Shown here piece after piece: positions 1-64,000 of a stretch of 64,000 bases of DNA. The translations under genes and the position numbers were made by a program. Where the stretch lies: assembly GCF_040958095.1 (NCBI RefSeq), contig NC_091219.1, positions 24,740,702 through 24,804,701 on the forward strand. Reading direction: 5' to 3'. The stretch comes from Procambarus clarkii. Lineage: Eukaryota; Arthropoda; Malacostraca; Decapoda; Cambaridae. Each line of letters opens with the position of its first letter. Position 1 is the first letter of the stretch. The notes under the pieces are model-generated. The model was given only the letters and a program-made list of their open reading frames with translations. It did not search any database and was not told the DNA's origin.

Positions 1-370
1 GGATTTCTGCCTCTTCCTTCCCCCCCTCCCCCCTTCCATCTAGCAGGAGGGAGGGAGGGATGGTGGCGTCGTCCAGTTGGCTGGTTGCTTAAAACAGTAG
101 TTCATTAAGGTATATATGCACTGAGAAGTGTAGTATATACTTCTCGGTATATATACATGATCAGTTTACTTTTGTGTTTTGATAATGTTCAGGACAAAAG
201 TAGACTTGGTTGCTCAGTAAGGTATTCTGGGTGGCGTGAGTAATTCAATACCCAACGAAGAGTAGTTTCGCAGGTAAAGTGTAGGTAGACAATTTACATC
301 AGCGCTCCTGCTCGGTCCAAACTTGGAAAGACTGTGAAGCAGTATCCTCCCCCACGATAACAGCTTGATG
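1..370. other. Unassigned AT-rich flank
   Basis: No gene seen. It contains a C-rich tract near 20-45 and a small imperfect palindrome around 108-160 with GAGAAGT/ACTTCTC arms. Confidence 0.4.
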
Positions 371-990
371 ATGAAATGCAACCTCAGAACACTGCGAAAA
401 AAAAAAAAAAAATTGTACCACTTACGGGCTATTCATGCCCGTGCCACCTCTTGGGTGGCTTAATCTTTATCAATCAATCAATCTGTAAATTGTCACACAC
501 AGAGACATCTCCCGTCACGCAGGGTGCAGTCGCACCTCCACAGATCTCCAGTATCATCTATTGATACTGGTGATGGCTCAAAAGGGCCACCACTTACTAG
601 CTATTCATGCCCGTGCCACCTTTTGGGTGGCTTCATCTTCATCTTAACACATTCACAAGGGAGACATCTCCCATCATGCAGGGTGCATTCGCACCTCCAC
701 AGATCTCCAGAATCAGCTCTTGATACTGGGAATGGCTTAAAACCACTTACGGGCTATTCATGCCCGTGCCACCTTTTGGATGGCTTAATCTTCATCAATC
801 AATCAAACATTAACGTCGGAGGCATCTCCCGTCACGCAGGGTGCAGTCGCACCTCCACAGATCTCCAGTATCAGCTCTTGATAGTGGTAATGGCTCAAAA
901 GGGCCACCACTTACGGGCTATTCATGCCCGTGCCACCTTTTGGGTGGCTTAATCTTTATCAATCAATCAATCAAACATTAACCAGAGTCT
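371..990. repeat. Tandem decapod repeat, four units of about 150-175 bp
   Basis: Four copies of a unit recur at about 415, 590, 750 and 905. Each has a short hairpin-like block (GGGCTATTCATGCCCGTGCC), a TCAATCAATC tract and a block ending in CACCTCCACAGATCTCCAG. A single inverted copy sits at 29735-29925. I recognise this as a dispersed decapod repeat; its mobility class is unknown. The short ORFs across it are repeat artefacts. Confidence 0.75.
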
Positions 991-1197
991 ACTTTCAAGT
1001 GTGGTCTAGAGCAGACACTTGCGAGATACTGTACCGACGCTCAGTGCGCTCAACTCACACCAAAGTATCACCTGTGTACTTCTGTATATTCGACCAAATA
1101 TATATATAGTATCTTAGTGTCTGTGTTTATTATCACCATACTTTACGTAACAATAGAACCGTTACATTACGTTTTAGACACAGATTAGATATTAGTA

Positions 1198-1330
1198 AAG
1201 TAAAGTTCATTTTATTCAGGAAAGTACATAAATAGTCGATTTACAAACATAATATTGGATTTATAGATAGAGCTAGTACATACAATACCTAAAGCCACTA
1301 GTACGCATAGCGTTTCGGGCATATTATTAA
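1198..1330. repeat. Dispersed repeat with CATAGCGTTTCGGGCA end
   Basis: The block starting TTTTATTCAGGAAAGTACATA and ending in a TTTCGGGCA motif recurs at 22425-22545 in the same orientation and at 27375-27510 inverted. Read in the inverted orientation it ends with AATAAA, so it may be the 3' untranslated end of a retroelement on the - strand. Confidence 0.6.
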
Positions 1331-1529
1331 GAGAGGAAAGATATTTATATTTAAACAAATTTTTTTTTTTTTTACCGACGCTCTCCCTATTGATGAGAAC
1401 TACAACCTAATAAAGATAAATGTTAATTTTATGTAGATACTGTAATAAACGAAAGTTTTTAATGTCATCAGAGAAGCAGAAATATAGGCAAATTTTAAAT
1501 CCCTTGTCATAAATATAACTGAAGTGAAA

Positions 1530-1905
1530 GCAAAGATATATGCATTTTGATAGTTACAAAGACAGCTCTTTAACACGGGTGGAACACGAACAAGGGGAAC
1601 TTAGTACCCAAATGAGCCACAGAGATATTAGAAAGAATTTTTTCAGTGTCAAAGTAGTTAACAAATGGAATGTATTAAGCAGTGATGTGGTGGAGGCTGA
1701 CTCCATACACAATTTGAAATGTAGATGTGATAGAGCCCAATAGGCTCAGGAACCTGTACACCTGTTGATTGACGGTTGAGAGTCGGGACCAAAGAACCAA
1801 AGCTCAACCCCTGCAAGCACAAATTAGGTGAGTACAACTAGGTGAATACAGCTGAGGGGCGGGACCAAACAGCTGAAGCTCAATTCCCTACGCATAACTA
1901 GGCGA
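1530..1905 (+). mobile_element. Reverse transcriptase C-terminal relic plus repeat tail
   Basis: An open frame from 1540 to the stop at 1743 contains FFSVKVVNKWNVLSSDVVEA, the typical final segment of CR1-like retrotransposon polymerases (V-N-x-W-N-x-L then a short basic tail). It is followed at 1744-1905 by the decapod repeat with the GGGACCAAAGA...AGCTCAACCCC motif. The same protein end plus the same tail occurs again at 26940-27120, so tail and coding end probably belong to one element whose 5' part is missing. Confidence 0.6.
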
Positions 1906-2094
1906 GTCCATAGGAATTACCGTTTGTCCTGGCGCCATCTATGTTTTGACAGCAGTACTACTAATGTTCCCACGTTATGTGATGATCGCTATACGGTTGC
2001 TACGGTCAGTTGCTCTTCTATATATGTTTATGGACAACGTAGGTGATTTGAGGCAATTTGCGGCCAGAGTGAAATAGTATCCACGCGGTGAGTG

Positions 2095-2140
2095 ATGGAG
2101 GAGGATATATACTGCTGTGTACTCGACCAGCGGGTGAGAG
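2095..2140 (+). CDS. Candidate first coding exon of an unrecognised + strand gene
   Basis: An ATG at 2095 opens 15 codons (MEEDIYCCVLDQRVR) and runs into a strong donor, G|GTAAGT, leaving phase 1. It lies before the exon chain at 3.3-4.65 kb. I cannot connect it to that chain in frame without a weak splice site, so it may be an upstream exon of that gene or chance. The 1.2 kb gap to the next exon holds a reverse-transcriptase relic. Confidence 0.25.
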
Positions 2141-2784
2141 GTAAGTTATATCGAACAATTATGGGGAATAGATGGGTTATTTTAAGCGTAGAATGTCAGG
2201 TAACCGGTAACTACACAGATGGGGTAGTGTTTTTTTAAGTCTTTATTTACTAAAGTGGAACATTACATTATGCCTTTAGCTGAAAAAGTCTACTGGTGGG
2301 GGAAGTAGACGGGTTTTATGAAGGTATTTTACCTAAATATTTGTATTTGGTTAACTAGTTCAGCCGTTACCAGGGAGGGTGTTCCTTTAATCTAAAAATT
2401 CTAGCCGGACAAAGCGGTTTGCCAGGGTGCTTAACATTTAGTTTAGTTCACTTACTATGCAGCCCATGCTTAAAGAATGCAAGTTTATCATATTGAATTT
2501 ACCGTAGTCTTACTGCATTTAATATACCGTTTTTACCCTATTTAATTGTCTGGTAAAGGCCGGTCGTGGAAAGTTCCTAATATAGCAAGCTTTAAAGGAA
2601 AAATTTGAGTTAACTTTAACGCTTAAGTTAGTGACCAATTAGCTTAGTCTATTGTGAGGAAAGTTACTAGAATCTAACATTACAAGTGCCATTTCTCTAC
2701 TCTTTTTGAGAAACATGACTAGACACATGAATCGCATAGTTTTATTACTAAATGTTCATTGATTAGGTTGCATAGTTGAGGAAA

Positions 2785-3140
2785 TGGTGATAAGGTTTGT
2801 GATTTTGTGTACCTTGACTTTAGCAGAGATTTTGATAGTGGCCCAAAATTGATAGGGGCTCGGATCATTTGGAATGCTGACTGAAGTTGATTAGGTCATA
2901 GCTATACCAAAGGAAATTATTATAAATGGGGTTAAGTTGGGAGAAGTGTTGTAAGTAGTGCCTAAAAGCTCTCCTTGGACCTCGGTTATTCGCAAGATTA
3001 TGGTTTAGACTGCAATAATTGCAGAATTGGCAAATAAAAAATACCGATGCCCTATATAGTTTTGAAATGGTTAAGACTACCAGATGCAGTTTAATGCTGA
3101 CAAATGTAAGGTTTGGGGGCTAGGTAAAGATGAGAGATGG
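2785..3140 (+). mobile_element. Decayed CR1-like reverse transcriptase fragment
   Basis: Translation shows DKVCDFVYLDFSRDFDSGPK, which matches the conserved V-Y-L-D-F-S-K-A-F-D block of non-LTR reverse transcriptases. Further on, QMQFNADKCKVWGLG matches the downstream F-N-x-x-K-C-K-V-M block. Stops and frameshifts separate the two, so this is a pseudogene. It lies in what would be an intron of the candidate gene here. Confidence 0.6.
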
Positions 3141-3336
3141 TGTAAATTGTTAAGAGTATTAAATTTTTTGCAGGTGGTAAATTCTCCCCGAGCTGGCACT
3201 GCTCTCCAGCCTGGGATGTTGATTGGTTAGTCTTCAACTGCCTCCCAACATGGTAGTGAGGTCCTGAGCTGACATGCAGTGAGGAATGTGGAAAGCTTCC
3301 TTAATTGGCACATGGTATGCCTCCCTTTCAAACCAG

Positions 3337-3394
3337 CAGCTGGCACAAATGTTCCAGCTAACGTCAGAATAGTGGATGAAGCCCACACTAAAAT
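3337..3394 (+). CDS. Candidate exon with phase conflict
   Basis: A pyrimidine-rich acceptor (CCTCCCTTTCAAACCAG) and a GTAAGT donor bound 58 bases. In phase 1 it is open and reads AGTNVPANVRIVDEAHTK, fitting the phase left by the 2095-2140 exon. It would then leave phase 2, while the downstream chain needs phase 0. Either a further exon or an alternative site resolves this, or one member is not real. Confidence 0.25.
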
Positions 3395-3517
3395 GTAAGT
3401 GGTACAGTACTTAGTGTGCCATTTAAAATGGCAACTGTTAAACTGGTGGTACAGGTATGAACAAAATAACATTGCTATGCAAATAACTTTTTAGTAATAT
3501 TTACTGTTCACATGACA

Positions 3518-3571
3518 GGTTGTGGAAGGTCCTGGCAACAAAGAGCTGCAGGAAAATACTTGCAGATCTAC
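3518..3571 (+). CDS. Candidate internal exon, unrecognised gene
   Basis: 54 bases between a CATGACAG acceptor and a GTAAGT donor. In phase 0 it reads VVEGPGNKELQENTCRST and joins the next three exons in one frame. In phase 2 it joins the 3337-3394 exon instead but then meets a stop in the next exon. The gene is not recognised. Confidence 0.4.
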
Positions 3572-3981
3572 AGTAAGTAGTGTTGTGTACATTGGAATTA
3601 GAGGGTAGAAGTTAATTGCTAAAAACCTATTAAATATTAGGGTATGGAAGTCTAGGCTTAGGCTAGTGGGTACCTTATGTGCAAGTTTAGTCCTTTCAGG
3701 AATGTATTGAAATTGTGAAAATTGTAATGTGGGGGCATTAGATCTTAAACAGCATAGTTGAGGGTGTTTTATTAATAATTTTAATGAAATATAAATCTTG
3801 TTTAGTTAACATGTTTGTTAAATAAGCTTTAATCTATAAATGTTTAACACTTAAGGGTAATAAAGAGTCAAAGTTAATGGCAGGAAAAGTTTTGTTCTAA
3901 GTGATGGTATTTTTCCCTTGAAAGTAAAAAAAATATTCAATGTTTACTTTAGCTTGGTTTTAAATTTATATAGTTTTCCAG

Positions 3982-4030
3982 AATGTGGTTTGGAAAGTCC
4001 AGAAGTCCCTCTTCCAACTGACAGAATCAG
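3982..4030 (+). CDS. Candidate internal exon, unrecognised gene
   Basis: 49 bases between a TTTTCCAG acceptor and a GTGAGT donor. In phase 0 it reads NVVWKVQKSLFQLTES and leaves phase 1, exactly what the following exon needs. In another phase it ends with TGA, so the choice of frame decides whether the protein continues. Confidence 0.42.
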
Positions 4031-4331
4031 GTGAGTTGTAGTAAAGGTTACTCTGAATAGATTTGCATGAAAGTAAACAAATAGTAATAACTTAAACAAT
4101 ATAGCATTGGCTAAAGATAAATGTAAATTGCCATTGAAGTGCAGTTGTGGATAGTTTCTCAAATGACATATATTTATATTGCTAAATTAGATCTTTACTA
4201 GAATATGTAGGAAAGGTAAATTCCTTAAAGAAATTTGTTACATCTGAATTTGTAAAGTACTGAATGCTAATTTGAAAAGTAAAGAAAGATTGGCTTTAAA
4301 TCAGAAATTAATTTGTTGAAATATTTTTCAG

Positions 4332-4397
4332 GTGAAAGTGATTATGATGCATGGAGTGAGGCTCCTTTACTCTGCAAAAGGAAATCTACAAAAGTTG
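4332..4397 (+). CDS. Candidate internal exon, unrecognised gene
   Basis: 66 bases with a strong acceptor (ATTTTTCAG) and a G|GTGAGT donor, phase 1 in and out. It reads ESDYDAWSEAPLLCKRKST then KV, an acidic then basic stretch. It joins both the 4503 exon and an alternative acceptor at 4958 in phase 1, so two alternative 3' ends are possible. Confidence 0.5.
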
Positions 4398-4502
4398 GTG
4401 AGTTTGAATTTGATGTTTTAGCTATATCAATGACCTAATCTTTATTCTCTTATCTAGTCCATTTATAGGTGTGTAACCATGTCCTACTGTTACAACCCAC
4501 AG

Positions 4503-4651
4503 GGGATGATGCAGTTTGTACTGATCCTACCCCATTTCATAAAAGGGGACCAGGCAGTCCTGCAGACTTCCCTGACTTGGCTTTTTCAGAGCTTTGCTCT
4601 ACTACCCATCTAATAGATGGACTAGATTTGCATAGGTTTAGGGACCCTTAA
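4503..4651 (+). CDS. Candidate terminal coding exon, unrecognised gene
   Basis: An ACCCACAG acceptor is followed in phase 1 by about 49 codons (DDAVCTDPTPFHKRGPGSPA near the start, LDLHRFRDP at the end) to TAA at 4649-4651. The frame continues from 3518 through four exons without a stop. AATAAA follows at 4746. The deduced protein is short, acidic and Ser/Pro-rich with no domain I can name. Codon content looks more protein-like than the surrounding repeats, but expression is untested. Confidence 0.48.
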
Positions 4652-4745
4652 CAATGGTTACATTGTTAATTCTCACAGGGCTTGTTTGCTGAATGGGTGG
4701 ATGCATCTAAAACTTAGTGCCTGGCATGCATTGTACAGTGCTTTC

Positions 4746-4751
4746 AATAAA
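4746..4751 (+). terminator. Polyadenylation signal AATAAA
   Basis: A canonical AATAAA lies 95 bases after the stop of the candidate gene and is followed by the GU-rich TGTACAATGTGTTGAGG, the usual arrangement for a cleavage site at about 4765-4775. Confidence 0.45.
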
Positions 4752-4957
4752 GCATATGTACAATGTGTTGAGGGCACTAAAGTGGTGGATGTACTGCACC
4801 CATTCAGGGAACAAGCTCTGCACTGAAACCAGAGTAAGGGATAGGCCTTGCTGAGCCTATCTTAAAAGATAGGATGTTAGGATTTTTTGGGCTTGTTATT
4901 AGGTGTTGGTGATAATAAAAGTAGTGTCCCTGTTTAATGTTTATTTTTCTTTTACAG

Positions 4958-5007
4958 GTGATTGTCTCTGGAGTTGTCTTGGCCTTTTGGATCTTCTGTT
5001 CATCTAG
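4958..5007 (+). CDS. Possible alternative 3' exon
   Basis: A strong polypyrimidine acceptor (TTTATTTTTCTTTTACAG) precedes 16 codons in phase 1 ending at TAG 5005-5007. An AATAAA at about 5082 follows. It could replace the 4503 exon. A phase 0 reading is hydrophobic (VIVSGVVLAFWIF) but is not supported by the upstream phase. Confidence 0.22.
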
Positions 5008-5584
5008 GAGCATCTGTCTCACAACCTGAAACAGTAATAGTATTTATAATACATATAAATATTATATGTAAAACTTATTAAATAAAACTATTTTAATGAA
5101 ACTACTTTATATACCTTATCCTGAAATTATGCTGGAAAGTATTGTTTACTATTGATGCAATGTCTAAACATCTGAAATTTTTTACTTTGAAAATAAATAC
5201 TTGGTAAAATTTACACCTATTTGTAACTTGTTACATAGGTGCATGCAAAAGTGGACTACCTATTCAATTTATGTAAACTAACAAATATTGCAAATTAGTC
5301 TGAAATATTAAAGTGGAAGAAACTTTAGTCAATATTTTAGTTTTCATATTTGAAAGTAAATTTAAAGCTATGCAACACCTAAGCTTTGTACAAATTATGA
5401 TTAAATTAATAAAGATCATTGTTAAATTTACAAAACATTAGAAAAGTGACAGTGAAAACCATGTTGTATAGATGCTTCAAAGTCTTTGGTAACTTAAATT
5501 TAATCAAAGCTCTTAAATGATTTGTCTGCCAAACTTCAGTTATAATGAAATAATTTACCTAGATTAAAACCATCATTGTTTGAA

Positions 5585-5960
5585 AGGGCAAAACAGATTA
5601 CTGTCAATTAGTTTGACCTAACATCTGCAAGGTCCTGAAGGAATGGAATTTTTTTTGTAAAACTGTTTGCTAAAAACAAACCCTGCCTAATGAACCTGCT
5701 CATTTTTTTTAGAAATGGTAATTGCAACATTACCAAAGGCCATTGTTTCAATGGCCAAAGTACCAAATGAAAGACCAAGAAGCAACAAACAGGTACATGG
5801 TAGAAAGGACAAAAGAATGGTTATGAGGACCCTTTCATTTGTTAAAGAAATAACTGGGGGGAAAAATGCTGTCGTACCACAAGGGGTCTTAACCCTTGTC
5901 ATATACATCACTGACATTAATCTAAATATTACCAACCACAAAAATTGCTGATATGTTATA
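5585..5960 (+). mobile_element. Decayed CR1-like reverse transcriptase fragment
   Basis: Scattered frames show a N-Y-R-P-V-S-L-T-S-like block near 5595-5640 (DYCQLV..PNICKVLK), then KLFAKNKPCLMNLLIFF, and VPQGVLTLVIYITDINLNI in the frame at 5715-5951. These match reverse-transcriptase blocks before and including the P-Q-G-S motif. Frameshifts and stops make it a relic. Confidence 0.55.
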
Positions 5961-6129
5961 AAAAAAAATAAAGAATATAATATTTTGGCCTTAATGCAGA
6001 TCTCTAACTCTACAAATAGTAACAAGACTGGCAATTTCTTAATATAAAACACAAAAAAATCTAAGACCTTGCACGTGAGCCAGAACAATCCATATCACAA
6101 CTACCACATTAAAATGAAACAACAATGAA

Positions 6130-7720
6130 GGTAAGGTAATTACCAAAAGAAGGCACCAAACCGGGAAGGCCTTGTAGCACCATCAAAGTGCGAAATAATC
6201 AGAGGGCGCTAAATATCACCAAGAATGCCAATACGAGAACAAAAACGCATAAGGCGAACGATATCAAAAGTATCCGATTCACCTAGAATTCTATCGAGGG
6301 ACAAGTGACTACGAGGGACGGTCGGAAAGCAAGACACACGCTCGTCCTGGAAGTCAGGACATTCAACAAGGATATGCACAACTGTAAGAGGGACAATGCA
6401 ATTCGGACAATAAGGAGCAGGGCGGCGCTCCATTAAGTGACCGTGGGTTAAGCGGGTATGACCAACCCACAGCCGTGCCAAAGCAGTGTCCCGGTTACGG
6501 TGGTAGGAGGAAGGCCACGGGGACACACTAAGTTTGAGAGTACGCAGCTTGTTACCAACCACAGAGGGCCAACGGGGAAGAATGAATAACAGGATAAAAG
6601 TCGGAATAAGGAATACCTTTACGGGAGATGGGACAAGAACGGATAGCTTCCTTAGCGGCAGCATCCGCACGCTCATTGAAACACCAATATGGCTGGGAAC
6701 CCAGCAAAACTCTACTGATTTAAATTTACTAGAAATAAGAAACAGCCAATGTTGAATCTCAATGACCACCGGATGGACAGGGTTAAAGGACCCTAGAGCC
6801 ATGAGGGCACTACGAGAATCAAATACAACCACAAAGGAGGAATGAGAAAGCAAGAGACGAAGAGCATAGAGAATAGCATAAAGTTCTGCTGTAAAGACGC
6901 TAGCCTCCGAAGGGAGGCGACACATGCAAGTACGGTCAGGAAAAACAACAGAGTAGCCCACACCATCCGCAGACTTAGACCCATCAGGGAAGATGGAAAT
7001 AGAGTGGGAGTGCGAAGAAAAGTGCTCAAGGAAGAGGCTTTTCAGAATTGTAGGAGGGGTAAAGGCTTTAGTAATACAAGTCAAGGACGTACAAAACTTG
7101 GGAAGGGGGACTCTCCACGGAGGTAATGAAGGAACAATACGAGGAGAAACATTAGAAATATGAACAGAAAGAGAATCCTGTAAGCGAGATAACTGGACAG
7201 AAAGTGGGAGACAATGAAGAGGAACAGGAACCACAGGAGGAGGAAAAGTCAATGCACAACAGAGGCGAGAGGAAGGATGTTGGAAGGACCGCGCAAAATA
7301 GCCAAGACAGTAGCGATCACTGCAGTCCTGAAGAGAGAGAAAGCCAGTGTCAACATACAAACTAAGGGCGGGAGTCGAACGAAAGCCACCAGAGCCGAGA
7401 CGCAACCCAGTATGGTGCAAAGCATCAAGATGGCGAAGAGTAGAAGGAGAAGCAGAAGAGCATGCAGGGCAACCATAATTGAGTTTAGACAGGACGAGAG
7501 AGGAGTGCAAATAGAGGAGCGTGCGCCTATCCGCTCCCCAAGAAGTATGGGACAAAACCTTAAGGAGGTTAAGGGCCTTAGAGCATTCAACTCGGAGGCA
7601 AGAGATATGGGCTGACCAAGACAAACGAGTGTCAAAGACTAACCCCAAAAGCTTCGCGGAATCCCTGTACACAATGAGATGACCATAAAGCAACAACAAT
7701 GAAGTAAAGGTCCTTTCAGT
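6130..7720 (-). mobile_element. Non-LTR retrotransposon 3' part: RT end plus RNase H (relic)
   Basis: A long - strand frame (7699 to 6209, 496 codons) starts inside a reverse transcriptase (LLGLVFDTRLSWSAHI) and continues into an RNase H domain. RNase H landmarks are visible: FPDGSKSADG, AELYAILYAL, FDSRSALMAL and WVPSHIG. It ends with a Cys/His segment (RRPAPYCPNCIVPLTVVHIL). RNase H downstream of RT suggests the I/Jockey-like group. Directly after WVPSHIG the expected NERAD-AAKEA sequence appears in another frame, so a small indel has broken it. The element is 5' truncated near 7720. Two further copies lie at 8507-8660 and 10890-12380. Confidence 0.8.
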
Positions 7721-8506
7721 AAGAATCTATCATTCACTGAAAGTTGCTGCAGTTAAAAATAAAAGAAAATACAAGTCCCTAGAAATAAACAAGCAACCTT
7801 TTTGACTAAAGAAAAGAAGGTAGTTATTCTACTGTATAAATCGAAGTATTCACTTAGATAACTGTATCCAAGCATAGAGGTTCCCCCCCCCTCCCTTTCA
7901 GAAAAACATCTACTTTCGAAAAAGTTTAACATTGGCCAACAAAAATGATTCCAGAACTAAATTGCCTAATACCAGGAACAACTGAGAGCCATGACAAACA
8001 CTGCAACCCTCTCCTACCCCCAAGTCTTATGCTATTTATGATCCAAGGTAATTTGAGATACTATACTGTACTTCCTACAGACGAGTCTAGTGAGAGGGTG
8101 ATCTCCTGGCGATTCAATTGAAGCACGATACAGGTGTCAACGAACATCAGTCAGCCCACTTGTCACCACAGTGGATAACTAATGACATCATAATCTGCAG
8201 TGTTGTATGCCTCCCTGTGGCCATTTAAATCAATAAAACACAGGGTTGTGGCAATGTTTACAGCATAAGGCAAGGTATAGAGGAATCCTGGAATGCCATG
8301 TAATGTATAGTCCTTGAATGTGCTTTAGGCAACCAAATTGAATAACAACATTTCTGGTGTTCGGCTATATAATCCGACTTTCTCATTCGGTATAATGTTT
8401 TAAACCTAAATAGGAATTCACTTTAAAGGTCAATTTATTTGGAAAGTGCTAACCAGATTCCAAATTACTCAGCTCTGAAAGTACTACAAGGCAAGTTTAA
8501 CCGAAT
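7721..8506. other. Unassigned intergenic sequence
   Basis: No gene or clear repeat recognised. AT-rich, with a short C-run near 7886. Confidence 0.4.
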
Positions 8507-8660
8507 GAGTGTTTGCCTATCCATACCCCCATGAGGTATGTGACAACACTGAATAAAGAAAGGGTCTTTGAGCATTCACCGTGCAGGTATTTGACATGAC
8601 CAATATAGCCAAGTGTTAAAGATCATTCTAAGCACTTCTGCACAATCCATATACTATCAA
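8507..8660 (-). mobile_element. Third, strongly diverged copy of the RNase H-bearing retrotransposon
   Basis: This segment aligns by eye with about 7505-7680 (shared blocks GCCTATCC, GGTATGTGACA, GAGCATTCA, GTGTTAAAGA, TGCACAATCC). It is a short relic with no open frame. Confidence 0.5.
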
Positions 8661-9425
8661 TTAATATAATTGTACAATGGTGCTTGGTGGATGATATTTC
8701 CTATTAAAACTCATTGGACAACTGTTTGTATTAGACATTTTAAACCTACAAATGGTAGCCCTAGATATCGCACTACAGTATTAATTACAAGATGAACAAT
8801 GTAAAATCAATACCACAACAGCAAAGGATGACGGCTTTTCAACAACCGACAAACACGCAGGTCTAACACCAGCCATCCCGAGAGAGGACATCCCAAGCAT
8901 GTACACCCCACAACTTTACATCACCTTTGCTACCTCACGCGAGCACGCAACAGCATGAGGATGCCATACTCCCAAACCAACTCCGTGCACTTTGAGGCTT
9001 TAACAACTCAACATTTAAAAAGTTGATTTAAAAAATCAAACACCTGAATTTTTCCCTAATTAAATTTACTAGGGAAATGCACACCAAGCCATGAAACTTA
9101 CAATGAAGATGAACAAACTACACACAACTGTCACCAAACTTCCACATACCACCCCCCTCTCACTCCTGCCCTCCCTCCTTAGGTGCTCTGATTGGCTGAG
9201 CACCTGAGCCACCACCACTCACCTCTTGTTGTGAGAGCCTAAAGCATGTTTGGTTGCACTTTAAAAGTTCCCGAGTGTACTCGCCTAATTGTGAGTACCG
9301 CCTGCCCGGTTCACCATTTTGTTTTTCAATCTACCTCAATTTACCCCTTTACAGTCAAATATTATGCAAAATTCTGTTTAAGACTTGTCCCTTCTTAACT
9401 TAAATAACTGCTTTGGCCATCTGCA
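8661..9425. other. Unassigned intergenic sequence
   Basis: No coding signal recognised. Contains a decapod-type GTGTACTCGCCTAATTG motif near 9275-9295, commonly found in the tails of the dispersed repeats. Confidence 0.35.
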
Positions 9426-9529
9426 ATCTTTCTAGGTGGGTAAAAATGACTCTTGAGGCCAGAAAGGACTTATCAGACGGCGATCATAACAATACGGTAC
9501 ACACACAAAATCACAACCTGATATACACC

Positions 9530-9960
9530 AAGCAGAAAATCCACTGGAGCTGTGAGGCGATGTAAACCCTTGCCCAAGGCACTGGCAGCTGCATACTCTA
9601 CCACAGTATATTACTGACTTTGTAAAAGTCTTACAACCAGATTTTCCCATAAATCACAGCAAGTTTTGAGGCCCCTCCTTGAGTCAACGTCTTACGTAAG
9701 ACCTACAAGCACTCAGGTGAAGGCTAAAGCAGTTCAACACCATACGCCCCAACTTCAAATACACAGTTGAGTGGCGGGACCAAAACGTGATTTTCTATGT
9801 GTGCCTGAAGTTGGGGCATACGGTCTTGCTTCACCCTTCACTTTACCCTTCACCGGCGTACTTCAGGGGTTTTATTTAATACTTGGACTGGCTTCAGTAG
9901 GGCCTCCAGACTTTCTGTGGCTTCACAAGTGTCACGTGAATCCCCTGCATAGCAGTGGAA
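9530..9960. repeat. SINE-like pair in opposite orientation
   Basis: 9530-9745 carries, inverted, the blocks CACTGG, GGCACTGGCAGCTGCATACTCTACCAC and CTTACAACC...AAATCACAGCAAGT. 9830-9950 carries the forward blocks GACTGGCTTCAGTAGGGCCT and CAGACTTTCTGTGGCTTCA. The same words make up the inverted SINE pair at 38.83-39.19 kb. These copies are degenerate. Confidence 0.4.
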
Positions 9961-10254
9961 CTGCCTTTTCCCTTCACCATCAATGCCTCTGCACTGGAAG
10001 TATACATCTACACCAGCCCAGAAGAGTCATCAGTCCTGCCACCTCTCCATACCCCCCAGGGCCTGGCATGGCCTGGTACGACTCAGAGGCAAGCCGGGCG
10101 CCACTGCTAACTGGCAGTTTGTCCCCACAAACAAGCAGTTAGCCGCCTTCAGCTGACAGTGGTACAGCTCAACACAAAGGCACCACCAGCCACAACGAGC
10201 AGTTTGCTAGTTGACCAGATGTCCACCTTGTGTTGACACTGGATGAGTCATTAC

Positions 10255-10380
10255 CGCCGGACTATATAAAGAGCGCTGCCTCCCTGGAGAGGCAATCTCT
10301 CCCTTAGTGCTCTAGGATCACCTTGGTGTCTCTAACCCGTCGTCCACTTCCAGCCAACGTCTTGTGACTGATGCCATGGT
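10255..10380 (+). promoter_or_regulatory. Possible TATA-type promoter
   Basis: TATATAAA at about 10262 is followed by a pyrimidine-rich stretch (CTCTCCCTTAGTGCTCT) at initiator distance and by ATGs at about 10370-10376. No coding exon could be followed downstream. It could equally be the end of a retroelement or chance. Confidence 0.18.
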
Positions 10381-10599
10381 GGTATGGTAGCTGTCTTCAG
10401 AACACCAGTATATCTTCATACTTTTATTCATTGCTTATAGTTTATTTTTTGCATTTAAGGTCATACTAACTTGTTCACCTTTGCATTACATGATAGTCAA
10501 GTATTGTCATGTGTTATTTTTGTTCATTACTATTTCAGTAAATTGTTTAATTATTTATTTGATAATTTTCATTTGTTTCCACCTGCAACTTACACACTG

Positions 10600-10815
10600 C
10601 AAGGCCAATAGCAGCATTTCTTTCATTTATGTGAGGGAGAGCCATACCATCTTGGTTCAGTATAGCTGTGATACCATAACCCGTCACACAAGATATCCAG
10701 TTGTAAGACTTTTACCATCAGTGGTGGTAGAGTATGCAACTGGCAATGCCTTTGTTACAGGTTCGCTTCATCTCACAGCCCCAGTGGATTTTCTCACACA
10801 TTTGAATACATGAAA
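10600..10815 (+). repeat. Degenerate tRNA-derived SINE-like element
   Basis: Contains GTGGTGGTAGAGTATGCAACT, GGCAATGCC, a B-box-like GGTTCGCTTC and the tail CCCAGTGGATTTTCTCACA. This order also occurs in the better copy at 39085-39190. Upstream CTTGGTTCAGTATAGC is a weak A-box region. Confidence 0.4.
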
Positions 10816-10889
10816 CAACTTTATTTGATACATTCCAAACCAAAGTACTGTACAGTACAGTACAGTAATTATCAAACCATCAAATGTGT

Positions 10890-12380
10890 GGGATAATCAT
10901 AGTGCGCTAAATATCACTAACGTCGCCAATACAAGAACAAAAACGCATACGGCGAACAATATCAAAGGTATTGAATTTAACAAGAATTTTATCGAGGGAC
11001 AATTGACAGTGAGGGATGGTCGGGAAGCAAGACACGTAAGTCCAGGAAGTCAGGACATGTAGAGACAACGGTTTGGACAATAAGAAGCAGGGCAGCGCTC
11101 CATTAAGTGCCCGTGAGTTAAACGTGTATGACCAATATACAACCTCACCAGAGCCGTTTCCCACCACTGGTTACGGTGGTAGGAGGAAGGCCACGGGAAC
11201 GCACTACTCTTAAGAGCACGCAATTTGTTACCAGTAACAGAAGACCAACAACCCTGACAACGGGCAAGAATGGGGAAATGAATAACTGGGTAAAAGTCAT
11301 AATAAGGAATACCTTTACGGGAGATGGGACAGGTGCGGATAGCTTCCTTAGCGGCAGTGTCCGCACGCTCATTTAAGAACGCACCAATATGGGAGGGAAT
11401 CCAGCGAAATTCCACTGTCTTAAATCTACTGGAGATAAGAAACAGCCAATGTTGAATTTCAACTACCAAAGGATGGACTGGATTAAAGGATTCTAGAGCC
11501 ATGAGGGCACTGCAAGTGTCAACTACAAACACAGAGGAGGATTGACAGCGAGAAAAGACTTGATGAAGAGCATAGAGAATAGCATAAAGTTCTGCCATGA
11601 AGATGCTAGCCTCCGGAGGCAGGAGACACAAAGGTGCAGTCAGGAAAAACAACAGAGTAGCCTACACCGTCTGCAGACTTAAGACCCATTGGTGAAGACG
11701 GAAATAGAGTGGAAGTGTGAAGAAAAGTCTTCAAGGAAAAGGTGATTTAGAACTGTAGGAGGGGTAAAAGTTTTAGTCATGTCGGTCAAGGCTTACAGAA
11801 TTTAGGAACGGGGACCCCTCCATAGGGGCAAAGACGGAATGACACGAGGGGAAATATTGGTAACACAAACTGAAAGAGCATTTTGTAAGAGAGACAACCG
11901 TACAGAAAGAGATAGGTGGTGAAGGGGAACAGGAACCACAGGATGGGTAAAGGTCAAGGCATGACATAAGCAAGAGTGAGGGTGCTGTAAGGACCGTGCA
12001 AGGTGGAGAAGACAGTAGCGATCATGGCGATCCTGTAGAAACAGGACGCCAGTTTCAACATACAGGCTTAGGGTAGGTGTCGAAGGAAAGGTACCAGAGC
12101 TGAGCCGTAACCCAGTATGATGCAGTGTGTCCAGATGGTGAAGGGTAGAAGGAGAAGCAGACGAGTAAACAGGGCCATAATCGAGTTTAGACAGAACGAG
12201 AGAGGAATGTAAAGAGAGGAGCAGTGTCGATTAGCTCCCCAAGAAGTATGGGACATGACCTAAAGTTAGTTAAGGGCCTTAGAGCATTCAACTCGGACGT
12301 AAAAAATATGGGGCGACAAAGACAAACGAGTGTCAAAGATTAGCCCTAAAAGCTTTAGCAGATTCTTTGTACAAAAGGGG
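10890..12380 (-). mobile_element. Second copy of the RNase H-bearing non-LTR retrotransposon (relic)
   Basis: Homologous along its length to 6130-7720. The RNase H segment is in one frame at 11652-11050 and shows AELYAILYAL, DTCSALMALESF, WIPSHIGAFLNERADTAAK and HRNQWWETALVRLYIGHTRL. Here NERADTAAKEA is in frame, unlike the 6.2 kb copy, while other parts of the RT region are broken by stops and indels. The 5' end is cut by a SINE fragment at about 12385. No intact polymerase remains. Confidence 0.75.
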
Positions 12381-12384
12381 ATGA

Positions 12385-12475
12385 CCCCTGTTACCTAACA
12401 GTAAATAGGTATCTGGGAGTTAGCTGTTACAGGCTGCTTCCTAGGGGGGTGCGTGTGTGGGAGAAAAACAAATTT
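12385..12475 (+). repeat. Fragment of the GCCCCTGTTACCTAGCAGTA SINE
   Basis: CCCCTGTTACCTAACAGTAAATAGGTATCTGGGAGTTAGCTGTTACAGGCTGCTTCCTA matches the 3' body of the SINE present at 20606-20748 and 23821-23930 (described in words: poly-purine AGTAAA, then AGGTA-CTGG, then GGGCTGCTTCCT). Confidence 0.6.
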
Positions 12476-13229
12476 AGTAGTTAACCACTGAACTGCTCTG
12501 TCTCCAAATAACACCCTGGTGCACAAGAAATAAATTCTTTCCAAAAATTTTTTTTCTCTTCTTATATTGTTAAAATGCAGAGTCTGATCACGGGGAAACT
12601 AAACAAAAAATATTGTATGTGACTTACTTTAGCTGCGATGGAGCTGGGAAGTTGAGCAAATTATGGGCGCTGAGCGTTGGAGCGATGGGGGTCTGTCGGC
12701 CCGCCACCCCGTGCGACGGCAGTTGCTGCGAATAAAATGTTGCGCAATTATTTTGAAGTTTCTCATTCATTTCTTCTTTTTTTTTGCTGTAATATTATTT
12801 AAAAGTGTGTAATTTGTGGAATTTATATAATTCAAAGTATAGAACATCGCTATGCCCAAAATTATGGGTCTCATATATGCGACATATTCTACAATCAAAC
12901 AGTGTTTTTGCTGTTATTACACTATATACACACATTGTATATACCCATCTACGTATGTATTCACCATAACGATCCACTATGTTGGTATGGTGAGCCCAAA
13001 AAACATGAGTGAGCTGCCACACCCTGCCAGTCCTCCCTCCCTCCTCCAACACATTACTCGCCAACATTCCTCCTCCCAAAATACTGTTATTGTGTTTATT
13101 ACACTATTTACACACATTATGTATAAGTATGTACATGTTTTATTCATGTACATACGTACATACTTGCCATCTCCTCACCTCTCTCTCTTGCCTACTTAAT
13201 GCTCTTGCTTCCCTCATCTCATCACAATC

Positions 13230-13308
13230 GACTTTATAATGGTCCAGGACGGATCGAAATGTCGTCGTCTATTCAATTTCCAGTGTGTGGTTTGGTCAAC
13301 AATGAAAT
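13230..13308 (+). repeat. Dispersed decapod repeat
   Basis: The stretch around ATAATGGTCCAGGACGGATC and AGTGTGTGGTTTGGTCAACA is a dispersed repeat I recognise from decapod sequence. It abuts the Tigger-like relic. Confidence 0.4.
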
Positions 13309-13786
13309 CTTCATGCAAGATCTTATAAAGAAAACCCCTAGAACGAGTTTTGCAGATACGAAAGAGTTTAAGGTGAGTAGGGGATGGTTTGAGAAATTTT
13401 GAAAAAAAAAACGTGGTATTCATAGTGTTGTGAGGCATGGTGAGGGTGCCAGCTCAGACAAAGTAGGGGCTGAAAGATTTGTTCGTGATTTTAAAGATTT
13501 TGTAGATACTGTATTGATGGATATATTCCACAACAAGTGTTTAATTGTGAGGAGACATGGCTATTCTGGAAAAAATTGCCGATGAGGACATACATTACCC
13601 AAGAGGAGACGTCACTGCCCGGACACAAGCTAACTTGTGTCAGGATAGGCTAACTCTTGTGCTGTGTGGCGAGTTGAAAATTAAACCCTTGCTCGTGTAT
13701 CATTCCGAAAATCCAAGAGTTTTAAAAAATATATAACGTGCAGAAAAACTGTGATGTAGAGTGGTTTGCCCTGCCATCAAAAAACC
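13309..13786 (+). pseudogene. Tigger/pogo-like transposase, middle part (copy A, left piece)
   Basis: Starting with LIKKTPRTSFADTKEF and SRGWFEKF, which are hallmarks of the second DNA-binding half of Tigger transposases, this runs + strand into the DDE domain. Broken frames include YSGKKLPMRTYITQEE (compare the usual W-K-x-M-P-x-R-T-x-I) and KLNPCSCIIPKIQEF (compare K-P-L-x-I-Y-H-S-x-N-P-R). It is cut at the A-run 13781-13786, where a 5.8 kb element is inserted, and resumes at 19614. The matching N-terminal half lies inverted at 20265-20605 and 23931-24285. Confidence 0.7.
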
Positions 13787-14343
13787 AGCGTTGAATGTAA
13801 TGAAACGCCATTTTCTGGGTGAGACCCGGAGGCTCCCCGGAGCTTTACCGGCTGATATGCTAATGTCAGACTTTGGCATCAGTCATGTGTATGGAGTTCT
13901 AGGGCCTACCGGGGACCACGAGCCAGAACCTGGCCCCCTCAGAGAGGCAAGGGGAGCAATGGCCTATAGAAACCCCCGTGTGGTTGGAAGCATTCTATGT
14001 CTGCCATCGACCGGGTCAAGCATCCAGAAAGGTAAGCATTCCAAAACAAACCCCTATTCTGGTGAAAATTGCTACCTAAGCCGAACTAGTGGATAGAACT
14101 CTTCAACAGAAAACAAGGAAACTAGTATGACATCATACGTCACCGCGCCGCTGTCTGCGCAGCTCCCCCATCCCCGGGAGGGGGAAGGGGGAGCCCCAGA
14201 CCTCCCACGCCGGCTATCCACCCATCAGTTCTGAGGCTGGATGTCAAAACACGCGAAAAACGCCGACCGGAGGGAGGGAGGGTTGCCGGGGAGCCTTCGG
14301 GTCTCACCCAGAAAATGGTGTTTCATTACATTCAACGCTGGTT
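13787..14343. mobile_element. 557-bp element with about 55-bp terminal inverted repeats
   Basis: Begins with CCAGCGTTGAATGTAATGAA...CATTTTCTGGGTGAGACCC and ends with its inverse, GGGTCTCACCCAGAAAATGG...CATTACATTCAACGCTGG. The interior 13836-14240 is inversely repeated at 19197-19592. Non-coding; the open frame at 13761-14096 is a by-product. It is immediately followed by the start of the larger element. Confidence 0.6.
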
Positions 14344-15552
14344 TTCTGGGGGGAGCCCCGTCGGCTCCCCGGAGCTAACTACCCACAGAGGAAGGTCAAA
14401 GGGACAGAACCGGGAGGCGGACACCACGCACCCCCCAAGGAGGCGAGACAACCGGCAGCAAACGCCAACCCAAGGCGCCACAGCCCCGAAAATCCCGGGA
14501 ACAACACGAGAACCACAAGCAGCAAGGCCCCTGCACGAACACCAAAAATCCATGCCCGAAAGACCGCAAGGCCACGTCGCTCAGACGGCAGCGAGAGCAG
14601 CGAAGCCACGAACGCCACAGGCATGAGGGAAGAACACGGCTGACCACCCGGGACACTATCACCCGCGAACCGGGAAGAACAGAACCGGATCAACGCAAAA
14701 CGCGCTCCGGACCCAAACGCCGTGGCACGCAAACAACAGCGGAGGGCCGCCACTGAACACAAAAACGACACACCCCCGGCCCGACCAACGAAGCACCAAC
14801 AAACCCTGGACCTCTCCAGAATGCAGCAGCCCCACCCCGCGCCAGAAAAGATGGAGACTGCTGCCACCAAACAACCAAAACGCTAAAACCGAAGGAGCAA
14901 GAAAACTCAGCGACTCAACCCCCAGAGGCAAAGGCCCAAAGGAAAGAGCCGACGAAAAAACACACCGGAACCGAAGGGGCACTACCAACCGAGGAGAAGA
15001 CAGAGCACGCTGACCAGAGACCAGGATGGTGCAAGCGGCGCACGAACAGGCCGGAGGTGAAACGACGCACAAGACAGCTGACTAACGGTGCAGAAGCAAC
15101 ACCAAGACCAAAAGCAAGCTGAAGCAGCTCCGCCTGCGCCGCACGAAAAGAGGCGACAGTATGTGGCAAGACGACGGCCCCCAACCCCCACTAGAAAACC
15201 AAGCCGAGAGTAAACCAAGCTAACAAGAGTAACCACCTAAGAAGGGACAGGAAAAGGAAGGACCGCCAAAATACCCCATACTGCCGCCAAGAGAAGCACA
15301 CAGGTGGGACACCTACCACGAAGCCACCCGACCACCAACCGGAGGCGAGACCACGAGGCAGAACATAAGCAGCCCCGACAAGGCCCCTCCGAGCCCAGGA
15401 AAAAGGCGGAGCCGCAAGAAGATCTCGGGCGCGACCACCGAAACCCAGGCGGCACAAGGAGATGGAACGTCTGCCGAACAGAAAAACTCCCCAAAGCATG
15501 CAAGCCCGCCAGGAGTTCAGAAACGACGGGTCCAACGCGAGACATCGCAAGA

Positions 15553-15564
15553 CCCCCCCCCCCC

Positions 15565-15642
<78 letters not shown>
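15553..15642. repeat. Homopolymer C13-A77
   Basis: Thirteen C then about 77 A. The neighbouring sequence is neither T- nor A-rich, so it may be a retroposed poly(A) tail or an amplified run. Its exact length is unreliable in any assembly. Confidence 0.9.
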
Positions 15643-15646
<4 letters not shown>

Positions 15647-16454
15647 GGGCAAGCGAGGAAACCAAAGAAGGCGGAAGGGTCGCCGCCAGAACAGGACCCG
15701 AACCAAGGGGCACGAACAACTGCAATAGACCGAGACAAAGAAGCACATCACAGGACACAGGCTGACCAACGCCTAAGAACACACGCAGAACATCCCTGCT
15801 GCAGAGGAGGCAGGAAGAAAGAGCAGAAGCACAAAAAACCCCAGGAGAACAACCAGGGGTGGACAAGCAGGCAGGGACAAAAACCCCACGCAATCCCCAG
15901 GCACAAAACGGCAGCAAAGTGCCACTCCACAACCGGACACAGGAACAAGGACACGCCACCGTGAAACACGGTACCAATGCACACGTGCAGCAGCAGCAAT
16001 AGGCACCACTGCAACACGTAAATAGCAACTCCCCTCTGCAAAGGCAGAGAACGGAGCAGGCAGACCCCAGACAGGGCCAACGGAGACACGACAAAACCCT
16101 GCAGGCCCAGAAACCTGCACCAGGCGACCGACGGCGGAGAAACCCCGCTCGATACCTGCTGGATGAGGTACTGGGAGCTCTTTTACACCTGAAGCCCGGC
16201 CCAAGGTCAGGCTAGACCGGCCAGAGGATGGCCCACCAGGCAGCTACTAGGAGCAGTCCACCGGCCCACATACCCCCACAACCAGGACGGGCCGGAACTG
16301 CCATACGAAAACAGGCCAGTGCGCCCTGGAAGTCCACGGACGAACCAGCAAGAAGGCTTATGCTCGCAAGTAGGTCGTGTAACAAGCACAGACCTCTGAT
16401 GGTAATACAGTGTTCCCCAAAGGTGCCAATAGCACCATTGCACTCCACTGGTAC

Positions 16455-16540
16455 TATCCCGCAAGTTCTACCAGATAGGCGGGACCCAAGAGCCAGAGCT
16501 CAAATCCTGCAAGCACAGCCAGGAGCCTTACCAGGTGAGT
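16455..16540 (+). repeat. Decapod repeat tail inside the GC-rich element
   Basis: GCGGGACCCAAGAGCCAGAG...CTCAAATCCTGCAAGCACA and AGGTGAGTACA match the tail motif at 1780-1850 and 27045-27100. Confidence 0.5.
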
Positions 16541-17221
16541 ACAGAACCAACCCTACAACCCCCACACCTCACAACATTAAAAAAGGAGGGTCCCCTGAAT
16601 GACTCCAGCATGGGTTGGACATGCACATGAGGGGGACAGGAAGGGGTGATAAAGGGACAGTCACTGGTGTGCGAACGGTCTCAGTCGTACAAAAATATAC
16701 CTAAATAAAGACAGGTATATAAACACCGCCGCATCCAGCGCCCAGCCAAAAGACGCCAGACAGCAGAAACTCACCTGGCGAATGGTGGCACGAACTTGAC
16801 ACGACTCAACCGTGCCCAGATGAACTTGGGAGCACCGCCAGGTGAAGACGCCAGAGCCGGACCCTGCCGGACCCGCAGGAGAGCAGGGAGAGGCAGAGGT
16901 CCACACCCATGACACAGGGAAAACCGCGGTGTCCTCCCCACAACTGGGAACCAGGACACCCCCGGCGTGAAGGGGCACATACCGCAGCAAGGGAGAAGAA
17001 CGAGAGGCGAAGCACTGTAGCAAAAAAGGGCGCAAAACACCAGCACTGAAACACCGCCCAGACCAAAACAAACTCCACGGCGCATGCGCATAACACGCTG
17101 GCCGAACCGCACACCTTCCCTGTGGGAAGGCGCCAGCCAGGACTACTGCACGAGAAAAGGAGCCAAAAGAGGAAGCAGGAACAATAAAACCGGCCAAAGA
17201 AGCAAAGAGCCCAAAAAGGAG

Positions 17222-17500
17222 CCCAACCAGGCGACAAGTAGCCCAACCGGGCGACAAGTAGCCCAACCGGGCGACAAGTAGCCCAACCGGGCGACAAGTA
17301 GCCCAACCGGGCGACAAGTAGCCCAACAGGGCGACAAGTAGCCCAACAGGGCGACAAGTAGCCCAACAGGGCGACAAGTAGCCCAACAGGGCGACAAGTA
17401 GCCCAACAGGGCGACAAGTAGCCCAACAGGGCGACAAGTAGCCCAACAGGGCGACAAGTAGCCCAACAGGGCGACAAGTAGCCCAACAGGGCGACAAGTA
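17222..17500. repeat. 20-bp minisatellite, about 14 copies
   Basis: The unit GCGACAAGTAGCCCAACAGG is tandemly repeated, with an A-to-C variant (CCGGGC) in the left five copies. Because 20 is not a multiple of three, all frames stay open and give a repetitive CWATCRPVGLL peptide; this is not evidence of a protein. Confidence 0.95.
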
Positions 17501-19613
17501 CGAGGAGCCGACAGACGTTCCAATAACGCGGGAAGTAGCGAAAAACCTTCCCGTACCCTCGAGAACACAGAAGCCAACACTAGTCCCGAAGGCACACGAA
17601 GGCGCAGGCGCACCCGAGATCAGAAGTCACGCAGAACCCCATCGAACGGGGAAACATGACAAAAACACCGTCCAAAAAAGGGGTGGGAGGAAACATCCAC
17701 CCACAGGACGGAACCAACCGACTCAAAGGCCAAGGAACCGAGCCCGGGGAGGGGCCGACGTCCAACAGCACGTACGGCGAGTGGGGAGGAAAGACCCCAC
17801 TCCGCGTAACCACAAGCCCCGCCTAGAGGGGGGATAAAAACCCCCACGGGGTCTAACGGGGCCAAGGCCCCCCCCCAAGTCAGTCCCTCCCCAGCCCCGG
17901 GAACCTACACGACAGGCCCCGGGAACCTACACGACAGGCCCCGGGGCCGAGCCGTTCCCCCAAAGCCCCGGCCGTACCAGAAAACCGGGGCAGCCGTGAA
18001 AACACTAAGGAAGGGAGCCCACTGGCAGACTCATACAACACGGCTGGAGGAACAGGCTCAAATGCCCCCGTCACTACCCCGGAAGGGGAATTCCCCGAGA
18101 CTGCCCGAGTCTCAACACCAAAAACCCCGCCCCGAACCTACAGACGGTAAGGAACCAGATGCAGGCAGGAAGGGTGAACCAGGGGAAAGACAAGGGGGCG
18201 TGGATGGAACCGAAGCAACCAACACCCCCAAGTCCCAAAACGAACTACAACGGGGCAGCCCCGGGGCTCCTGGGGAGGAAACCACGAGAACGTTGCCACC
18301 ACCAAGGCTCAAGTGCAACGCCCCTGCTGCCCGCACCCGCTTTGTTAGCACAACTGGGTAACCGAGCCACAACGAGCATCCAAACTCGCAGGACTCCGGG
18401 TCGAAGGTGTCACCGACCCCACAGGCAGCAGACGGAGGCAAAACAGAGAGTCACCCAGAGACAAAGGGTGAGAGCAACCCTCAAACTCGCTGGAAGCGAG
18501 GGGGGGACTCTGGGGTCACATCCATCGGACCCGCGCGCCCCCAGGGGTTTTCCAGGGTCCCGAGCGTTTACTTTAAGAGGACTCGCGCTCAGGTAATCCC
18601 AGGCAGGGTACTGCTAACCGGCACCCAAAGCTACCAAACAACTTTCTAAGAGCTGAACCCCCGGGACGTGTACACTCACGGGGACCTAGCAGGGGTACCA
18701 CCAGAAAATACTCAGAACACAAGGGACACAAGGGGCAAGAACGAAGGCAGACCCCCCCACCAGGTAGATAAACAAAAAGAAAAAGAAAACCCCGCAAGAG
18801 GACAGCGTACCCAAGCGGAACAGAGCCGGCCGCTATGATTGGTAAAGACAAGCTGCACAGTACCCTGCGCCCCACCAGTGCAAACACTGCCCCTTACTCT
18901 AAGGCGTACAAGGGAGACAGAACACCCAAGCACACAAAGAGCGGCCGAAAACCAAGCAGTAAACGGCCAAGCAGGGGCAGGACCCAAGGAACTTGTGGAA
19001 GGTGGCCCCAAGCCCCAAGGGCAGTACTTACAGGGCACCTAGGGAAGGGAACCCTAGGCGCATGCAGCCCGAGTACTGAAGAATCACTCCCGGCTCACGC
19101 ACCACCTAGAAAACAGACACCACACTCTAGGTACAGTGCTGAAACAACCACTGGAGCCGGAGCACATAACCATTGCCTATAGCATCAGCCAAAGAACTGG
19201 TGGGTGGATAGCCGGCGTGGGAGGTCTGGGGCTCCCCCTTCCCCCTCCCGGGGAGGGGGGAGCTGCACAGACAGCGGCGCGGTGACGTATGACGTCATAC
19301 TAGTTTCCTTGTTTTCTGTTGAAGAGTTCTATCCACTAGTTCGGCTTAGGTAGCAATTTTCACCAGAATAGGGGTTTGTTTTGGAATGCTTACCTTTCTG
19401 GATGCTTGACCCGGTCGATGGCAGACATATAATGCTTCCAACCACACGGGGGTTTCTATAGGCCATTGCTCCCCTTGCCTCTCTGAGGGGGCCAGGTTCT
19501 GGCTCGTGGTCCCCGGTAGGCCCTAGAACTCCATACACATGACTGATGCCAAAGTCTGACATTAGCATATCAGCCGGTAAAGCTCCGGGGAGCTGACGGG
19601 GCTCCCCCCAGAA

Positions 19614-20264
19614 AATATCTGCAAGAGAAAAGTTTGACACTAAAGGGCCTGCTTCTCGACAATGCTCCTGCTCATCCTCCAGACTTGGAGGATGCATTGT
19701 TGGGGCCACTTTTTTTTTTTTTAGGGATATTCCTGCATGGGCCCTAAGTTTCTGGCTAATGAACCAATGACATGAAGGAGGAGTTTTCAACCTACCTTGT
19801 GTTAGGTGTGCAGGGGTCAATAGGCTGAACATAATGTCAGGAGTAAAGGGGGGCGTTTGCCTCTTCAAACACAATTGTGACCATCTTCATCTCTTCGAAC
19901 TATCCTAAATGCTCTCTTCACCTGTCTGACCAAATTGGGTGTCCAGACCACCTTTGAATCTGAAATTGTAAAATTAATAGTGATTTCAGAATATTCAGTC
20001 CATTTATACTAACAAAATTATATACAGTATACTGTAATTGAAATTTTACAGAATGATAAAGGCAATTTAGTAACTTTGTTAAAATGCACATGGGGGAAAT
20101 ACATGAAAATAGGTTAATATTGTTTGTAAGGTTGATGGGAAATGTTTATTACTTTTATGATTTAAAAGATGTATAGCCCTGATACTCCATCCTGGGTGCA
20201 TTCCACCAGGTAATGACCACAGCAAAAGTTTTCCACAAGGCTCTATTGTCACACAAACTTTTCA
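19614..20264 (+). pseudogene. Tigger-like transposase, C-terminal DDE part (copy A, middle piece)
   Basis: Continues the frame interrupted at 13786: a Y-L-Q-E-K-S-like block, then LLLDNAPAHPPDLED-like residues (the D-N-A-P-x-H motif of the pogo/Tigger DDE domain), followed by degenerate sequence to a stop-rich tail near 19925. The rest to 20264 is AT-rich and collinear with 24930-25260 in copy B. Confidence 0.65.
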
Positions 20265-20605
20265 CATTTTCAAACTTGATTCATCTTTTTCCCCCTCGTT
20301 CCAGGGGTTTTCTTTAAAAGGTCTTCATGCAAATGCCTTGGTTTCTCACAAATGATGGCCTCTGAAATGCTATCACCTGCTAACTCTTTGTTGTGTATCC
20401 AAATTAATAAAAACTTTTCAACATCCTCAAGTGTTTGTGTTCTTTGTTTCGGGATTGTTGATATGCCTTTTGCCACTTTAACGCTCATAATGTCCTTTTT
20501 CTTAGCAAGTATAGTGCATATTGTTGACATAGATTTGTTGTACTGCCTAGCTAGTTCAACCACCTGTGCACCATTTTGACGTTTATGAATGCTCTCTTGT
20601 TTTTC
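20265..20605 (-). pseudogene. Tigger-like transposase, N-terminal half, inverted (copy A)
   Basis: On the - strand the frame 20563-20270 reads ELARQYNKSMSTICTILAKK then IPKQRTQTLEDVEKFLLIW and AGDSISEAIICEKPRHLHED. This is the helix-turn-helix pair of a pogo/Tigger transposase. It ends at LLKKTPGT, the same point at which the + strand half begins at 13309, so the two halves of one protein now face opposite ways. A SINE interrupts it at 20605; it continues at 23931. Confidence 0.75.
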
Positions 20606-20748
20606 CTCTATGCTGTCGGCCGAGCGGACAGCACGCTGGACTTGTGATCCTGTGGTCCTGGGTTCGATCCCAGGCGCCGGCGAGAAACATTGGGCAAAGT
20701 TTCTTTCACCCTATGCCCCTGTTACCTAGCAGTAAAATAGGTACCTGG
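20606..20748 (+). mobile_element. tRNA-derived SINE, left part
   Basis: GTCGGCCGAGCGGACAGCAC...CTGGACTTGTGATCC is a tRNA-like 5' region with an A-box-like GGCCGAGCGG and a B box GGGTTCGATCCC, followed by the decapod SINE body CCCTATGCCCCTGTTACCTA. It is split by a 3.07 kb insertion at 20749 and continues at 23821. The SINE lies in the Tigger relic, whose empty site TTTTTCCTCTATGGTCATTC is preserved at about 25606. Confidence 0.75.
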
Positions 20749-21389
20749 ACCTAGATTCAGGAAGCTCTGTGTATTTCTTCGTAAGTGGGTTTGCTACGAA
20801 GGTTCCTAAGTGCGCCCTAAGAAGATGCTTAGGTGCGATTCAATAAGGTATACTTAGGAAGAAAATTGTTGGTTCACCTGCGTGCCGATAGAGGTCACTA
20901 CTGTGTTTCGTTTGGCCAATCAGAGAGCAGCAACATTCTTCATATTGAAGATTTAGCGCTGGCTTATCGGAGCTCTACTGCCTCCTATTTACGTTGAATT
21001 TTCTTATAAAATTAGTATATTTCGAAGTAAAACAATGTTTTTTCAACTTCTACAGCCAGCACCGACATTGTAGTAAACAAATATGTTACATTTGTTGTTT
21101 ACCTACGTAATTCTAAGAGATACTGTGTAGCTGTCCTTGTTGCTCGGAAGATGCGGTGACAATTATTGTATATATTTACTGAATTTACCCAAGGGCCACT
21201 AACTATCTAGTGACCTCGAAGAGGACAAAGCCGGCGGCTTGTTAAAGGGCCCGCCAATTGTCTTAATGATATTTTTTAGCTGGAATTTGGCATTTACGGC
21301 TTCAGCGGGTAGGCGGTTCCATGGGTTTATAGCCCTCTTGGTGGAAAAAAAACATCTGTTTTCAGTCCTACTTGAGAGAACATACTCTC

Positions 21390-21545
21390 TAACACTATAG
21401 CTGTGATTGTCCTGTTATCAGTGACTTCATACCAAATGGTATGAGGTATTTTGAGCTCTGTAATTACTTCATACACTCAGGAATATTGGAAGATATTCTT
21501 GTGCTGCACCCAGATTTTGCCAGTGGAGGCTAATAGATCAGTATT
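21390..21545 (+). mobile_element. Retrotransposon C-terminal relic
   Basis: CTGTGATTGTCCTGTTATCA...GGTATGAGGTATTTTGAGCT and the following words are collinear with 29550-29690, where they encode the Cys-containing end of a non-LTR polymerase (YICDCPVISDF). Frames are partly broken here. Confidence 0.55.
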
Positions 21546-22424
21546 AAGTATTTTGTTCTCTCCTAATTCCATGTATGACTGGCCATCCTGTGAGGTGAGG
21601 ATGTTGGGTGAGCTTGTAGCTGGTTTTTGATCTACATTGTGTGGTCCTTTAGACAGAATAGGGAAGCAGCACATTGCTGTGTATACCTAAACATGTTTAA
21701 AAATACATTGTTTGAGAGGAGTTTTGTAGAAACTGGTAAGAGTAATTATAATATAATGTTTCCATGATTCAGTGCTTACCTCTTGTGAAAATTGCTTAGA
21801 GTTGTTTAGTCAGAGTTGATTTGTTTTTTGTATTGAGGCTGGTATTTTCTAAATTGATTCCATGTACAGTATGTCTAACCATCTTGTGAGATGGGAGTAT
21901 TAGATAAACTTATAGCTAGTTTTTTATCTACACTGTGTAATATTCCATATAGAATAGGGTAGCAGCACATTGCTGTGTATACCTAATCTTCTTAATAAAA
22001 AAAATCAGTAATAAAGATTTTAAATTATAGTTTGTATTATTACAAATACAGTACTGTATTATCCTTATTAAATCATGTTGACCATGGATCATTAAGATCT
22101 CATGTTGATATGTAATACAAGTCATATTTCTTTTGAACTGCTAATCATTCATTAAATTGTGCATTATGTCTCAATTTTTCACTTCCTTGGATATACTGTA
22201 CAGTACAAAAAGATAGGATAAAAATAAACCAGTAATATTTCTTTCATTATATTTTTCATTTAAATAACTGCATCAATATTTTTACAGCTGACAGGATTTG
22301 TTTTCCCATACAGGTGCATTATTTGTTAAAAAAATTTGGTTTATTGTTACACACAATGGTGCTACATAGCCTTCCCAGCTTGGTGCCTTCTTTTAATACT
22401 TACTGATTAAAAAATAAATAATAA

Positions 22425-22545
22425 ATACATTTTATTCAGGAAAAGTACATACAGTTGATTTACAAACATAATGTTGGATTTATAGGCAGAGCTAGTACAT
22501 ACAATACCTAAAGCCACTAATACTCATAGCATTTCGGGCAAGGTG
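22425..22545. repeat. Dispersed repeat with AGCATTTCGGGCA end, second copy
   Basis: Same block as 1198-1330, about 90% alike by eye. Confidence 0.6.
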
Positions 22546-23820
22546 TGGGGGAAAAAAACACAGACTAAAACTTAATAGTAATCGGGATTAGATATAAATT
22601 GTGTTGAAAGAAGGAATAAAAAATACAAAAAGGGGGTTAACATAGCATAAATCAGCAATTGCACATGTTGGTGATCAGCGTTGTTTAAAAAATAGCAAGA
22701 CATGGGTTGACATTTAGGAGGTAAGTTAGGTTACATGGAGTTAATTAGGCAGTACTTGGTTTAACTCTTAAACTGGTTGAGAGAGGTACAGCCTTTGACA
22801 TGATTCGGGAGGTCATTTCACATTCTGGGTCCCTTGATTTGTAGAGCACTTCTAGTTTGGTTACACACAGCCAAATTGAGTAACAGGAAGAGGTCTTGGA
22901 CACAAATTTGTTCCATGCTAAATGTAGAGGAATCAGCTGAGTATTCCTCAAATAAAATAAGTTGCCTCAGCTTATAAGGTAAATAAAATAAGCATTTCTC
23001 AAATAAGTAGCTGCCTCACCTCACTGCCTTACTGCTACATAGCCTTCCCGGCATGGTGCCTTCTTTTGATAATTACTTGTTCCACACCCAAATTGTATAA
23101 CAGGAAGAGGTCTTGGACCCCTACTTCCCTCTCTCTTTTTTAATAATCTATATAGTCATAATTATAGCTTTAAGTATTCAATGAATAAAGTTTTTGACAT
23201 TTTTACCCTTTTCCTTACCTAACATCATTTGTGCAGCATATTTTTATTTTATGTCTCACCCAGATTTAATTTCAAAATAAAACCAAACTAAATAAATTAG
23301 AAATGGGTATGTATAGCTAAGGTACACCCTTACTACTAGGTGAACAGGGGCATTTGGTGATAGTAAATGATCCCATCAGGCAGGGCTCATCACCTTCTCT
23401 CATATTTCATGTTCACCAGTGTTTATTTACTTAATAACTACTGGTATAATATCTTGCTATTATAAAACTAATTCTACTATCATCAAACACACATTTACTT
23501 CAAGTTTCAAGCAGAGAATGCATATATAACTAACACGAAGGATTACTCTCCACTAGATTCACCAGCTATAATATTTTGGTCATGTTCCAATATCATAAAT
23601 CGATCCCAGTGTTATGTAGTAGAGAAAAAATGACTTATATCCAGTTTACGTAAAGCTACGAGTGGTCGAAACCACACTTAAATCCCGGAATGAACTTACG
23701 AAGGTTTTTCCACTTAGGGTAGTTAATTGAATACGGACGTAGCCGCCACGAAGGCGCTAAGACGGAAAACGCTCTTAGCTAAGAGGAAAAACCTTCGTAA
23801 GTACCTTCCTGAATCCGGCC

Positions 23821-23930
23821 CCTGGGTGTTAGTCAGCTGTCACGGGCTGCTTCCTGGGGGTGGAGGCCTGGTCAAGGACCGGGCCGCGGGGACACTAAAA
23901 AAAAGCCCCGAAATCATCTCAAGATAACCT
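23821..23930 (+). mobile_element. tRNA-derived SINE, right part
   Basis: CTGGGTGTTAGTCAGCTGTC, GGGCTGCTTCCTGGGGGTGG, GACCGGGCCGCGGGGACACT and the CTCAAGATAACCTCAAGAT tail complete the SINE begun at 20606. Confidence 0.75.
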
Positions 23931-24285
23931 CAAGATGGTCATTCTCACATGTGTTTTCTTGGCTTGAACCTTACCACTGGCTTTCTTGGGACTCATGGCA
24001 AGATATATAATAACAAATTTTATGTTCAAATAGCCAAAAATCCCAAAACAAATGTAATGCTTTATAAAGAATTCAGGCGCGATAGTTACTAGGCAGGAGA
24101 CACTGGTAAACTGAGGTGCGATCACCATGCCACCACGCGCTAGGTCAGCCCATACGCATATCAACAAACTCATTTCCCAAGGCAAAGTTTGTAACCCGAT
24201 TCAAATTTTTCAAAGAAATTAGGCTCGTAACCCGAAAAGTTCATAAATATTCATTCGTAAGCCGAGGTGACACTATATATAAGTA
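23931..24285 (-). pseudogene. Tigger-like transposase N-terminus and terminal region (copy A)
   Basis: On the - strand an ATG at about 23997 starts MSPKKASGKVQAKKTHVRMT, which continues (after removing the SINE) into the helix-turn-helix frame ending at 20270. 23998-24285 is untranslated leader and terminal sequence with the CGTAAGCCGAGGTGACACTA word typical of Tigger ends. Confidence 0.7.
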
Positions 24286-25975
24286 AAAAATTAAAATTTT
24301 GTAGATACACTGTGCTGTATTGATGGATACATTCCACAACAAGTGTTTAATTGTGAGGAGATATAGCTATTCTGGAAAAAATTGCCGAAGAGGACATACA
24401 TTACCCAAGAGGAGACGTCACTGCCCGGACACAAGCTAACTTGGGCTAACTTGTGTCAGGATGGGCTAACTTGTGTCAGGATAGGCTAACTCTTGTGCTG
24501 TGTGGCGATTTGAAAATTAAACCCTTGCTCGTGTATCATTCCGAAAATCCAAGAGTTTTAAAAAATATATAACGTGCAGAAAAACTGTGATGTGGAGTGG
24601 TTTGCCCTGCCATCAAAAAATATCTGCAAGAGAAAAGTTTGACACTCAAGGTCCTGCTTCTCGACAATGCTTCTGCTCATCCTCCAGACTTGGAGGATGC
24701 ATTGTTGGGGCCACTTTTTTTTTTTTAGGGATATTCCTACATGAGCCCAGAGTTTCTGGCTAATGTACCAATGACATGAAGGAGGAGTTTTCAACCTACC
24801 TTGTGTTAGGTGTGCAGAGGTCAATGGTTGAACATAATGTCAGGAGCAAAGGGGGCGTTTGCCTCTTCGAACACAATTGCGACCATCTTCATCTCTTCGA
24901 ACTATCCTAAATGCTCTCTTCACCTGTCTGACCAAATTGGGTGTCCAGACCACCTTTGAATCTGAAATTGTAAAATTAATAGCAATTTCAGAATATTCAG
25001 TCCATTTATACTAACAAAATTATACATACAGTACTGTAATTGAAATTTTACAGAATGATAAAGGCAATTTAGCAACTTTGTTAAAATGCACATGGGGGAA
25101 ATACATGAAAATAGGTTAATATTGTTTGTAAGGTTGATGGGAAATGTTTATTACTTTTATGATTTAAAAGATGTATAGCCCTAATACTCCATCCTGGGTG
25201 CATTCCACCAGGTAATGACCACAGCAAAAGTTTTCCACGAGGCTCTATTGTCACACAAACTTTTCACATTTTCAAACTTGATTCATCATTCCCCCCCCCC
25301 CTCGTTCCAGGGGTTTTCTTTAAAAGGTCTTCATGCAAATGCCTTGGTTTCTCACAAATGATGGCCTCTGAAATGCTATCACCTGCTAACTCCTTGTTGT
25401 GTATCCAAATTAATAAAAACTTTTTAACATCCTCAAGTGTTTGTGTTCTTTGTTTCGGGATTGTTGATATGCCTTTTGTCACTTTAATGCTCATAATGTC
25501 CTTTTTCTTAGCAAGTACAGTGCATATTGTTGACATAGATTTATTGTACTGCCTAGCTAGTTCAACAACCTGTGCACCATTTTGATGTTAATGAATGCTC
25601 TCTTGTTTTTCCTCTATGGTCATTCTCACATGTGTTTTCTTGGCTTGAACCTTACCACTGGCTTTCTTGGGACTCATGGCAAGATATATCATAACAAATT
25701 TTATGTTCAAATAGCCAAAAATCCCAAAACAAATGTAATGCTTTACAAAGAATTCAGGCGCGATACTTACTAGGCAGGAGACACTGGTAAACTGAGGCGT
25801 GATCACCATGCCACTACGCGCTAGGGCAGCCCATACGTATATCAACAAACTCCTTTCCCGAGGCAAAGTTTGTAACCCGATTCAAATTTTTCGAAGAAAT
25901 TAGGCTCGTAACCCAAAAAGTTCATAAATATTCATTCGTAAGCCGAGGTGTCACTATATATAACTAAAAAATTAA
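24286..25975. pseudogene. Second Tigger-like relic (copy B) with the same inverted halves
   Basis: 24286-24960 (+) matches 13495-13786 joined to 19614-19970, and 25264-25866 (-) matches the N-terminal half, with MSPKKASGKVQAKKTHVRMT, QYNKSMSTICTVLAKK and AGDSISEAIICEKPRHLHED. Both copies share the head-to-tail inversion, and copy B lacks both big insertions of copy A. They lie side by side, suggesting a tandem duplication before the insertions. No complete transposase frame survives. Confidence 0.7.
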
Positions 25976-25989
25976 ACTCAGGATTACTT

Positions 25990-26280
25990 TCAACCCCCAC
26001 CCCTTTTGCTCTACTCCATCGCCACCTACCTTCACCCCCCTCTATGATGTACTCTTCCATAGACACCTACCTTTGCCCCCCTCCTCCCCTCTACTCCTCC
26101 ATCATCACCTACCTTCACACCCCCTCCCTTCTCCTCCTCCATCGTCACCTTCCTTTCACCCTCCTCTATGATGTACTCTTCCATAGACACCTACGTTCAC
26201 TGCATATAATGCTCCCCACTACTCCTCCATCGTCACCTACTTTCACCCCCCCTCTCCGCTCTACTCCTCCAGGGTCGCAG
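25990..26280. repeat. Pyrimidine-rich imperfect tandem repeat
   Basis: Repeats of about 35-40 bases built from CCCCTCTACTCCTCCATC and CACCTACCTTCACCCC. No coding meaning. Confidence 0.7.
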
Positions 26281-26939
26281 ACAATTTCACGAGCGTGAGA
26301 ACTACGAGTTCTCTAACCACTCTCACACTCCTACTCTCTCACCAGTGAGGGAGAGGGAAGGAGGGAGGAAATGAAGGAAGAAAGGTGAGGGAGAGAGAAT
26401 AGGCAGGTGGGGAGGAGGGCCTAGATACATTTCTTCCATATAGATAGGTAGACTGAGGGAGAGCTGCTTGCCAAGAGCCCTATCAGACAGGCTTCCTATT
26501 CCTCAACCCTCCCTAATATGCCACATCCTGGTCAGGACAACTTGCTCGATTGTTATTCTTGGTGTGACTCGAGAACTGACCTCGAGGCGGGGCATGGGCA
26601 TGGATTATCTCCCTGGGGCACGCACCTCCCTGCCCCAGCTCTCTCTCTCTCTCACATAATCTATCAAGGGTCTAACATGAGGTCATTGTGCCTACCAGAA
26701 GTGTATATGTAAAAGGCTGGCCACCTGTCTGGACCATTCAAATGTATAAACACGTAATTAGTCTATTAAAATTATATATAATGCTACAATTATAAATTAA
26801 TTTGTTCATGGTCATTCGTTTATCAGTATTTTAATATGAGGTATATATACGCATGTATGTATACGTTGACGTACACATATATGATTATGTGTATGGAATG
26901 ATTATGATTATGTGTAATCATATATGATTATATCTAATG

Positions 26940-27120
26940 GAATGCATTAGTAAGTGATGTGGTGGAGGCTGACTCCATACACAGGTTCAAGTGTAGATAT
27001 GATAGAGCCCAATAGGCTCAGAAACCTGTACACCTGTTGATTGACGGTTGAGAGGTGGAACTAAAGAGCCAGAGCTCAACCCCAGCAAGCACAATTAGGC
27101 GAGTATATGAACGAATGCAC
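26940..27120 (+). mobile_element. Reverse transcriptase end plus repeat tail, second copy
   Basis: Nearly collinear with 1670-1850: TGGAATGCATTAGTAAGTGA, GTGGTGGAGGCTGACTCCAT, then the CCTGTACACCTGTTGATTGA tail. Only the last coding residues are present. Confidence 0.6.
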
Positions 27121-27374
27121 ATGTACACTTTCAAATGAATTAAGATACCTTGAGATACACAATGACTTAGTTTAAATAGTTTAAACACATTATGGTACTG
27201 ATTTTGACATGCTGATGTCTGGAAGGGAGAGGGGGTGTGGGGGGTTATTGTCTGAGGTGGAGGACCAGAGGAGGGGGTCAGTGGAAGGATGGTGGCTGGA
27301 GGGATGCCATTGTTCTAATGGTTATGAAAACAATTATTGATGGCAGGAATTCAGTGGGTGTGTACTTCACCCGC

Positions 27375-27540
27375 ACCATCACCATACCCGAAAACTTATG
27401 CCCGAAACGCTTTGCGTAATAGTGGCTTTAGGCATTGTATGTACTAGCTATACCTAAGTAAACAATCCTTGTAAATATTTATTGTATGTATGTACCTTAC
27501 CTAAATAAAATTGTATTGTATTGTATTGTATTGTATACTG
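27375..27540. repeat. Inverted copy of the GCATAGCGTTTCGGGCA repeat ending in (TTGTA)n
   Basis: ATGCCCGAAACGCTTTGCGT is the inverse of the end of 1198-1330. It runs to CTAAATAAAATTG and a five-fold TTGTA pentamer, a typical retroelement 3' microsatellite. Confidence 0.6.
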
Positions 27541-27864
27541 TGCCCTGCTACAACCCCCCCCCCCCCCTCCACTCCACCCATGCTGTGCGGGGCGTATTAC
27601 ACATTATGGGATAACCGACTGTCTGTCCATTCCTGTCTGCTCGTTATGCTGCCCTTCCTTTTGAAAATTGTCTGCTTTATCGACTTCCTTCAAGACCACA
27701 CGTTAGCCTCTTATCACGCCCTCTTACCACTCTCAGGGAGCCGGCTCTTCTATACAATAGTTACCACTCAGTCCCCAAGGTGAAAGAGTGTCCGGGCATA
27801 TGACTTGTTACGTGTACTTATTTGCGATTCGTTTGGGCTGTCACGTGTGGTGATTAGTGTTGGG

Positions 27865-28025
27865 TAAGGCTAGGCCAGGTCAGGTCAGACTAGGTCAGGT
27901 CAGACTAGGCCAGGTCAGACTAGGCTAGGTCAGACTAGGCCAGGTCAGACTAGGCTAGGCCAGGTTAGGTCTGGTCAGGTCTGGCTAGGCCAGGTCAGGC
28001 CAGGCCAGGCCAGGCTAGGCAGGGT
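27865..28025. repeat. Short tandem repeat of AGGTCAGACTAGGCC
   Basis: Degenerate 10-20 bp units mixing AGGTCAG, ACTAGGCC and CAGGCCAGG. No further role seen. Confidence 0.85.
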
Positions 28026-28303
28026 GAGAGAAGTAAAGCGGCAGGTACTTACGTTTCCGAGAAAGTAGCGGCGGTAGTATATTGTTGATTTAGATTCGAC
28101 GACATCCTGAAGCTAATAGGTGGCGGCCTCATCGCTCTCGAACTTCTTGTTGTTGTAGGGGATACGAGGCACACCCAATATCCCCCTTACATTGATCACA
28201 TCGCACACTAATATTTTTACTATTTCGGACACCAGATTTGTCTGTTTCGTATATGTATAATTGTTCAATATTAAAAACACAATAGAATGCTCTAAGTACT
28301 TCG

Positions 28304-28356
28304 TATATTAATACATCTTCAGAAGGAATGGTTCGCTCTGAAGATGTATTAATATA
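28304..28356. repeat. Perfect 20-bp inverted repeat with 13-nt loop
   Basis: 28304-28323 (TATATTAATACATCTTCAGA) is exactly the inverse of 28337-28356. It would form a 20-bp hairpin in either strand. Confidence 0.9.
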
Positions 28357-28959
28357 AGAAAGTACTAAAGGAAATTCCTGTTTCAATTCTTCCTCCGTGG
28401 TCTGACACTCTTATTATATATTGTATATACTGAATTATATATACTATGCTTATATAATATATACTGAAATATTGTTACATTTAACGTATGAAACAAAGTA
28501 TATATCTGTATTTTTAATAAAATATAAAACATTAATATTTATCAACGTATCTCTGTGAATTACATAATTTATCAGTATTGTACAGCCTGTGATCTCCACC
28601 TGGCTGGCCACTGATACCTAAGTAGCTTTCATGTGTCCGGACACCGGCGATAGGATTGTATTATTTAACTTTAAAGAGAGAGATATTTCTTGAAATGTTG
28701 TCACATTAACGTCTACATCTTCCTTCCTTCTGACATATAGATTTTAAGGTTAATTAGCATATATGGAAATAAATTACACAATTTATAGGCTGGTGTGAAG
28801 GGCTTCACACTCTTAGAGCAAGCCATCAAGAAACTGTACAGTATCAAATGCATATATCTTCGCTTTCACTTCAGTTATATTTATGACAAGTATTTAAAGT
28901 GTAGCTTATATTTCTGCCTTTCTGTTGACATAGAAAACTTTCATTTATTACATTATCTA

Positions 28960-29700
28960 GATAAAATTAGCATTGATCTTCAAAAGGTTGTAGTTGTAAC
29001 ATCCATTATAAACAACATTATTATTGCAAACAGTAGGAGTTTCAAAGTCTCATTTGTATGGATACCTTCTCATATAGGTGTTGTCCAGCATGATGACACA
29101 AACAAGGCAGCTAAAACTGAATGTGATAAGCCTGAAGTTGAGTGGGATATGGGCATTCCAATCTCTTCTGTCAAAGCCGCAATATTTTAGGAAATTAGGG
29201 AAGACAGAAGAGCAGTCACTGACACACAAAAGCCAGAAAGCAAGAGTATAAAGAGCTATGACATGTTTATGTGCCTCTGTAACCTTTTCCACTACCGCCC
29301 ACAAGATGATATATGGGGTGCATAATTAATGAACTAAACTAAGTAAACATGTTTAGAATCGAGAATTATATGAACGGACAGCATAAAACTTCCACTAGTG
29401 TCACAATGACAGTGTGACATTGTAATTGCCAGAATTAGGCTAGGATATCGATATGTATCGCAGGTGGCTGCAGGTAATGAATAGCCCCCAATGGTGAATA
29501 TTCCAATTGTAAACTATGTGAACAAGAGCTGGGACATACTCACCAACACTATATCTGTGATTGCCCTGTTATAAGTGACTTCAGACCAAATGGTATAAGG
29601 TACTTTGAACTCTGTAATTACTTCATACACTTAGGAATATTGGAAGATATTCTTATGCTGTACCCGGATTTTGCTAACGGAGGCTAATAGATCAGCCTTA
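28960..29700 (+). mobile_element. Non-LTR retrotransposon 3' end with RNase H (relic)
   Basis: The frame at 28795-29190 contains SFVWIPSHIGVVQHDD and NKAAKTE, the last RNase H block. After a frame change, SNCKLCEQELGHTHQHYIC and DCPVISDF (about 29500-29575) give the Cys/His C-terminus, ending LMLYPDFANGG stop at about 29688. A sister fragment lies at 21390-21545. The RNase H family resembles but differs from the 6.2 kb element. Confidence 0.65.
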
Positions 29701-29734
29701 TATTTTATGTTCTCACCTGATTGTTACCTTGAGG

Positions 29735-29925
29735 TAGGCCCGTAAGTGGTAGTCCTCTTGAACCATTAACAGTATCAATAGATGATACTGGAGATCTGTG
29801 GAGGTGCGACTGGACCCTGCGTGACGGGAGATGTATCCCTTGTTTCTTGTGATTGATTGATGAGGATTAAGCCACCCAAAAGGTAGCACGGGCATGAATA
29901 GCCCGTAAGTGGTGTTCTTGTTAGT
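29735..29925 (-). repeat. Inverted single unit of the 371-990 repeat
   Basis: Contains, inverted, the GATCTGTGGAGGTGCGACTG, TTGATTGATGAGGATTAAGC and GGGCATGAATAGCCCGTAAG words. Confidence 0.75.
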
Positions 29926-30539
29926 CACAGTTGATTTTTTTTTTTATTGAGGCTGGTATTTTATCCCCTGATTCCATATATAACTAACCATCCTGTGAGA
30001 TGGGAATATTTAATGAACTTATAGCTAGTTTTTGATATACACTGTGTAATCTTTCATATAGAATAGGGTAGCAGCACATTACTGTGTATACCTAAGCTTG
30101 TTAATAATAACAAAAAAAAAGTTAGTTTCTATCGATAGGGAGAGCGATGGTTCAAAAATCCTTCTTTAAAATATGAATATCTTTCCTATCTCACTAAGAT
30201 CTAATCTCTGTGATTAAAATGCAAAATTGACTTTGTCACTGCCTTTTTGATAACGTATACAATCATAAGCTTATTTGTGAATCTCTATTAAACAGTAAAT
30301 CAGAGAGCATGTAAGGTTCCGTGTTCCATGTCCGAAGAAACAGGGAGATTTTACATAAATACAGTACATGATAATTTAAGTAGCGAACGCATACCAACAA
30401 ATAACGATTAGTATCTATAACAAAAATATTGTTCTATGGAGTTGATTTAACTTCCAACCATGTATTTTTAAATAATCTTTAACGTTTTCTGGCTAGTTAT
30501 GTTAGATTTGATTAAAAATACGCATTCTACTTGTTAACA

Positions 30540-33268
30540 TCATAAATTAACATCATAAATTTGAATCCTGAGCGTGATTTTTGAGCCGAATTCTGACTCT
30601 CTGCACCTATTTTCAGTTTCAAATTACGACGTTTCATACCGAAAAACTGCCAATTACTGAAAACGGCGATGGGTCATATTTTGCCCAAACCCCCCTGCAG
30701 TTTTCAAAATGTCTGAAATGTCGGAAATTTGACTCCTGAGCGTGACTTTTGAGCCAAATTCTGACTCTCTGCACATATTTTCAGTTTCAAATTACGACGT
30801 TTCATACCGAAAATATGCCAATTACTGAAAACGGCGATGGGTCATATTTTGCCCAAACCCCCCTGCAGTTTTCAAAATATATGAAATATCGGAAATTTGA
30901 CTCCTGAGTGTAATTTTTGAGCCGAATTCTGACTCTCTGCTCCTAATTTCAGTTTCAAATTACGACTTTTTATACCGAAAATATGCCTATTACTGAAAAC
31001 GGCGATGGGTCATATTTTGCCCAAACCCCCCTGCAGTTTTCAAAATGTCTGAAATGTCGGAAATTTGACTCCTGAGCGTAATTTTTGAGCCAAATTCTGA
31101 CTCTCTGCACCTATTTTCAGTTTCAAATTACGACGTTTCATACCGAAAATATGCCAATTACTAAACGGCGATGGGTCATATTTTGCCCAAACCCCCCTGC
31201 AGTTTTCAAAATGTCTGAAATGTCGGAAATTTGACTCCTGAGCGTGATTTTTGAGCCGAATTCTGACTCTCTGCACCTATTTTCAGTTTCAAATTACGAC
31301 GTTTCATACCGAAAATATGCCAATTACTGAAAACGGCGATGGGTCATATTTTGCCCAAACCCCCCTGCAGTTTTCAAAATGTCTGAAATGTCGGAAATTT
31401 AACTCCTGACCGTGATTTTTGAGCCGAATTCTGACTCTCTGCACCTATTTTCAGTTTCAAATTACGACGTTTCATACCGAAAATATGCCAATTACTGAAA
31501 ACGGCGATGGGTCATATTTTGCCCAAACCCCCCTGCAGTTTTCAAGATGTCTGAAATGTCGAAAATTTGACTCCTGAGCGTGACTTTTGAGCCAAATTCT
31601 GACGCTCTGCACCTTTTTTCAGTTTCAAATTACGACGTTTCATACCGAAAACATGCCAATTACTGAAAACGGCGATGGGTCATATTTTGCCCAAACCCCC
31701 CTGCAGTTTTCAAGATGTCTGAAATGTCGAAAATTTGACTCCTGAGCGTGACTTTTGAGCCAAATTCTGACGCTCTGCACCTATTTTCAGTTTCAAATTA
31801 CGACGTTTCATACCGAAAATATGCCAATTACTGAAAACGGCGATGGGTCATATTTTGCCCAAACCCCCCTGCAGTTTTTAAAATGTCTGAAATGTCGGAA
31901 ATTTGACTCCTGAGCGTGATTTTCGAGCCGAATTCTGATTCTCTGCACCTATTTTCAGTTTCAAATTACGACATTTCATACCGAAAATATGCCAATTACT
32001 GAAATCGGCGATGGGTCATATTTTGCCCAAACCCCCCTGCAGTTTTCAAAATGTCTGAAATGTCGGAAATTTAACTCCTGACCGTGATTTTTGAGCCGAA
32101 TTCTGACTCTCTGCACCTATTTTCAGTTTCAAATTACGACTTTTTATACCAAAAATATGCCAATTACATAAAACGGCGATGGGTCATATTTTTCCCAAAC
32201 CCCCCTGCAGTTTTCAAAATGTCTGAAATGTCGGAAATTTGACTCCTGAGCGTGATTTTTGACCCGAATTCTGACTCTCTGCACTTATTTTCAGTTTCAA
32301 ATTACGACGTTTCATACCGAAAATATGAAAATCACTGAAAACAGCGATGGGTCATATTTTGCCCAAACCCCCCTGCAGTTTTCAAAATGTCTGAAATGTC
32401 GGAAATTTAACTCCTGAGCGTGATTTTTGAGCCGTATTCTGACTCTCTGCACCTTTTTTCAGTTTCAAATTACGACTTTTTATACCGAAAATATGCCAAT
32501 TACTGAAAGCGGCGATGGGTCATATTTTGCCCAAACCCCCCTGCAGTTTTCAAAATGTTTGAAATGTCGGAAATTTGATTCCTGAGCGTGATTTTTGAGC
32601 CGAATTCTGACTCTCTGCACCTATTTTCAGTTTCAAATTACGACGTTTCATACCGAAAATATGCCAATTACTGAAAACGGCGATGGGTCATATTTTGCCC
32701 AAACCCCCCTGTAGTTTTCAAAATGTCTGAAATGTCGGAAATTTAACTCATGAGCCTGATTTTTGAGCCGAATTCTGACTCTCTGCACCTATTTTTAGTT
32801 TTAAATTACGACTTTTTATACCGAAAATATGCCAATTACTGAAAACGGCGATGGGTCATATTTTGCCCAAAACCCCCTGCAGTTTTCAAAATGTCTGAAA
32901 TGTCGGAAATTTAACTCCTGAGCGTGATTTTTGAGCCGAATTCTGACTCTCTGCACCTATTTTCAGTTTCAAATTACGACGTTTCATACCGAAAATATGC
33001 CAATTACTGAAAACAGCGATGGGTCATATTTTGCCCAAACCTCCCTGCAGTTTTCAAAATGTCTAAAATGTCGGAAATTTGACTCCAGAGCGTGATTTTT
33101 GACCCGAATTCTGACTCTCTGCACCTATTTGCAGTTTCAAATTACAACGTTTCATACCGAAAATATGCCAATTACTGAAAACGACGATGTGTCATATTTT
33201 GCCCAAACCCCCTTGCAGTTTTCAAAATATCTGAAATGTCGGAAATTTGACTCCTGAGCGTGATTTTT
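30540..33268. repeat. Satellite array, 168-bp unit, about 16 copies
   Basis: The period is exact from the CTGCAG site at 30695, 30863 and 31031 (168 bases), with later copies carrying small indels (166 between the next two). Words such as GACTCCTGAGCGTGATTTTT, CATACCGAAAATATGCC and GGGTCATATTTTGCCCAAAC occur in every unit. Divergence between units is low to moderate with no obvious higher-order period. Unit length is nucleosome-like. The open frame at 31276-31040 is an artefact. Confidence 0.95.
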
Positions 33269-33288
33269 ATCACGCTCAGGAGTCAAAT
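33245..33288. repeat. 20-bp fold-back closing the satellite array
   Basis: 33245-33264 and 33269-33288 are perfect inverses (ATTTGACTCCTGAGCGTGAT) with a TTTT loop. The first arm is satellite sequence; the second is the same sequence turned round, after which the satellite ends. Confidence 0.9.
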
Positions 33289-36200
33289 AAAAGTATAATA
33301 AATGACTTTAAATGTAGCCTAAGTACTGTTACCTAAGTACTAGAAATTATATTCAATTAAATGAACTTGTATGATAACTTAAAAAATAACTAAGCAAGCA
33401 ATTGTTAACTTAATTTATATATTCAAGTATATATACAATGTATTTATATTCAATTTATTTGAATAGGTAAAGTCAGCTTGACTGAATCTCTTCCAATACC
33501 ACGGACACTTATGAGATTTTATTTTATTTATGAGATTTTTTATTTTTATTTACTTATTGCAGTTGAATCTTTTCTGACATAATGGACACTCATGAGGACT
33601 AGTGCTTGGATAAAGATTCACAGCTACACTACAATTTTAATAAACTTACTGAGATATGAGGCGTAGCCTCGCTTTATAACCGACAGACAGATTTATAGAA
33701 TATTAAAGTCACACAAGCATACAATTGGCCAATTATATACACTAGTAACATGCAATATACTTATCTGAAAGTCGGTGTGCCTGTCTGACAAGTGTGCCAG
33801 ACTGATTAACTCTCTTGTCGCGAGTTTAGGCACGATATTTTATTTCACAGCGTTGCTGTATACTGTACTAGTAGCTTTGCTACTTTATTTTACTTTAACT
33901 GCGTTGCAGAAGAATGATAGTTGATGGTGAAGGTGGAGCAAAGTCACTGTGTGCTCCGCTCTACACTTATAGATATAAATGTTCTAGGGATTTTCCTTGC
34001 AAATACAGTATTGTCCAGGTACTCCCCCAGTTCTAGAGAATATTCACTGGTGATAAAGATAACTAGATAAGGTGTCCTAAGCCAAATAATGTTCGCTAAG
34101 GATCCTTCACTGTTTTGTCAACAAACGCCAAGTGCCCCGGGGTGTGTTGGGCACTTCTCTCCCAGCCATGCTCCCTGAGTACGGTAGCCTTCTATGAATA
34201 TTGATTGATTATTTTTACAGTCTAGACTTATGATTGAGATAAGATGTGATTATAATATAATTAGATATAGGATATAAAGATTATAAGTAGTACTTGATTG
34301 TACCACCGATTCTTATTAAGGATTCGATTTTATCCCTACCGGATATTGAATCAATGTTCCAATAGTTTTTTAATTAACAAATCCTTCTAGAAGCTTCTGG
34401 ATCCTTGAGAGATCATGCACAAAGCCACGTAGGCATCAATAGGGCCCTGTAGCGTACGTGATCATAGTGACATTGTCATCTAGGATCAAGTTGTATAATG
34501 AATTTATAATGATTCGGATTTGATTTTGATATGACTTGATATGATTTTGATATGATATAGATATGATACAGATATAATATAGAAATTATACATTTCTTAG
34601 ATGATTATTAGATATGGTGGGTAAAAATTTCCCACAGGCACCTCGGAACAGGCAATGGTAAGTGTTGTAAGACAATATGTAAACCTTCAATAAGTGACGG
34701 TTTACGTCTAGTCACCAGACCAACAACTCTGGAGCATTTTTGTGAACGTAAACCTGCGTTACACTGCCAGAACTGTCTTGTTCTGCTGACAGTCGCAGTC
34801 TTAATATTTAGTTTCTTCAAGAGCGGAAAAATTGTGCTCTGAAAGTACCCTGAATTAAGATACCTCTCACATGACTTATACATTTGCTCTTATTGTCAAC
34901 CTGAATTATATTTGGGACTTTTCTTTTTTCTGTGGTCAAGCTGCTGACGTTTCCTAGGCTTGCTGCATTATTTTTGGTAAAGTCCAAAAGTGCTGAGTCC
35001 AGTGCTCAGTCTCCTGGAACGAGGCAGAATCAACATTAATGATTCAAAGTTAGTTCTCGGTGGACTGTCGAGAACCTAATCCACCGACTGGTGGATAAGG
35101 TTGCCGTTAGTTGGACCTTGAATAAAGACCTTAAATAGCCCACGTGCATTTTAAATAACAGACTTATAAATAAAAATTAGGCCACTAGTGCAGCAGAAAG
35201 TCTAAATGAAACCACTCATTAAATATTCGATTATTTAGCCCGTTAGGGAAGATATACATTTAAAAAACAACAATCAAGACATGGAACATTTAAAAAGAGT
35301 TCTTTTCCATTGGTAATTTGGTCCATTATTGATAAAAAATATATATACACAGGTTCAAAATTCACGTTGAGCCACAACACTAAGCTTGCTGGGGGATGGT
35401 AGATGCGAGGAGACTCAACCCTGAGGACACAATAGCCAAGAGCAACGCCGTTCATTTCAACGATTAAACGTTGCCAAGATTGCCAACGTTACTCTTTGAT
35501 ACTGTACCCGCCGGGAAGCACATGTTGGCATGTATGCTTTGTTTTAATAATGTATACATGACTATATAAATATATACATATGTATATATGCTGCAAAACA
35601 CGTATATTTATCAACTCCATCCTCCTGTTTCTATACTAGTTTTTGTAACTATGTAGACCATCGGACTTTTGACGTAATGGACAAACAGAATTTGGTACTG
35701 TTTACATTAAGAGTCTTGGGGGGGGGGGGAATAATAGAAAGCTAAAAACCAAAATTAAATATTCTTAGGCTTAGTATAGTACAAGTGTTATGCTATATAT
35801 TAGGTCTCTGACCTAATATATAACACATGTTATATATTATATAACATATAATATAGCCCCGTGCATTAGGCCTAGGATGGTTAGGTTTTATTGGCAACAA
35901 ATACAAAACCTTTTCCTGTTTGTCGAAATTCAATAGTACCAAGTTCTATCAATTGTCTATTATATCGCTATATGTACCATAGTCCATATCGTTAATATAA
36001 ATACTATATAAACGGGGGGAAGGGCTGATATATACACTCAGAAGTGTACATGGCTTTTCGATGTTTCGTTTAGGCCTGAGCACAGCCCAGACCTAAATTG
36101 AAGTATACTTGTGGAGTTAATAACCCACCCGTGAAATGTTTTTTTTTAGGTCAATTGTAATATAATTTTGGACACACACACTCACACGTGGGATGAACGC

Positions 36201-36740
36201 CTTGGGTTGTGGGCAACCCGAGCAACAACTGTGACATGGTGAAGGTCACTGGGCAGCAGGTCAGAGGTCACTTGGAGCAACAGGGCAGCCTCAATTTTAA
36301 GCCCCTCTCTTATTCACAATTAACAACACTCACCTCTACACCATTTACTATGTACGGTGAAAACACGTAGATTCTAGAATTATGCATTTTTCGTTTTTTT
36401 TAGCAAATATGAATACAATTGTATTTTATCACTTTTGGCAACCTTCCCTCACAAGATTCTGTGAATCCTCTCCACAACGTAACAAATGCAGCTGTTTTTG
36501 CCAAACCCGACACGTATGACCTCTAAAACAATCCATTTACCCTATCAAGGCCGATGCATTTCAAAACATTTGATCTTACGGTCGCCTTATAATTTGTACT
36601 AAATCGTCGCATTCTTAACGAATTAGTCGATTCCGTTACAAATGCGACGCATCAAGTGGGAGGACAGGGTTGTCTGAGTGTGGGTAGAATCATCGTCGTT
36701 CTTCTGGGGGTCGAACGCCCACAGCCAAAGACATCAGCCT
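33289..36740. other. AT-rich sequence without recognisable genes
   Basis: I see no domain-bearing frame and no strong exon chain. It includes a palindromic ATATAACA stretch near 35800-35865 and G/C runs at about 35719 and 36016. Probably intergenic sequence downstream of the Dscam gene. Confidence 0.4.
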
Positions 36741-36927
36741 TTAAGTCTTCGTCTCAAGGAAGAACGTGAACTTCTTAATCTTGGGTACAATGTCTTCGGT
36801 TCCCTTCTCCTGCTGAGTCGCTCTTCTGGCACCACTGGCGGCTCTGGTGTGGTGTTCACACAGGCTGTTCATTGTTCTTCTTATAGGCCTCGATCTTGCT
36901 GTTGTCGAACAGTGGCTGATGACCAGT
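36741..36927 (-). CDS. Possible further 3' exon of the Dscam-family gene
   Basis: On the - strand a good acceptor (TTTCCCATCACAG) precedes sequence that in phase 2 stays open to TAA at 36741 and in phase 0 reads TGHQPLFDNSKIEAYKKNNE then QPV stop. Phase 2 would fit a donor at 37953, but the phase 0 peptide looks more like protein. Weak evidence; shown so that the tail end can be tested. Confidence 0.2.
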
Positions 36928-37558
36928 CTGTGATGGGAAAGGTTACTTCATTAAGTCGATATGATGTCACATAATTATACACCTTTATAATCGTATATGA
37001 AGCTTTAAAAAAACATAAGGACAAATGGAACTTGTATAAAAAAAAAAATGCGAATGCGTAAAGATTGTTCTCATGAGCGGATACTTTGTGGATACCTGGA
37101 GGGAGAGAAGTACCCATAGTAGCAGCCACCTTGCCCAGGGTCAGATCTCCACGCTGCCTTCCCCACGCTGCCATCACCATGCTGTTGTCTCCACGCTGCC
37201 ATCACCCAGCTGCCACTCCCACTCTGCCGATGCTACACGTCTCGTGCCATTCTACTGCCTCACACCTGCCTGTTAAGTCAACAACACATAAGCATTATCA
37301 AGACGGCTGGCAACGAGATCCTACAAACGTCTACAAATTATAAACTTAATACGACTCCGATTCTCAAATTTGAAGATGAAGCAAAGTGTGTTGAGCACAA
37401 GACACCAGGTGATGGTGAGGAACCATCACCTCATTATGGCTTTGTCCGTTCTCTCAGTTCAGCTTTTATCATCACCTAATATGTTATGACACGAGCTGAC
37501 CGACAGACCGACCACACAGTAAATTAGCATCAACCCTTTGTAACCAGGATATAGCTTC

Positions 37559-37745
37559 CAATCACGTTGACTAGACGGTAGAGCGACGGTCTCGCTTCAT
37601 GCAGGTCGGCGTTCAATCTCCGACCGTTCAAGTGGTTGGGCACCATTCCTTCTCCCCGTCCCATTCCAAATCCTTATCCTGACCCCCCTTCCAAGTGCTA
37701 TAAAATCGTAATGGCTTGGCGTTATTCCCTGATAATAATAATAAT
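37559..37745 (+). mobile_element. tRNA-derived SINE
   Basis: GTTGACTAGACGGTAGAGCG is an A-box region and GGCGTTCAATCTCC a B-box region, followed by the CCATTCCTTCTCCCCGTCCC body and a (TAA)n tail at about 37728-37742. It is a retroposon, not a functional tRNA gene, because the acceptor stem does not close. Confidence 0.6.
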
Positions 37746-37915
37746 TGCTCTCCTGGAGAGTCAGGTGTTTATTACTGGACCTTCAAGGACTATATACGCA
37801 GTTTTAAATACGGGTGGAAGTACCCAGGAGTTACAGCCCCGCTCCTGTGCCAGGTAAGTCCACTACGGGCTCACTATAGCCCGTGCTACTTGGAAGTAGC
37901 TACTTGGCTACTTCC
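37746..37915 (+). repeat. Dispersed decapod repeat
   Basis: Contains ACCTTCAAGGACTATATACG...CCGCTCCTGTGCCAGGTAAG and CACTACGGGCTCACTATAGC then CCGTGCTACTTGG, words I associate with a decapod repeat. On the - strand it also offers AATAAA (37768-37773), a possible poly(A) signal for the Dscam-family transcript. Confidence 0.5.
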
Positions 37916-37953
37916 GAGTAGCTGAATCTAAAACAACTAGTGGAAAGCGTCAC

Positions 37954-37978
37954 CTGGTGTAACATGAGGGTTGAAGGG

Positions 37979-38010
<32 letters not shown>

Positions 38011-38362
38011 GGTTGCTGGTAATGCTGTTCCTGGTGGAGGTGGTATGGCTGCGGCTGCTTTTTTCTCTTGGGCTGTTGATAGTGTTGTTGCTCCTCCTGT
38101 TGCTCCTGATGCTGCAAGTAGACCTTCTGTTGCTTTTTCTGTAGTTTCTGTTGAGGCTGCTGGTAATGCTGTTGATAGGAAGGTTGCTGCTCTTGATGCT
38201 GTTGGTAAGGGTTCACTTGCTGATTCTGGTAGTGTTGGTGCTGCAGAGGCTGCTGGTAATGCTGTTGACCATTTTGCTGCTGCTGCTGCTGCTCCTCCGG
38301 CTGCTTGAGGTGCTGGGACTGGAGCCGCCGCGTCTTAGGGGAAGCGAACGTTGCGGGGGATC
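37954..38362 (-). CDS. Dscam: Dscam cytoplasmic tail exon, glutamine-rich
   Basis: Acceptor CCGCCAG at 38363-38369, phase 1, matching the previous exon. It reads SPATFASPKTRR then a roughly 110-residue Gln/Tyr/His/Pro-rich stretch with two polyQ runs (CAG repeats at about 37980-38010 and 38276-38295) and recurrent HYQQP words. It either ends in frame at TGA 37950-37952 just after SCYTR, or splices at AG|GTGACG (37953). Such an expanded Q-rich tail is unusual for Dscam, so the assignment rests on phase and position. On the + strand the same DNA gives an Ala/Leu-rich shadow frame. Confidence 0.5.
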
Positions 38363-38519
38363 CTGGCGGACCAACGCCAGCACAGTGTTGGGAAAGCAAT
38401 GTCCAGTTAGTACAGTCTCATGGAGGATTGACGGCACGCGTGTAGATTATTGCTTTGGAAATAAACTAGCAATACAATAACATCTTTCAACGCTTTCCCC
38501 TGCACCATTCCTCATTATA

Positions 38520-38693
<174 letters not shown>

Positions 38694-38829
38694 TCTTCGT
38701 CCAAGGTAACGTGGACTACTATTAATGAGAGTACAAATTTGACTACAAAAATACAGTGAAACGTTTAAAGTTAGGAGCTAATTTACATGGAATATTATCA
38801 GTAACGTTAGAAGTAGTGAGAAATTCCAC

Positions 38830-39190
38830 TGGGACTACAGGTGGACGTGAACCTGCGACCCGGGCATTGTTAAGCCATGTACTCTACCACTAGACCACCA
38901 AGACTTTTGAAAGTCATACAACCTGATTCCTACTGAAATCACAGGAAATCTGAAGGCTCCTACTGAAGCCAGTCCAAGGTTTTTCACCCGAGTGCTTGTG
39001 GGTCATATGTAAAAAGTTAGACTGCCTTCAGTAGGGCCTGCCAGACTTCCTGTGATTTCAGTAGAAATCCGGTTCTATAACTTTCACAAGTCTTGGTGGT
39101 CTAGTGGTAGGGTATGCGGCTTGGCAATGTCAGGGTCGCTGGTTCGCGCCCTCCTGTAGTCCCAGTGGATTTTCTCATTGATACACATCA
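38830..39190. mobile_element. Two tRNA-derived SINEs head to head
   Basis: 38830-38997 (-) and 39000-39190 (+) are inverted copies sharing GTCTTGGTGGTCTAGTGGTA (A box), GGTTCRCG (B box), CCCAGTGG and the distal CTTCAGTAGG...TGATTTCAGTAG words. Their distal ends meet at about 38998. They lie in the Dscam intron 39676-38363 and would form a roughly 160-bp stem in the pre-mRNA. Confidence 0.65.
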
Positions 39191-39676
39191 CGTTAATATG
39201 ACTTGTGTGATTAAAAGAACTATTTTTATGCTTCAGCACAATAAATTGTCATCAACACTTCATGACAAAAAATTGATAATATTGAAAATGACAGCAGTGA
39301 CGCAGCTGAAAGTTAACTGATGTATCGGAGGTAAACTGCAGTCAAACGGTGTGAATAGAGTCTATGACAAGTTTAAGAACTATATGGCAATTGTGTGATA
39401 TCAGGACAATGTGATAGAGTGTGTGATGACAATGTGATAGACTTATACAATGTGTTACATTGTGTAATTCTGATGTGTAGCTGCTATATTATCATGTTTT
39501 GATGACGGCTGGGAATAGTGCATGACTTGTGACAGCTAATGACACGCTGTTGATGGGGGTTGAGAGTTGTGCATGACATGACAACTGTATGACATCATGA
39601 TTATAGTCTAAAGTGCCTACAGTTATGACAGCTGAGTGACATGTTGATGACGGTTGGGAGAGAGTAACAAACCTAC

Positions 39677-39821
39677 TGGTCCTGAGGTGTCTGGGGGGGC
39701 GGCGGTGATTGGGGGGCGGGTGGGGGAGATCGTCATGAGGGGTCATCACCCCCCCGTAGTGTTCGGCCCGACACGTCTCGTACGGCACCCCGACCCCCGA
39801 ACTCCGACTCTCCACCTCGCT
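39677..39821 (-). CDS. Dscam: Dscam cytoplasmic tail exon
   Basis: Phase 0 start after TGTTTACAG, 145 bases, donor A|GTAGGT leaving phase 1. It reads SEVESRSSGVGVPYETCRAE then a His/Pro/Arg-rich part (HPPPNHRRPPRHLR). The VPYETC tyrosine could be a phosphorylation site. Conservation with other Dscam tails is not obvious, but junction phases fit on both sides. Confidence 0.6.
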
Positions 39822-40149
39822 CTGTAAACATTCAACAGCATCATCTAAACAAGCCATCAATGGACTGTCTCTTTATCAGCTGATACATCAACATTTACAA
39901 ACAACGACAGCAATTGGGCAACATTGATGGCCACACAACAATCACAGAACTCTATTCACTACATTATGCCATTATATTATTATATTCATCAACACATTAT
40001 AAAACAAAGGTCACAGAAACGCAACAACATTCACAGCCAGGCATCAGTATTCACAAGACACCCTACCAATTAAAACAAAAAATTACAGTAAGATATCAAT
40101 ATATCACTTGACAAGGTAAGTAAGCTGATTAATATCAAACTTCCTAAAT

Positions 40150-40189
40150 TAAGAGTGAGGAGCCTGGAAATCCAGGCTCCTCACTCTTA
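40150..40189. repeat. Perfect 40-bp palindrome
   Basis: 40150-40168 and 40171-40189 are exact inverses (TAAGAGTGAGGAGCCTGGA) separated by AA, in the intron between tail exons 40769 and 39821. Confidence 0.9.
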
Positions 40190-40768
40190 CTTGGTCAACC
40201 TTAACTAAGGAAAAGGAGGAATATGATTGACAAGATGAGATGAACTTATCTCATTTCCTTCCTGGCATCACATGTTAAAGAGAGAACTTTTGTAGCTTAT
40301 AAGCTGTTAAGCTGGAAGGTGAGGGGGCTAGCTGGTGGGCCAAAAGTAACAAGTTTGAAAAGGGACATATAGTCTGGTAGACCATAACATAACAAGGTGA
40401 CGCCCCCGTTGCCCATAGAGGTCACTGAGCGACAGTAGACGTCACCGCATCAGTCTGTGGCTTACAGTCGTCACCAGAAACATTATAAAGCTGATGATAG
40501 CCAGCACCGCCCAGTAGGACATTGTTGTCAATAATAATCTGGCGCTGGAAAACACCTTGGCGTCCATCTCACCCCTTCACTCCCCGTGTGCCGTCGTCAC
40601 TATGGTAGGAGCATCAACACCTTACTTACTAGGCCAGGGAAGACTAGGTATTACATGCATAGGAGTTAGATACGCCATAGAGAAGTAGATTAGCGTAAGC
40701 GAGGGAGCCTGGTAGATCATAACTTAATGAGTCAGGAGGCTGAGGGAGGCAGTGAAGCCCAAACTTAC

Positions 40769-40959
40769 TAAGTTAGGGGAATCAACGTCATGAAGGGAAG
40801 GCGCCTGGTATACAAGGGCGGTGAAAGCCTTCTGGCCGCGAGGTTGTGGGTGGAGGGCGTGTGTGGGCGGTGAGGGCGGGGCAGGAGGTGGAGGGCTGCC
40901 CCCGCCCATCTGGAAGGTCGCTGTGGCGTAAGGGTAGAGGTCCTCCTCGCTGTACTCTC
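40769..40959 (-). CDS. Dscam: Dscam cytoplasmic tail exon with PYAT motif
   Basis: Acceptor TCCTCCTGCAG, phase 1, 191 bases, donor TTA|GTAAGT, phase 0. It reads EYSEEDLYPYATATFQ, which contains the acidic-Tyr-Pro-Tyr-Ala-Thr block conserved in Dscam tails. A proline-rich segment (SPPPPAPPSPPTHALHPQP) of the kind bound by SH3 adaptors follows, then KAFTALVYQAPSLHDVDSPN. In flies the Dscam tail recruits Dock/Pak through such sites; here that is inference. Confidence 0.85.
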
Positions 40960-41543
40960 CTGCAGGAGGAACCAAGACACACTGTCAGGGGGGGGGGGCA
41001 GTGCTAACACTGGGAAAATGTCAGGATTTAGTCCAAATCAGGTAGGATACCAGGATATAAGGTAACGCAGGTAGGATACCAGGATTTAAGGTAACGAGGA
41101 TAATAGTGTTAGAACCACGTAGGATATGTGGGTCAAGGCAATCCCCGGTAGGATTCCAGGGTCAGGATCACCCCTCAGGTGATGCATAGTCAACAGCCCA
41201 GTTTTAGAATAAAAATTTTAAAGATCTTGGATAAGATCAATTTAAAACTCGTAATTGGAATGGATTAGTCAAATATGGACTAGCGAGTTAACAATGCGAA
41301 CTCTTGGCACCAGAAATGTTCAAGAAATAATGGTAATTGGGGTTTTGAGTAAAAGATTAAAACTCGTCTGAAGACAAGAAGCAGGCGTCTGTGGTTACTT
41401 AAAGTCAAGAGGGACAGGTTTTGTGTGCTTGAAGGCAAGAAGCAGCAGTTTACAAGAGGCGTGACAGCAAGACTCAGCTGCTTGTGGAAGAGAGGAGAAC
41501 ACGTGTAAACATCCACATAATGACGCAAGAACAGCAAGAGTAC

Positions 41544-41714
41544 CGGTGTTGTCCCTGAGGTCCTGCTGCTGCTGCTGCTGCTGGGGAGGCGTCGGTGCCG
41601 GCCTCCTGACGGTCGTGTACACGTCGTCCCTCGCCTGCATAGCCGACGCCTTCTCCTCGCCCGCGTCCGTCGCTGCCTCAGGAACCTCCTTCTGCGACAG
41701 TGTGCTGGCGGGAC
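41544..41714 (-). CDS. Dscam: Dscam juxtamembrane cytoplasmic exon
   Basis: Acceptor TACGACCAG, phase 1 (completing an Arg codon with the TM exon), 171 bases, donor G|GTACTC, phase 1. It reads PASTLSQKEVPEAATDAGEE, then QARDDVYTTVRRPAPTPP, a seven-Gln run encoded by CAG, and DLRDNT. DDVYTTV is a plausible tyrosine signalling site near the membrane. Confidence 0.8.
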
Positions 41715-42234
41715 CTGGTCGTACAGCAATATATTAACACACTGCTTTTCCATTATCTTCTTCAATACAAAATTGTCAATATATTCCAGTTTTCTCACAA
41801 CTGTTATTCTTATTTTATATATCAACAAAGGTAATGATGACATACAATATGCGATTAAATAACATTACACAAAAAAATCACATTGATGTATCAATGAGAA
41901 AATCAGTAAGAGCCACAAGGAGGAGTTGAATCTATGCTCTTTGTGTTCCAGAACAAACGCCTTAGATGGTAAAAAAAATGCAACCTGGGATTTAACTGAA
42001 TCATTTATTAAGGTTTCTGAGGCTTCCACTGAAGCCTAATGAGGGTTTAACACACTCACCCCCCCCCCCCCACCCATGCACTCTGGGGCTTTGCAGTCTA
42101 GAAATTCTACCTCCAACGCTTCCAATGCACAAAGAAAATTGTACATATATAAATTTGTGGAATATATTAGTGATTGAGGGAAATGTATGCACTCGATGGC
42201 GAGGGCCTCTACTCGGACCTCTTAGTAGTAACCA

Positions 42235-42485
42235 TCATAGATTGGTTAGTACCAAGAGATTGGTTAGTACCAAGAGATTGGTTAGTACCAAGAGATTGGT
42301 TAGTACCAAGAGATTGGTTAGTACCAAGAAATTGGTTAGTACCAAGAAATTGGTTAGTGCCAAGAGATTGGTTAGTACCAAGAGATTGGTTAGTACCAAG
42401 AGATTGGTTAGTACCAAGAAATTGGTTAGTACCAAGAAATTGGTTAGTGCCAAGAGATTGGTTAGTACCAAGAAATTGGTTATTA
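42235..42485. repeat. 18-bp minisatellite carrying TACTAAC
   Basis: About 14 copies of GATTGGTTAGTACCAAGA (variants GAAATT, GTGCC). In the Dscam sense direction each reads ...TTGGTACTAACCAAT, containing the consensus branchpoint TACTAAC in most units. It begins about 35 bases into the intron after the TM exon. All frames stay open because 18 is a multiple of three. Confidence 0.95.
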
Positions 42486-42519
42486 CTAAACAAAAATGGG
42501 GCCAGAAGAGGATACTGAC

Positions 42520-42672
42520 GCTTCCTGAGGCAGACGCAGACGGTGGTGAGGGTGAGGAGGAGCGCCAGACCCGACACGGCTCCCGGCACCACCACCCGCG
42601 GGTCCCGCCACACCGGACCGCTGGAGGCCTGGCTGCCCCACACGCCCCCGCCCGCGCCCGCACCCGCGCCTC
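42520..42672 (-). CDS. Dscam: Dscam transmembrane exon
   Basis: After a long pyrimidine tract (CTCTCCCCCCCCCAG) in phase 1, the exon codes a Gly/Ala-rich linker (GGAGAGAGGGVWGSQASS), then RDPRVVVPGAVSGLALLLTL TTVCVCL (one hydrophobic helix of about 23 residues, here split by a space) and the basic stop-transfer LRKR. The donor AAGC|GTCAGT at 42519 leaves phase 1, matching the next exon; a nearby GTATCC site would not. Only one TM exon is found, whereas fly Dscam1 has two alternatives. Confidence 0.85.
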
Positions 42673-42780
42673 CTGGGGGGGGGAGAGGGAGCCGTGTAGG
42701 ACGCTGACTGCTGCTGGACACTCATGCTGGCGTAACTATTAACAGTTGCGTGTTAATGGGTGTGGTGAGAGTGGGCGTAC

Positions 42781-42927
42781 CTGTGTGGGCGTAGGCGGGC
42801 GTGGTGACGGTGTACTGGGCGGGCGTGGCTCCAGCAGAGTTGTGGGCGGTGACTCTCAGCTGGTAACGGCCGCCCGCCTCCAGGCCGCCCACAGCGAAGG
42901 TTCGGCTGGGCGGCACCTCACTCCCCA
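42781..42927 (-). CDS. Dscam: Dscam FN3 domain 6, second half
   Basis: Acceptor TTTCCGGCAG, phase 1, 147 bases, donor G|GTACGC. It reads VGSEVPPSRTFAVGGLEAGG, then the F-G strand signature YQLRVTAHNSAGATPAQYTV and TTPAYAHT leading to the membrane linker. The YxLRVTAHNSAG block is typical of the last Dscam FN3 domain. Confidence 0.88.
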
Positions 42928-43197
42928 CTGCCGGAAACACCAGTGTAAACATTATACATTGTTTACATTGGCATTGTTTACATTGGCTTCATCAATTACA
43001 TTGATAACCCCAAGGTAAACACGAGTTTACATTGGGTATATTCTAAGTTTACGTTGAGTTTATACAGGGTTTACATTGAGCTTATACAGGGTTTACACAG
43101 AATTGCATTAGCAAATTTCTTCACGAAAAATGTTCAAGAATTGACTTCAAGTAAGTAATTATCAAACCGGGACTCGCCTGTGGGGGCCAGGAGCGTC

Positions 43198-43260
43198 TCA
43201 CCTGTGGTCCAGGAGCCTCACCCGGGGTCCAGGAGCCTCACCTGTGGTCCAGTGGGCGGT
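43198..43260. repeat. 20-bp triplicate across a splice donor
   Basis: CCTGTGGTCCAGGAGCCTCA-type units begin at 43201, 43221 and 43241. In the sense direction each is TGGACCACAG|GTGAGGCTCC or a variant, so the real donor of the FN6 first exon is followed by two near copies. Confidence 0.85.
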
Positions 43261-43436
43261 GATGTCCCGGCGGTACTGGACGCTGAAGTGGGTGATGGGG
43301 CAGCCGCCGTCGCCCCACTGGGCCAGGTACAGCGTCGCCTGCGAGCTGTTGGTCGTCACGAACTGGAACTGTGGCGGCGCCTCTGGAGGACGACCTTTGG
43401 TGCGGGCCGCTTCCGTCGACGACACCGAACTCGTGC
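43242..43436 (-). CDS. Dscam: Dscam FN3 domain 6, first half
   Basis: Acceptor GGTCGTCTACAG, phase 1, 195 bases, donor ACAG|GTGAGG, phase 1. It contains the linker TSSVSSTEAARTKGRPPEAP, then FVTTNSSQATLYLAQWGDGG and CPITHFSVQYRRDITAHW. The W-x-D-G-G-C-P-I block with its single Cys is diagnostic of Dscam FN3 domain 6. Two decoy copies of the donor follow in the intron. Confidence 0.9.
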
Positions 43437-44049
43437 CTGTAGACGACCGTATACCCGTCCATAACCCGTCTACCACCATATACCTGTCTACCACTATACA
43501 CTCTGCCATAACTCGTCTATCATATACCCATCCATAACCCCTCAATCACCATTTACCCGTTTAATGACAGGTATCTAACAGCCCGTCCTCCTAAACAAAG
43601 CAACTTGTCCTCAGACCACGTCCATTCCATCCAGCGGTCGACCCCAAAAACGCATTCACCAATTTTAACATTATGTTCATTCAAAACAGGAACTTTCTCA
43701 AATATAAATAAATAATGTTATATATTAGTATATTATTCATATTTATCCCGCGTTTCGGTTAGGTTAGGTGTTTAGGATCTGTTGGTGATTATTTGTATTT
43801 GTAGTACGTTGATGAAGCATTTACAGCGTTGTGGTTCGAAAGAGTCGTCAGCGAAGCACTTGTTCCGGAAGTGTTCGGACATCAACAGTTGTGAGTCGTG
43901 TGTAAACCGTTTTTCATTCATAAACAGGGGGTTTGGCGGGTGCATGGAATGGACTTTGGGACTTTGTTTATGAGGACTGGCTGAAGAACAAAAGGTCGTG
44001 GGGGGGGCGAAGAGAGGGGGGGGGAAACGAGAGCTAGAGAGTGGGGAGG

Positions 44050-44150
44050 GTTAGAAGAGCCCATGGCAAGAAGAGGTCAAGGGGAAGAAGAGGTCGAGGG
44101 GAAGAAGAGGTCGAGGGGAAGAAGAGGTCGAGGGGAAGAAGAGAGGGGCA
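44050..44150. repeat. 17-bp minisatellite, about five copies
   Basis: GAAGAAGAGGTCGAGGG repeated directly after the FN5 second-half donor. The donor itself is not included. Confidence 0.85.
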
Positions 44151-44164
44151 GGTGGTGTACTGAC

Positions 44165-44283
44165 CAATGTGGTTGTGGGCAGTGAGGTAGAAGTGGTGTA
44201 GCGTCCCACAGCGGAGATCTCTGGCTGTGTAGGACCGCTGCTCCCCGTCCACCGCTGCTCGAACCCACTCCCCGCCAGCAGAC
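44165..44283 (-). CDS. Dscam: Dscam FN3 domain 5, second half
   Basis: Acceptor TACCGGACAG, phase 2, 119 bases, donor ATTG|GTCAGT, phase 1. It reads SAGGEWVRAAVDGEQRSYTA then RDLRCGTLHHFYLTAHNHI. The L-x-C-G-T-x-Y/H-x-x-Y-x-T-A-x-N block is characteristic of Dscam FN3 domain 5. Confidence 0.9.
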
Positions 44284-44309
44284 CTGTCCGGTACACACAC
44301 ACGTTAAAC

Positions 44310-44580
44310 CCTCTGCTGACACTATGATGGCTTTACTGACACAATGCTGGCACTGTGATGGCCTTACTGACACTATGATGGCCTTACTGACACAATGCTG
44401 GCACTGTGATGGCCTTACTGACACTATGCTGACACTATGATGGCTTTACTGACACAATGCTGGCACTGTGATGGCCTTACTGACACTATGCTGACACTAT
44501 GATGGCTTTACTGACACTATGCTGACACTATGATGGCCTTACTGACACTATGCTGCCACTGTACTGGCACTCAGGATTAT
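44310..44580. repeat. Imperfect tandem repeat TGACACTATGATGGCCTTAC
   Basis: Mixed 15-50 bp units of ACTGACACTATG, CTGACACAATGCTGGCACTG and ATGGCCTTACTGACAC in the FN5 intron. Confidence 0.85.
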
Positions 44581-44765
44581 ACTGTCAATGTACTGGCACC
44601 GTCCAGCATTACAACACAGCGCCACCATAAACAACTTAATATGTCAACACTGGGCTCACTCATCACAATGCCCCAAACACAAGGATCAGTTCAGTGCACG
44701 AACTTCGTACCGTTGTCGAAGCTGGCGACTGTCTGGCGGACGGCAGCGGGGAAGGGAGGACTTGC

Positions 44766-44883
44766 CTGTAGTGGAGGGTGGCTCCCTGGAGGGCGGCGCC
44801 CCCGTTGTCCTCAACACTCCACTGGACCCTGATGGAGGAGGACGTGGTCTCCGTGACGTGCAGTGACGGCGCTGACGGAGGCA
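44766..44883 (-). CDS. Dscam: Dscam FN3 domain 5, first half, with GC donor
   Basis: Acceptor CTCCCCGACAG, phase 1, 118 bases. It reads VPPSAPSLHVTETTSSSIRV, QWSVEDNGGAALQGATLHY. The exon ends TACAG|GCAAGT, a GC-AG donor with an otherwise perfect consensus. Ending there leaves phase 2, exactly what the next exon needs; the only nearby GT (four bases further) leaves phase 0 and fails. The join restores HYRSAGGEW. Confidence 0.88.
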
Positions 44884-45181
44884 CTGTCGGGGAGAGAGGA
44901 CACAAGGTAGTCACATCATAGGTTCACTCCCCACCAGCAGTCGTGATCCAGCGGGAAATAGCACCTAGGACAATGGCCTAGAGTTCTAGTGTGGACGAGA
45001 ATGTAGATCATTGGTCTAGAAGACCGGTACTTCGGGCACCTCCGCATGGGGCCTAAAGCTCAAGGCACCAACCTAATGTGGCCGATCACCCAGAGAATTG
45101 TCTGACGTGAACCCAGAACATTGTCGTAGTAAGTGGGAATTAACTCATGCCCAGGAAAGTTTTATGCTGACCAAATGCAGG

Positions 45182-45360
45182 TTTATTCTGACCCAACATG
45201 GGACCACACTGACCCAACATGGGACCACACTGACCCAACATGGGACCACACTGACCCAACATGGGACCACACTGACCCAACATGGGACCACACTGACCCA
45301 ACACGGGACCACACTGACCCAACATGGAACCACACTGACCCAACATGGGACAACTCCGAC
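45182..45360. repeat. 21-bp minisatellite, about eight copies
   Basis: ACCCAACATGGGACCACACTG in tandem, followed by looser TACACTGACCTACCCTGG units, in the intron after the Ig10 second exon. Confidence 0.92.
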
Positions 45361-45455
45361 CCACCCCAGGGTTACACTGACCTACCCTGGTGGTTACACT
45401 GACCTACCCTGGGGGTTACACTGACCCACCCCGGGTTACACTGAGCTACACTGAC

Positions 45456-45583
45456 CTAGGACGGTGAGGTTGTAGGTGACGGTGTCGCTGCCGTGGTGGT
45501 TGGTGGCAGTGCAGGTGTAGCGGCCGCTGTCAGCTCGCTGGACGTCAGCCAGGGTCAGCGTCCCGTCAGGCTGTACCCGGAAC
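45456..45583 (-). CDS. Dscam: Dscam Ig domain 10, second half
   Basis: Acceptor ATCCTGACAG, phase 2, 128 bases, donor CTAG|GTCAGT, phase 1. It reads FRVQPDGTLTLADVQRADSG then RYTCTATNHHGSDTVTYNL and TVL. The D-x-G-x-Y-x-C motif gives the second Ig cysteine. Position between FN4 and FN5 is specific to the Dscam architecture. Confidence 0.92.
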
Positions 45584-45959
45584 CTGTCAGGATACACGAG
45601 TTGTACACAAGGTCACCACCTGTACACAAGGTCACCACCTGTACACCACACTACGTGCCTAAGGTCACCACCTGTACACAAGGTTTAATGACAAAATTAA
45701 TTACAATTTTGCCTAATCGGAGCAATTCAGTTACATCTTTTTACAGTGAGGATAAGGCTATATTATCGTGGAAGGTAAGTAAATTTTCCTAAGAGCCTCG
45801 AGTGTGAAGTATACTCCTGTTTTGGGGGTTGAGAGATGGTGTATTTCAGGGCGTGAGGAAGACACCTGGATTAACCCCTTTTGGTGGGGGGGGGGGCTAG
45901 GAATGGACCCCCTATCGTAGAAAAAGGGAAGGGGTGGGGGTCGATTATGGGGGACTCAC

Positions 45960-46104
45960 CTGTCGTGGGGGTCCGGGATGGGAGTCTTCTGGTGGGTCCA
46001 GGTTAGTGTGGGCTCCGGTACGCCCACGGCTCCACACGCCAGACTCACGTCCTCCTTCCACGCCGCCGTCACGTTCCCGCCCACCGCCCACACGCCCGCG
46101 GGCA
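45960..46104 (-). CDS. Dscam: Dscam Ig domain 10, first half
   Basis: Acceptor GCCGTCAACAG, phase 1, 145 bases, donor ACAG|GTGAGT, phase 2. It reads VPAGVWAVGGNVTAAWKEDV, SLACGAVGVPEPTLTWTHQK. The first Ig cysteine (LAC) and the core Trp (LTWTHQK) are present. Confidence 0.92.
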
Positions 46105-46904
46105 CTGTTGACGGCAGAGGGGGAAACCTATTGAGGGGAAATAAATATCCGCCCACACGCCCATAGGGACCGCTGGGGATACAGTGGGCGGCTACAGTGG
46201 TCATTTAGCAATACAAGTGAATCAATTAAGAATTGATTATTATAAATAGTTATATATCTTCAGTTACGATATTTAAAAGTATTAGTGCTTTGGAAAGCCT
46301 AAATCTCAGCCTCAATGCTGAGTTGTGTTCCTATCTTGTGTTTGTTTTTGTAGTTTATAATACGGTTAGGCTCTAGCTCCAGGGTTCTCTCCCTTCCCCC
46401 CGCCAACAGTGGATAGTCTAACAAAGCCGGATTCGTCAAGAACTTAACTAAGTACTTACAAGAATTTTAAGCTTGGTCACGAATAACCGGCCCAGTAGGA
46501 GGTGAACCCAAGTACACCTCCACACCAGCTTCCACATGGTTAAGGAAACAATCAATCAACGTTCTTGCTTGGCTCTCTCTCTCAAGATTCTCCAATTGAG
46601 AATTTGTGAAATAGATTTCAAGACGAAAAACAAGTCATCAGAGCACACACACACTGTGAAGGCTGTTCCCTCATATGCAGGCATAAGATGAATGAAAACA
46701 CATTCCTCCTTTATAAGTGTCTGACCCTATTAAAAGACTGTAGAACCTCCTTCACCCCCCTCCCCGATGCTCTATTTACGAAACCCAAAGAAGCGTCAAA
46801 GAAATACTTATTGGAGGGTTTGAACATGTTTAAACTTAAAGGGGTATTAGAAAATATTTTAGTTTTCTCCAATGTTTTCACCAATGTTTAGTTTTTTACG
46901 TCAG

Positions 46905-47030
46905 GCTGCGAGCAGCTGCGTCCAACAGCCTGGTTGATCAGTCCAGCAACCAGGAGGCCTGGTCGACGACCGGGCCGCGGGGACGCTAAGCCCCGGAAGC
47001 ACCTCAAGGTAACCTCAAGGTAATGCAGTG
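46905..47030 (+). repeat. Dispersed decapod repeat (SINE-like tail)
   Basis: GAGCAGCTGCGTCCAACAGC, GAGGCCTGGTCGACGACCGG and the CACCTCAAGGTAACCTCAAG tail; related to the 3' end of the SINE at 23821-23930. Confidence 0.65.
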
Positions 47031-47139
47031 GGAATTACACTTATTCACAAGTACTGAATATTTTCTTACATAGTTTTCAGTTTGTATCTTGTCAAGGATG
47101 TGAAAATATTTGGAGCTATATGTGTGTGTTTAGGTGGGC

Positions 47140-48637
47140 GCGTGGTACGACGACGCGTGCGCGTGTCGACGTACACACGACGACGCGTGCGCGCGTCGAC
47201 GAACACACGACGACGCGTGCGTCGACGAACACACGACGATGCGTGCGTCGACGAACACACGACGACGCGTGCGCGCGTCGACGAACACACGACGACGCGT
47301 GCGCGCGTCGACGAACACACGACGACGCGTGCGCGCGTCGACGAACACACGACGACGCGTGCGCGCGTCGACGAACACACGACGACGCGTGCGTCGACGA
47401 ACACACGACGACGCGTGCGCGCGTCGACGAACACACGACGACGCGTGCGCGCGTCGACGAACACACGACGACGCGTGCGCGCGTCGACGAACACACGACG
47501 ACGCGTGCGCGCGTCGACGAACACACGACGACGCGTGCGCGCGTCGACGAACACACGACGACGCGTGCGCGCGTCGACGAACACACGACGCGTGCGCGCG
47601 TCGACGTACACACGACGACGCGTGCGCGCGTCGACGAACACACGACGACGCGTGCGCGCGTCGACGTACACACGACGACGCGTGCGCGCGTCGACGAACA
47701 CACGACGACGCGTGCGCGCGTCGACGTACACACGACGACGCGTGCGCGCGTCGACGAACACACGACGACGCGTGCGCGCGTCGACGTACACACGACGACG
47801 CGTGCGCGCGTCGACGTACACACGACGACGCGTGCGCGCGTCGACGTACACACGACGACGCGTGCGCGCGTCGACGTACACACGACGACGCGTGCGCGTG
47901 TCGACGTACACACGACGACGCGTGCGCGTGTCGACGTACACACGACGACGCGTGCGCGTGTCGACGTACACACGACGACGCGTGCGCGTGTCGACGTACA
48001 CACGACGACGCGTGCGCGTGTCGACGTACACACGACGACGCGTGCGCGTGTCGACGTACACACGACGACGCGTGCGCGTGTCGACGTACACACGACGACG
48101 CGTGCGCGTGTCGACGTACACACGACGACGCGTGCGCGTGTCGACGTACACACACGTGTGCGCGTGTCGACGTACACACACGTGTGTGCGTGTCGACGTA
48201 CACACGTGTGCTTGTCGACGTACACACGTGTGCGTGTCGACGTACACACGTGTGCGTGTCGACGTACACACGTGTGCGTGTCGACGTACACACGTGTGCG
48301 TGTCGACGTACCCGTGTGCGTGTCGACGTACACACGTGTGCGTGTCGACGTACACACGTGTGCGTGTCGACGTACACACGTGTGCGTGTCGACGTACCCG
48401 TGTGCGTGTCGACGTACCCGTGTGCGTGTCGACGTACCCGTGTGCGTGTCGACGTACCCGTGTGCGTGTCGACGTACCCGTGTGCGTGTCGACGTACCCG
48501 TGTGCGTGTCGACGTACCCGTGTGCGTGTCGACGTACCCGTGTGCGTGTCGACGTACCTGTGTGCGTGTCGACGTACCTGTGTGCGTGTCGACGTACCTG
48601 TGTGCGTGTTGACGTACCTGTGTGCGTGTTGACGTAC
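47140..48637. repeat. Graded minisatellite, 30-bp to 20-bp units, about 1.5 kb
   Basis: From 47140 to about 48150 the unit is 30 bp (CGTCGACGTACACACGACGA plus CGCGTGCGCG) in some 33 copies. From 48150 to 48300 it mixes shorter CACACGTGTGCGTGTCGACG units. From about 48300 to 48637 it is 20 bp (GTGTCGACGTACCCGTGTGC, then TACCTGTGTGC next to the exon). The exon-side copies read, in sense, CACACAG|GTACGTC, the donor of the FN4 second exon. CpG, GTCGAC and ACGCGT are extremely frequent. The 490-550 codon frames in all six readings are artefacts. Confidence 0.95.
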
Positions 48638-48713
48638 CTGTGTGCGTGGGCTTCACCACAGTGACGCTGCTCGACGGACCTTCCCCCATCCTTGTCGACG
48701 CTGTCACCCAGAC
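48638..48713 (-). CDS. Dscam: Dscam FN3 domain 4, second half
   Basis: Acceptor GTTCCTCCGTCAG, phase 0, 76 bases, donor ACAG|GTACGT, phase 1. It reads VWVTASTRMGEGPSSSVTVV then KPTHT. VWVTAST-x-x-GEG is the typical G-strand region of Dscam FN3 domain 4. It directly abuts a 1.5 kb minisatellite whose first units repeat this donor. Confidence 0.9.
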
Positions 48714-48754
48714 CTGACGGAGGAACCTTGTTACTATTTTTGTCGATTACCCGT

Positions 48755-48865
48755 ACACTCACCTAGTCACTCACCTAGTCACTCACCTAGTCACTCACCT
48801 GGTCACTCACCTAGTCACTCACCTGGTCACTCACCTAGTCACTCACCTAGTCTCTCACCTGCACA
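48755..48865. repeat. 12-bp minisatellite carrying GTGAGT
   Basis: About nine copies of TCACTCACCTAG/TGG. In the sense strand each contains TAG|GTGAGT, a consensus 5' splice site, placed just upstream of the FN4 second exon acceptor. Confidence 0.93.
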
Positions 48866-49261
48866 GTTATTCACCCACTTAGAACATCTGCTATTCAAGG
48901 TTAGCATTATGATATTTTAAAGCCTTTTATACCGTCTAATCAGAAGCGTCCTTTGTTAGTTTAAGGATTTATTAACTGGAGGCTCCGCTCACCTACTGTA
49001 GATGCTGACGCGGAAGATCGCATCTTATAGCCAGTCAGATGCGAGGGCACTGGCGAGACCAATTGTGTATTGATCACGACATCAGAGATATCATATTACT
49101 GACCCCCACCTCATTCTCTCACTGACTTTTAGGGGGAACTGGATTTATCAAGCATGTACGAAACCTGTGCATCTTGCCTCAAGCAGGGTCGGTTTTTGTT
49201 TAGATTTATTAAACTGTGTATGAGCTTCGAAATTCTTCGAAATGACTTGCCTCATGACCCC

Positions 49262-49800
49262 ACCTGACCTGGAAGGTCAGGTGGAGGTACTGACCTGGAA
49301 GGTCAGGTGGAGGTACTGACCTGGTGTGTGGTGTGAGGCAGGTCATGGAAGGTCAGGTGGAGGTACTGACCTGGTGTGTGGTGTGAGGCAGGTCATGGAA
49401 GGTCAGGTGGAGGTACTGACCTGGTGTGTGGTGTGGGGCAGGTCATGGAAGGTCAGGTGGAGGTACTGACCTGGTGTGTGGTGTGGGGCAGGTCATGGAA
49501 GGTCAGGTGGGGGTACTGACCTGGTGTGTGGTGTGAGGCAGGTCATGGAAGGTCAGGTGGAGGTACTGACCTGGTGTGTGGTGTGAGGCAGGTCATGGAA
49601 GGTCAGGTGGAGGTACTGACCTGGTGTGTGGTGTGGGGCAGGTCATGGAAGGTCAGGTGGAGGTACTGACCTGGTGTGTGGTGTGGGGCAGGTCATGGAA
49701 GGTCAGGTGGGGGTACTGACCTGGTGTGTGGTGTGAGGCAGGTCATGGAAGGTCAGGTGGAGGTACTGACCTGGTGTGTGGTGTGGGGCAGGTCATGAAG
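49262..49800. repeat. 50-bp minisatellite overlapping an exon end
   Basis: About ten copies of a 50-bp unit. In sense orientation it holds TGACCTGCCTCACACCACAC, ACACCAG and GTCAGTACCTCCACCTGACC: roughly the last 25 bases of the FN4 first exon plus the first 25 of its intron. The copy at 49771-49795 is the exon itself. Confidence 0.95.
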
Positions 49801-49982
49801 GGTGAGGTGGGTGAGGTGGGGCTCCACACGCCGGCTGTGGGGGCCGCCCCGCCCACCAGCCGGCTCCCAGTGCACAGTGTAGCGGCTGATACGCCCATGT
49901 GGGCGTGTGGGCGGCGCCCACGAGATCACGGCCGCCCTTGGACCCGACACCACCGCCTTCACGCGGGCCGGCGCCTCTGGCA
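49771..49982 (-). CDS. Dscam: Dscam FN3 domain 4, first part
   Basis: Acceptor TTGTTCACAG, phase 1, 212 bases, donor CCAG|GTCAGT, phase 0. It reads VPEAPARVKAVVSGPRAAVI, SWAPPTRPHGRISRYTVHWE and LTHLTLHDLPHTTHQ, joining VWVTAST of the next exon. The SWAPP and G-x-I-x-x-Y-x-V blocks mark an FN3 domain. Confidence 0.92.
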
Positions 49983-50033
49983 CTGTGAACAACAACGGAA
50001 TGTACAGAGTGAATATTATTGGCTCCAGGCACC

Positions 50034-50342
50034 TATAGGTAGAGGCACTCGACCCCCTGACCTATAGGTAGAGGCACTCGACCCTCTGACCTGTAGGTAG
50101 AGGCACTCGACCCCCTGACCTGTAGGTAGAGGCACTCGACCCCCTGACCTGTAGGTAGAGGCACTCGACCCCCTGACCTGTAGGTAGAGGCACTCGACCC
50201 TCTGACCTGTAGGTAGAGGCACTCGACCCCCTGACCTGTAGGTAGAGGCACTCGACCCTCTGACCTGTAGGTAGAGGCACTCGACCCTCTGACCTGTAGG
50301 TAGAGGCACTCGACCCTCTGACCTGTAGGTAGAGGCACTCAA
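50034..50342. repeat. 29-bp minisatellite with overlapping 3' and 5' splice-like words
   Basis: About ten copies of CCTGTAGGTAGAGGCACTCG plus ACCCCCTGA. In sense each has CCTCTACCTACAG|GTCAG, which looks like an acceptor followed at once by a donor. It lies 50 bases upstream of the FN4 first exon. Confidence 0.95.
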
Positions 50343-50424
50343 ACTACTGGAAATATTGTCAAACTTTCTCAGCGATAATTAGGAACATTTTGGGTAATAT
50401 TGAACACCAATATTGGTACTGACA

Positions 50425-50812
50425 GTCCTTGGCCGAGGCCGAGCTTACCGTCCTGGCCGAGGCCGAGCTTACCGTCGTGGCCGAGGGCGAGCTTACCGTC
50501 GTGGCCGAGGGCGAGCTTACCGTCCTGGCCGAGGGCGAGCTTACCGTCCTGGCCGAGGGCGAGCTTACCGTCCTGGCCGAGGGCGAGCTTACCGTCCTGG
50601 CCGAGGGCGAGCTTACCGTCCTGGCCGAGGGCGAGCTTACCGTCCTGGCCGAGGGCGAGCTTACCGTCCTGGCCGAGGGCGAGCTTACCGTCCTGGCCGA
50701 GGGCGAGCTTACCGTCCTGGCCGAGGGCGAGCTTACCGTCCTGGCCGAGGGCGAGCTTACCGTCCTGGCCGAGGGCGAGCTTACCGTCCTGGCCGAGGGC
50801 GAGCTTACCGTC
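50425..50812. repeat. 24-bp minisatellite repeating a splice donor
   Basis: About 16 copies of GAGCTTACCGTCCTGGCCGA plus GGGC. In sense the unit is CCAGGACG|GTAAGCTCGCCC, identical at its core to the end of the FN3-domain-3 second exon and its donor. Confidence 0.95.
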
Positions 50813-50964
50813 CTGGTCGGTGGTACAGACGATGGCGTGGGACTGGATGCCTTCGCCTGCCCTGGTGGCGGCGGCGACGGTGAGGGAGTAGTTGGTCCAG
50901 GGGGCGAGTCCCCCCAGGGTGGCCCTCTGGCCCTCCGACACCACGCTGCCACTCCGGCCTCCAC
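50809..50964 (-). CDS. Dscam: Dscam FN3 domain 3, second half
   Basis: Acceptor ATGTGTGCCACAG, phase 1, 156 bases, donor GACG|GTAAGC, phase 1. It reads GGRSGSVVSEGQRATLGGLA, PWTNYSLTVAAATRAGEGIQ and SHAIVCTTDQD. The L-x-P-x-T-x-Y motif and the A-A-T-x-A-G-E-G loop identify FN3. Confidence 0.92.
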
Positions 50965-51175
50965 CTGTGGCACACATGACACCTCGTCAAGCGACCTACC
51001 AACACCTTTAAGGACAACAGTCCCGCTAACATAAGACATTATCAACAATATGCTTCAACACCTTGAGACGCCTCAACCAAGTGACTCTCCCAGTTATGAC
51101 CAGGTATAAGGAAGGGTAATAAAGGAATGAGCGGCGGAGCTCAGTATGACCCAACGAGCTTAGTCAACGGAACTC

Positions 51176-51910
51176 ACCGTGGGAGGAAGGGATTCACCGT
51201 GGGGGGAAGGGGAGGCAGGGGACTCACCGTGGGGGGAAGGGGAGGCAGGGGACTCACCGTGGGGGGAAGGGGAGGCAGGGGACTCACCGTGGGGGGAAGG
51301 GGAGGCAGGGGACTCACCGTGGGGGGAAGGGGAGGCAGGGGACTCACCGTGGGGGGAAGGGGAGGCAGGGGACTCACCGTGGGGGGAAGGGGAGGCAGGG
51401 GACTCACCGTGGGGGAAGGGGACTCACCGTGGGAGGAAGGGGAGGCAGGGGACTCACCGTGGGAGGAAGGGGAGGCAGGGGACTCACCGTGGGGGGAAGG
51501 GGAGGCAGGGGACTCACCGTGGGGGGAAGGGGAGGCAGGGGACTCACCGTGGGGGGAAGGGGAGGCAGGGGACTCACTGTGGGGGGAAGGGGAGGCAGGG
51601 GACTCACCGTGGGGGGAAGGGGAGGCAGGGGACTCACCATGGGGGAAGGGGAGGCAGGGGACTCACCATGGGAGGAAGGGGAGGCAGGGGACTCACCGTG
51701 GGGGGAAGGGGAGGCAGGGGACTCACCGTGGGGGGAAGGGGAGGCAGGGGACTCACCGTGGGGGGAAGGGGAGGCAGGGGACTCACCGTGGGGGGAAGGG
51801 GAGGCAGGGGACTCACCGTGGGGGGAAGGGGAGGCAGGGGACTCACCGTGGGAGGAAGGGGAGGCAGGGGACTCACCGTGGGAGGAAGGGGAGGCAGGGG
51901 ACTCACCGTG
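51176..51910. repeat. 30-bp minisatellite repeating a splice donor
   Basis: About 24 copies of GGGGACTCACCGTGGGGGGA plus AGGGGAGGCA (a few with GGAGGA or shortened). In sense each reads CCCCCCACG|GTGAGTCCCCT, the exact end of the FN3-domain-3 first exon plus its donor. The Gly-rich 270-codon frames are artefacts. Confidence 0.96.
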
Positions 51911-52050
51911 GGGGGAGACGTGAACGTAATAAACACGGTAGTTGATGACGACACCGTTCCTGTGACGTGGGGGGGGCGGCGCCCACGTCACCACCACACT
52001 TGATGACGTCACACTCTCACACGTCACGTGACCAGGCGGCGAACTCGGCT
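51907..52050 (-). CDS. Dscam: Dscam FN3 domain 3, first half
   Basis: Acceptor TTCGTACAG, phase 1, 144 bases, donor CACG|GTGAGT, phase 1. It reads PSSPPGHVTCESVTSSSVVV, TWAPPPPRHRNGVVINYRVY and YVHVSPH. TWAPP and NGVVINYRVYY are FN3 B- and C-strand blocks. The donor is the founder of a 24-copy array. Confidence 0.92.
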
Positions 52051-52354
52051 CTGTACGAACCACACAAAAGAGTTACTAATTAACAATTTAAAAAATTAAT
52101 AATTTCACAAGTCTTGTCCTCAAACTTACTCAGAACTTCCTTCCGTCAGTCAGCAAATAGTTTTAATTGAAAAGAAACTCCGATTTACAAGAAATCCTGT
52201 TGTTATGAAGTAATTTATTATTAACTGATTTATTAAGTCGACTTATTATTAACTGATTCTAGCGATTGTTTCATCCTGTCATTAACCTGATCCAGGTTTG
52301 TTCTGAACCTGTCTCCATTCTCGACAAACTTCCCCTTCACCACAGCCTGCACCA

Positions 52355-52605
52355 CGCAGCCTGCACCACAGCAGCCACACAGCCTGCACCACAGCAGCCA
52401 CACAGCCTGTACCACAGCAGCCACACAGCCTGCACCACAGCAGCCACACGGCCTGCACCACACAGCCTGCACCACAGCAGCCACACAGCCTGCACCACAG
52501 CAGCCACACAGCCTGCACCACAGCAGCCTGCACCACAGCAGCCACACGGCCTGCACCACAGCAGCCACACGGCCTGCACCACACAGCCTGCTCCACACGG
52601 CCTAT
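52355..52605. repeat. Minisatellite of CAGCCTGCACCACAGCAGCCACA
   Basis: About eleven imperfect 23-bp units, starting 25 bases into the intron after the FN2 second exon. No splice word is repeated. Confidence 0.93.
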
Positions 52606-52629
52606 ATCCACCTCACGCCCACAACTCAC

Positions 52630-52808
52630 TGTCCTCCAGCGTGGTGGCGAGGGCGGGCGGGGAGGCGGGTCCGGCGCCCTTGGAGTTGAAGGCCTGAAGG
52701 ACCACGGCGTAGCGGGCGTGCGGGCGGAGGCCGGCCAGGGTGGCGCTGGTCACGCCCACGCCATCCACGCCCACCGTCGTGAAGTTGTACGCCCCGCCCT
52801 CACCCTCG
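52630..52808 (-). CDS. Dscam: Dscam FN3 domain 2, second half
   Basis: Acceptor CTCTCCCGACAG, phase 2, 179 bases, donor GACA|GTGAGT, phase 1. It reads SEGEGGAYNFTTVGVDGVGV, TSATLAGLRPHARYAVVLQA and FNSKGAGPASPPALATTLED. L-x-P-x-x-x-Y and Q-A-F-N-x-x-G-x-G-P are FN3 signatures, and the last is typical of Dscam FN3 domain 2. Confidence 0.92.
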
Positions 52809-53421
52809 CTGTCGGGAGAGGGGAGAGGTGAGCCAGGTGTGAAGGGGAGAGGTGAGCCAGGTGTGAGGGGAGAGGTTTTCAGGTGTGTGTAACCTACACT
52901 TAAAACAATTGAACGATTGTTCCCCAAAAACACCTTTTCTATTTCCAAACCAGTATTTACCCAGGTCTTTCCTCAATGTAACTTACCTAAATGATATCCC
53001 TCGTTAGGTGTTAAATTTTGTGTTGTGGATGTATTTAACACCTTATTAACATCTGCTTTGCTATGCCCTTTCATCCATTATAATTCAATCATATTATTTA
53101 TCGCCTTTCTAGGGAATGTAAAATTTGAATTTTTAGTCCTCTTTATAAGGAATGTTTCTAAGCGAAATTTAAACCAATCTGTAGGAGTTCAAAATTGAAC
53201 TACATAATTTAAACGAGGCTTAATAAGGGCAAGAGAAAACTGAAGAATAATAGACGTCTTATTGCAAACACTTCTAGAAATAAATCTTAGTACCCTAATT
53301 GCTTCATTCCGTACATTTATGATATAATATTCTGGGAGAGTTTGTCACGGGGTTGTACCCAAAGGGTAAGATTTGTTAACCGTTTGAGAGGGAATACAAT
53401 TACCGTGGGAGAGGGGCTCAC

Positions 53422-53528
53422 CTGGCGTCCTTGAAGCCCAGGTAGTAGCCGAGGACCTCTCCGTGGGTGAGGTTGTGGGGTGGGGGGTCCCAGGACACCT
53501 GTAGCGCCGTCGACGACATCGCCAACAC
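53422..53528 (-). CDS. Dscam: Dscam FN3 domain 2, first half
   Basis: Acceptor TATATGACAG, phase 0, 107 bases, donor CCAG|GTGAGC, phase 2. It reads VLAMSSTALQVSWDPPPHNL then THGEVLGYYLGFKDA. The W-D-P-P and GYYLGFK blocks match the Dscam FN3 domain 2 pattern G-Y-Y-x-G-Y/F-K. Confidence 0.92.
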
Positions 53529-53734
53529 CTGTCATATACAGAACACTTGTTACATCAACACCTGCCTGTTACACCTATCCATCTGGACAGCCTGTTATAT
53601 ATGGACATCAGTGTGACGCCTACGTTATTGCACACCTGTAAATCATCAGGGAACCTGTACCCTGCAACGATACCTGTCACTCTTGTTCATCCACATCTGG
53701 TACATCTGTATGCCAATATGCTGCACCTACACTC

Positions 53735-53768
53735 TATCTCACACACACACACACACACACACACACAT
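53735..53768. repeat. (CA)n microsatellite
   Basis: About 13 CA repeats in the FN1-FN2 intron. A second (CA)n run lies at 56258-56280. Confidence 0.95.
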
Positions 53769-54505
53769 TTCCATTATAGATATACGTGTATATCTATCTG
53801 TTCAACATTAGCCCCCAGACACTTGGGGATTTTTTCAGTAAATAATGTTATATAAATGGCCAAAAATGGGCGGATCGGAGTTGCCATTAAATAAAATATG
53901 ATATTGTGCCAATCCTAACCGCCCCTCCCCCCCCCTGTCACTGTGAACTTTTCAGTATCATAAATAGACCCAGAATTATTTTTATTTCTTTTTTCTTCTT
54001 TGTATATTGTAAAACATCATGCAGTGATGGCCACAAAATTCTAAACAAATTATATCATACTTTGCCCCGTAATTAGCAGTAACATGCAAGAGGCGGTGCT
54101 TGGGATGCAGCCCCGGGGGGGGAGGTGATGCTCTTAAGAGTCCGTGTGTTGTGAGAGGAAGAGGGGGGGGGGGAAGAGGAAGGATAACACATCCACTCCT
54201 GACAAACTGTGATGTGGGAGAGAGGGAGAGAGACAGAGAAACAGACAGAAAAAGGCAAACAAAAAGATGGATATAGACAGACAGATATAGAACGAATGTT
54301 CTGACATGCGCTAGAATAGAGTATAAATCTGCATTTATTATCGTTATTTATCATAATATTCTTGAACTTATTTTTAGTGGAGTGATGCCGGGTCGACCCG
54401 AGTACCCGAACGATCCGCTCATTGGATCTACCTGGGCAGCGCTGGGCACCACATCAAGTATATACATAAAGGCAGACGAGGGCAGCGAGAAAGAGATTTA
54501 CTAAC

Positions 54506-54690
54506 AATAACGTTCTGGGGGCTGGCTGACGGGGGCTCCTCCTGCGTGCTGACACGTAGAGGGGCTGACGGCTGACTACGCCCCACACGATTCTCAGCCA
54601 CCAGCGTCAGGGTGTAGGTTGTGGCGGGCAGGAGACCCTCCAGCCGCACCTTCTGCTGCTCCCCCTCCACCGTCACCTCTCGAGGACCAC
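54506..54690 (-). CDS. Dscam: Dscam FN3 domain 1, second half, and linker
   Basis: Acceptor CGTGCTGCAG, phase 1, 185 bases, donor TATT|GTTAGT, phase 0. It reads GGPREVTVEGEQQKVRLEGL, LPATTYTLTLVAENRVGRSQ and PSAPLRVSTQEEPPSASPQN VI. The STQEEPPSASPQN link leads into FN3 domain 2 and closely follows the Dscam T-x-E-E-x-P-S-x-x-P pattern. Confidence 0.92.
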
Positions 54691-54717
54691 CTGCAGCACG
54701 GAACAAAGACAGGGATT

Positions 54718-54850
54718 AAATGAACAAATCCACAAGGGCCGTGACGAGGATTCGAACCTGCGTCCGGGAGCATCCCAGACACTGCCTTAATCGACTGAGC
54801 TACGACAGGGTTCATTTGATGCATCACATTATTGTGATCTCTGGGTGTGG
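54718..54850 (-). mobile_element. tRNA-derived SINE
   Basis: On the - strand CTGTCGTAGCTCAGTCGATT (A box TAGCTCAGTCG) and GCAGGTTCGAATCCTCGTCA (B box GGTTCGAATCC) are followed by the CGGCCCTTGTGGATTTGTTC tail. This tRNA-like SINE is frequent in decapods. The upstream part (ATCACAATAATGTGATGCAT) extends to about 54850. Confidence 0.75.
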
Positions 54851-54879
54851 CAGGGATTAGTCATGGTGCTGGGATTAAC

Positions 54880-56190
54880 TACGTAACCAAATGTGCTTAA
54901 GAAGTACAATAAGTGACATATTTCAAGCAAGGAAGAGGAGAACGGGCTGACTGCATCTTACAAGGCTGCCAGAATGACTTTAATTGTGTACCACCTATAG
55001 GAGGCTTCTACACAAATTCAAAGAATATGTAGTAACGGGAAGAGCTTTGAAATTGGTGTAAGAATACCTGTCAAAAAGAAGGCCTAGTACTTCAGTGAGA
55101 GGGAAGATATCAGGATGGGTAATAGTGAATAGCGTAATGTCTCAAGGAACAGTACTGAGGACGAACCTGTTCCTTCAATGTGCTAATGATCTGACCAAAG
55201 GAAGAAGACTCGTACTTGCGAATGTTGGTAGATGATGCCCAAAAAATTTAACAATAAGACGGTTAAGAAGTGCAGAATACTATATGATGAATTGCCTGAA
55301 CTGCAGGAATGTTCTAAAAGCTGGCTACTTATCTTCAATCAAAGTAAATGCAAGGTGATGAGAGAAGCAGAGGGAAAGATGAGAACAGCAGGCCAGTTCC
55401 CAAAGAAGGGAAGGCAGCTATACTCCACAATAAGGGAAGGTATCTCGAGTACACATTGAACAGAAGGAAGGTCCATTCCACAATAAAGAGAAAATTATAC
55501 GGTCGTAGACAGAGGCTCATGTAAACAGAATAACATCAGCGACATTTGAAAATCTGACACACACCCTTCTAGTTTTCAGGAATTTTGACAAAAAGGCTAA
55601 AAGAGTTTTACACATTATAAATGTTTTGTCATGTGAACCCGGCATGGAGTTCCTATTAGAAAAACAAAAACAAAAAAGCCCGAATTCAGAGACTTGCCAG
55701 ACGACGGGTTCCAGAACAAAGAGGACTGAAAAGAAAAAATAGGACTGAAGGAACTGTAGCTTCTTATTGCATCTCACAAGAGACCGGGAAAATAAGACAT
55801 GATTGCGTCATATAAGATCTTAAGGGGGGTATTGACAAGGCAGGTACAGACGAAATTAAACACGGACACCAGCATAACAAGAGGTCATGCCTGGGAGGCT
55901 AATATATGGCCGAGCCGAAGGAATATATGATGAATGATGTAGAGGCGACATACACGGTGGTCGACGTTGATACGCTACAAAATTGTAAAAAATAAATACA
56001 CGATAGGAATCTAGCGAGTCGGGTGGGATCTGGCCAATGATAATAGAGCAGGAATAAACTGTACTGGAGGGAAAGAAGACGGGGGGTGCCAAGGGACATG
56101 ACTGCGATATGCAAGATTCTTGTGGATCCTGAAAAGTTTAACAAAGACAAAATCATTCATTCTTCCTGACACCAGAATATGGAGTAACAA
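54880..56190 (+). mobile_element. Decayed CR1-like non-LTR retrotransposon
   Basis: Broken + strand frames recall the reverse transcriptase after the catalytic box: VMSQGTVLRTNLFLQCANDLTK (split over frames; compare P-Q-G-S-V-L-G-P-L-L-F), a KLTIRRLRS block, and the C-terminal A-R-R-R-V-P-E-Q-R-like series. Many stops. It lies inside the FN1 intron in antisense to Dscam. Confidence 0.5.
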
Positions 56191-56293
56191 ATTAAATCCT
56201 GAGCTCCCAAATGAGGCCAGTATGGTATAACAAGCAATTGATTTGTAGCAAAGACCAACACACACACACACACACACACACCTATTCACCTAC

Positions 56294-56431
56294 CAGGGGA
56301 CTGCTGGGCGTCGAAGGTGACGAGGTAGGCGGTGATGGGGGCATTGGAGTCCTGGGGGGGCGTCCAGGTGAGTGTGAGGTGACGTGACCCCTCCTCCACC
56401 ACCGTCACTCCAGAGGGGGGGTCAGGCACGT
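56294..56431 (-). CDS. Dscam: Dscam FN3 domain 1, first half
   Basis: Acceptor CCCTCTCCAG, phase 1, 138 bases, donor CCTG|GTAGGT, phase 1. It reads DVPDPPSGVTVVEEGSRHLT then LTWTPPQDSNAPITAYLVTF and DAQQSP. Starting a first FN3 domain with D-V-P-D-P-P right after an Ig domain is typical of Dscam. Confidence 0.92.
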
Positions 56432-56622
56432 CTGGAGAGGGGGGGAAGAAGAGGCACTATAACCAAGCACTCAGACAAGATAACTTCTATGCTTATACGG
56501 GTATAAGTATTATACGGTGGTCTTTACTGTGACCTTAGGACCTGTAAGAATATTAAGACCTTTTAGAAATATTAAGACCTGCAAGAATATTTGACCTGCA
56601 ACAACATAACATTATAACCTGT

Positions 56623-56721
56623 AAGAAATATTAGGACCAGCAGGAACATTAACTGTAAGACTATTAACACCTGTAAGAACATATATTAGGACGTGGGAGC
56701 CACAATAACAATCAATTGTGA
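56623..56721. repeat. Left target-site duplication (99 bp)
   Basis: Matches 58680-58782 apart from a 4-base indel and a few substitutions: AGAAATATTAGGAC at the start and AGGACGTGGGAGCCACAATA then CAATCAATTGTGA at the end. The two copies bracket a retroelement with its poly(A) at 56722. Confidence 0.8.
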
Positions 56722-58679
56722 TTTTTTTTTATATATTTACATGCAAAAGCATGACACATAAATACAATAAAAACAAAAGATAAAGAAACAGACCACTAAC
56801 AAAAGTACAAAGTAACAGAACAAGAAGCCCCAAACCCAACACAAAGACATGAATAACACACAAAGACACAAGTACATAGCAACAAATACACACAGAAAGA
56901 CAATACACGAGGCAGTCCGAAACGGACACCAAATCACCCACACTATACAGTCAATACATATTTACAATAAAACAAAAACCTGAAGGGCTTACAACATATA
57001 CAAGAAATTGGAAGGCCTACACATACTTGTCTGGTAACTCAGCCCTAGGATACCTTATACAATACACCTCTCATACCGCCCAGTCATCCCGGGTAAGGCG
57101 ACCGCCCGGTGGCGGCGTAGGGCACTGCATAAACTCCGGAATATCACAGATGAAACTTTGTACCCACATAGGCGGCGGGTTCACGGGGGCCCAGTGGCAC
57201 TGACAAACGCGCAAGAGGCTGCGGTACAGGGGCCGGAGCCGTCGGGGGCATTAACTCACTTTGCCACTGCACATCGGACCGCAGGGCTAGAGGTACAAGC
57301 ACAGAGCCCAGCCAGCGCACATCCTTCTTGAAGACCACCACTAGGTCACGGGCCTTGCCAGGTACTGCATGAGGGGGCACGGGCTCCCATTCTGGGAGCC
57401 CACAGCAGGGGGCACACAGGAGTCAACACAGAACTCCCATCACCTGCGCCAGCATCCTCCGCATGACCCTCCGCCACATCATCACCAGGTACCGCCACCT
57501 CGCTATCAGAAGACACACAACATGCAAATTCACCCAGTCGGAACTCGCCGAGGGTAAACAAGGCAAAAAACGTATCGCACGCTTAGATCATCGGAACTCT
57601 CCGATGATCATCCGGGCTTCTGTTGGATCATCCGGGCGTAGATCATCGGAACTCTCCACAGCCACAGAATTCGAGACTCGTGAGATGCAGGGAGTCCGAT
57701 CCCTGGCACGCCGCAGGACCTCAGTGGCAGTGACAACACGGGGAATTGGGCCAAGTACAGCAGGAGGCCGCGACTCCCCACACTCCACTGGCACTGTAGG
57801 CAGGTGCGGCGGGCACCACGAGACAAAAGCCCCATGAGCACAGAGCAAAACAGTCGTAGAAGAGGGAAGCAGAGGGAGGCTGACCCATCGCTCCACACCG
57901 GCATGGACAGCACGAACGCAGCCTCAGAACACATATCCGACGACGGCACAGGATTTGGCGCCAGACCCCCATCAGGAGCAGCTGCCCCATCCGACGCACG
58001 GAGACACAGCCTCCAAAGACAGGCCAACAGCCACATCCTCCGAAGCGTCTTCAACAGTTAGCAGAGGAAAATCTTCCTCGCAGAATAAATTCACTCTCTC
58101 TAGGACGCCTGCAGAGCACCCAGCAGCCAGGTGGCCCAACATCTCACAACGATAACACGTCCGGGGCTGCTGGGCATAGAACACACGGATGTAGAACCCC
58201 ACGAGCTTGACAGATGATGGGATGTCCGACTTAAGACGCATTTCAAGGGTGCGGATGCCATTTTGAACGCCTCATAAACGACCGGACAAAATGACATTCA
58301 TCCACACATGCACAACTTAACCAAACTACCCGAAGTACCTCCGCAATATCACTTCGGGGAATTCAATAGGAGCGCAATGAACACTGATGTAGGTCGAAAC
58401 GTCACTGCGGTAGGAGACAACAACCGACCCAGCGTCCGCCCCTCAAACTGGCACAGAAACACTCGGAAATCCTCGTCAGTAGCCAACTTCACTACTACCC
58501 TTTGGGTAGTTAACAGCTCCATCCCACAAACGGCAGCCACATTCAGACCCAGCACATCATACAGCGTCAGCTTTACAGTAAGGTAGTCCACTTTTACTCA
58601 AAACTCCAGTCCAACAGACTGAGTCTGCAACACGGGGGGGTAATGCCCCACCCCCTCCCCCACCATCACAGAGCGCACC
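56722..58679 (-). mobile_element. ORF1-only non-LTR retroelement (copy D)
   Basis: Minus-strand element of about 1.96 kb. The 3' end is the T-run at 56722-56732 (poly(A) in sense). Broken frames give an N-terminal region (VAAVCGMELLTTQRVVVKLA at about 58530), a CCHC knuckle CYRCEMLGHLAAGC at about 58160, a mid part ARDLVVVFKKDVRW at about 57330 and an end ELPDKYV at about 57030. These follow the intact ORF1 of the element at 61.5-63.8 kb. No reverse transcriptase is present between ORF1 and the tail, so it is non-autonomous. Confidence 0.75.
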
Positions 58680-58782
58680 AAGAAATATTAGGACTAGCAG
58701 GTATATTAACTTTAAGACTATTAAGACCTGTAAGAACATATAAATCTTAGGACGTGGGAGCCACAATAACAATCAATTGTGA
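58680..58782. repeat. Right target-site duplication (103 bp)
   Basis: Second copy of the 99-bp block at 56623-56721. Confidence 0.8.
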
Positions 58783-59101
58783 AGTAATCAACAATTGCCA
58801 GAAGTCTTACTCAGGCAGTTGACGCTTGACCCGTGATGAGTTTGTTTATATATAACTCCCAGGGGTCAGTAGACAAGGAATACATCAGTACCGTACCGTG
58901 CACCATAAGCACCGTACCATGCACCATAAGCACCGTACCGTGCACCATAATCACCATACCATACACAACAGACACCGTAATGTGCACATGAACATCGTAC
59001 CATGCACCAAAGACGCAATGCCTCGCACCAAACACACGGTACCATGACCATAAGCACTGTAGACACAGTAACATGCACGATGAGCACCGTGGACACTGTA
59101 C

Positions 59102-59250
59102 CTTGGACGAGGAGGTGGAAGTCGGCTGTGAGGGCGCCGTGGGTGTTGGTGGCGGTACACACATAGGTCCCGGAGTCACTGAGGTGGGACGACCTGACCA
59201 CCAGTTCCGACACCTGGCCCGTCTCCACCTGCCGCTCCGACACCTCGTAC
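59102..59250 (-). CDS. Dscam: Dscam Ig domain 9, C-terminal part
   Basis: Acceptor CCCCCACAG, phase 2, 149 bases, donor CAAG|GTACAG, phase 1. It reads YEVSERQVETGQVSELVVRS then SHLSDSGTYVCTATNTHGAL and TADFHLLVQ. The D-S-G-x-Y-x-C motif gives the second Ig cysteine, and HLLVQ runs into DVPDPPS of FN3 domain 1. The first Ig cysteine must be on an upstream exon beyond 64 kb, so this intron exceeds 4.7 kb. Confidence 0.92.
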
Positions 59251-59352
59251 CTGTGGGGGTACCTGGTGGGTTAGTACCTGGTACCTGTGGGGGTACCTGG
59301 TGGGTTAGTACCTGGTACCTGTGGGGGTACCTGGTGGGTTAGTACCTGATGC
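59251..59352. repeat. 34-bp triplicate of an acceptor region
   Basis: CTGTGGGGGTACCTGGTGGG plus TTAGTACCTGGTAC occurs at 59251, 59285 and 59319. In sense each unit has TACTAAC, then 15 bases later ACCCCCACAG|GTAC, i.e. branchpoint plus 3' splice site of the Ig9 exon. Confidence 0.9.
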
Positions 59353-60148
59353 CTATCGGGGTGCCTGTGGGGTATCTGGTGTGACAGTACCAACATGTAC
59401 GAGTGGTACATGTTGGACACCTGACCGGCTATGACAATATTAGCTTTCACCACTACTACTACTACTTTTTTTCATGTTGATAAAAGAAATATACAAAGTA
59501 TAGCACAATATATACATGACATGAACCTAAGAACAAGAACATAACAACAAAAACATAATCATAAACAGGCATAAAAGAGAACATTACATAACAAGACCCC
59601 AGAAACTCCAGGGACATAAGTCCGTATACAAAATTAAACATAATAATGGACATACAACAAACGGACGCATTACGGACATGGAAAGACACAACAAACATAC
59701 AAAGAATAAACCAGACACACATATATATATATACAAAATGCACACAAGTAATAAATAACACAAAGCATAAGCACATCGCACACAAATCATATAATTAACA
59801 TAAAAACAAACCATGGCCAAGGCCCAGGCACAACTATATGACAACCTCAAGAAAGAATCCGGGGCGAACAATGAAACACAGAGATACACGTACCCTAAAC
59901 AAACACACTACTAGGAAGAACAGCAATCAAACTAACAAAATGAGTAACAAAACAGCCGCATTCAACCCACACAAGACACAAGCAACGGCCCACGCAGGAG
60001 CCAACACAGAAGCAAACCCACACTCACACACAACCCCACACACCAAACCGAACACACAACCACAGGAGCAAACACACACACACACCCAGCACAACCCCCC
60101 CGAGGAGGCCCACCGGAGGGCCGGGGATCTAGGATGAAAACAGACCAC

Positions 60149-60766
60149 TCACCCAAAAGCAACCCCACGCACATACCCACCCGTGAACCAACCACGAAAC
60201 TCGCTCGGAAACACACGCTGCACCCACCACCACGTGAACCGCAAATGAGCCCTCAAAAACCCCAAAAGCCTAGCAACCCCATAACCCTCCCCCCGACCCA
60301 CCCACACACAATACACAAAGTCAGCAACAAGAAGACAAAGCGTATTTCGAACACAGCGCGACCTCCGCGGAAAGGACAAAAACAAAAACCTCAAAAGGTC
60401 ACCCCGACACCCAGGTCCACAAACTCCAACCAACACGTCCCGAAACCAATCAAGCAAACCCCGCAACCGCCCGCAAAAATAAAAGACATGCAACTGTGTC
60501 TCAGGGAGACCACAGTGCACACACGCATCAGAGGCACGCAAACCCAGCATGCACAACCGTGCATTGGTCGCCAACGACAAATGCAAGAGCCGAAACAACA
60601 ATTCCCGCTGTTGCGGAGCCAGAAACCTCCACAGCATGGGGCCACAGCTTACCACCACGCCCGGAGACCGGAGCAGAAGGAGCAGGCCCAGAAAGCGGGA
60701 GAGCACACTCCAGCTCACAGGGGGCATCCACCACGGACGCCGAGGCAAGCGCAGCTGACGAACCAC
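60149..60766 (-). CDS. Reverse transcriptase C-terminal fragment (ORF2 tail)
   Basis: A 205-codon frame containing AFGSG-free but typical polymerase-end sequence: ELLFRLLHLSLATNARLCML, GLRASDACVHCGLPETQLHV and FYFCGRLRGLLDWF. The L-H-x-x-L-x-T-N-x-R-L and C-x-x-C-x-x-x-E-T-x-x-H-x-F-x-x-C zinc-like motifs mark the very end of non-LTR ORF2 proteins. The catalytic part is absent. The start codon is not meaningful. Confidence 0.7.
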   Translation of the reverse strand: MVRQLRLPRRPWWMPPVSWSVLSRFLGLLLLLRSPGVVVSCGPMLWRFLAPQQRELLFRLLHLSLATNARLCMLGLRASDACVHCGLPETQLHVFYFCGRLRGLLDWFRDVLVGVCGPGCRGDLLRFLFLSFPRRSRCVRNTLCLLVADFVYCVWVGRGEGYGVARLLGFLRAHLRFTWWWVQRVFPSEFRGWFTGGYVRGVAFG

Positions 60767-61023
60767 TGGACGAGGCGACCTTCGCAGACGACGAGGGAGT
60801 CGATGCAGAGTCAGAGGTCAGGGAGGAGGCCACACACCCCACCACCCCAGCATCCCCGGGCAGCAGACAATCTTCAGCAGGGGAAGCAGGCACCACACCA
60901 ACAGCAGCAGCCGAGGACCGCACAGAAGCCTCTGGCCGCGGATGCACCTCCGCCACCACCGAACGAGGAACCCCCGAGGCAGGAGCTCCCGTTCCCACAG
61001 AGCACACCGGGGAAGCAGACGTA

Positions 61024-61458
61024 CTATGTCCCGACCAAACAGGGACAGAAGGAGCACTTGCCGAACCCGCCGCAGGAACCACCCCAGGCACCTCGCCAGG
61101 GCGAGAAGGCGACGAGGAAGCCCCCCGCGTCTCCAAAAGGGGGGAACTCACCCTCCAAGAAAACAGAGGGAGCCTCAGCTCGAGGAGCATCACAGCTCGC
61201 TGCCACATGGCCCTCAGCACCACACCGGAAACAAGTGCGAGTCTGTCCCTGATAAAATACTCTGAGCGAGAGCCCACGATACAGAAGACGAGACGGTACC
61301 GGTGACGTAATCTTCATACTTAGTGTACGAATGCCCGTACGCAGCCCGCTCAGCCGACCTGTACGCAGATGGTTGAAGCGATGAAACTGCACCACTCCAT
61401 ACTTCTCAAACACAACCTGCAGCTCAACCTCAGATAACGTCACCGGTACACCATGCAC
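61024..61458 (-). CDS. ORF1 (gag-like) fragment of copy A
   Basis: Reads PVTLSEVELQVVFEKYGVVQ then FHRFNHLRTGRLSGLRTGIR (RRM-like), SLRVFYQGQTRTCFRCGAEG with the CCHC knuckle CFRCGAEGHVAASC, and EGEFPPFGD. It parallels the intact ORF1 of the next element. Its 5' part is displaced to 63811-64000 by that insertion. Confidence 0.65.
   Translation of the reverse strand: MHGVPVTLSEVELQVVFEKYGVVQFHRFNHLRTGRLSGLRTGIRTLSMKITSPVPSRLLYRGLSLRVFYQGQTRTCFRCGAEGHVAASCDAPRAEAPSVFLEGEFPPFGDAGGFLVAFSPWRGAWGGSCGGFGKCSFCPCLVGT
61332..61458. repeat. Left 127-bp target-site duplication
   Basis: Matches 63811-63937 with about three substitutions over 127 bases. Begins TGCCCGTACGCAG and ends ATGCAC. Confidence 0.8.
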
Positions 61459-63810
61459 GGTTATTGCTGAGGGGCCCTTGGGGCCGTGACGGTCTGCGAT
61501 CATGGGGGAGCCTGTGCCCCGTGTCTAGAGGCAGGCCTCCATTGGCCTGGAGTTTTCTGGGATTGCTTCATACCACGCTGTGGAGGTGGTAATGATTGAT
61601 ATGTTACGTGTCCCAGTGGAGTCTGTATGTGGTGTGCAGCTGCTCGCCGGCCGGCGGGCGATAGTCAAGTTCAACTCTCCGGCGATTTATCAAGATATCG
61701 TCACGCGCTATGATGGGCGCTCTTTCGATCTTCCTGGGGATGGTGGGTCGGTAACCCTATCCGACCGTTGTGGAGCCACGACGTATGTGGCTGTGCATGG
61801 GATGCCTTTTGAGTTCCCTGAGGATCTTCTACGTAGGTACTTTGCCCGGTTTGGGCGGGTTCTACATGTGAGGATGAATGCTGTCCCTACTGGGAGATGG
61901 AAGGGGGTTCTGTGTGGGACCCGCACTCTCGCCATGCGCCTCCGGGGTTCTGTGCCGTCCTCCATCATGCTGTTAGGGTTCCCGATTCGTGTTTTTCACG
62001 CAGGACAACCTCGGACTTGTTTCCGGTGCGGCCTGCCGGGTCACCTGGCCGCCGGGTGTGAGGAGCGCCGGGTCACCCCTGTCAACCTTTTCCAGGAGGA
62101 GGATTTTCCCCCGCTGTCGGCCCCGGACCTGTCTCCCCGTGATGGTCTGGATGTTGCTTCCCTGCTGGTTTCGACCCCGGTGTTGGATGGTGGTGTGGAT
62201 GTTGACTTAGGGGTTGTGGCGGCCTCGCCCCCGTCACCGGCTTCCCCGCCTTCGACGTCCCTGCCCCTGTCGCCCCTGCCCACTCCGTCTCAGCCGCCCG
62301 TGCCTGTTCCGTCCCTACATGTGGCGTCTCCTGTCCCTTTGGATGTTAGCGGCGGGGAGTCTCCTGTGGTGTGTGGTCCAGTGCCCCCGGTCGTGGAGGC
62401 TGCGGTTCTCAGGGGCCGGGCCTTGAAAGCGCGTCCATTGGAGTGTTCTACTGTGTTACGGGATGATGGGGGTGATAGCTTGGATGACCGGCAGCCTGTC
62501 TCCAAGCGCTCAAGGCAGGTCCGGAGTGTGTCCCCCCTTCTTGGGGTGCCTTGGGTGGAGGTGGAAGAATACGTTGTTCCGACGTCTCCTGTCGTGGTTG
62601 GCGGTGCTGTGGGGGGCTCTGTGCTGCCTCCGGAATCACCCCCTATACCTACTGCTGATGACTCCCCTCGGTTGGAGGTTGCTCCTGCCGCACGGGACCT
62701 CGTCATGGTCTTACGGAAGGATGTGCGGCGAGGTGCCTCTGCTCATCTGCTTGGTGGAGGGGGCCCCGACTCGTCTGTGTCCTCTGCAGGTTCCCCTAGT
62801 GTGCAGCCTCGTGAGAGGCCTTGTGAGAAGCCTCGTGCGCTGGTTGGTACGGAGCCCTGTGCGGCGCCCGACGAACCTCCCAGTGCCGATACCAGTGCGA
62901 AACCACCTAGTGTGGACCCCCTCCCTGTGCTCGCAGCCGAGGGGGGCGTGGTCCCTAAGTCACGGGTTTTGGACCTCGTTTGGGACGACCGGGTGCGTGA
63001 AGGCCCGTGGTGCTCGTCGACTATTTGGGTACCGAGGTTGAAGGGGTTTATTTATGGGGTGCCTGATTGGATGCCTCGGCCTTGTGCATCTCCTGGTAGA
63101 CAAGTGTCCGAGGATGTCCAGCTGGTCTGGGAGGCGTACTGCTTGCGCTTCCCAGCCAAGGAGTTTCCAGACAAGTATTGTTAGCACCTGTGTTTATTTG
63201 GGTACTCTGTTTATTTTCTTGCCGTGTCTGCGGTTCTATGTCTGGTTTGTCTCCGTGTTTGGTTTCGCCCTGTTGGGCGGTGTGTTTGTGTATTTGTTCC
63301 GAGTGCACTTTTTTTTGGCTGTGCTGTGTGTGTGTCGTGTTCTGTTGCTTGTGTTGGTTCTAGGGCTGTTTGTGTGTGTGTTTGTTTGCCGGTTCCTGCG
63401 TGTTCCGGTTATGAACTTCCTGTCTGTCTTGGCTTGTAGTATTGCTTGTGTGGCCTTTCAGGCTGGCTTGTTACTAGATTTGTATTATTTTGTACCATGT
63501 CATTCTGAGTCTTTTTTTGTATTCTGTTGTACGCTTATTTGTTTTTTTTTGTTTTATGTTTTCTTTCTGTTGTTCTCATGTTTCTTTGTGCTTTATGGAT
63601 CACTGCTTGTACTGTTTTGACTAGCTGTTTTTATGTGTAGTTCATGTACTTTCCTATGTATTTTTTTTTGTTCTTTGTTTTCCCTTTTCTGTTATGTTGC
63701 TCTGTGTTATTTTATGTCTTTCAATGTTCTTTGTAATGCTATGCTTTACTGTTTATATGGTTGCATGTACGCTGTTTTACTTTGTTTTAATAATAAAAAG
63801 AAAAAAAAAA
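61459..63810 (+). mobile_element. ORF1-only non-LTR retroelement with intact frame (copy B)
   Basis: 2,352-bp + strand element. It starts right after the left duplication, has a 130-base leader, one long ORF (61592-63184), a 600-base T-rich 3' region and an AATAATAAAAAGAAAAAAAAAA tail ending at 63810. There is no second ORF, so it cannot encode its own reverse transcriptase. It is inserted in the opposite orientation into a relative (copy A), in the upstream intron of the Dscam-family gene. Confidence 0.8.
61592..63184 (+). CDS. Retrotransposon ORF1 (gag-like, CCHC knuckle), intact
   Basis: From the first ATG (61592) the frame runs about 530 codons to TAG at 63182-63184. Residues near 15-55 resemble an N-terminal region shared with copy D (VCGVQLLAGRRAIVKF). 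Residues near 65-120 look like an RRM-type fold (TYVAVHGMPFEFPEDLLRRY, FARFGRVLHVRMNAVPTGRW). A single zinc knuckle CFRCGLPGHLAAGC follows at about 145-158, then FQEEDFPPLS and a long Pro/Ser/Val-rich, low-complexity region, and a conserved end EFPDKYC. Such proteins bind element RNA in the retrotransposition particle. No endonuclease or RT is attached. The start may be the second Met. Confidence 0.75.
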   Translation: MIDMLRVPVESVCGVQLLAGRRAIVKFNSPAIYQDIVTRYDGRSFDLPGDGGSVTLSDRCGATTYVAVHGMPFEFPEDLLRRYFARFGRVLHVRMNAVPTGRWKGVLCGTRTLAMRLRGSVPSSIMLLGFPIRVFHAGQPRTCFRCGLPGHLAAGCEERRVTPVNLFQEEDFPPLSAPDLSPRDGLDVASLLVSTPVLDGGVDVDLGVVAASPPSPASPPSTSLPLSPLPTPSQPPVPVPSLHVASPVPLDVSGGESPVVCGPVPPVVEAAVLRGRALKARPLECSTVLRDDGGDSLDDRQPVSKRSRQVRSVSPLLGVPWVEVEEYVVPTSPVVVGGAVGGSVLPPESPPIPTADDSPRLEVAPAARDLVMVLRKDVRRGASAHLLGGGGPDSSVSSAGSPSVQPRERPCEKPRALVGTEPCAAPDEPPSADTSAKPPSVDPLPVLAAEGGVVPKSRVLDLVWDDRVREGPWCSSTIWVPRLKGFIYGVPDWMPRPCASPGRQVSEDVQLVWEAYCLRFPAKEFPDKYC

Positions 63811-64000
63811 TGCCCGTACGCAGCTCGCTCAGCCGACCTGTACGCAGATGGTTGAAGCGATGAAACTGCACCACTCCATACTTCTCAAACACAACCTGCA
63901 GCTCAACCTCAGATAACGTCACCGGTGCACAATGCACACTCACGTACTGCACGGCCCCCAGGGATCCGAAACGGCCACAAACACAGCCGTGTCGGTGACT
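63811..64000 (-). mobile_element. Upstream part of copy A, with the right 127-bp duplication
   Basis: 63811-63937 repeats 61332-61458. On the - strand it reads GSLGAVQYVSVHCAPVTLSE, continuing towards the N-terminus of ORF1 and off the window edge. Confidence 0.7.

Follow-up and report, generated by a model that had tools for sequence, protein, structure and literature searches.

A DSCAM-family gene of the crayfish Procambarus clarkii carries minisatellites that begin at its 5′ splice sites: the ends of five exons are each the first copy of an intronic tandem array whose unit contains the exon's own tail and its GT donor. These arrays were born from the junctions in separate events, and arrays of the same form begin at exon ends of unrelated genes in the same genome. 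Our preferred reading, to which we give about an even chance, is a recurrent and mostly neutral birth of minisatellites at donors, tolerated with the first donor intact.

Exon ends as first copies of intronic arrays

We analyzed a window of 64,000 nt (GCF_040958095.1, contig NC_091219.1), with positions counted from its first letter. On the minus strand, 16 exons (A to P) splice into a single open frame of 783 aa, and a spliced-alignment script fed with this model protein recovered the junctions, with a 1-base difference at the two outermost exon boundaries of the model. Pfam finds PF25059 (6.5e-46), fn3 (1.4e-80) and I-set (2.6e-26) in the protein, whose FN3/Ig chain, DSCAM C-terminal FN3 domain and membrane helix (a hydrophobic segment judged by eye) place it in the DSCAM family; in a PDB search, contactins are the top matches and Dscam chains are present among the best 60 matches listed. 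Rfam, at gathering thresholds, gave no matches between positions 42000 and 59500.

A first-pass annotation of this DNA had proposed that exons F, G, H, I and N open into arrays containing their own tail and donor, and that a sixth exon has its acceptor within a repeat. The spliced model and TRF give identical ends for the five, and TRF places the acceptor of exon A inside a repeat as well (Table 1). With units of 20-50 bp in 3.2-24.9 copies, the five donor arrays are minisatellites (tandem units of ~10-100 bp), and about 40 nt of each unit of the exon H array derives from the exon. The earlier estimate of 3 to about 24 splice signal copies per array can be refined: exact copies of the junction 10-mer range from 22 at exon F to 1 at exon N, and at exons I and N the majority of donor copies are variants; two weaker donor arrays, at exons K and A, had been overlooked. 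The unit of the exon A acceptor array contains TACTAAC, a C-rich tract and CAG, and would amount to an entire 3′ splice site if TACTAAC is read as the branch point.

Table 1. Exons and tandem arrays of the DSCAM-family gene. Bounds, units and copy numbers of arrays are from TRF; exact copies of the 10-mer junction include the exon's own; a slash marks the exon-intron border.
Feature	Positions	Strand	Unit and copies	Junction	Reach into exon	Exact copies	Remarks
Exon A	59102..59250	-					spliced frame
Exon F (FN3)	51907..52050	-					phase-1 donor at low end; spliced frame, Pfam fn3
Exon G	50809..50964	-					spliced frame
Exon H	49771..49982	-					spliced frame
Exon I	48638..48713	-					spliced frame
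Exon N	43242..43436	-					spliced frame
Exon A acceptor array	59242..59371	-	34 bp x3.9				covers acceptor 59250
Exon A donor array	59034..59114	-	30 bp x2.7				degenerate; spans donor
Exon F donor array	51181..51916	-	30 bp x24.9	CACG/GTGAGT	10 nt	22	
Exon G donor array	50425..50816	-	24 bp x16.3	GACG/GTAAGC	8 nt	16	in-frame read-through
Exon H donor array	49296..49810	-	50 bp x10.3		40 nt	11	
Exon I donor array	48184..48648	-	20 bp x22.5	ACAG/GTACGT	11 nt	5	other copies are variants
Array extending exon I array	47147..48206	-	30 bp x36.1				similar unit; probable relation, from sequence
Exon K array	45358..45453	-	22 bp				begins 2 nt beyond donor (exon end 45456); TAGGTCAGTGTA within unit
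Exon N donor array	43187..43252	-	20 bp x3.2		11 nt	1	other copies are variants

Separate origins and changing copy number

An older paralog, P2 (88% aa identity), has its exon ends at the same places as the window gene. At the ends of exons F, G, I and N its coding sequence is identical or nearly so, yet the arrays are absent; the exon is therefore the source of the array. At the donor of exon A, P2 has a 16/21-bp array of its own (its TRF start is 17 nt beyond the donor, and the exon-end copy was seen by eye), and a more distant paralog, C55 (43% identity), has a 46-bp donor array of 13.5 copies that reaches 21 nt into its exon. Since these paralogs have arrays of their own, arrays were born from junctions more than once, in agreement with the earlier claim of independent events.

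Units that contain AG/GT or a similar junction might also point to intron gain by tandem duplication, a model given in an excerpt of a potato paper, which likewise invokes a tandem duplication over an intron-exon boundary. Here, however, there is no new intron, the copies are many rather than two, and they lie on the donor and not the acceptor side. In P2, where an intron gained in this way should be absent, the introns after exons F, G, H, I and N are present at the identical place and phase without long arrays, and the conserved exon ends described above likewise make intron gain extremely improbable.

A close copy of the window gene, P1, lies inverted at a distance of 78 kb with 99.4% aa identity, and is either an allele or a duplicate. 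The two differ at 2.1% of four-fold sites (11/516), and at this small divergence the window gene has 11 exact donor copies at exon H versus 1 in P1, and 22.5 versus 6.4 copies in the exon I array, so that copy number varies between close copies as it does in a VNTR. The arrays could be assembly artefacts, collapsed or inflated, or reflect a chance choice of locus; the placement of P1, together with other near-identical pairs among the matches listed, makes a haplotype duplication possible. However, the units differ in sequence as well as copy number between the two copies, and same-form arrays lie on other contigs; we find an artefact or a chance choice very unlikely.

Position of arrays relative to splice sites

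The first-pass annotation also held that arrays favor junctions. For donors, and judged by position, they do so to a moderate extent: at the window locus, itself picked for being striking, 6 of 25 intronic arrays lie across a donor where 1.21 are expected (P = 7.5e-4). Pooling with two paralogs gives 8 of 56 arrays (1.54 expected, P = 6.7e-5), a count in which two events are degenerate (window A and P2 H) and H is entered for both the window gene and P2 despite a shared seed. The pooled count remains above expectation with GC matching within the same intron (3.22 expected, P = 0.0056) or across the gene (1.85-2.07 expected, P = 2-5e-4), as it does against the whole gene unmatched (0.97 expected, P = 3e-6), and the two other paralogs alone have 2 of 33 arrays across a donor versus 0.35 expected. 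Plain coverage, in contrast, gives no donor excess: of 1626 positions sampled in intron interiors, 517 (31.8%) fall inside repeats, as do 5 of 16 donors. Acceptors are crossed by none of the 25 arrays of the window gene (15 introns, the exon A acceptor left out) and by none of the 56 in the pooled set, a depletion that alone is not significant (P 0.05-0.37).

Tandem donor motifs across the genome

Genome-wide, tandem triples of the donor 9-mer CAGGTGAGT number 12677 versus 2984 for the reversed motif (4.2-fold), and those of a second donor 9-mer 1891 versus 416 (4.5-fold); triples of an acceptor motif show no enrichment across the genome (496 versus 1733 reversed). Control counts vary, with 1746 matches for the scramble CAGTGGAGT and 6240 for its reverse TGAGGTGAC, so that the enrichment of 12677 lies between 2 and 7 fold. 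A broader pattern, AGGTRAGT three times over (49229 versus 9004), was dropped, since many of its listed places belong to telomere-like AGGTAAGTTAGGTT repeats or to a dispersed AGGTGAGTACAAT element.

Among 15 distinct CAGGTGAGT arrays listed, three begin at Pfam-confirmed exon ends and two at probable ones. Arrays of the same form begin at exon ends of peroxidase, 7TM receptor and PDZ genes; consequently, the phenomenon is not specific to the DSCAM-family gene, and the suggested connection with the gene's reputation for complex splicing finds no support. Locus L041 was rejected as an exon-end array for its likeness to the tail of a dispersed repeat, array loci L051 and L052 contain no recognisable exon, and the stretch inspected at L053 stops short of where its array begins. 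Window arrays that cross no junction have no sense bias of AGGT (6 sense, 4 antisense, n = 17).

Tolerance, mutation and use

We propose that the founding step would be a short tandem duplication spanning the 5′ splice site, which slippage or unequal exchange would then expand. Such a duplication would be tolerated, and largely neutral, because the exon-proximal first donor remains and the duplicated exon tail lands inside the intron. An equal duplication within an exon or over an acceptor would alter the mRNA, at the acceptor because the first AG downstream of the branch point is normally used, and selection would filter it out. The exon A acceptor array, whose unit would be the whole 3′ splice site module, fits this filter.

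Tolerance by itself leaves the excess over the intron interior unexplained. Part of that excess is due to the richness of exon edges in GC, and the remainder may stem from a mutational bias tied to donors. In a rival reading, donors would be mutational hotspots, at which R-loops formed during transcription, nicks, or a non-template strand rich in G along the exon edge trigger the founding duplications. The donor excess that persists after GC matching points in this direction, as do the unenriched acceptor motif and the ratio of triples to singles, which is 22% for CAGGTGAGT (12677 to 57423) and 2.3% for its reverse (2984 to 130973). However, the GC-matched excess is only 2.5-4 fold with n = 8 events, single occurrences of the reversed motif are unusually numerous, perhaps owing to a dispersed repeat, and selection against acceptor duplications could yield an equal asymmetry; hotspots are possible but doubtful. 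Equally tentative is the broader idea that, in this lineage, splice donors specifically give rise to minisatellites throughout the genome, through donor-tied mutation linked to transcription or R-loops, and that many minisatellites elsewhere would be donor relics.

The arrays may instead be used: spare donors could buffer the gene against mutation of a donor, set the pace of splicing or extend the protein by in-frame repeats. Read-through from exons F, G and I into the array meets its first in-frame stop after 167, 146 and 502 aa, the window introns contain 68 sense versus 11 antisense donor-like sites that score at least the median real donor, and, in an excerpt of PMC4526556, two downstream repeat units of human IFI6 serve as donors. 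Yet read-through from exons H, K and N meets a stop after 5-14 aa, the 20- and 50-bp units break the reading frame, copy number is free to drift, and P2 manages without such arrays (5 sense versus 8 antisense sites in its introns). We consider use quite improbable and retain mostly neutral birth at donors as our preferred reading.

Relation to known systems

The first-pass annotation knew of no described system of this form, but one exists: the human IFI6 (6-16, G1P3) minisatellite, reportedly described by Turri et al. in 1995, is said to provide multiple splice donors. The likeness is that minisatellite units supply multiple donors; the difference is that IFI6 is one gene with reported transcripts, whereas here several unrelated units occur in one family and further arrays in other genes of the genome, and the copies are candidate donors. 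According to an excerpt of PMC2812944, internal tandem repeats in human segmental-duplication genes are minisatellites of ~30 bp that differ among recent paralogs and in some cases sit at exon-intron boundaries; coding sequence holds half of the variable ones, and the boundary repeats were proposed to give rise to new introns. Unlike the repeats in that excerpt, the crayfish array has grown from the donor of an older intron. No genome-wide survey of donor minisatellites was found in the openly licensed literature. One human case was known; here the form recurs in one gene and occurs in others of the same genome.

Minisatellite origins are poorly known, and arrays that repeatedly start at a strand-oriented signal provide separate founding events. 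The contrast between donors and acceptors offers a natural comparison of mutation with selection, and the rows of equal donors would let the spliceosome's choice among identical 5′ splice sites be tested in a natural setting. Donor arrays can also mislead gene annotation. The IFI6-type arrangement, in which the unit contains the host exon's donor and the exon end is the first copy, is found at the five window donors, in C55 and at loci L036, L042 and L043.

Splice-donor arrays in the window gene

Joining 16 exons (A–P) on the window's minus strand, within contig C70 of a 4.03-Gb genome whose repeats point to a decapod, gives a single 783-aa frame with FN3, I-set and DSCAM C-terminal FN3 domains (Pfam). 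Contactins are its best PDB matches, and Dscam chains are among the best 60 matches listed. A spliced-alignment script returned identical junctions, from a query derived from the same exon choice and thus not independent of the model; stronger support comes from a near-identical inverted copy (P1) and an older paralog (P2), which align with the gene's junctions and phases. Exons J and K are one exon in P2 and in the alignment of a distant paralog, C55, so the window lineage may have gained the intron between them.

The first-pass annotation described five exon ends that each start their own tandem array and one acceptor inside an array, and both descriptions hold. According to the tandem-repeat finder (TRF) and the exon model, the donors of exons F, G, H, I and N are each copy 1 of their own array, which covers 8–40 nt of the exon and contains 22, 16, 11, 5 and 1 exact copies of the junction 10-mer, respectively. 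Weaker donor arrays occur at exons K and A. The one acceptor within an array is that of exon A, whose 34-bp unit combines TACTAAC, a C-rich tract and CAG. TACTAAC, the branch-point consensus, is also part of the unit in the array after exon P (see table). The coding frame reads past the donor for 167, 146 and 502 aa at F, G and I, and for 5–14 aa at H, K and N; judged by these lengths, a contribution of the arrays to protein would be possible for some donors and unlikely for others.

Coordinates of features in and around the window gene, and loci with Pfam-confirmed exons
Feature	Position	Strand	Observation
CG-rich array	window 47147-48206	-	1 kb, 30-bp unit, GTCGAC-type palindromes; with array I, open for 502 aa from exon I donor
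Array near start of intron after exon P	window 42239-42486	-	18 bp x13.8; P1 counterpart, 5.8 copies
Satellite-like array	window 30557-33268		168 bp x16.2
Exon L donor	window 44764-44766	-	GC donor (ACAG|GCAAGT), common to P1; GTAAGT in P2
J–K intron	window 45584-45959	-	found in window and P1
J–K as single exon	P2 26114468-26114740
J–K as single exon	C55 18301253-18300884
Near-identical gene pair	C70 24708571-24724075
L036			An_peroxidase (Pfam, 6.6e-8); exon ends in first array copy
L042			7tm_1 (Pfam, 1.8e-7); exon ends in first array copy
L043			PDZ (Pfam, 7.4e-8); exon ends in first array copy

Array origin in the paralogs

P1 lies ~78 kb from the window gene with 99.4% protein identity. 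The two show 22 differences over 2349 nt of exon and differ at 11 of 516 four-fold sites; P1 could be either a duplicate or the alternative haplotype. Near-identical gene pairs, 0.1–3.3 Mb apart, occur on C70, C1, C25, C27, C41 and C92, and are possibly unmerged haplotypes in the assembly. Arrays F, G, I and N are present in P1 too, in altered copy numbers, and P1 has one exact donor copy at H versus 11 in the window.

P2 lies 1.3 Mb away, with 88.3% protein identity and 121 of 336 four-fold sites differing in a comparison that excludes exons J/K, C and G. At F, G, I and N, the coding ends of the P2 exons are the same or nearly the same as the window's, and the introns after them do not carry the window's arrays. 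Its exon H has a degenerate extra copy and its exon A a 16/21-bp donor array of its own, tied to the exon end by our reading of the sequence (TRF start 17 nt past the donor; junction scan 14/20, cut 16). In C55 (42.7% identity), a 46-bp x13.5 array runs from 21 nt inside the exon across its donor in one of 11 accepted exons, six short alignment pieces having been discarded as unreliable. Since P2 has the same or nearly the same exon ends without the arrays, and P2 and C55 have arrays of their own, the arrays come from the exon and had several founding events, in agreement with the earlier proposal of independent events.

Donor excess over chance

Because arrays grow, a fair null model collapses each array to its founding unit and positions that unit in the intron. 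By this measure, 6 of 25 window arrays are at donors versus 1.21 expected (6 of 23 versus 1.17 at a TRF score of at least 50, P = 0.0005), and 4 of 23 in P1 versus 0.99 (P = 0.014). P2 has 1 of 7 versus 0.10, the one being its degenerate H array and not the exon A array. Pooling window, P2 and C55, 8 of 56 arrays cross a donor; the window A and P2 H arrays among these are degenerate and, with H common to window and P2, at most seven are separate. The expected number is 1.54 under same-intron nulls (3.22 with GC within 0.10) and 0.97 under whole-gene nulls (1.85 with GC within 0.10, 2.07 within 0.05), with P from 3e-6 to 0.0056 across nulls. Plain coverage, however, runs contrary to the excess, as repeats cover 5 of 16 donors against 517 of 1626 points sampled inside introns. 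At acceptors, none of the 56 pooled arrays crosses versus 0.97–2.64 expected, the exon A acceptor array lying outside the tested introns, and seven window arrays stop no more than 50 nt short of an acceptor without crossing it versus 2.87 expected (P = 0.016).

A tandem duplication across a donor would keep the first donor intact, whereas the same event within an exon or spanning an acceptor would change the mRNA. Such a difference would account for arrays crossing donors yet halting short of acceptors, and for the exon A acceptor array holding a whole 3′ splice site. Tolerance does not by itself account for the donor excess over the intron interior. Exon GC is 0.68 versus 0.51 in introns, and GC-rich exon edges explain part of the excess; a donor-linked mutational bias may supply the remainder.

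Recurrence across the genome

Splice-donor minisatellites are a known kind: in human IFI6 (6-16, G1P3), one supplies an interferon-induced transcript with several donors (Turri 1995), two downstream repeat units being used as donors according to a citing paper's introduction. Related reports propose that human tandem repeats at exon–intron boundaries may form novel introns (PMC2812944) and describe intron gain in potato via junction-crossing duplication (PMC4974935). What distinguishes the present case is that such arrays recur both in a single gene family and in different genes of the same genome, which seems new within the literature searched.

Searching the whole genome for motif triples (gaps 7–37), we found 12677 for CAGGTGAGT versus 2984 for the reversed motif, and 1891 for CAGGTAAGA versus 416; the scramble CAGTGGAGT gave 1746 and its reverse, TGAGGTGAC, 6240. 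Single occurrences of CAGGTGAGT number 57423 versus 130973 reversed. Triples of the acceptor-like TTTYCACAG show no excess (496 versus 1733 reversed). Among matches listed for the same stretch (C1 plus C2 to 49.08 Mb), there are 15 distinct donor-motif arrays versus two scramble arrays, by a hand tally reduced from 18 by merging near-identical copies elsewhere, with the C1 58.10–58.13 Mb cluster counted as one. A dispersed element with AGGTGAGTACAAT repeats supplies many donor-like copies genome-wide.

We inspected 18 loci, these 15 and three from a broader motif list, alongside seven scramble controls; the array start is visible in 15 of the 18, L045, L047 and L053 falling short of it. The first copy is the end of a Pfam-confirmed exon in three of the 18. 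L048 (a C-type lectin reading; one PDB match, E = 0.045, and no Pfam match) and L046 (an open frame without a family) look like exons from their sequence. For eight loci that were uncertain or of other kinds, Pfam found no match in the longest open segment, L048's segment being in a different frame from the lectin reading; the scan left out L039, L040, L045, L047, L050, L051 and L053. The controls gave no exon ends (0 of 7; five peptides from four loci scanned, two loci largely inside repeats). The array repeats 15 nt of the exon end in L036, 18 in L043, 20 in L048, 9 in L046 and 3 in L042. As a rough estimate, this one 9-mer would mark some 100–180 exon-end arrays genome-wide.
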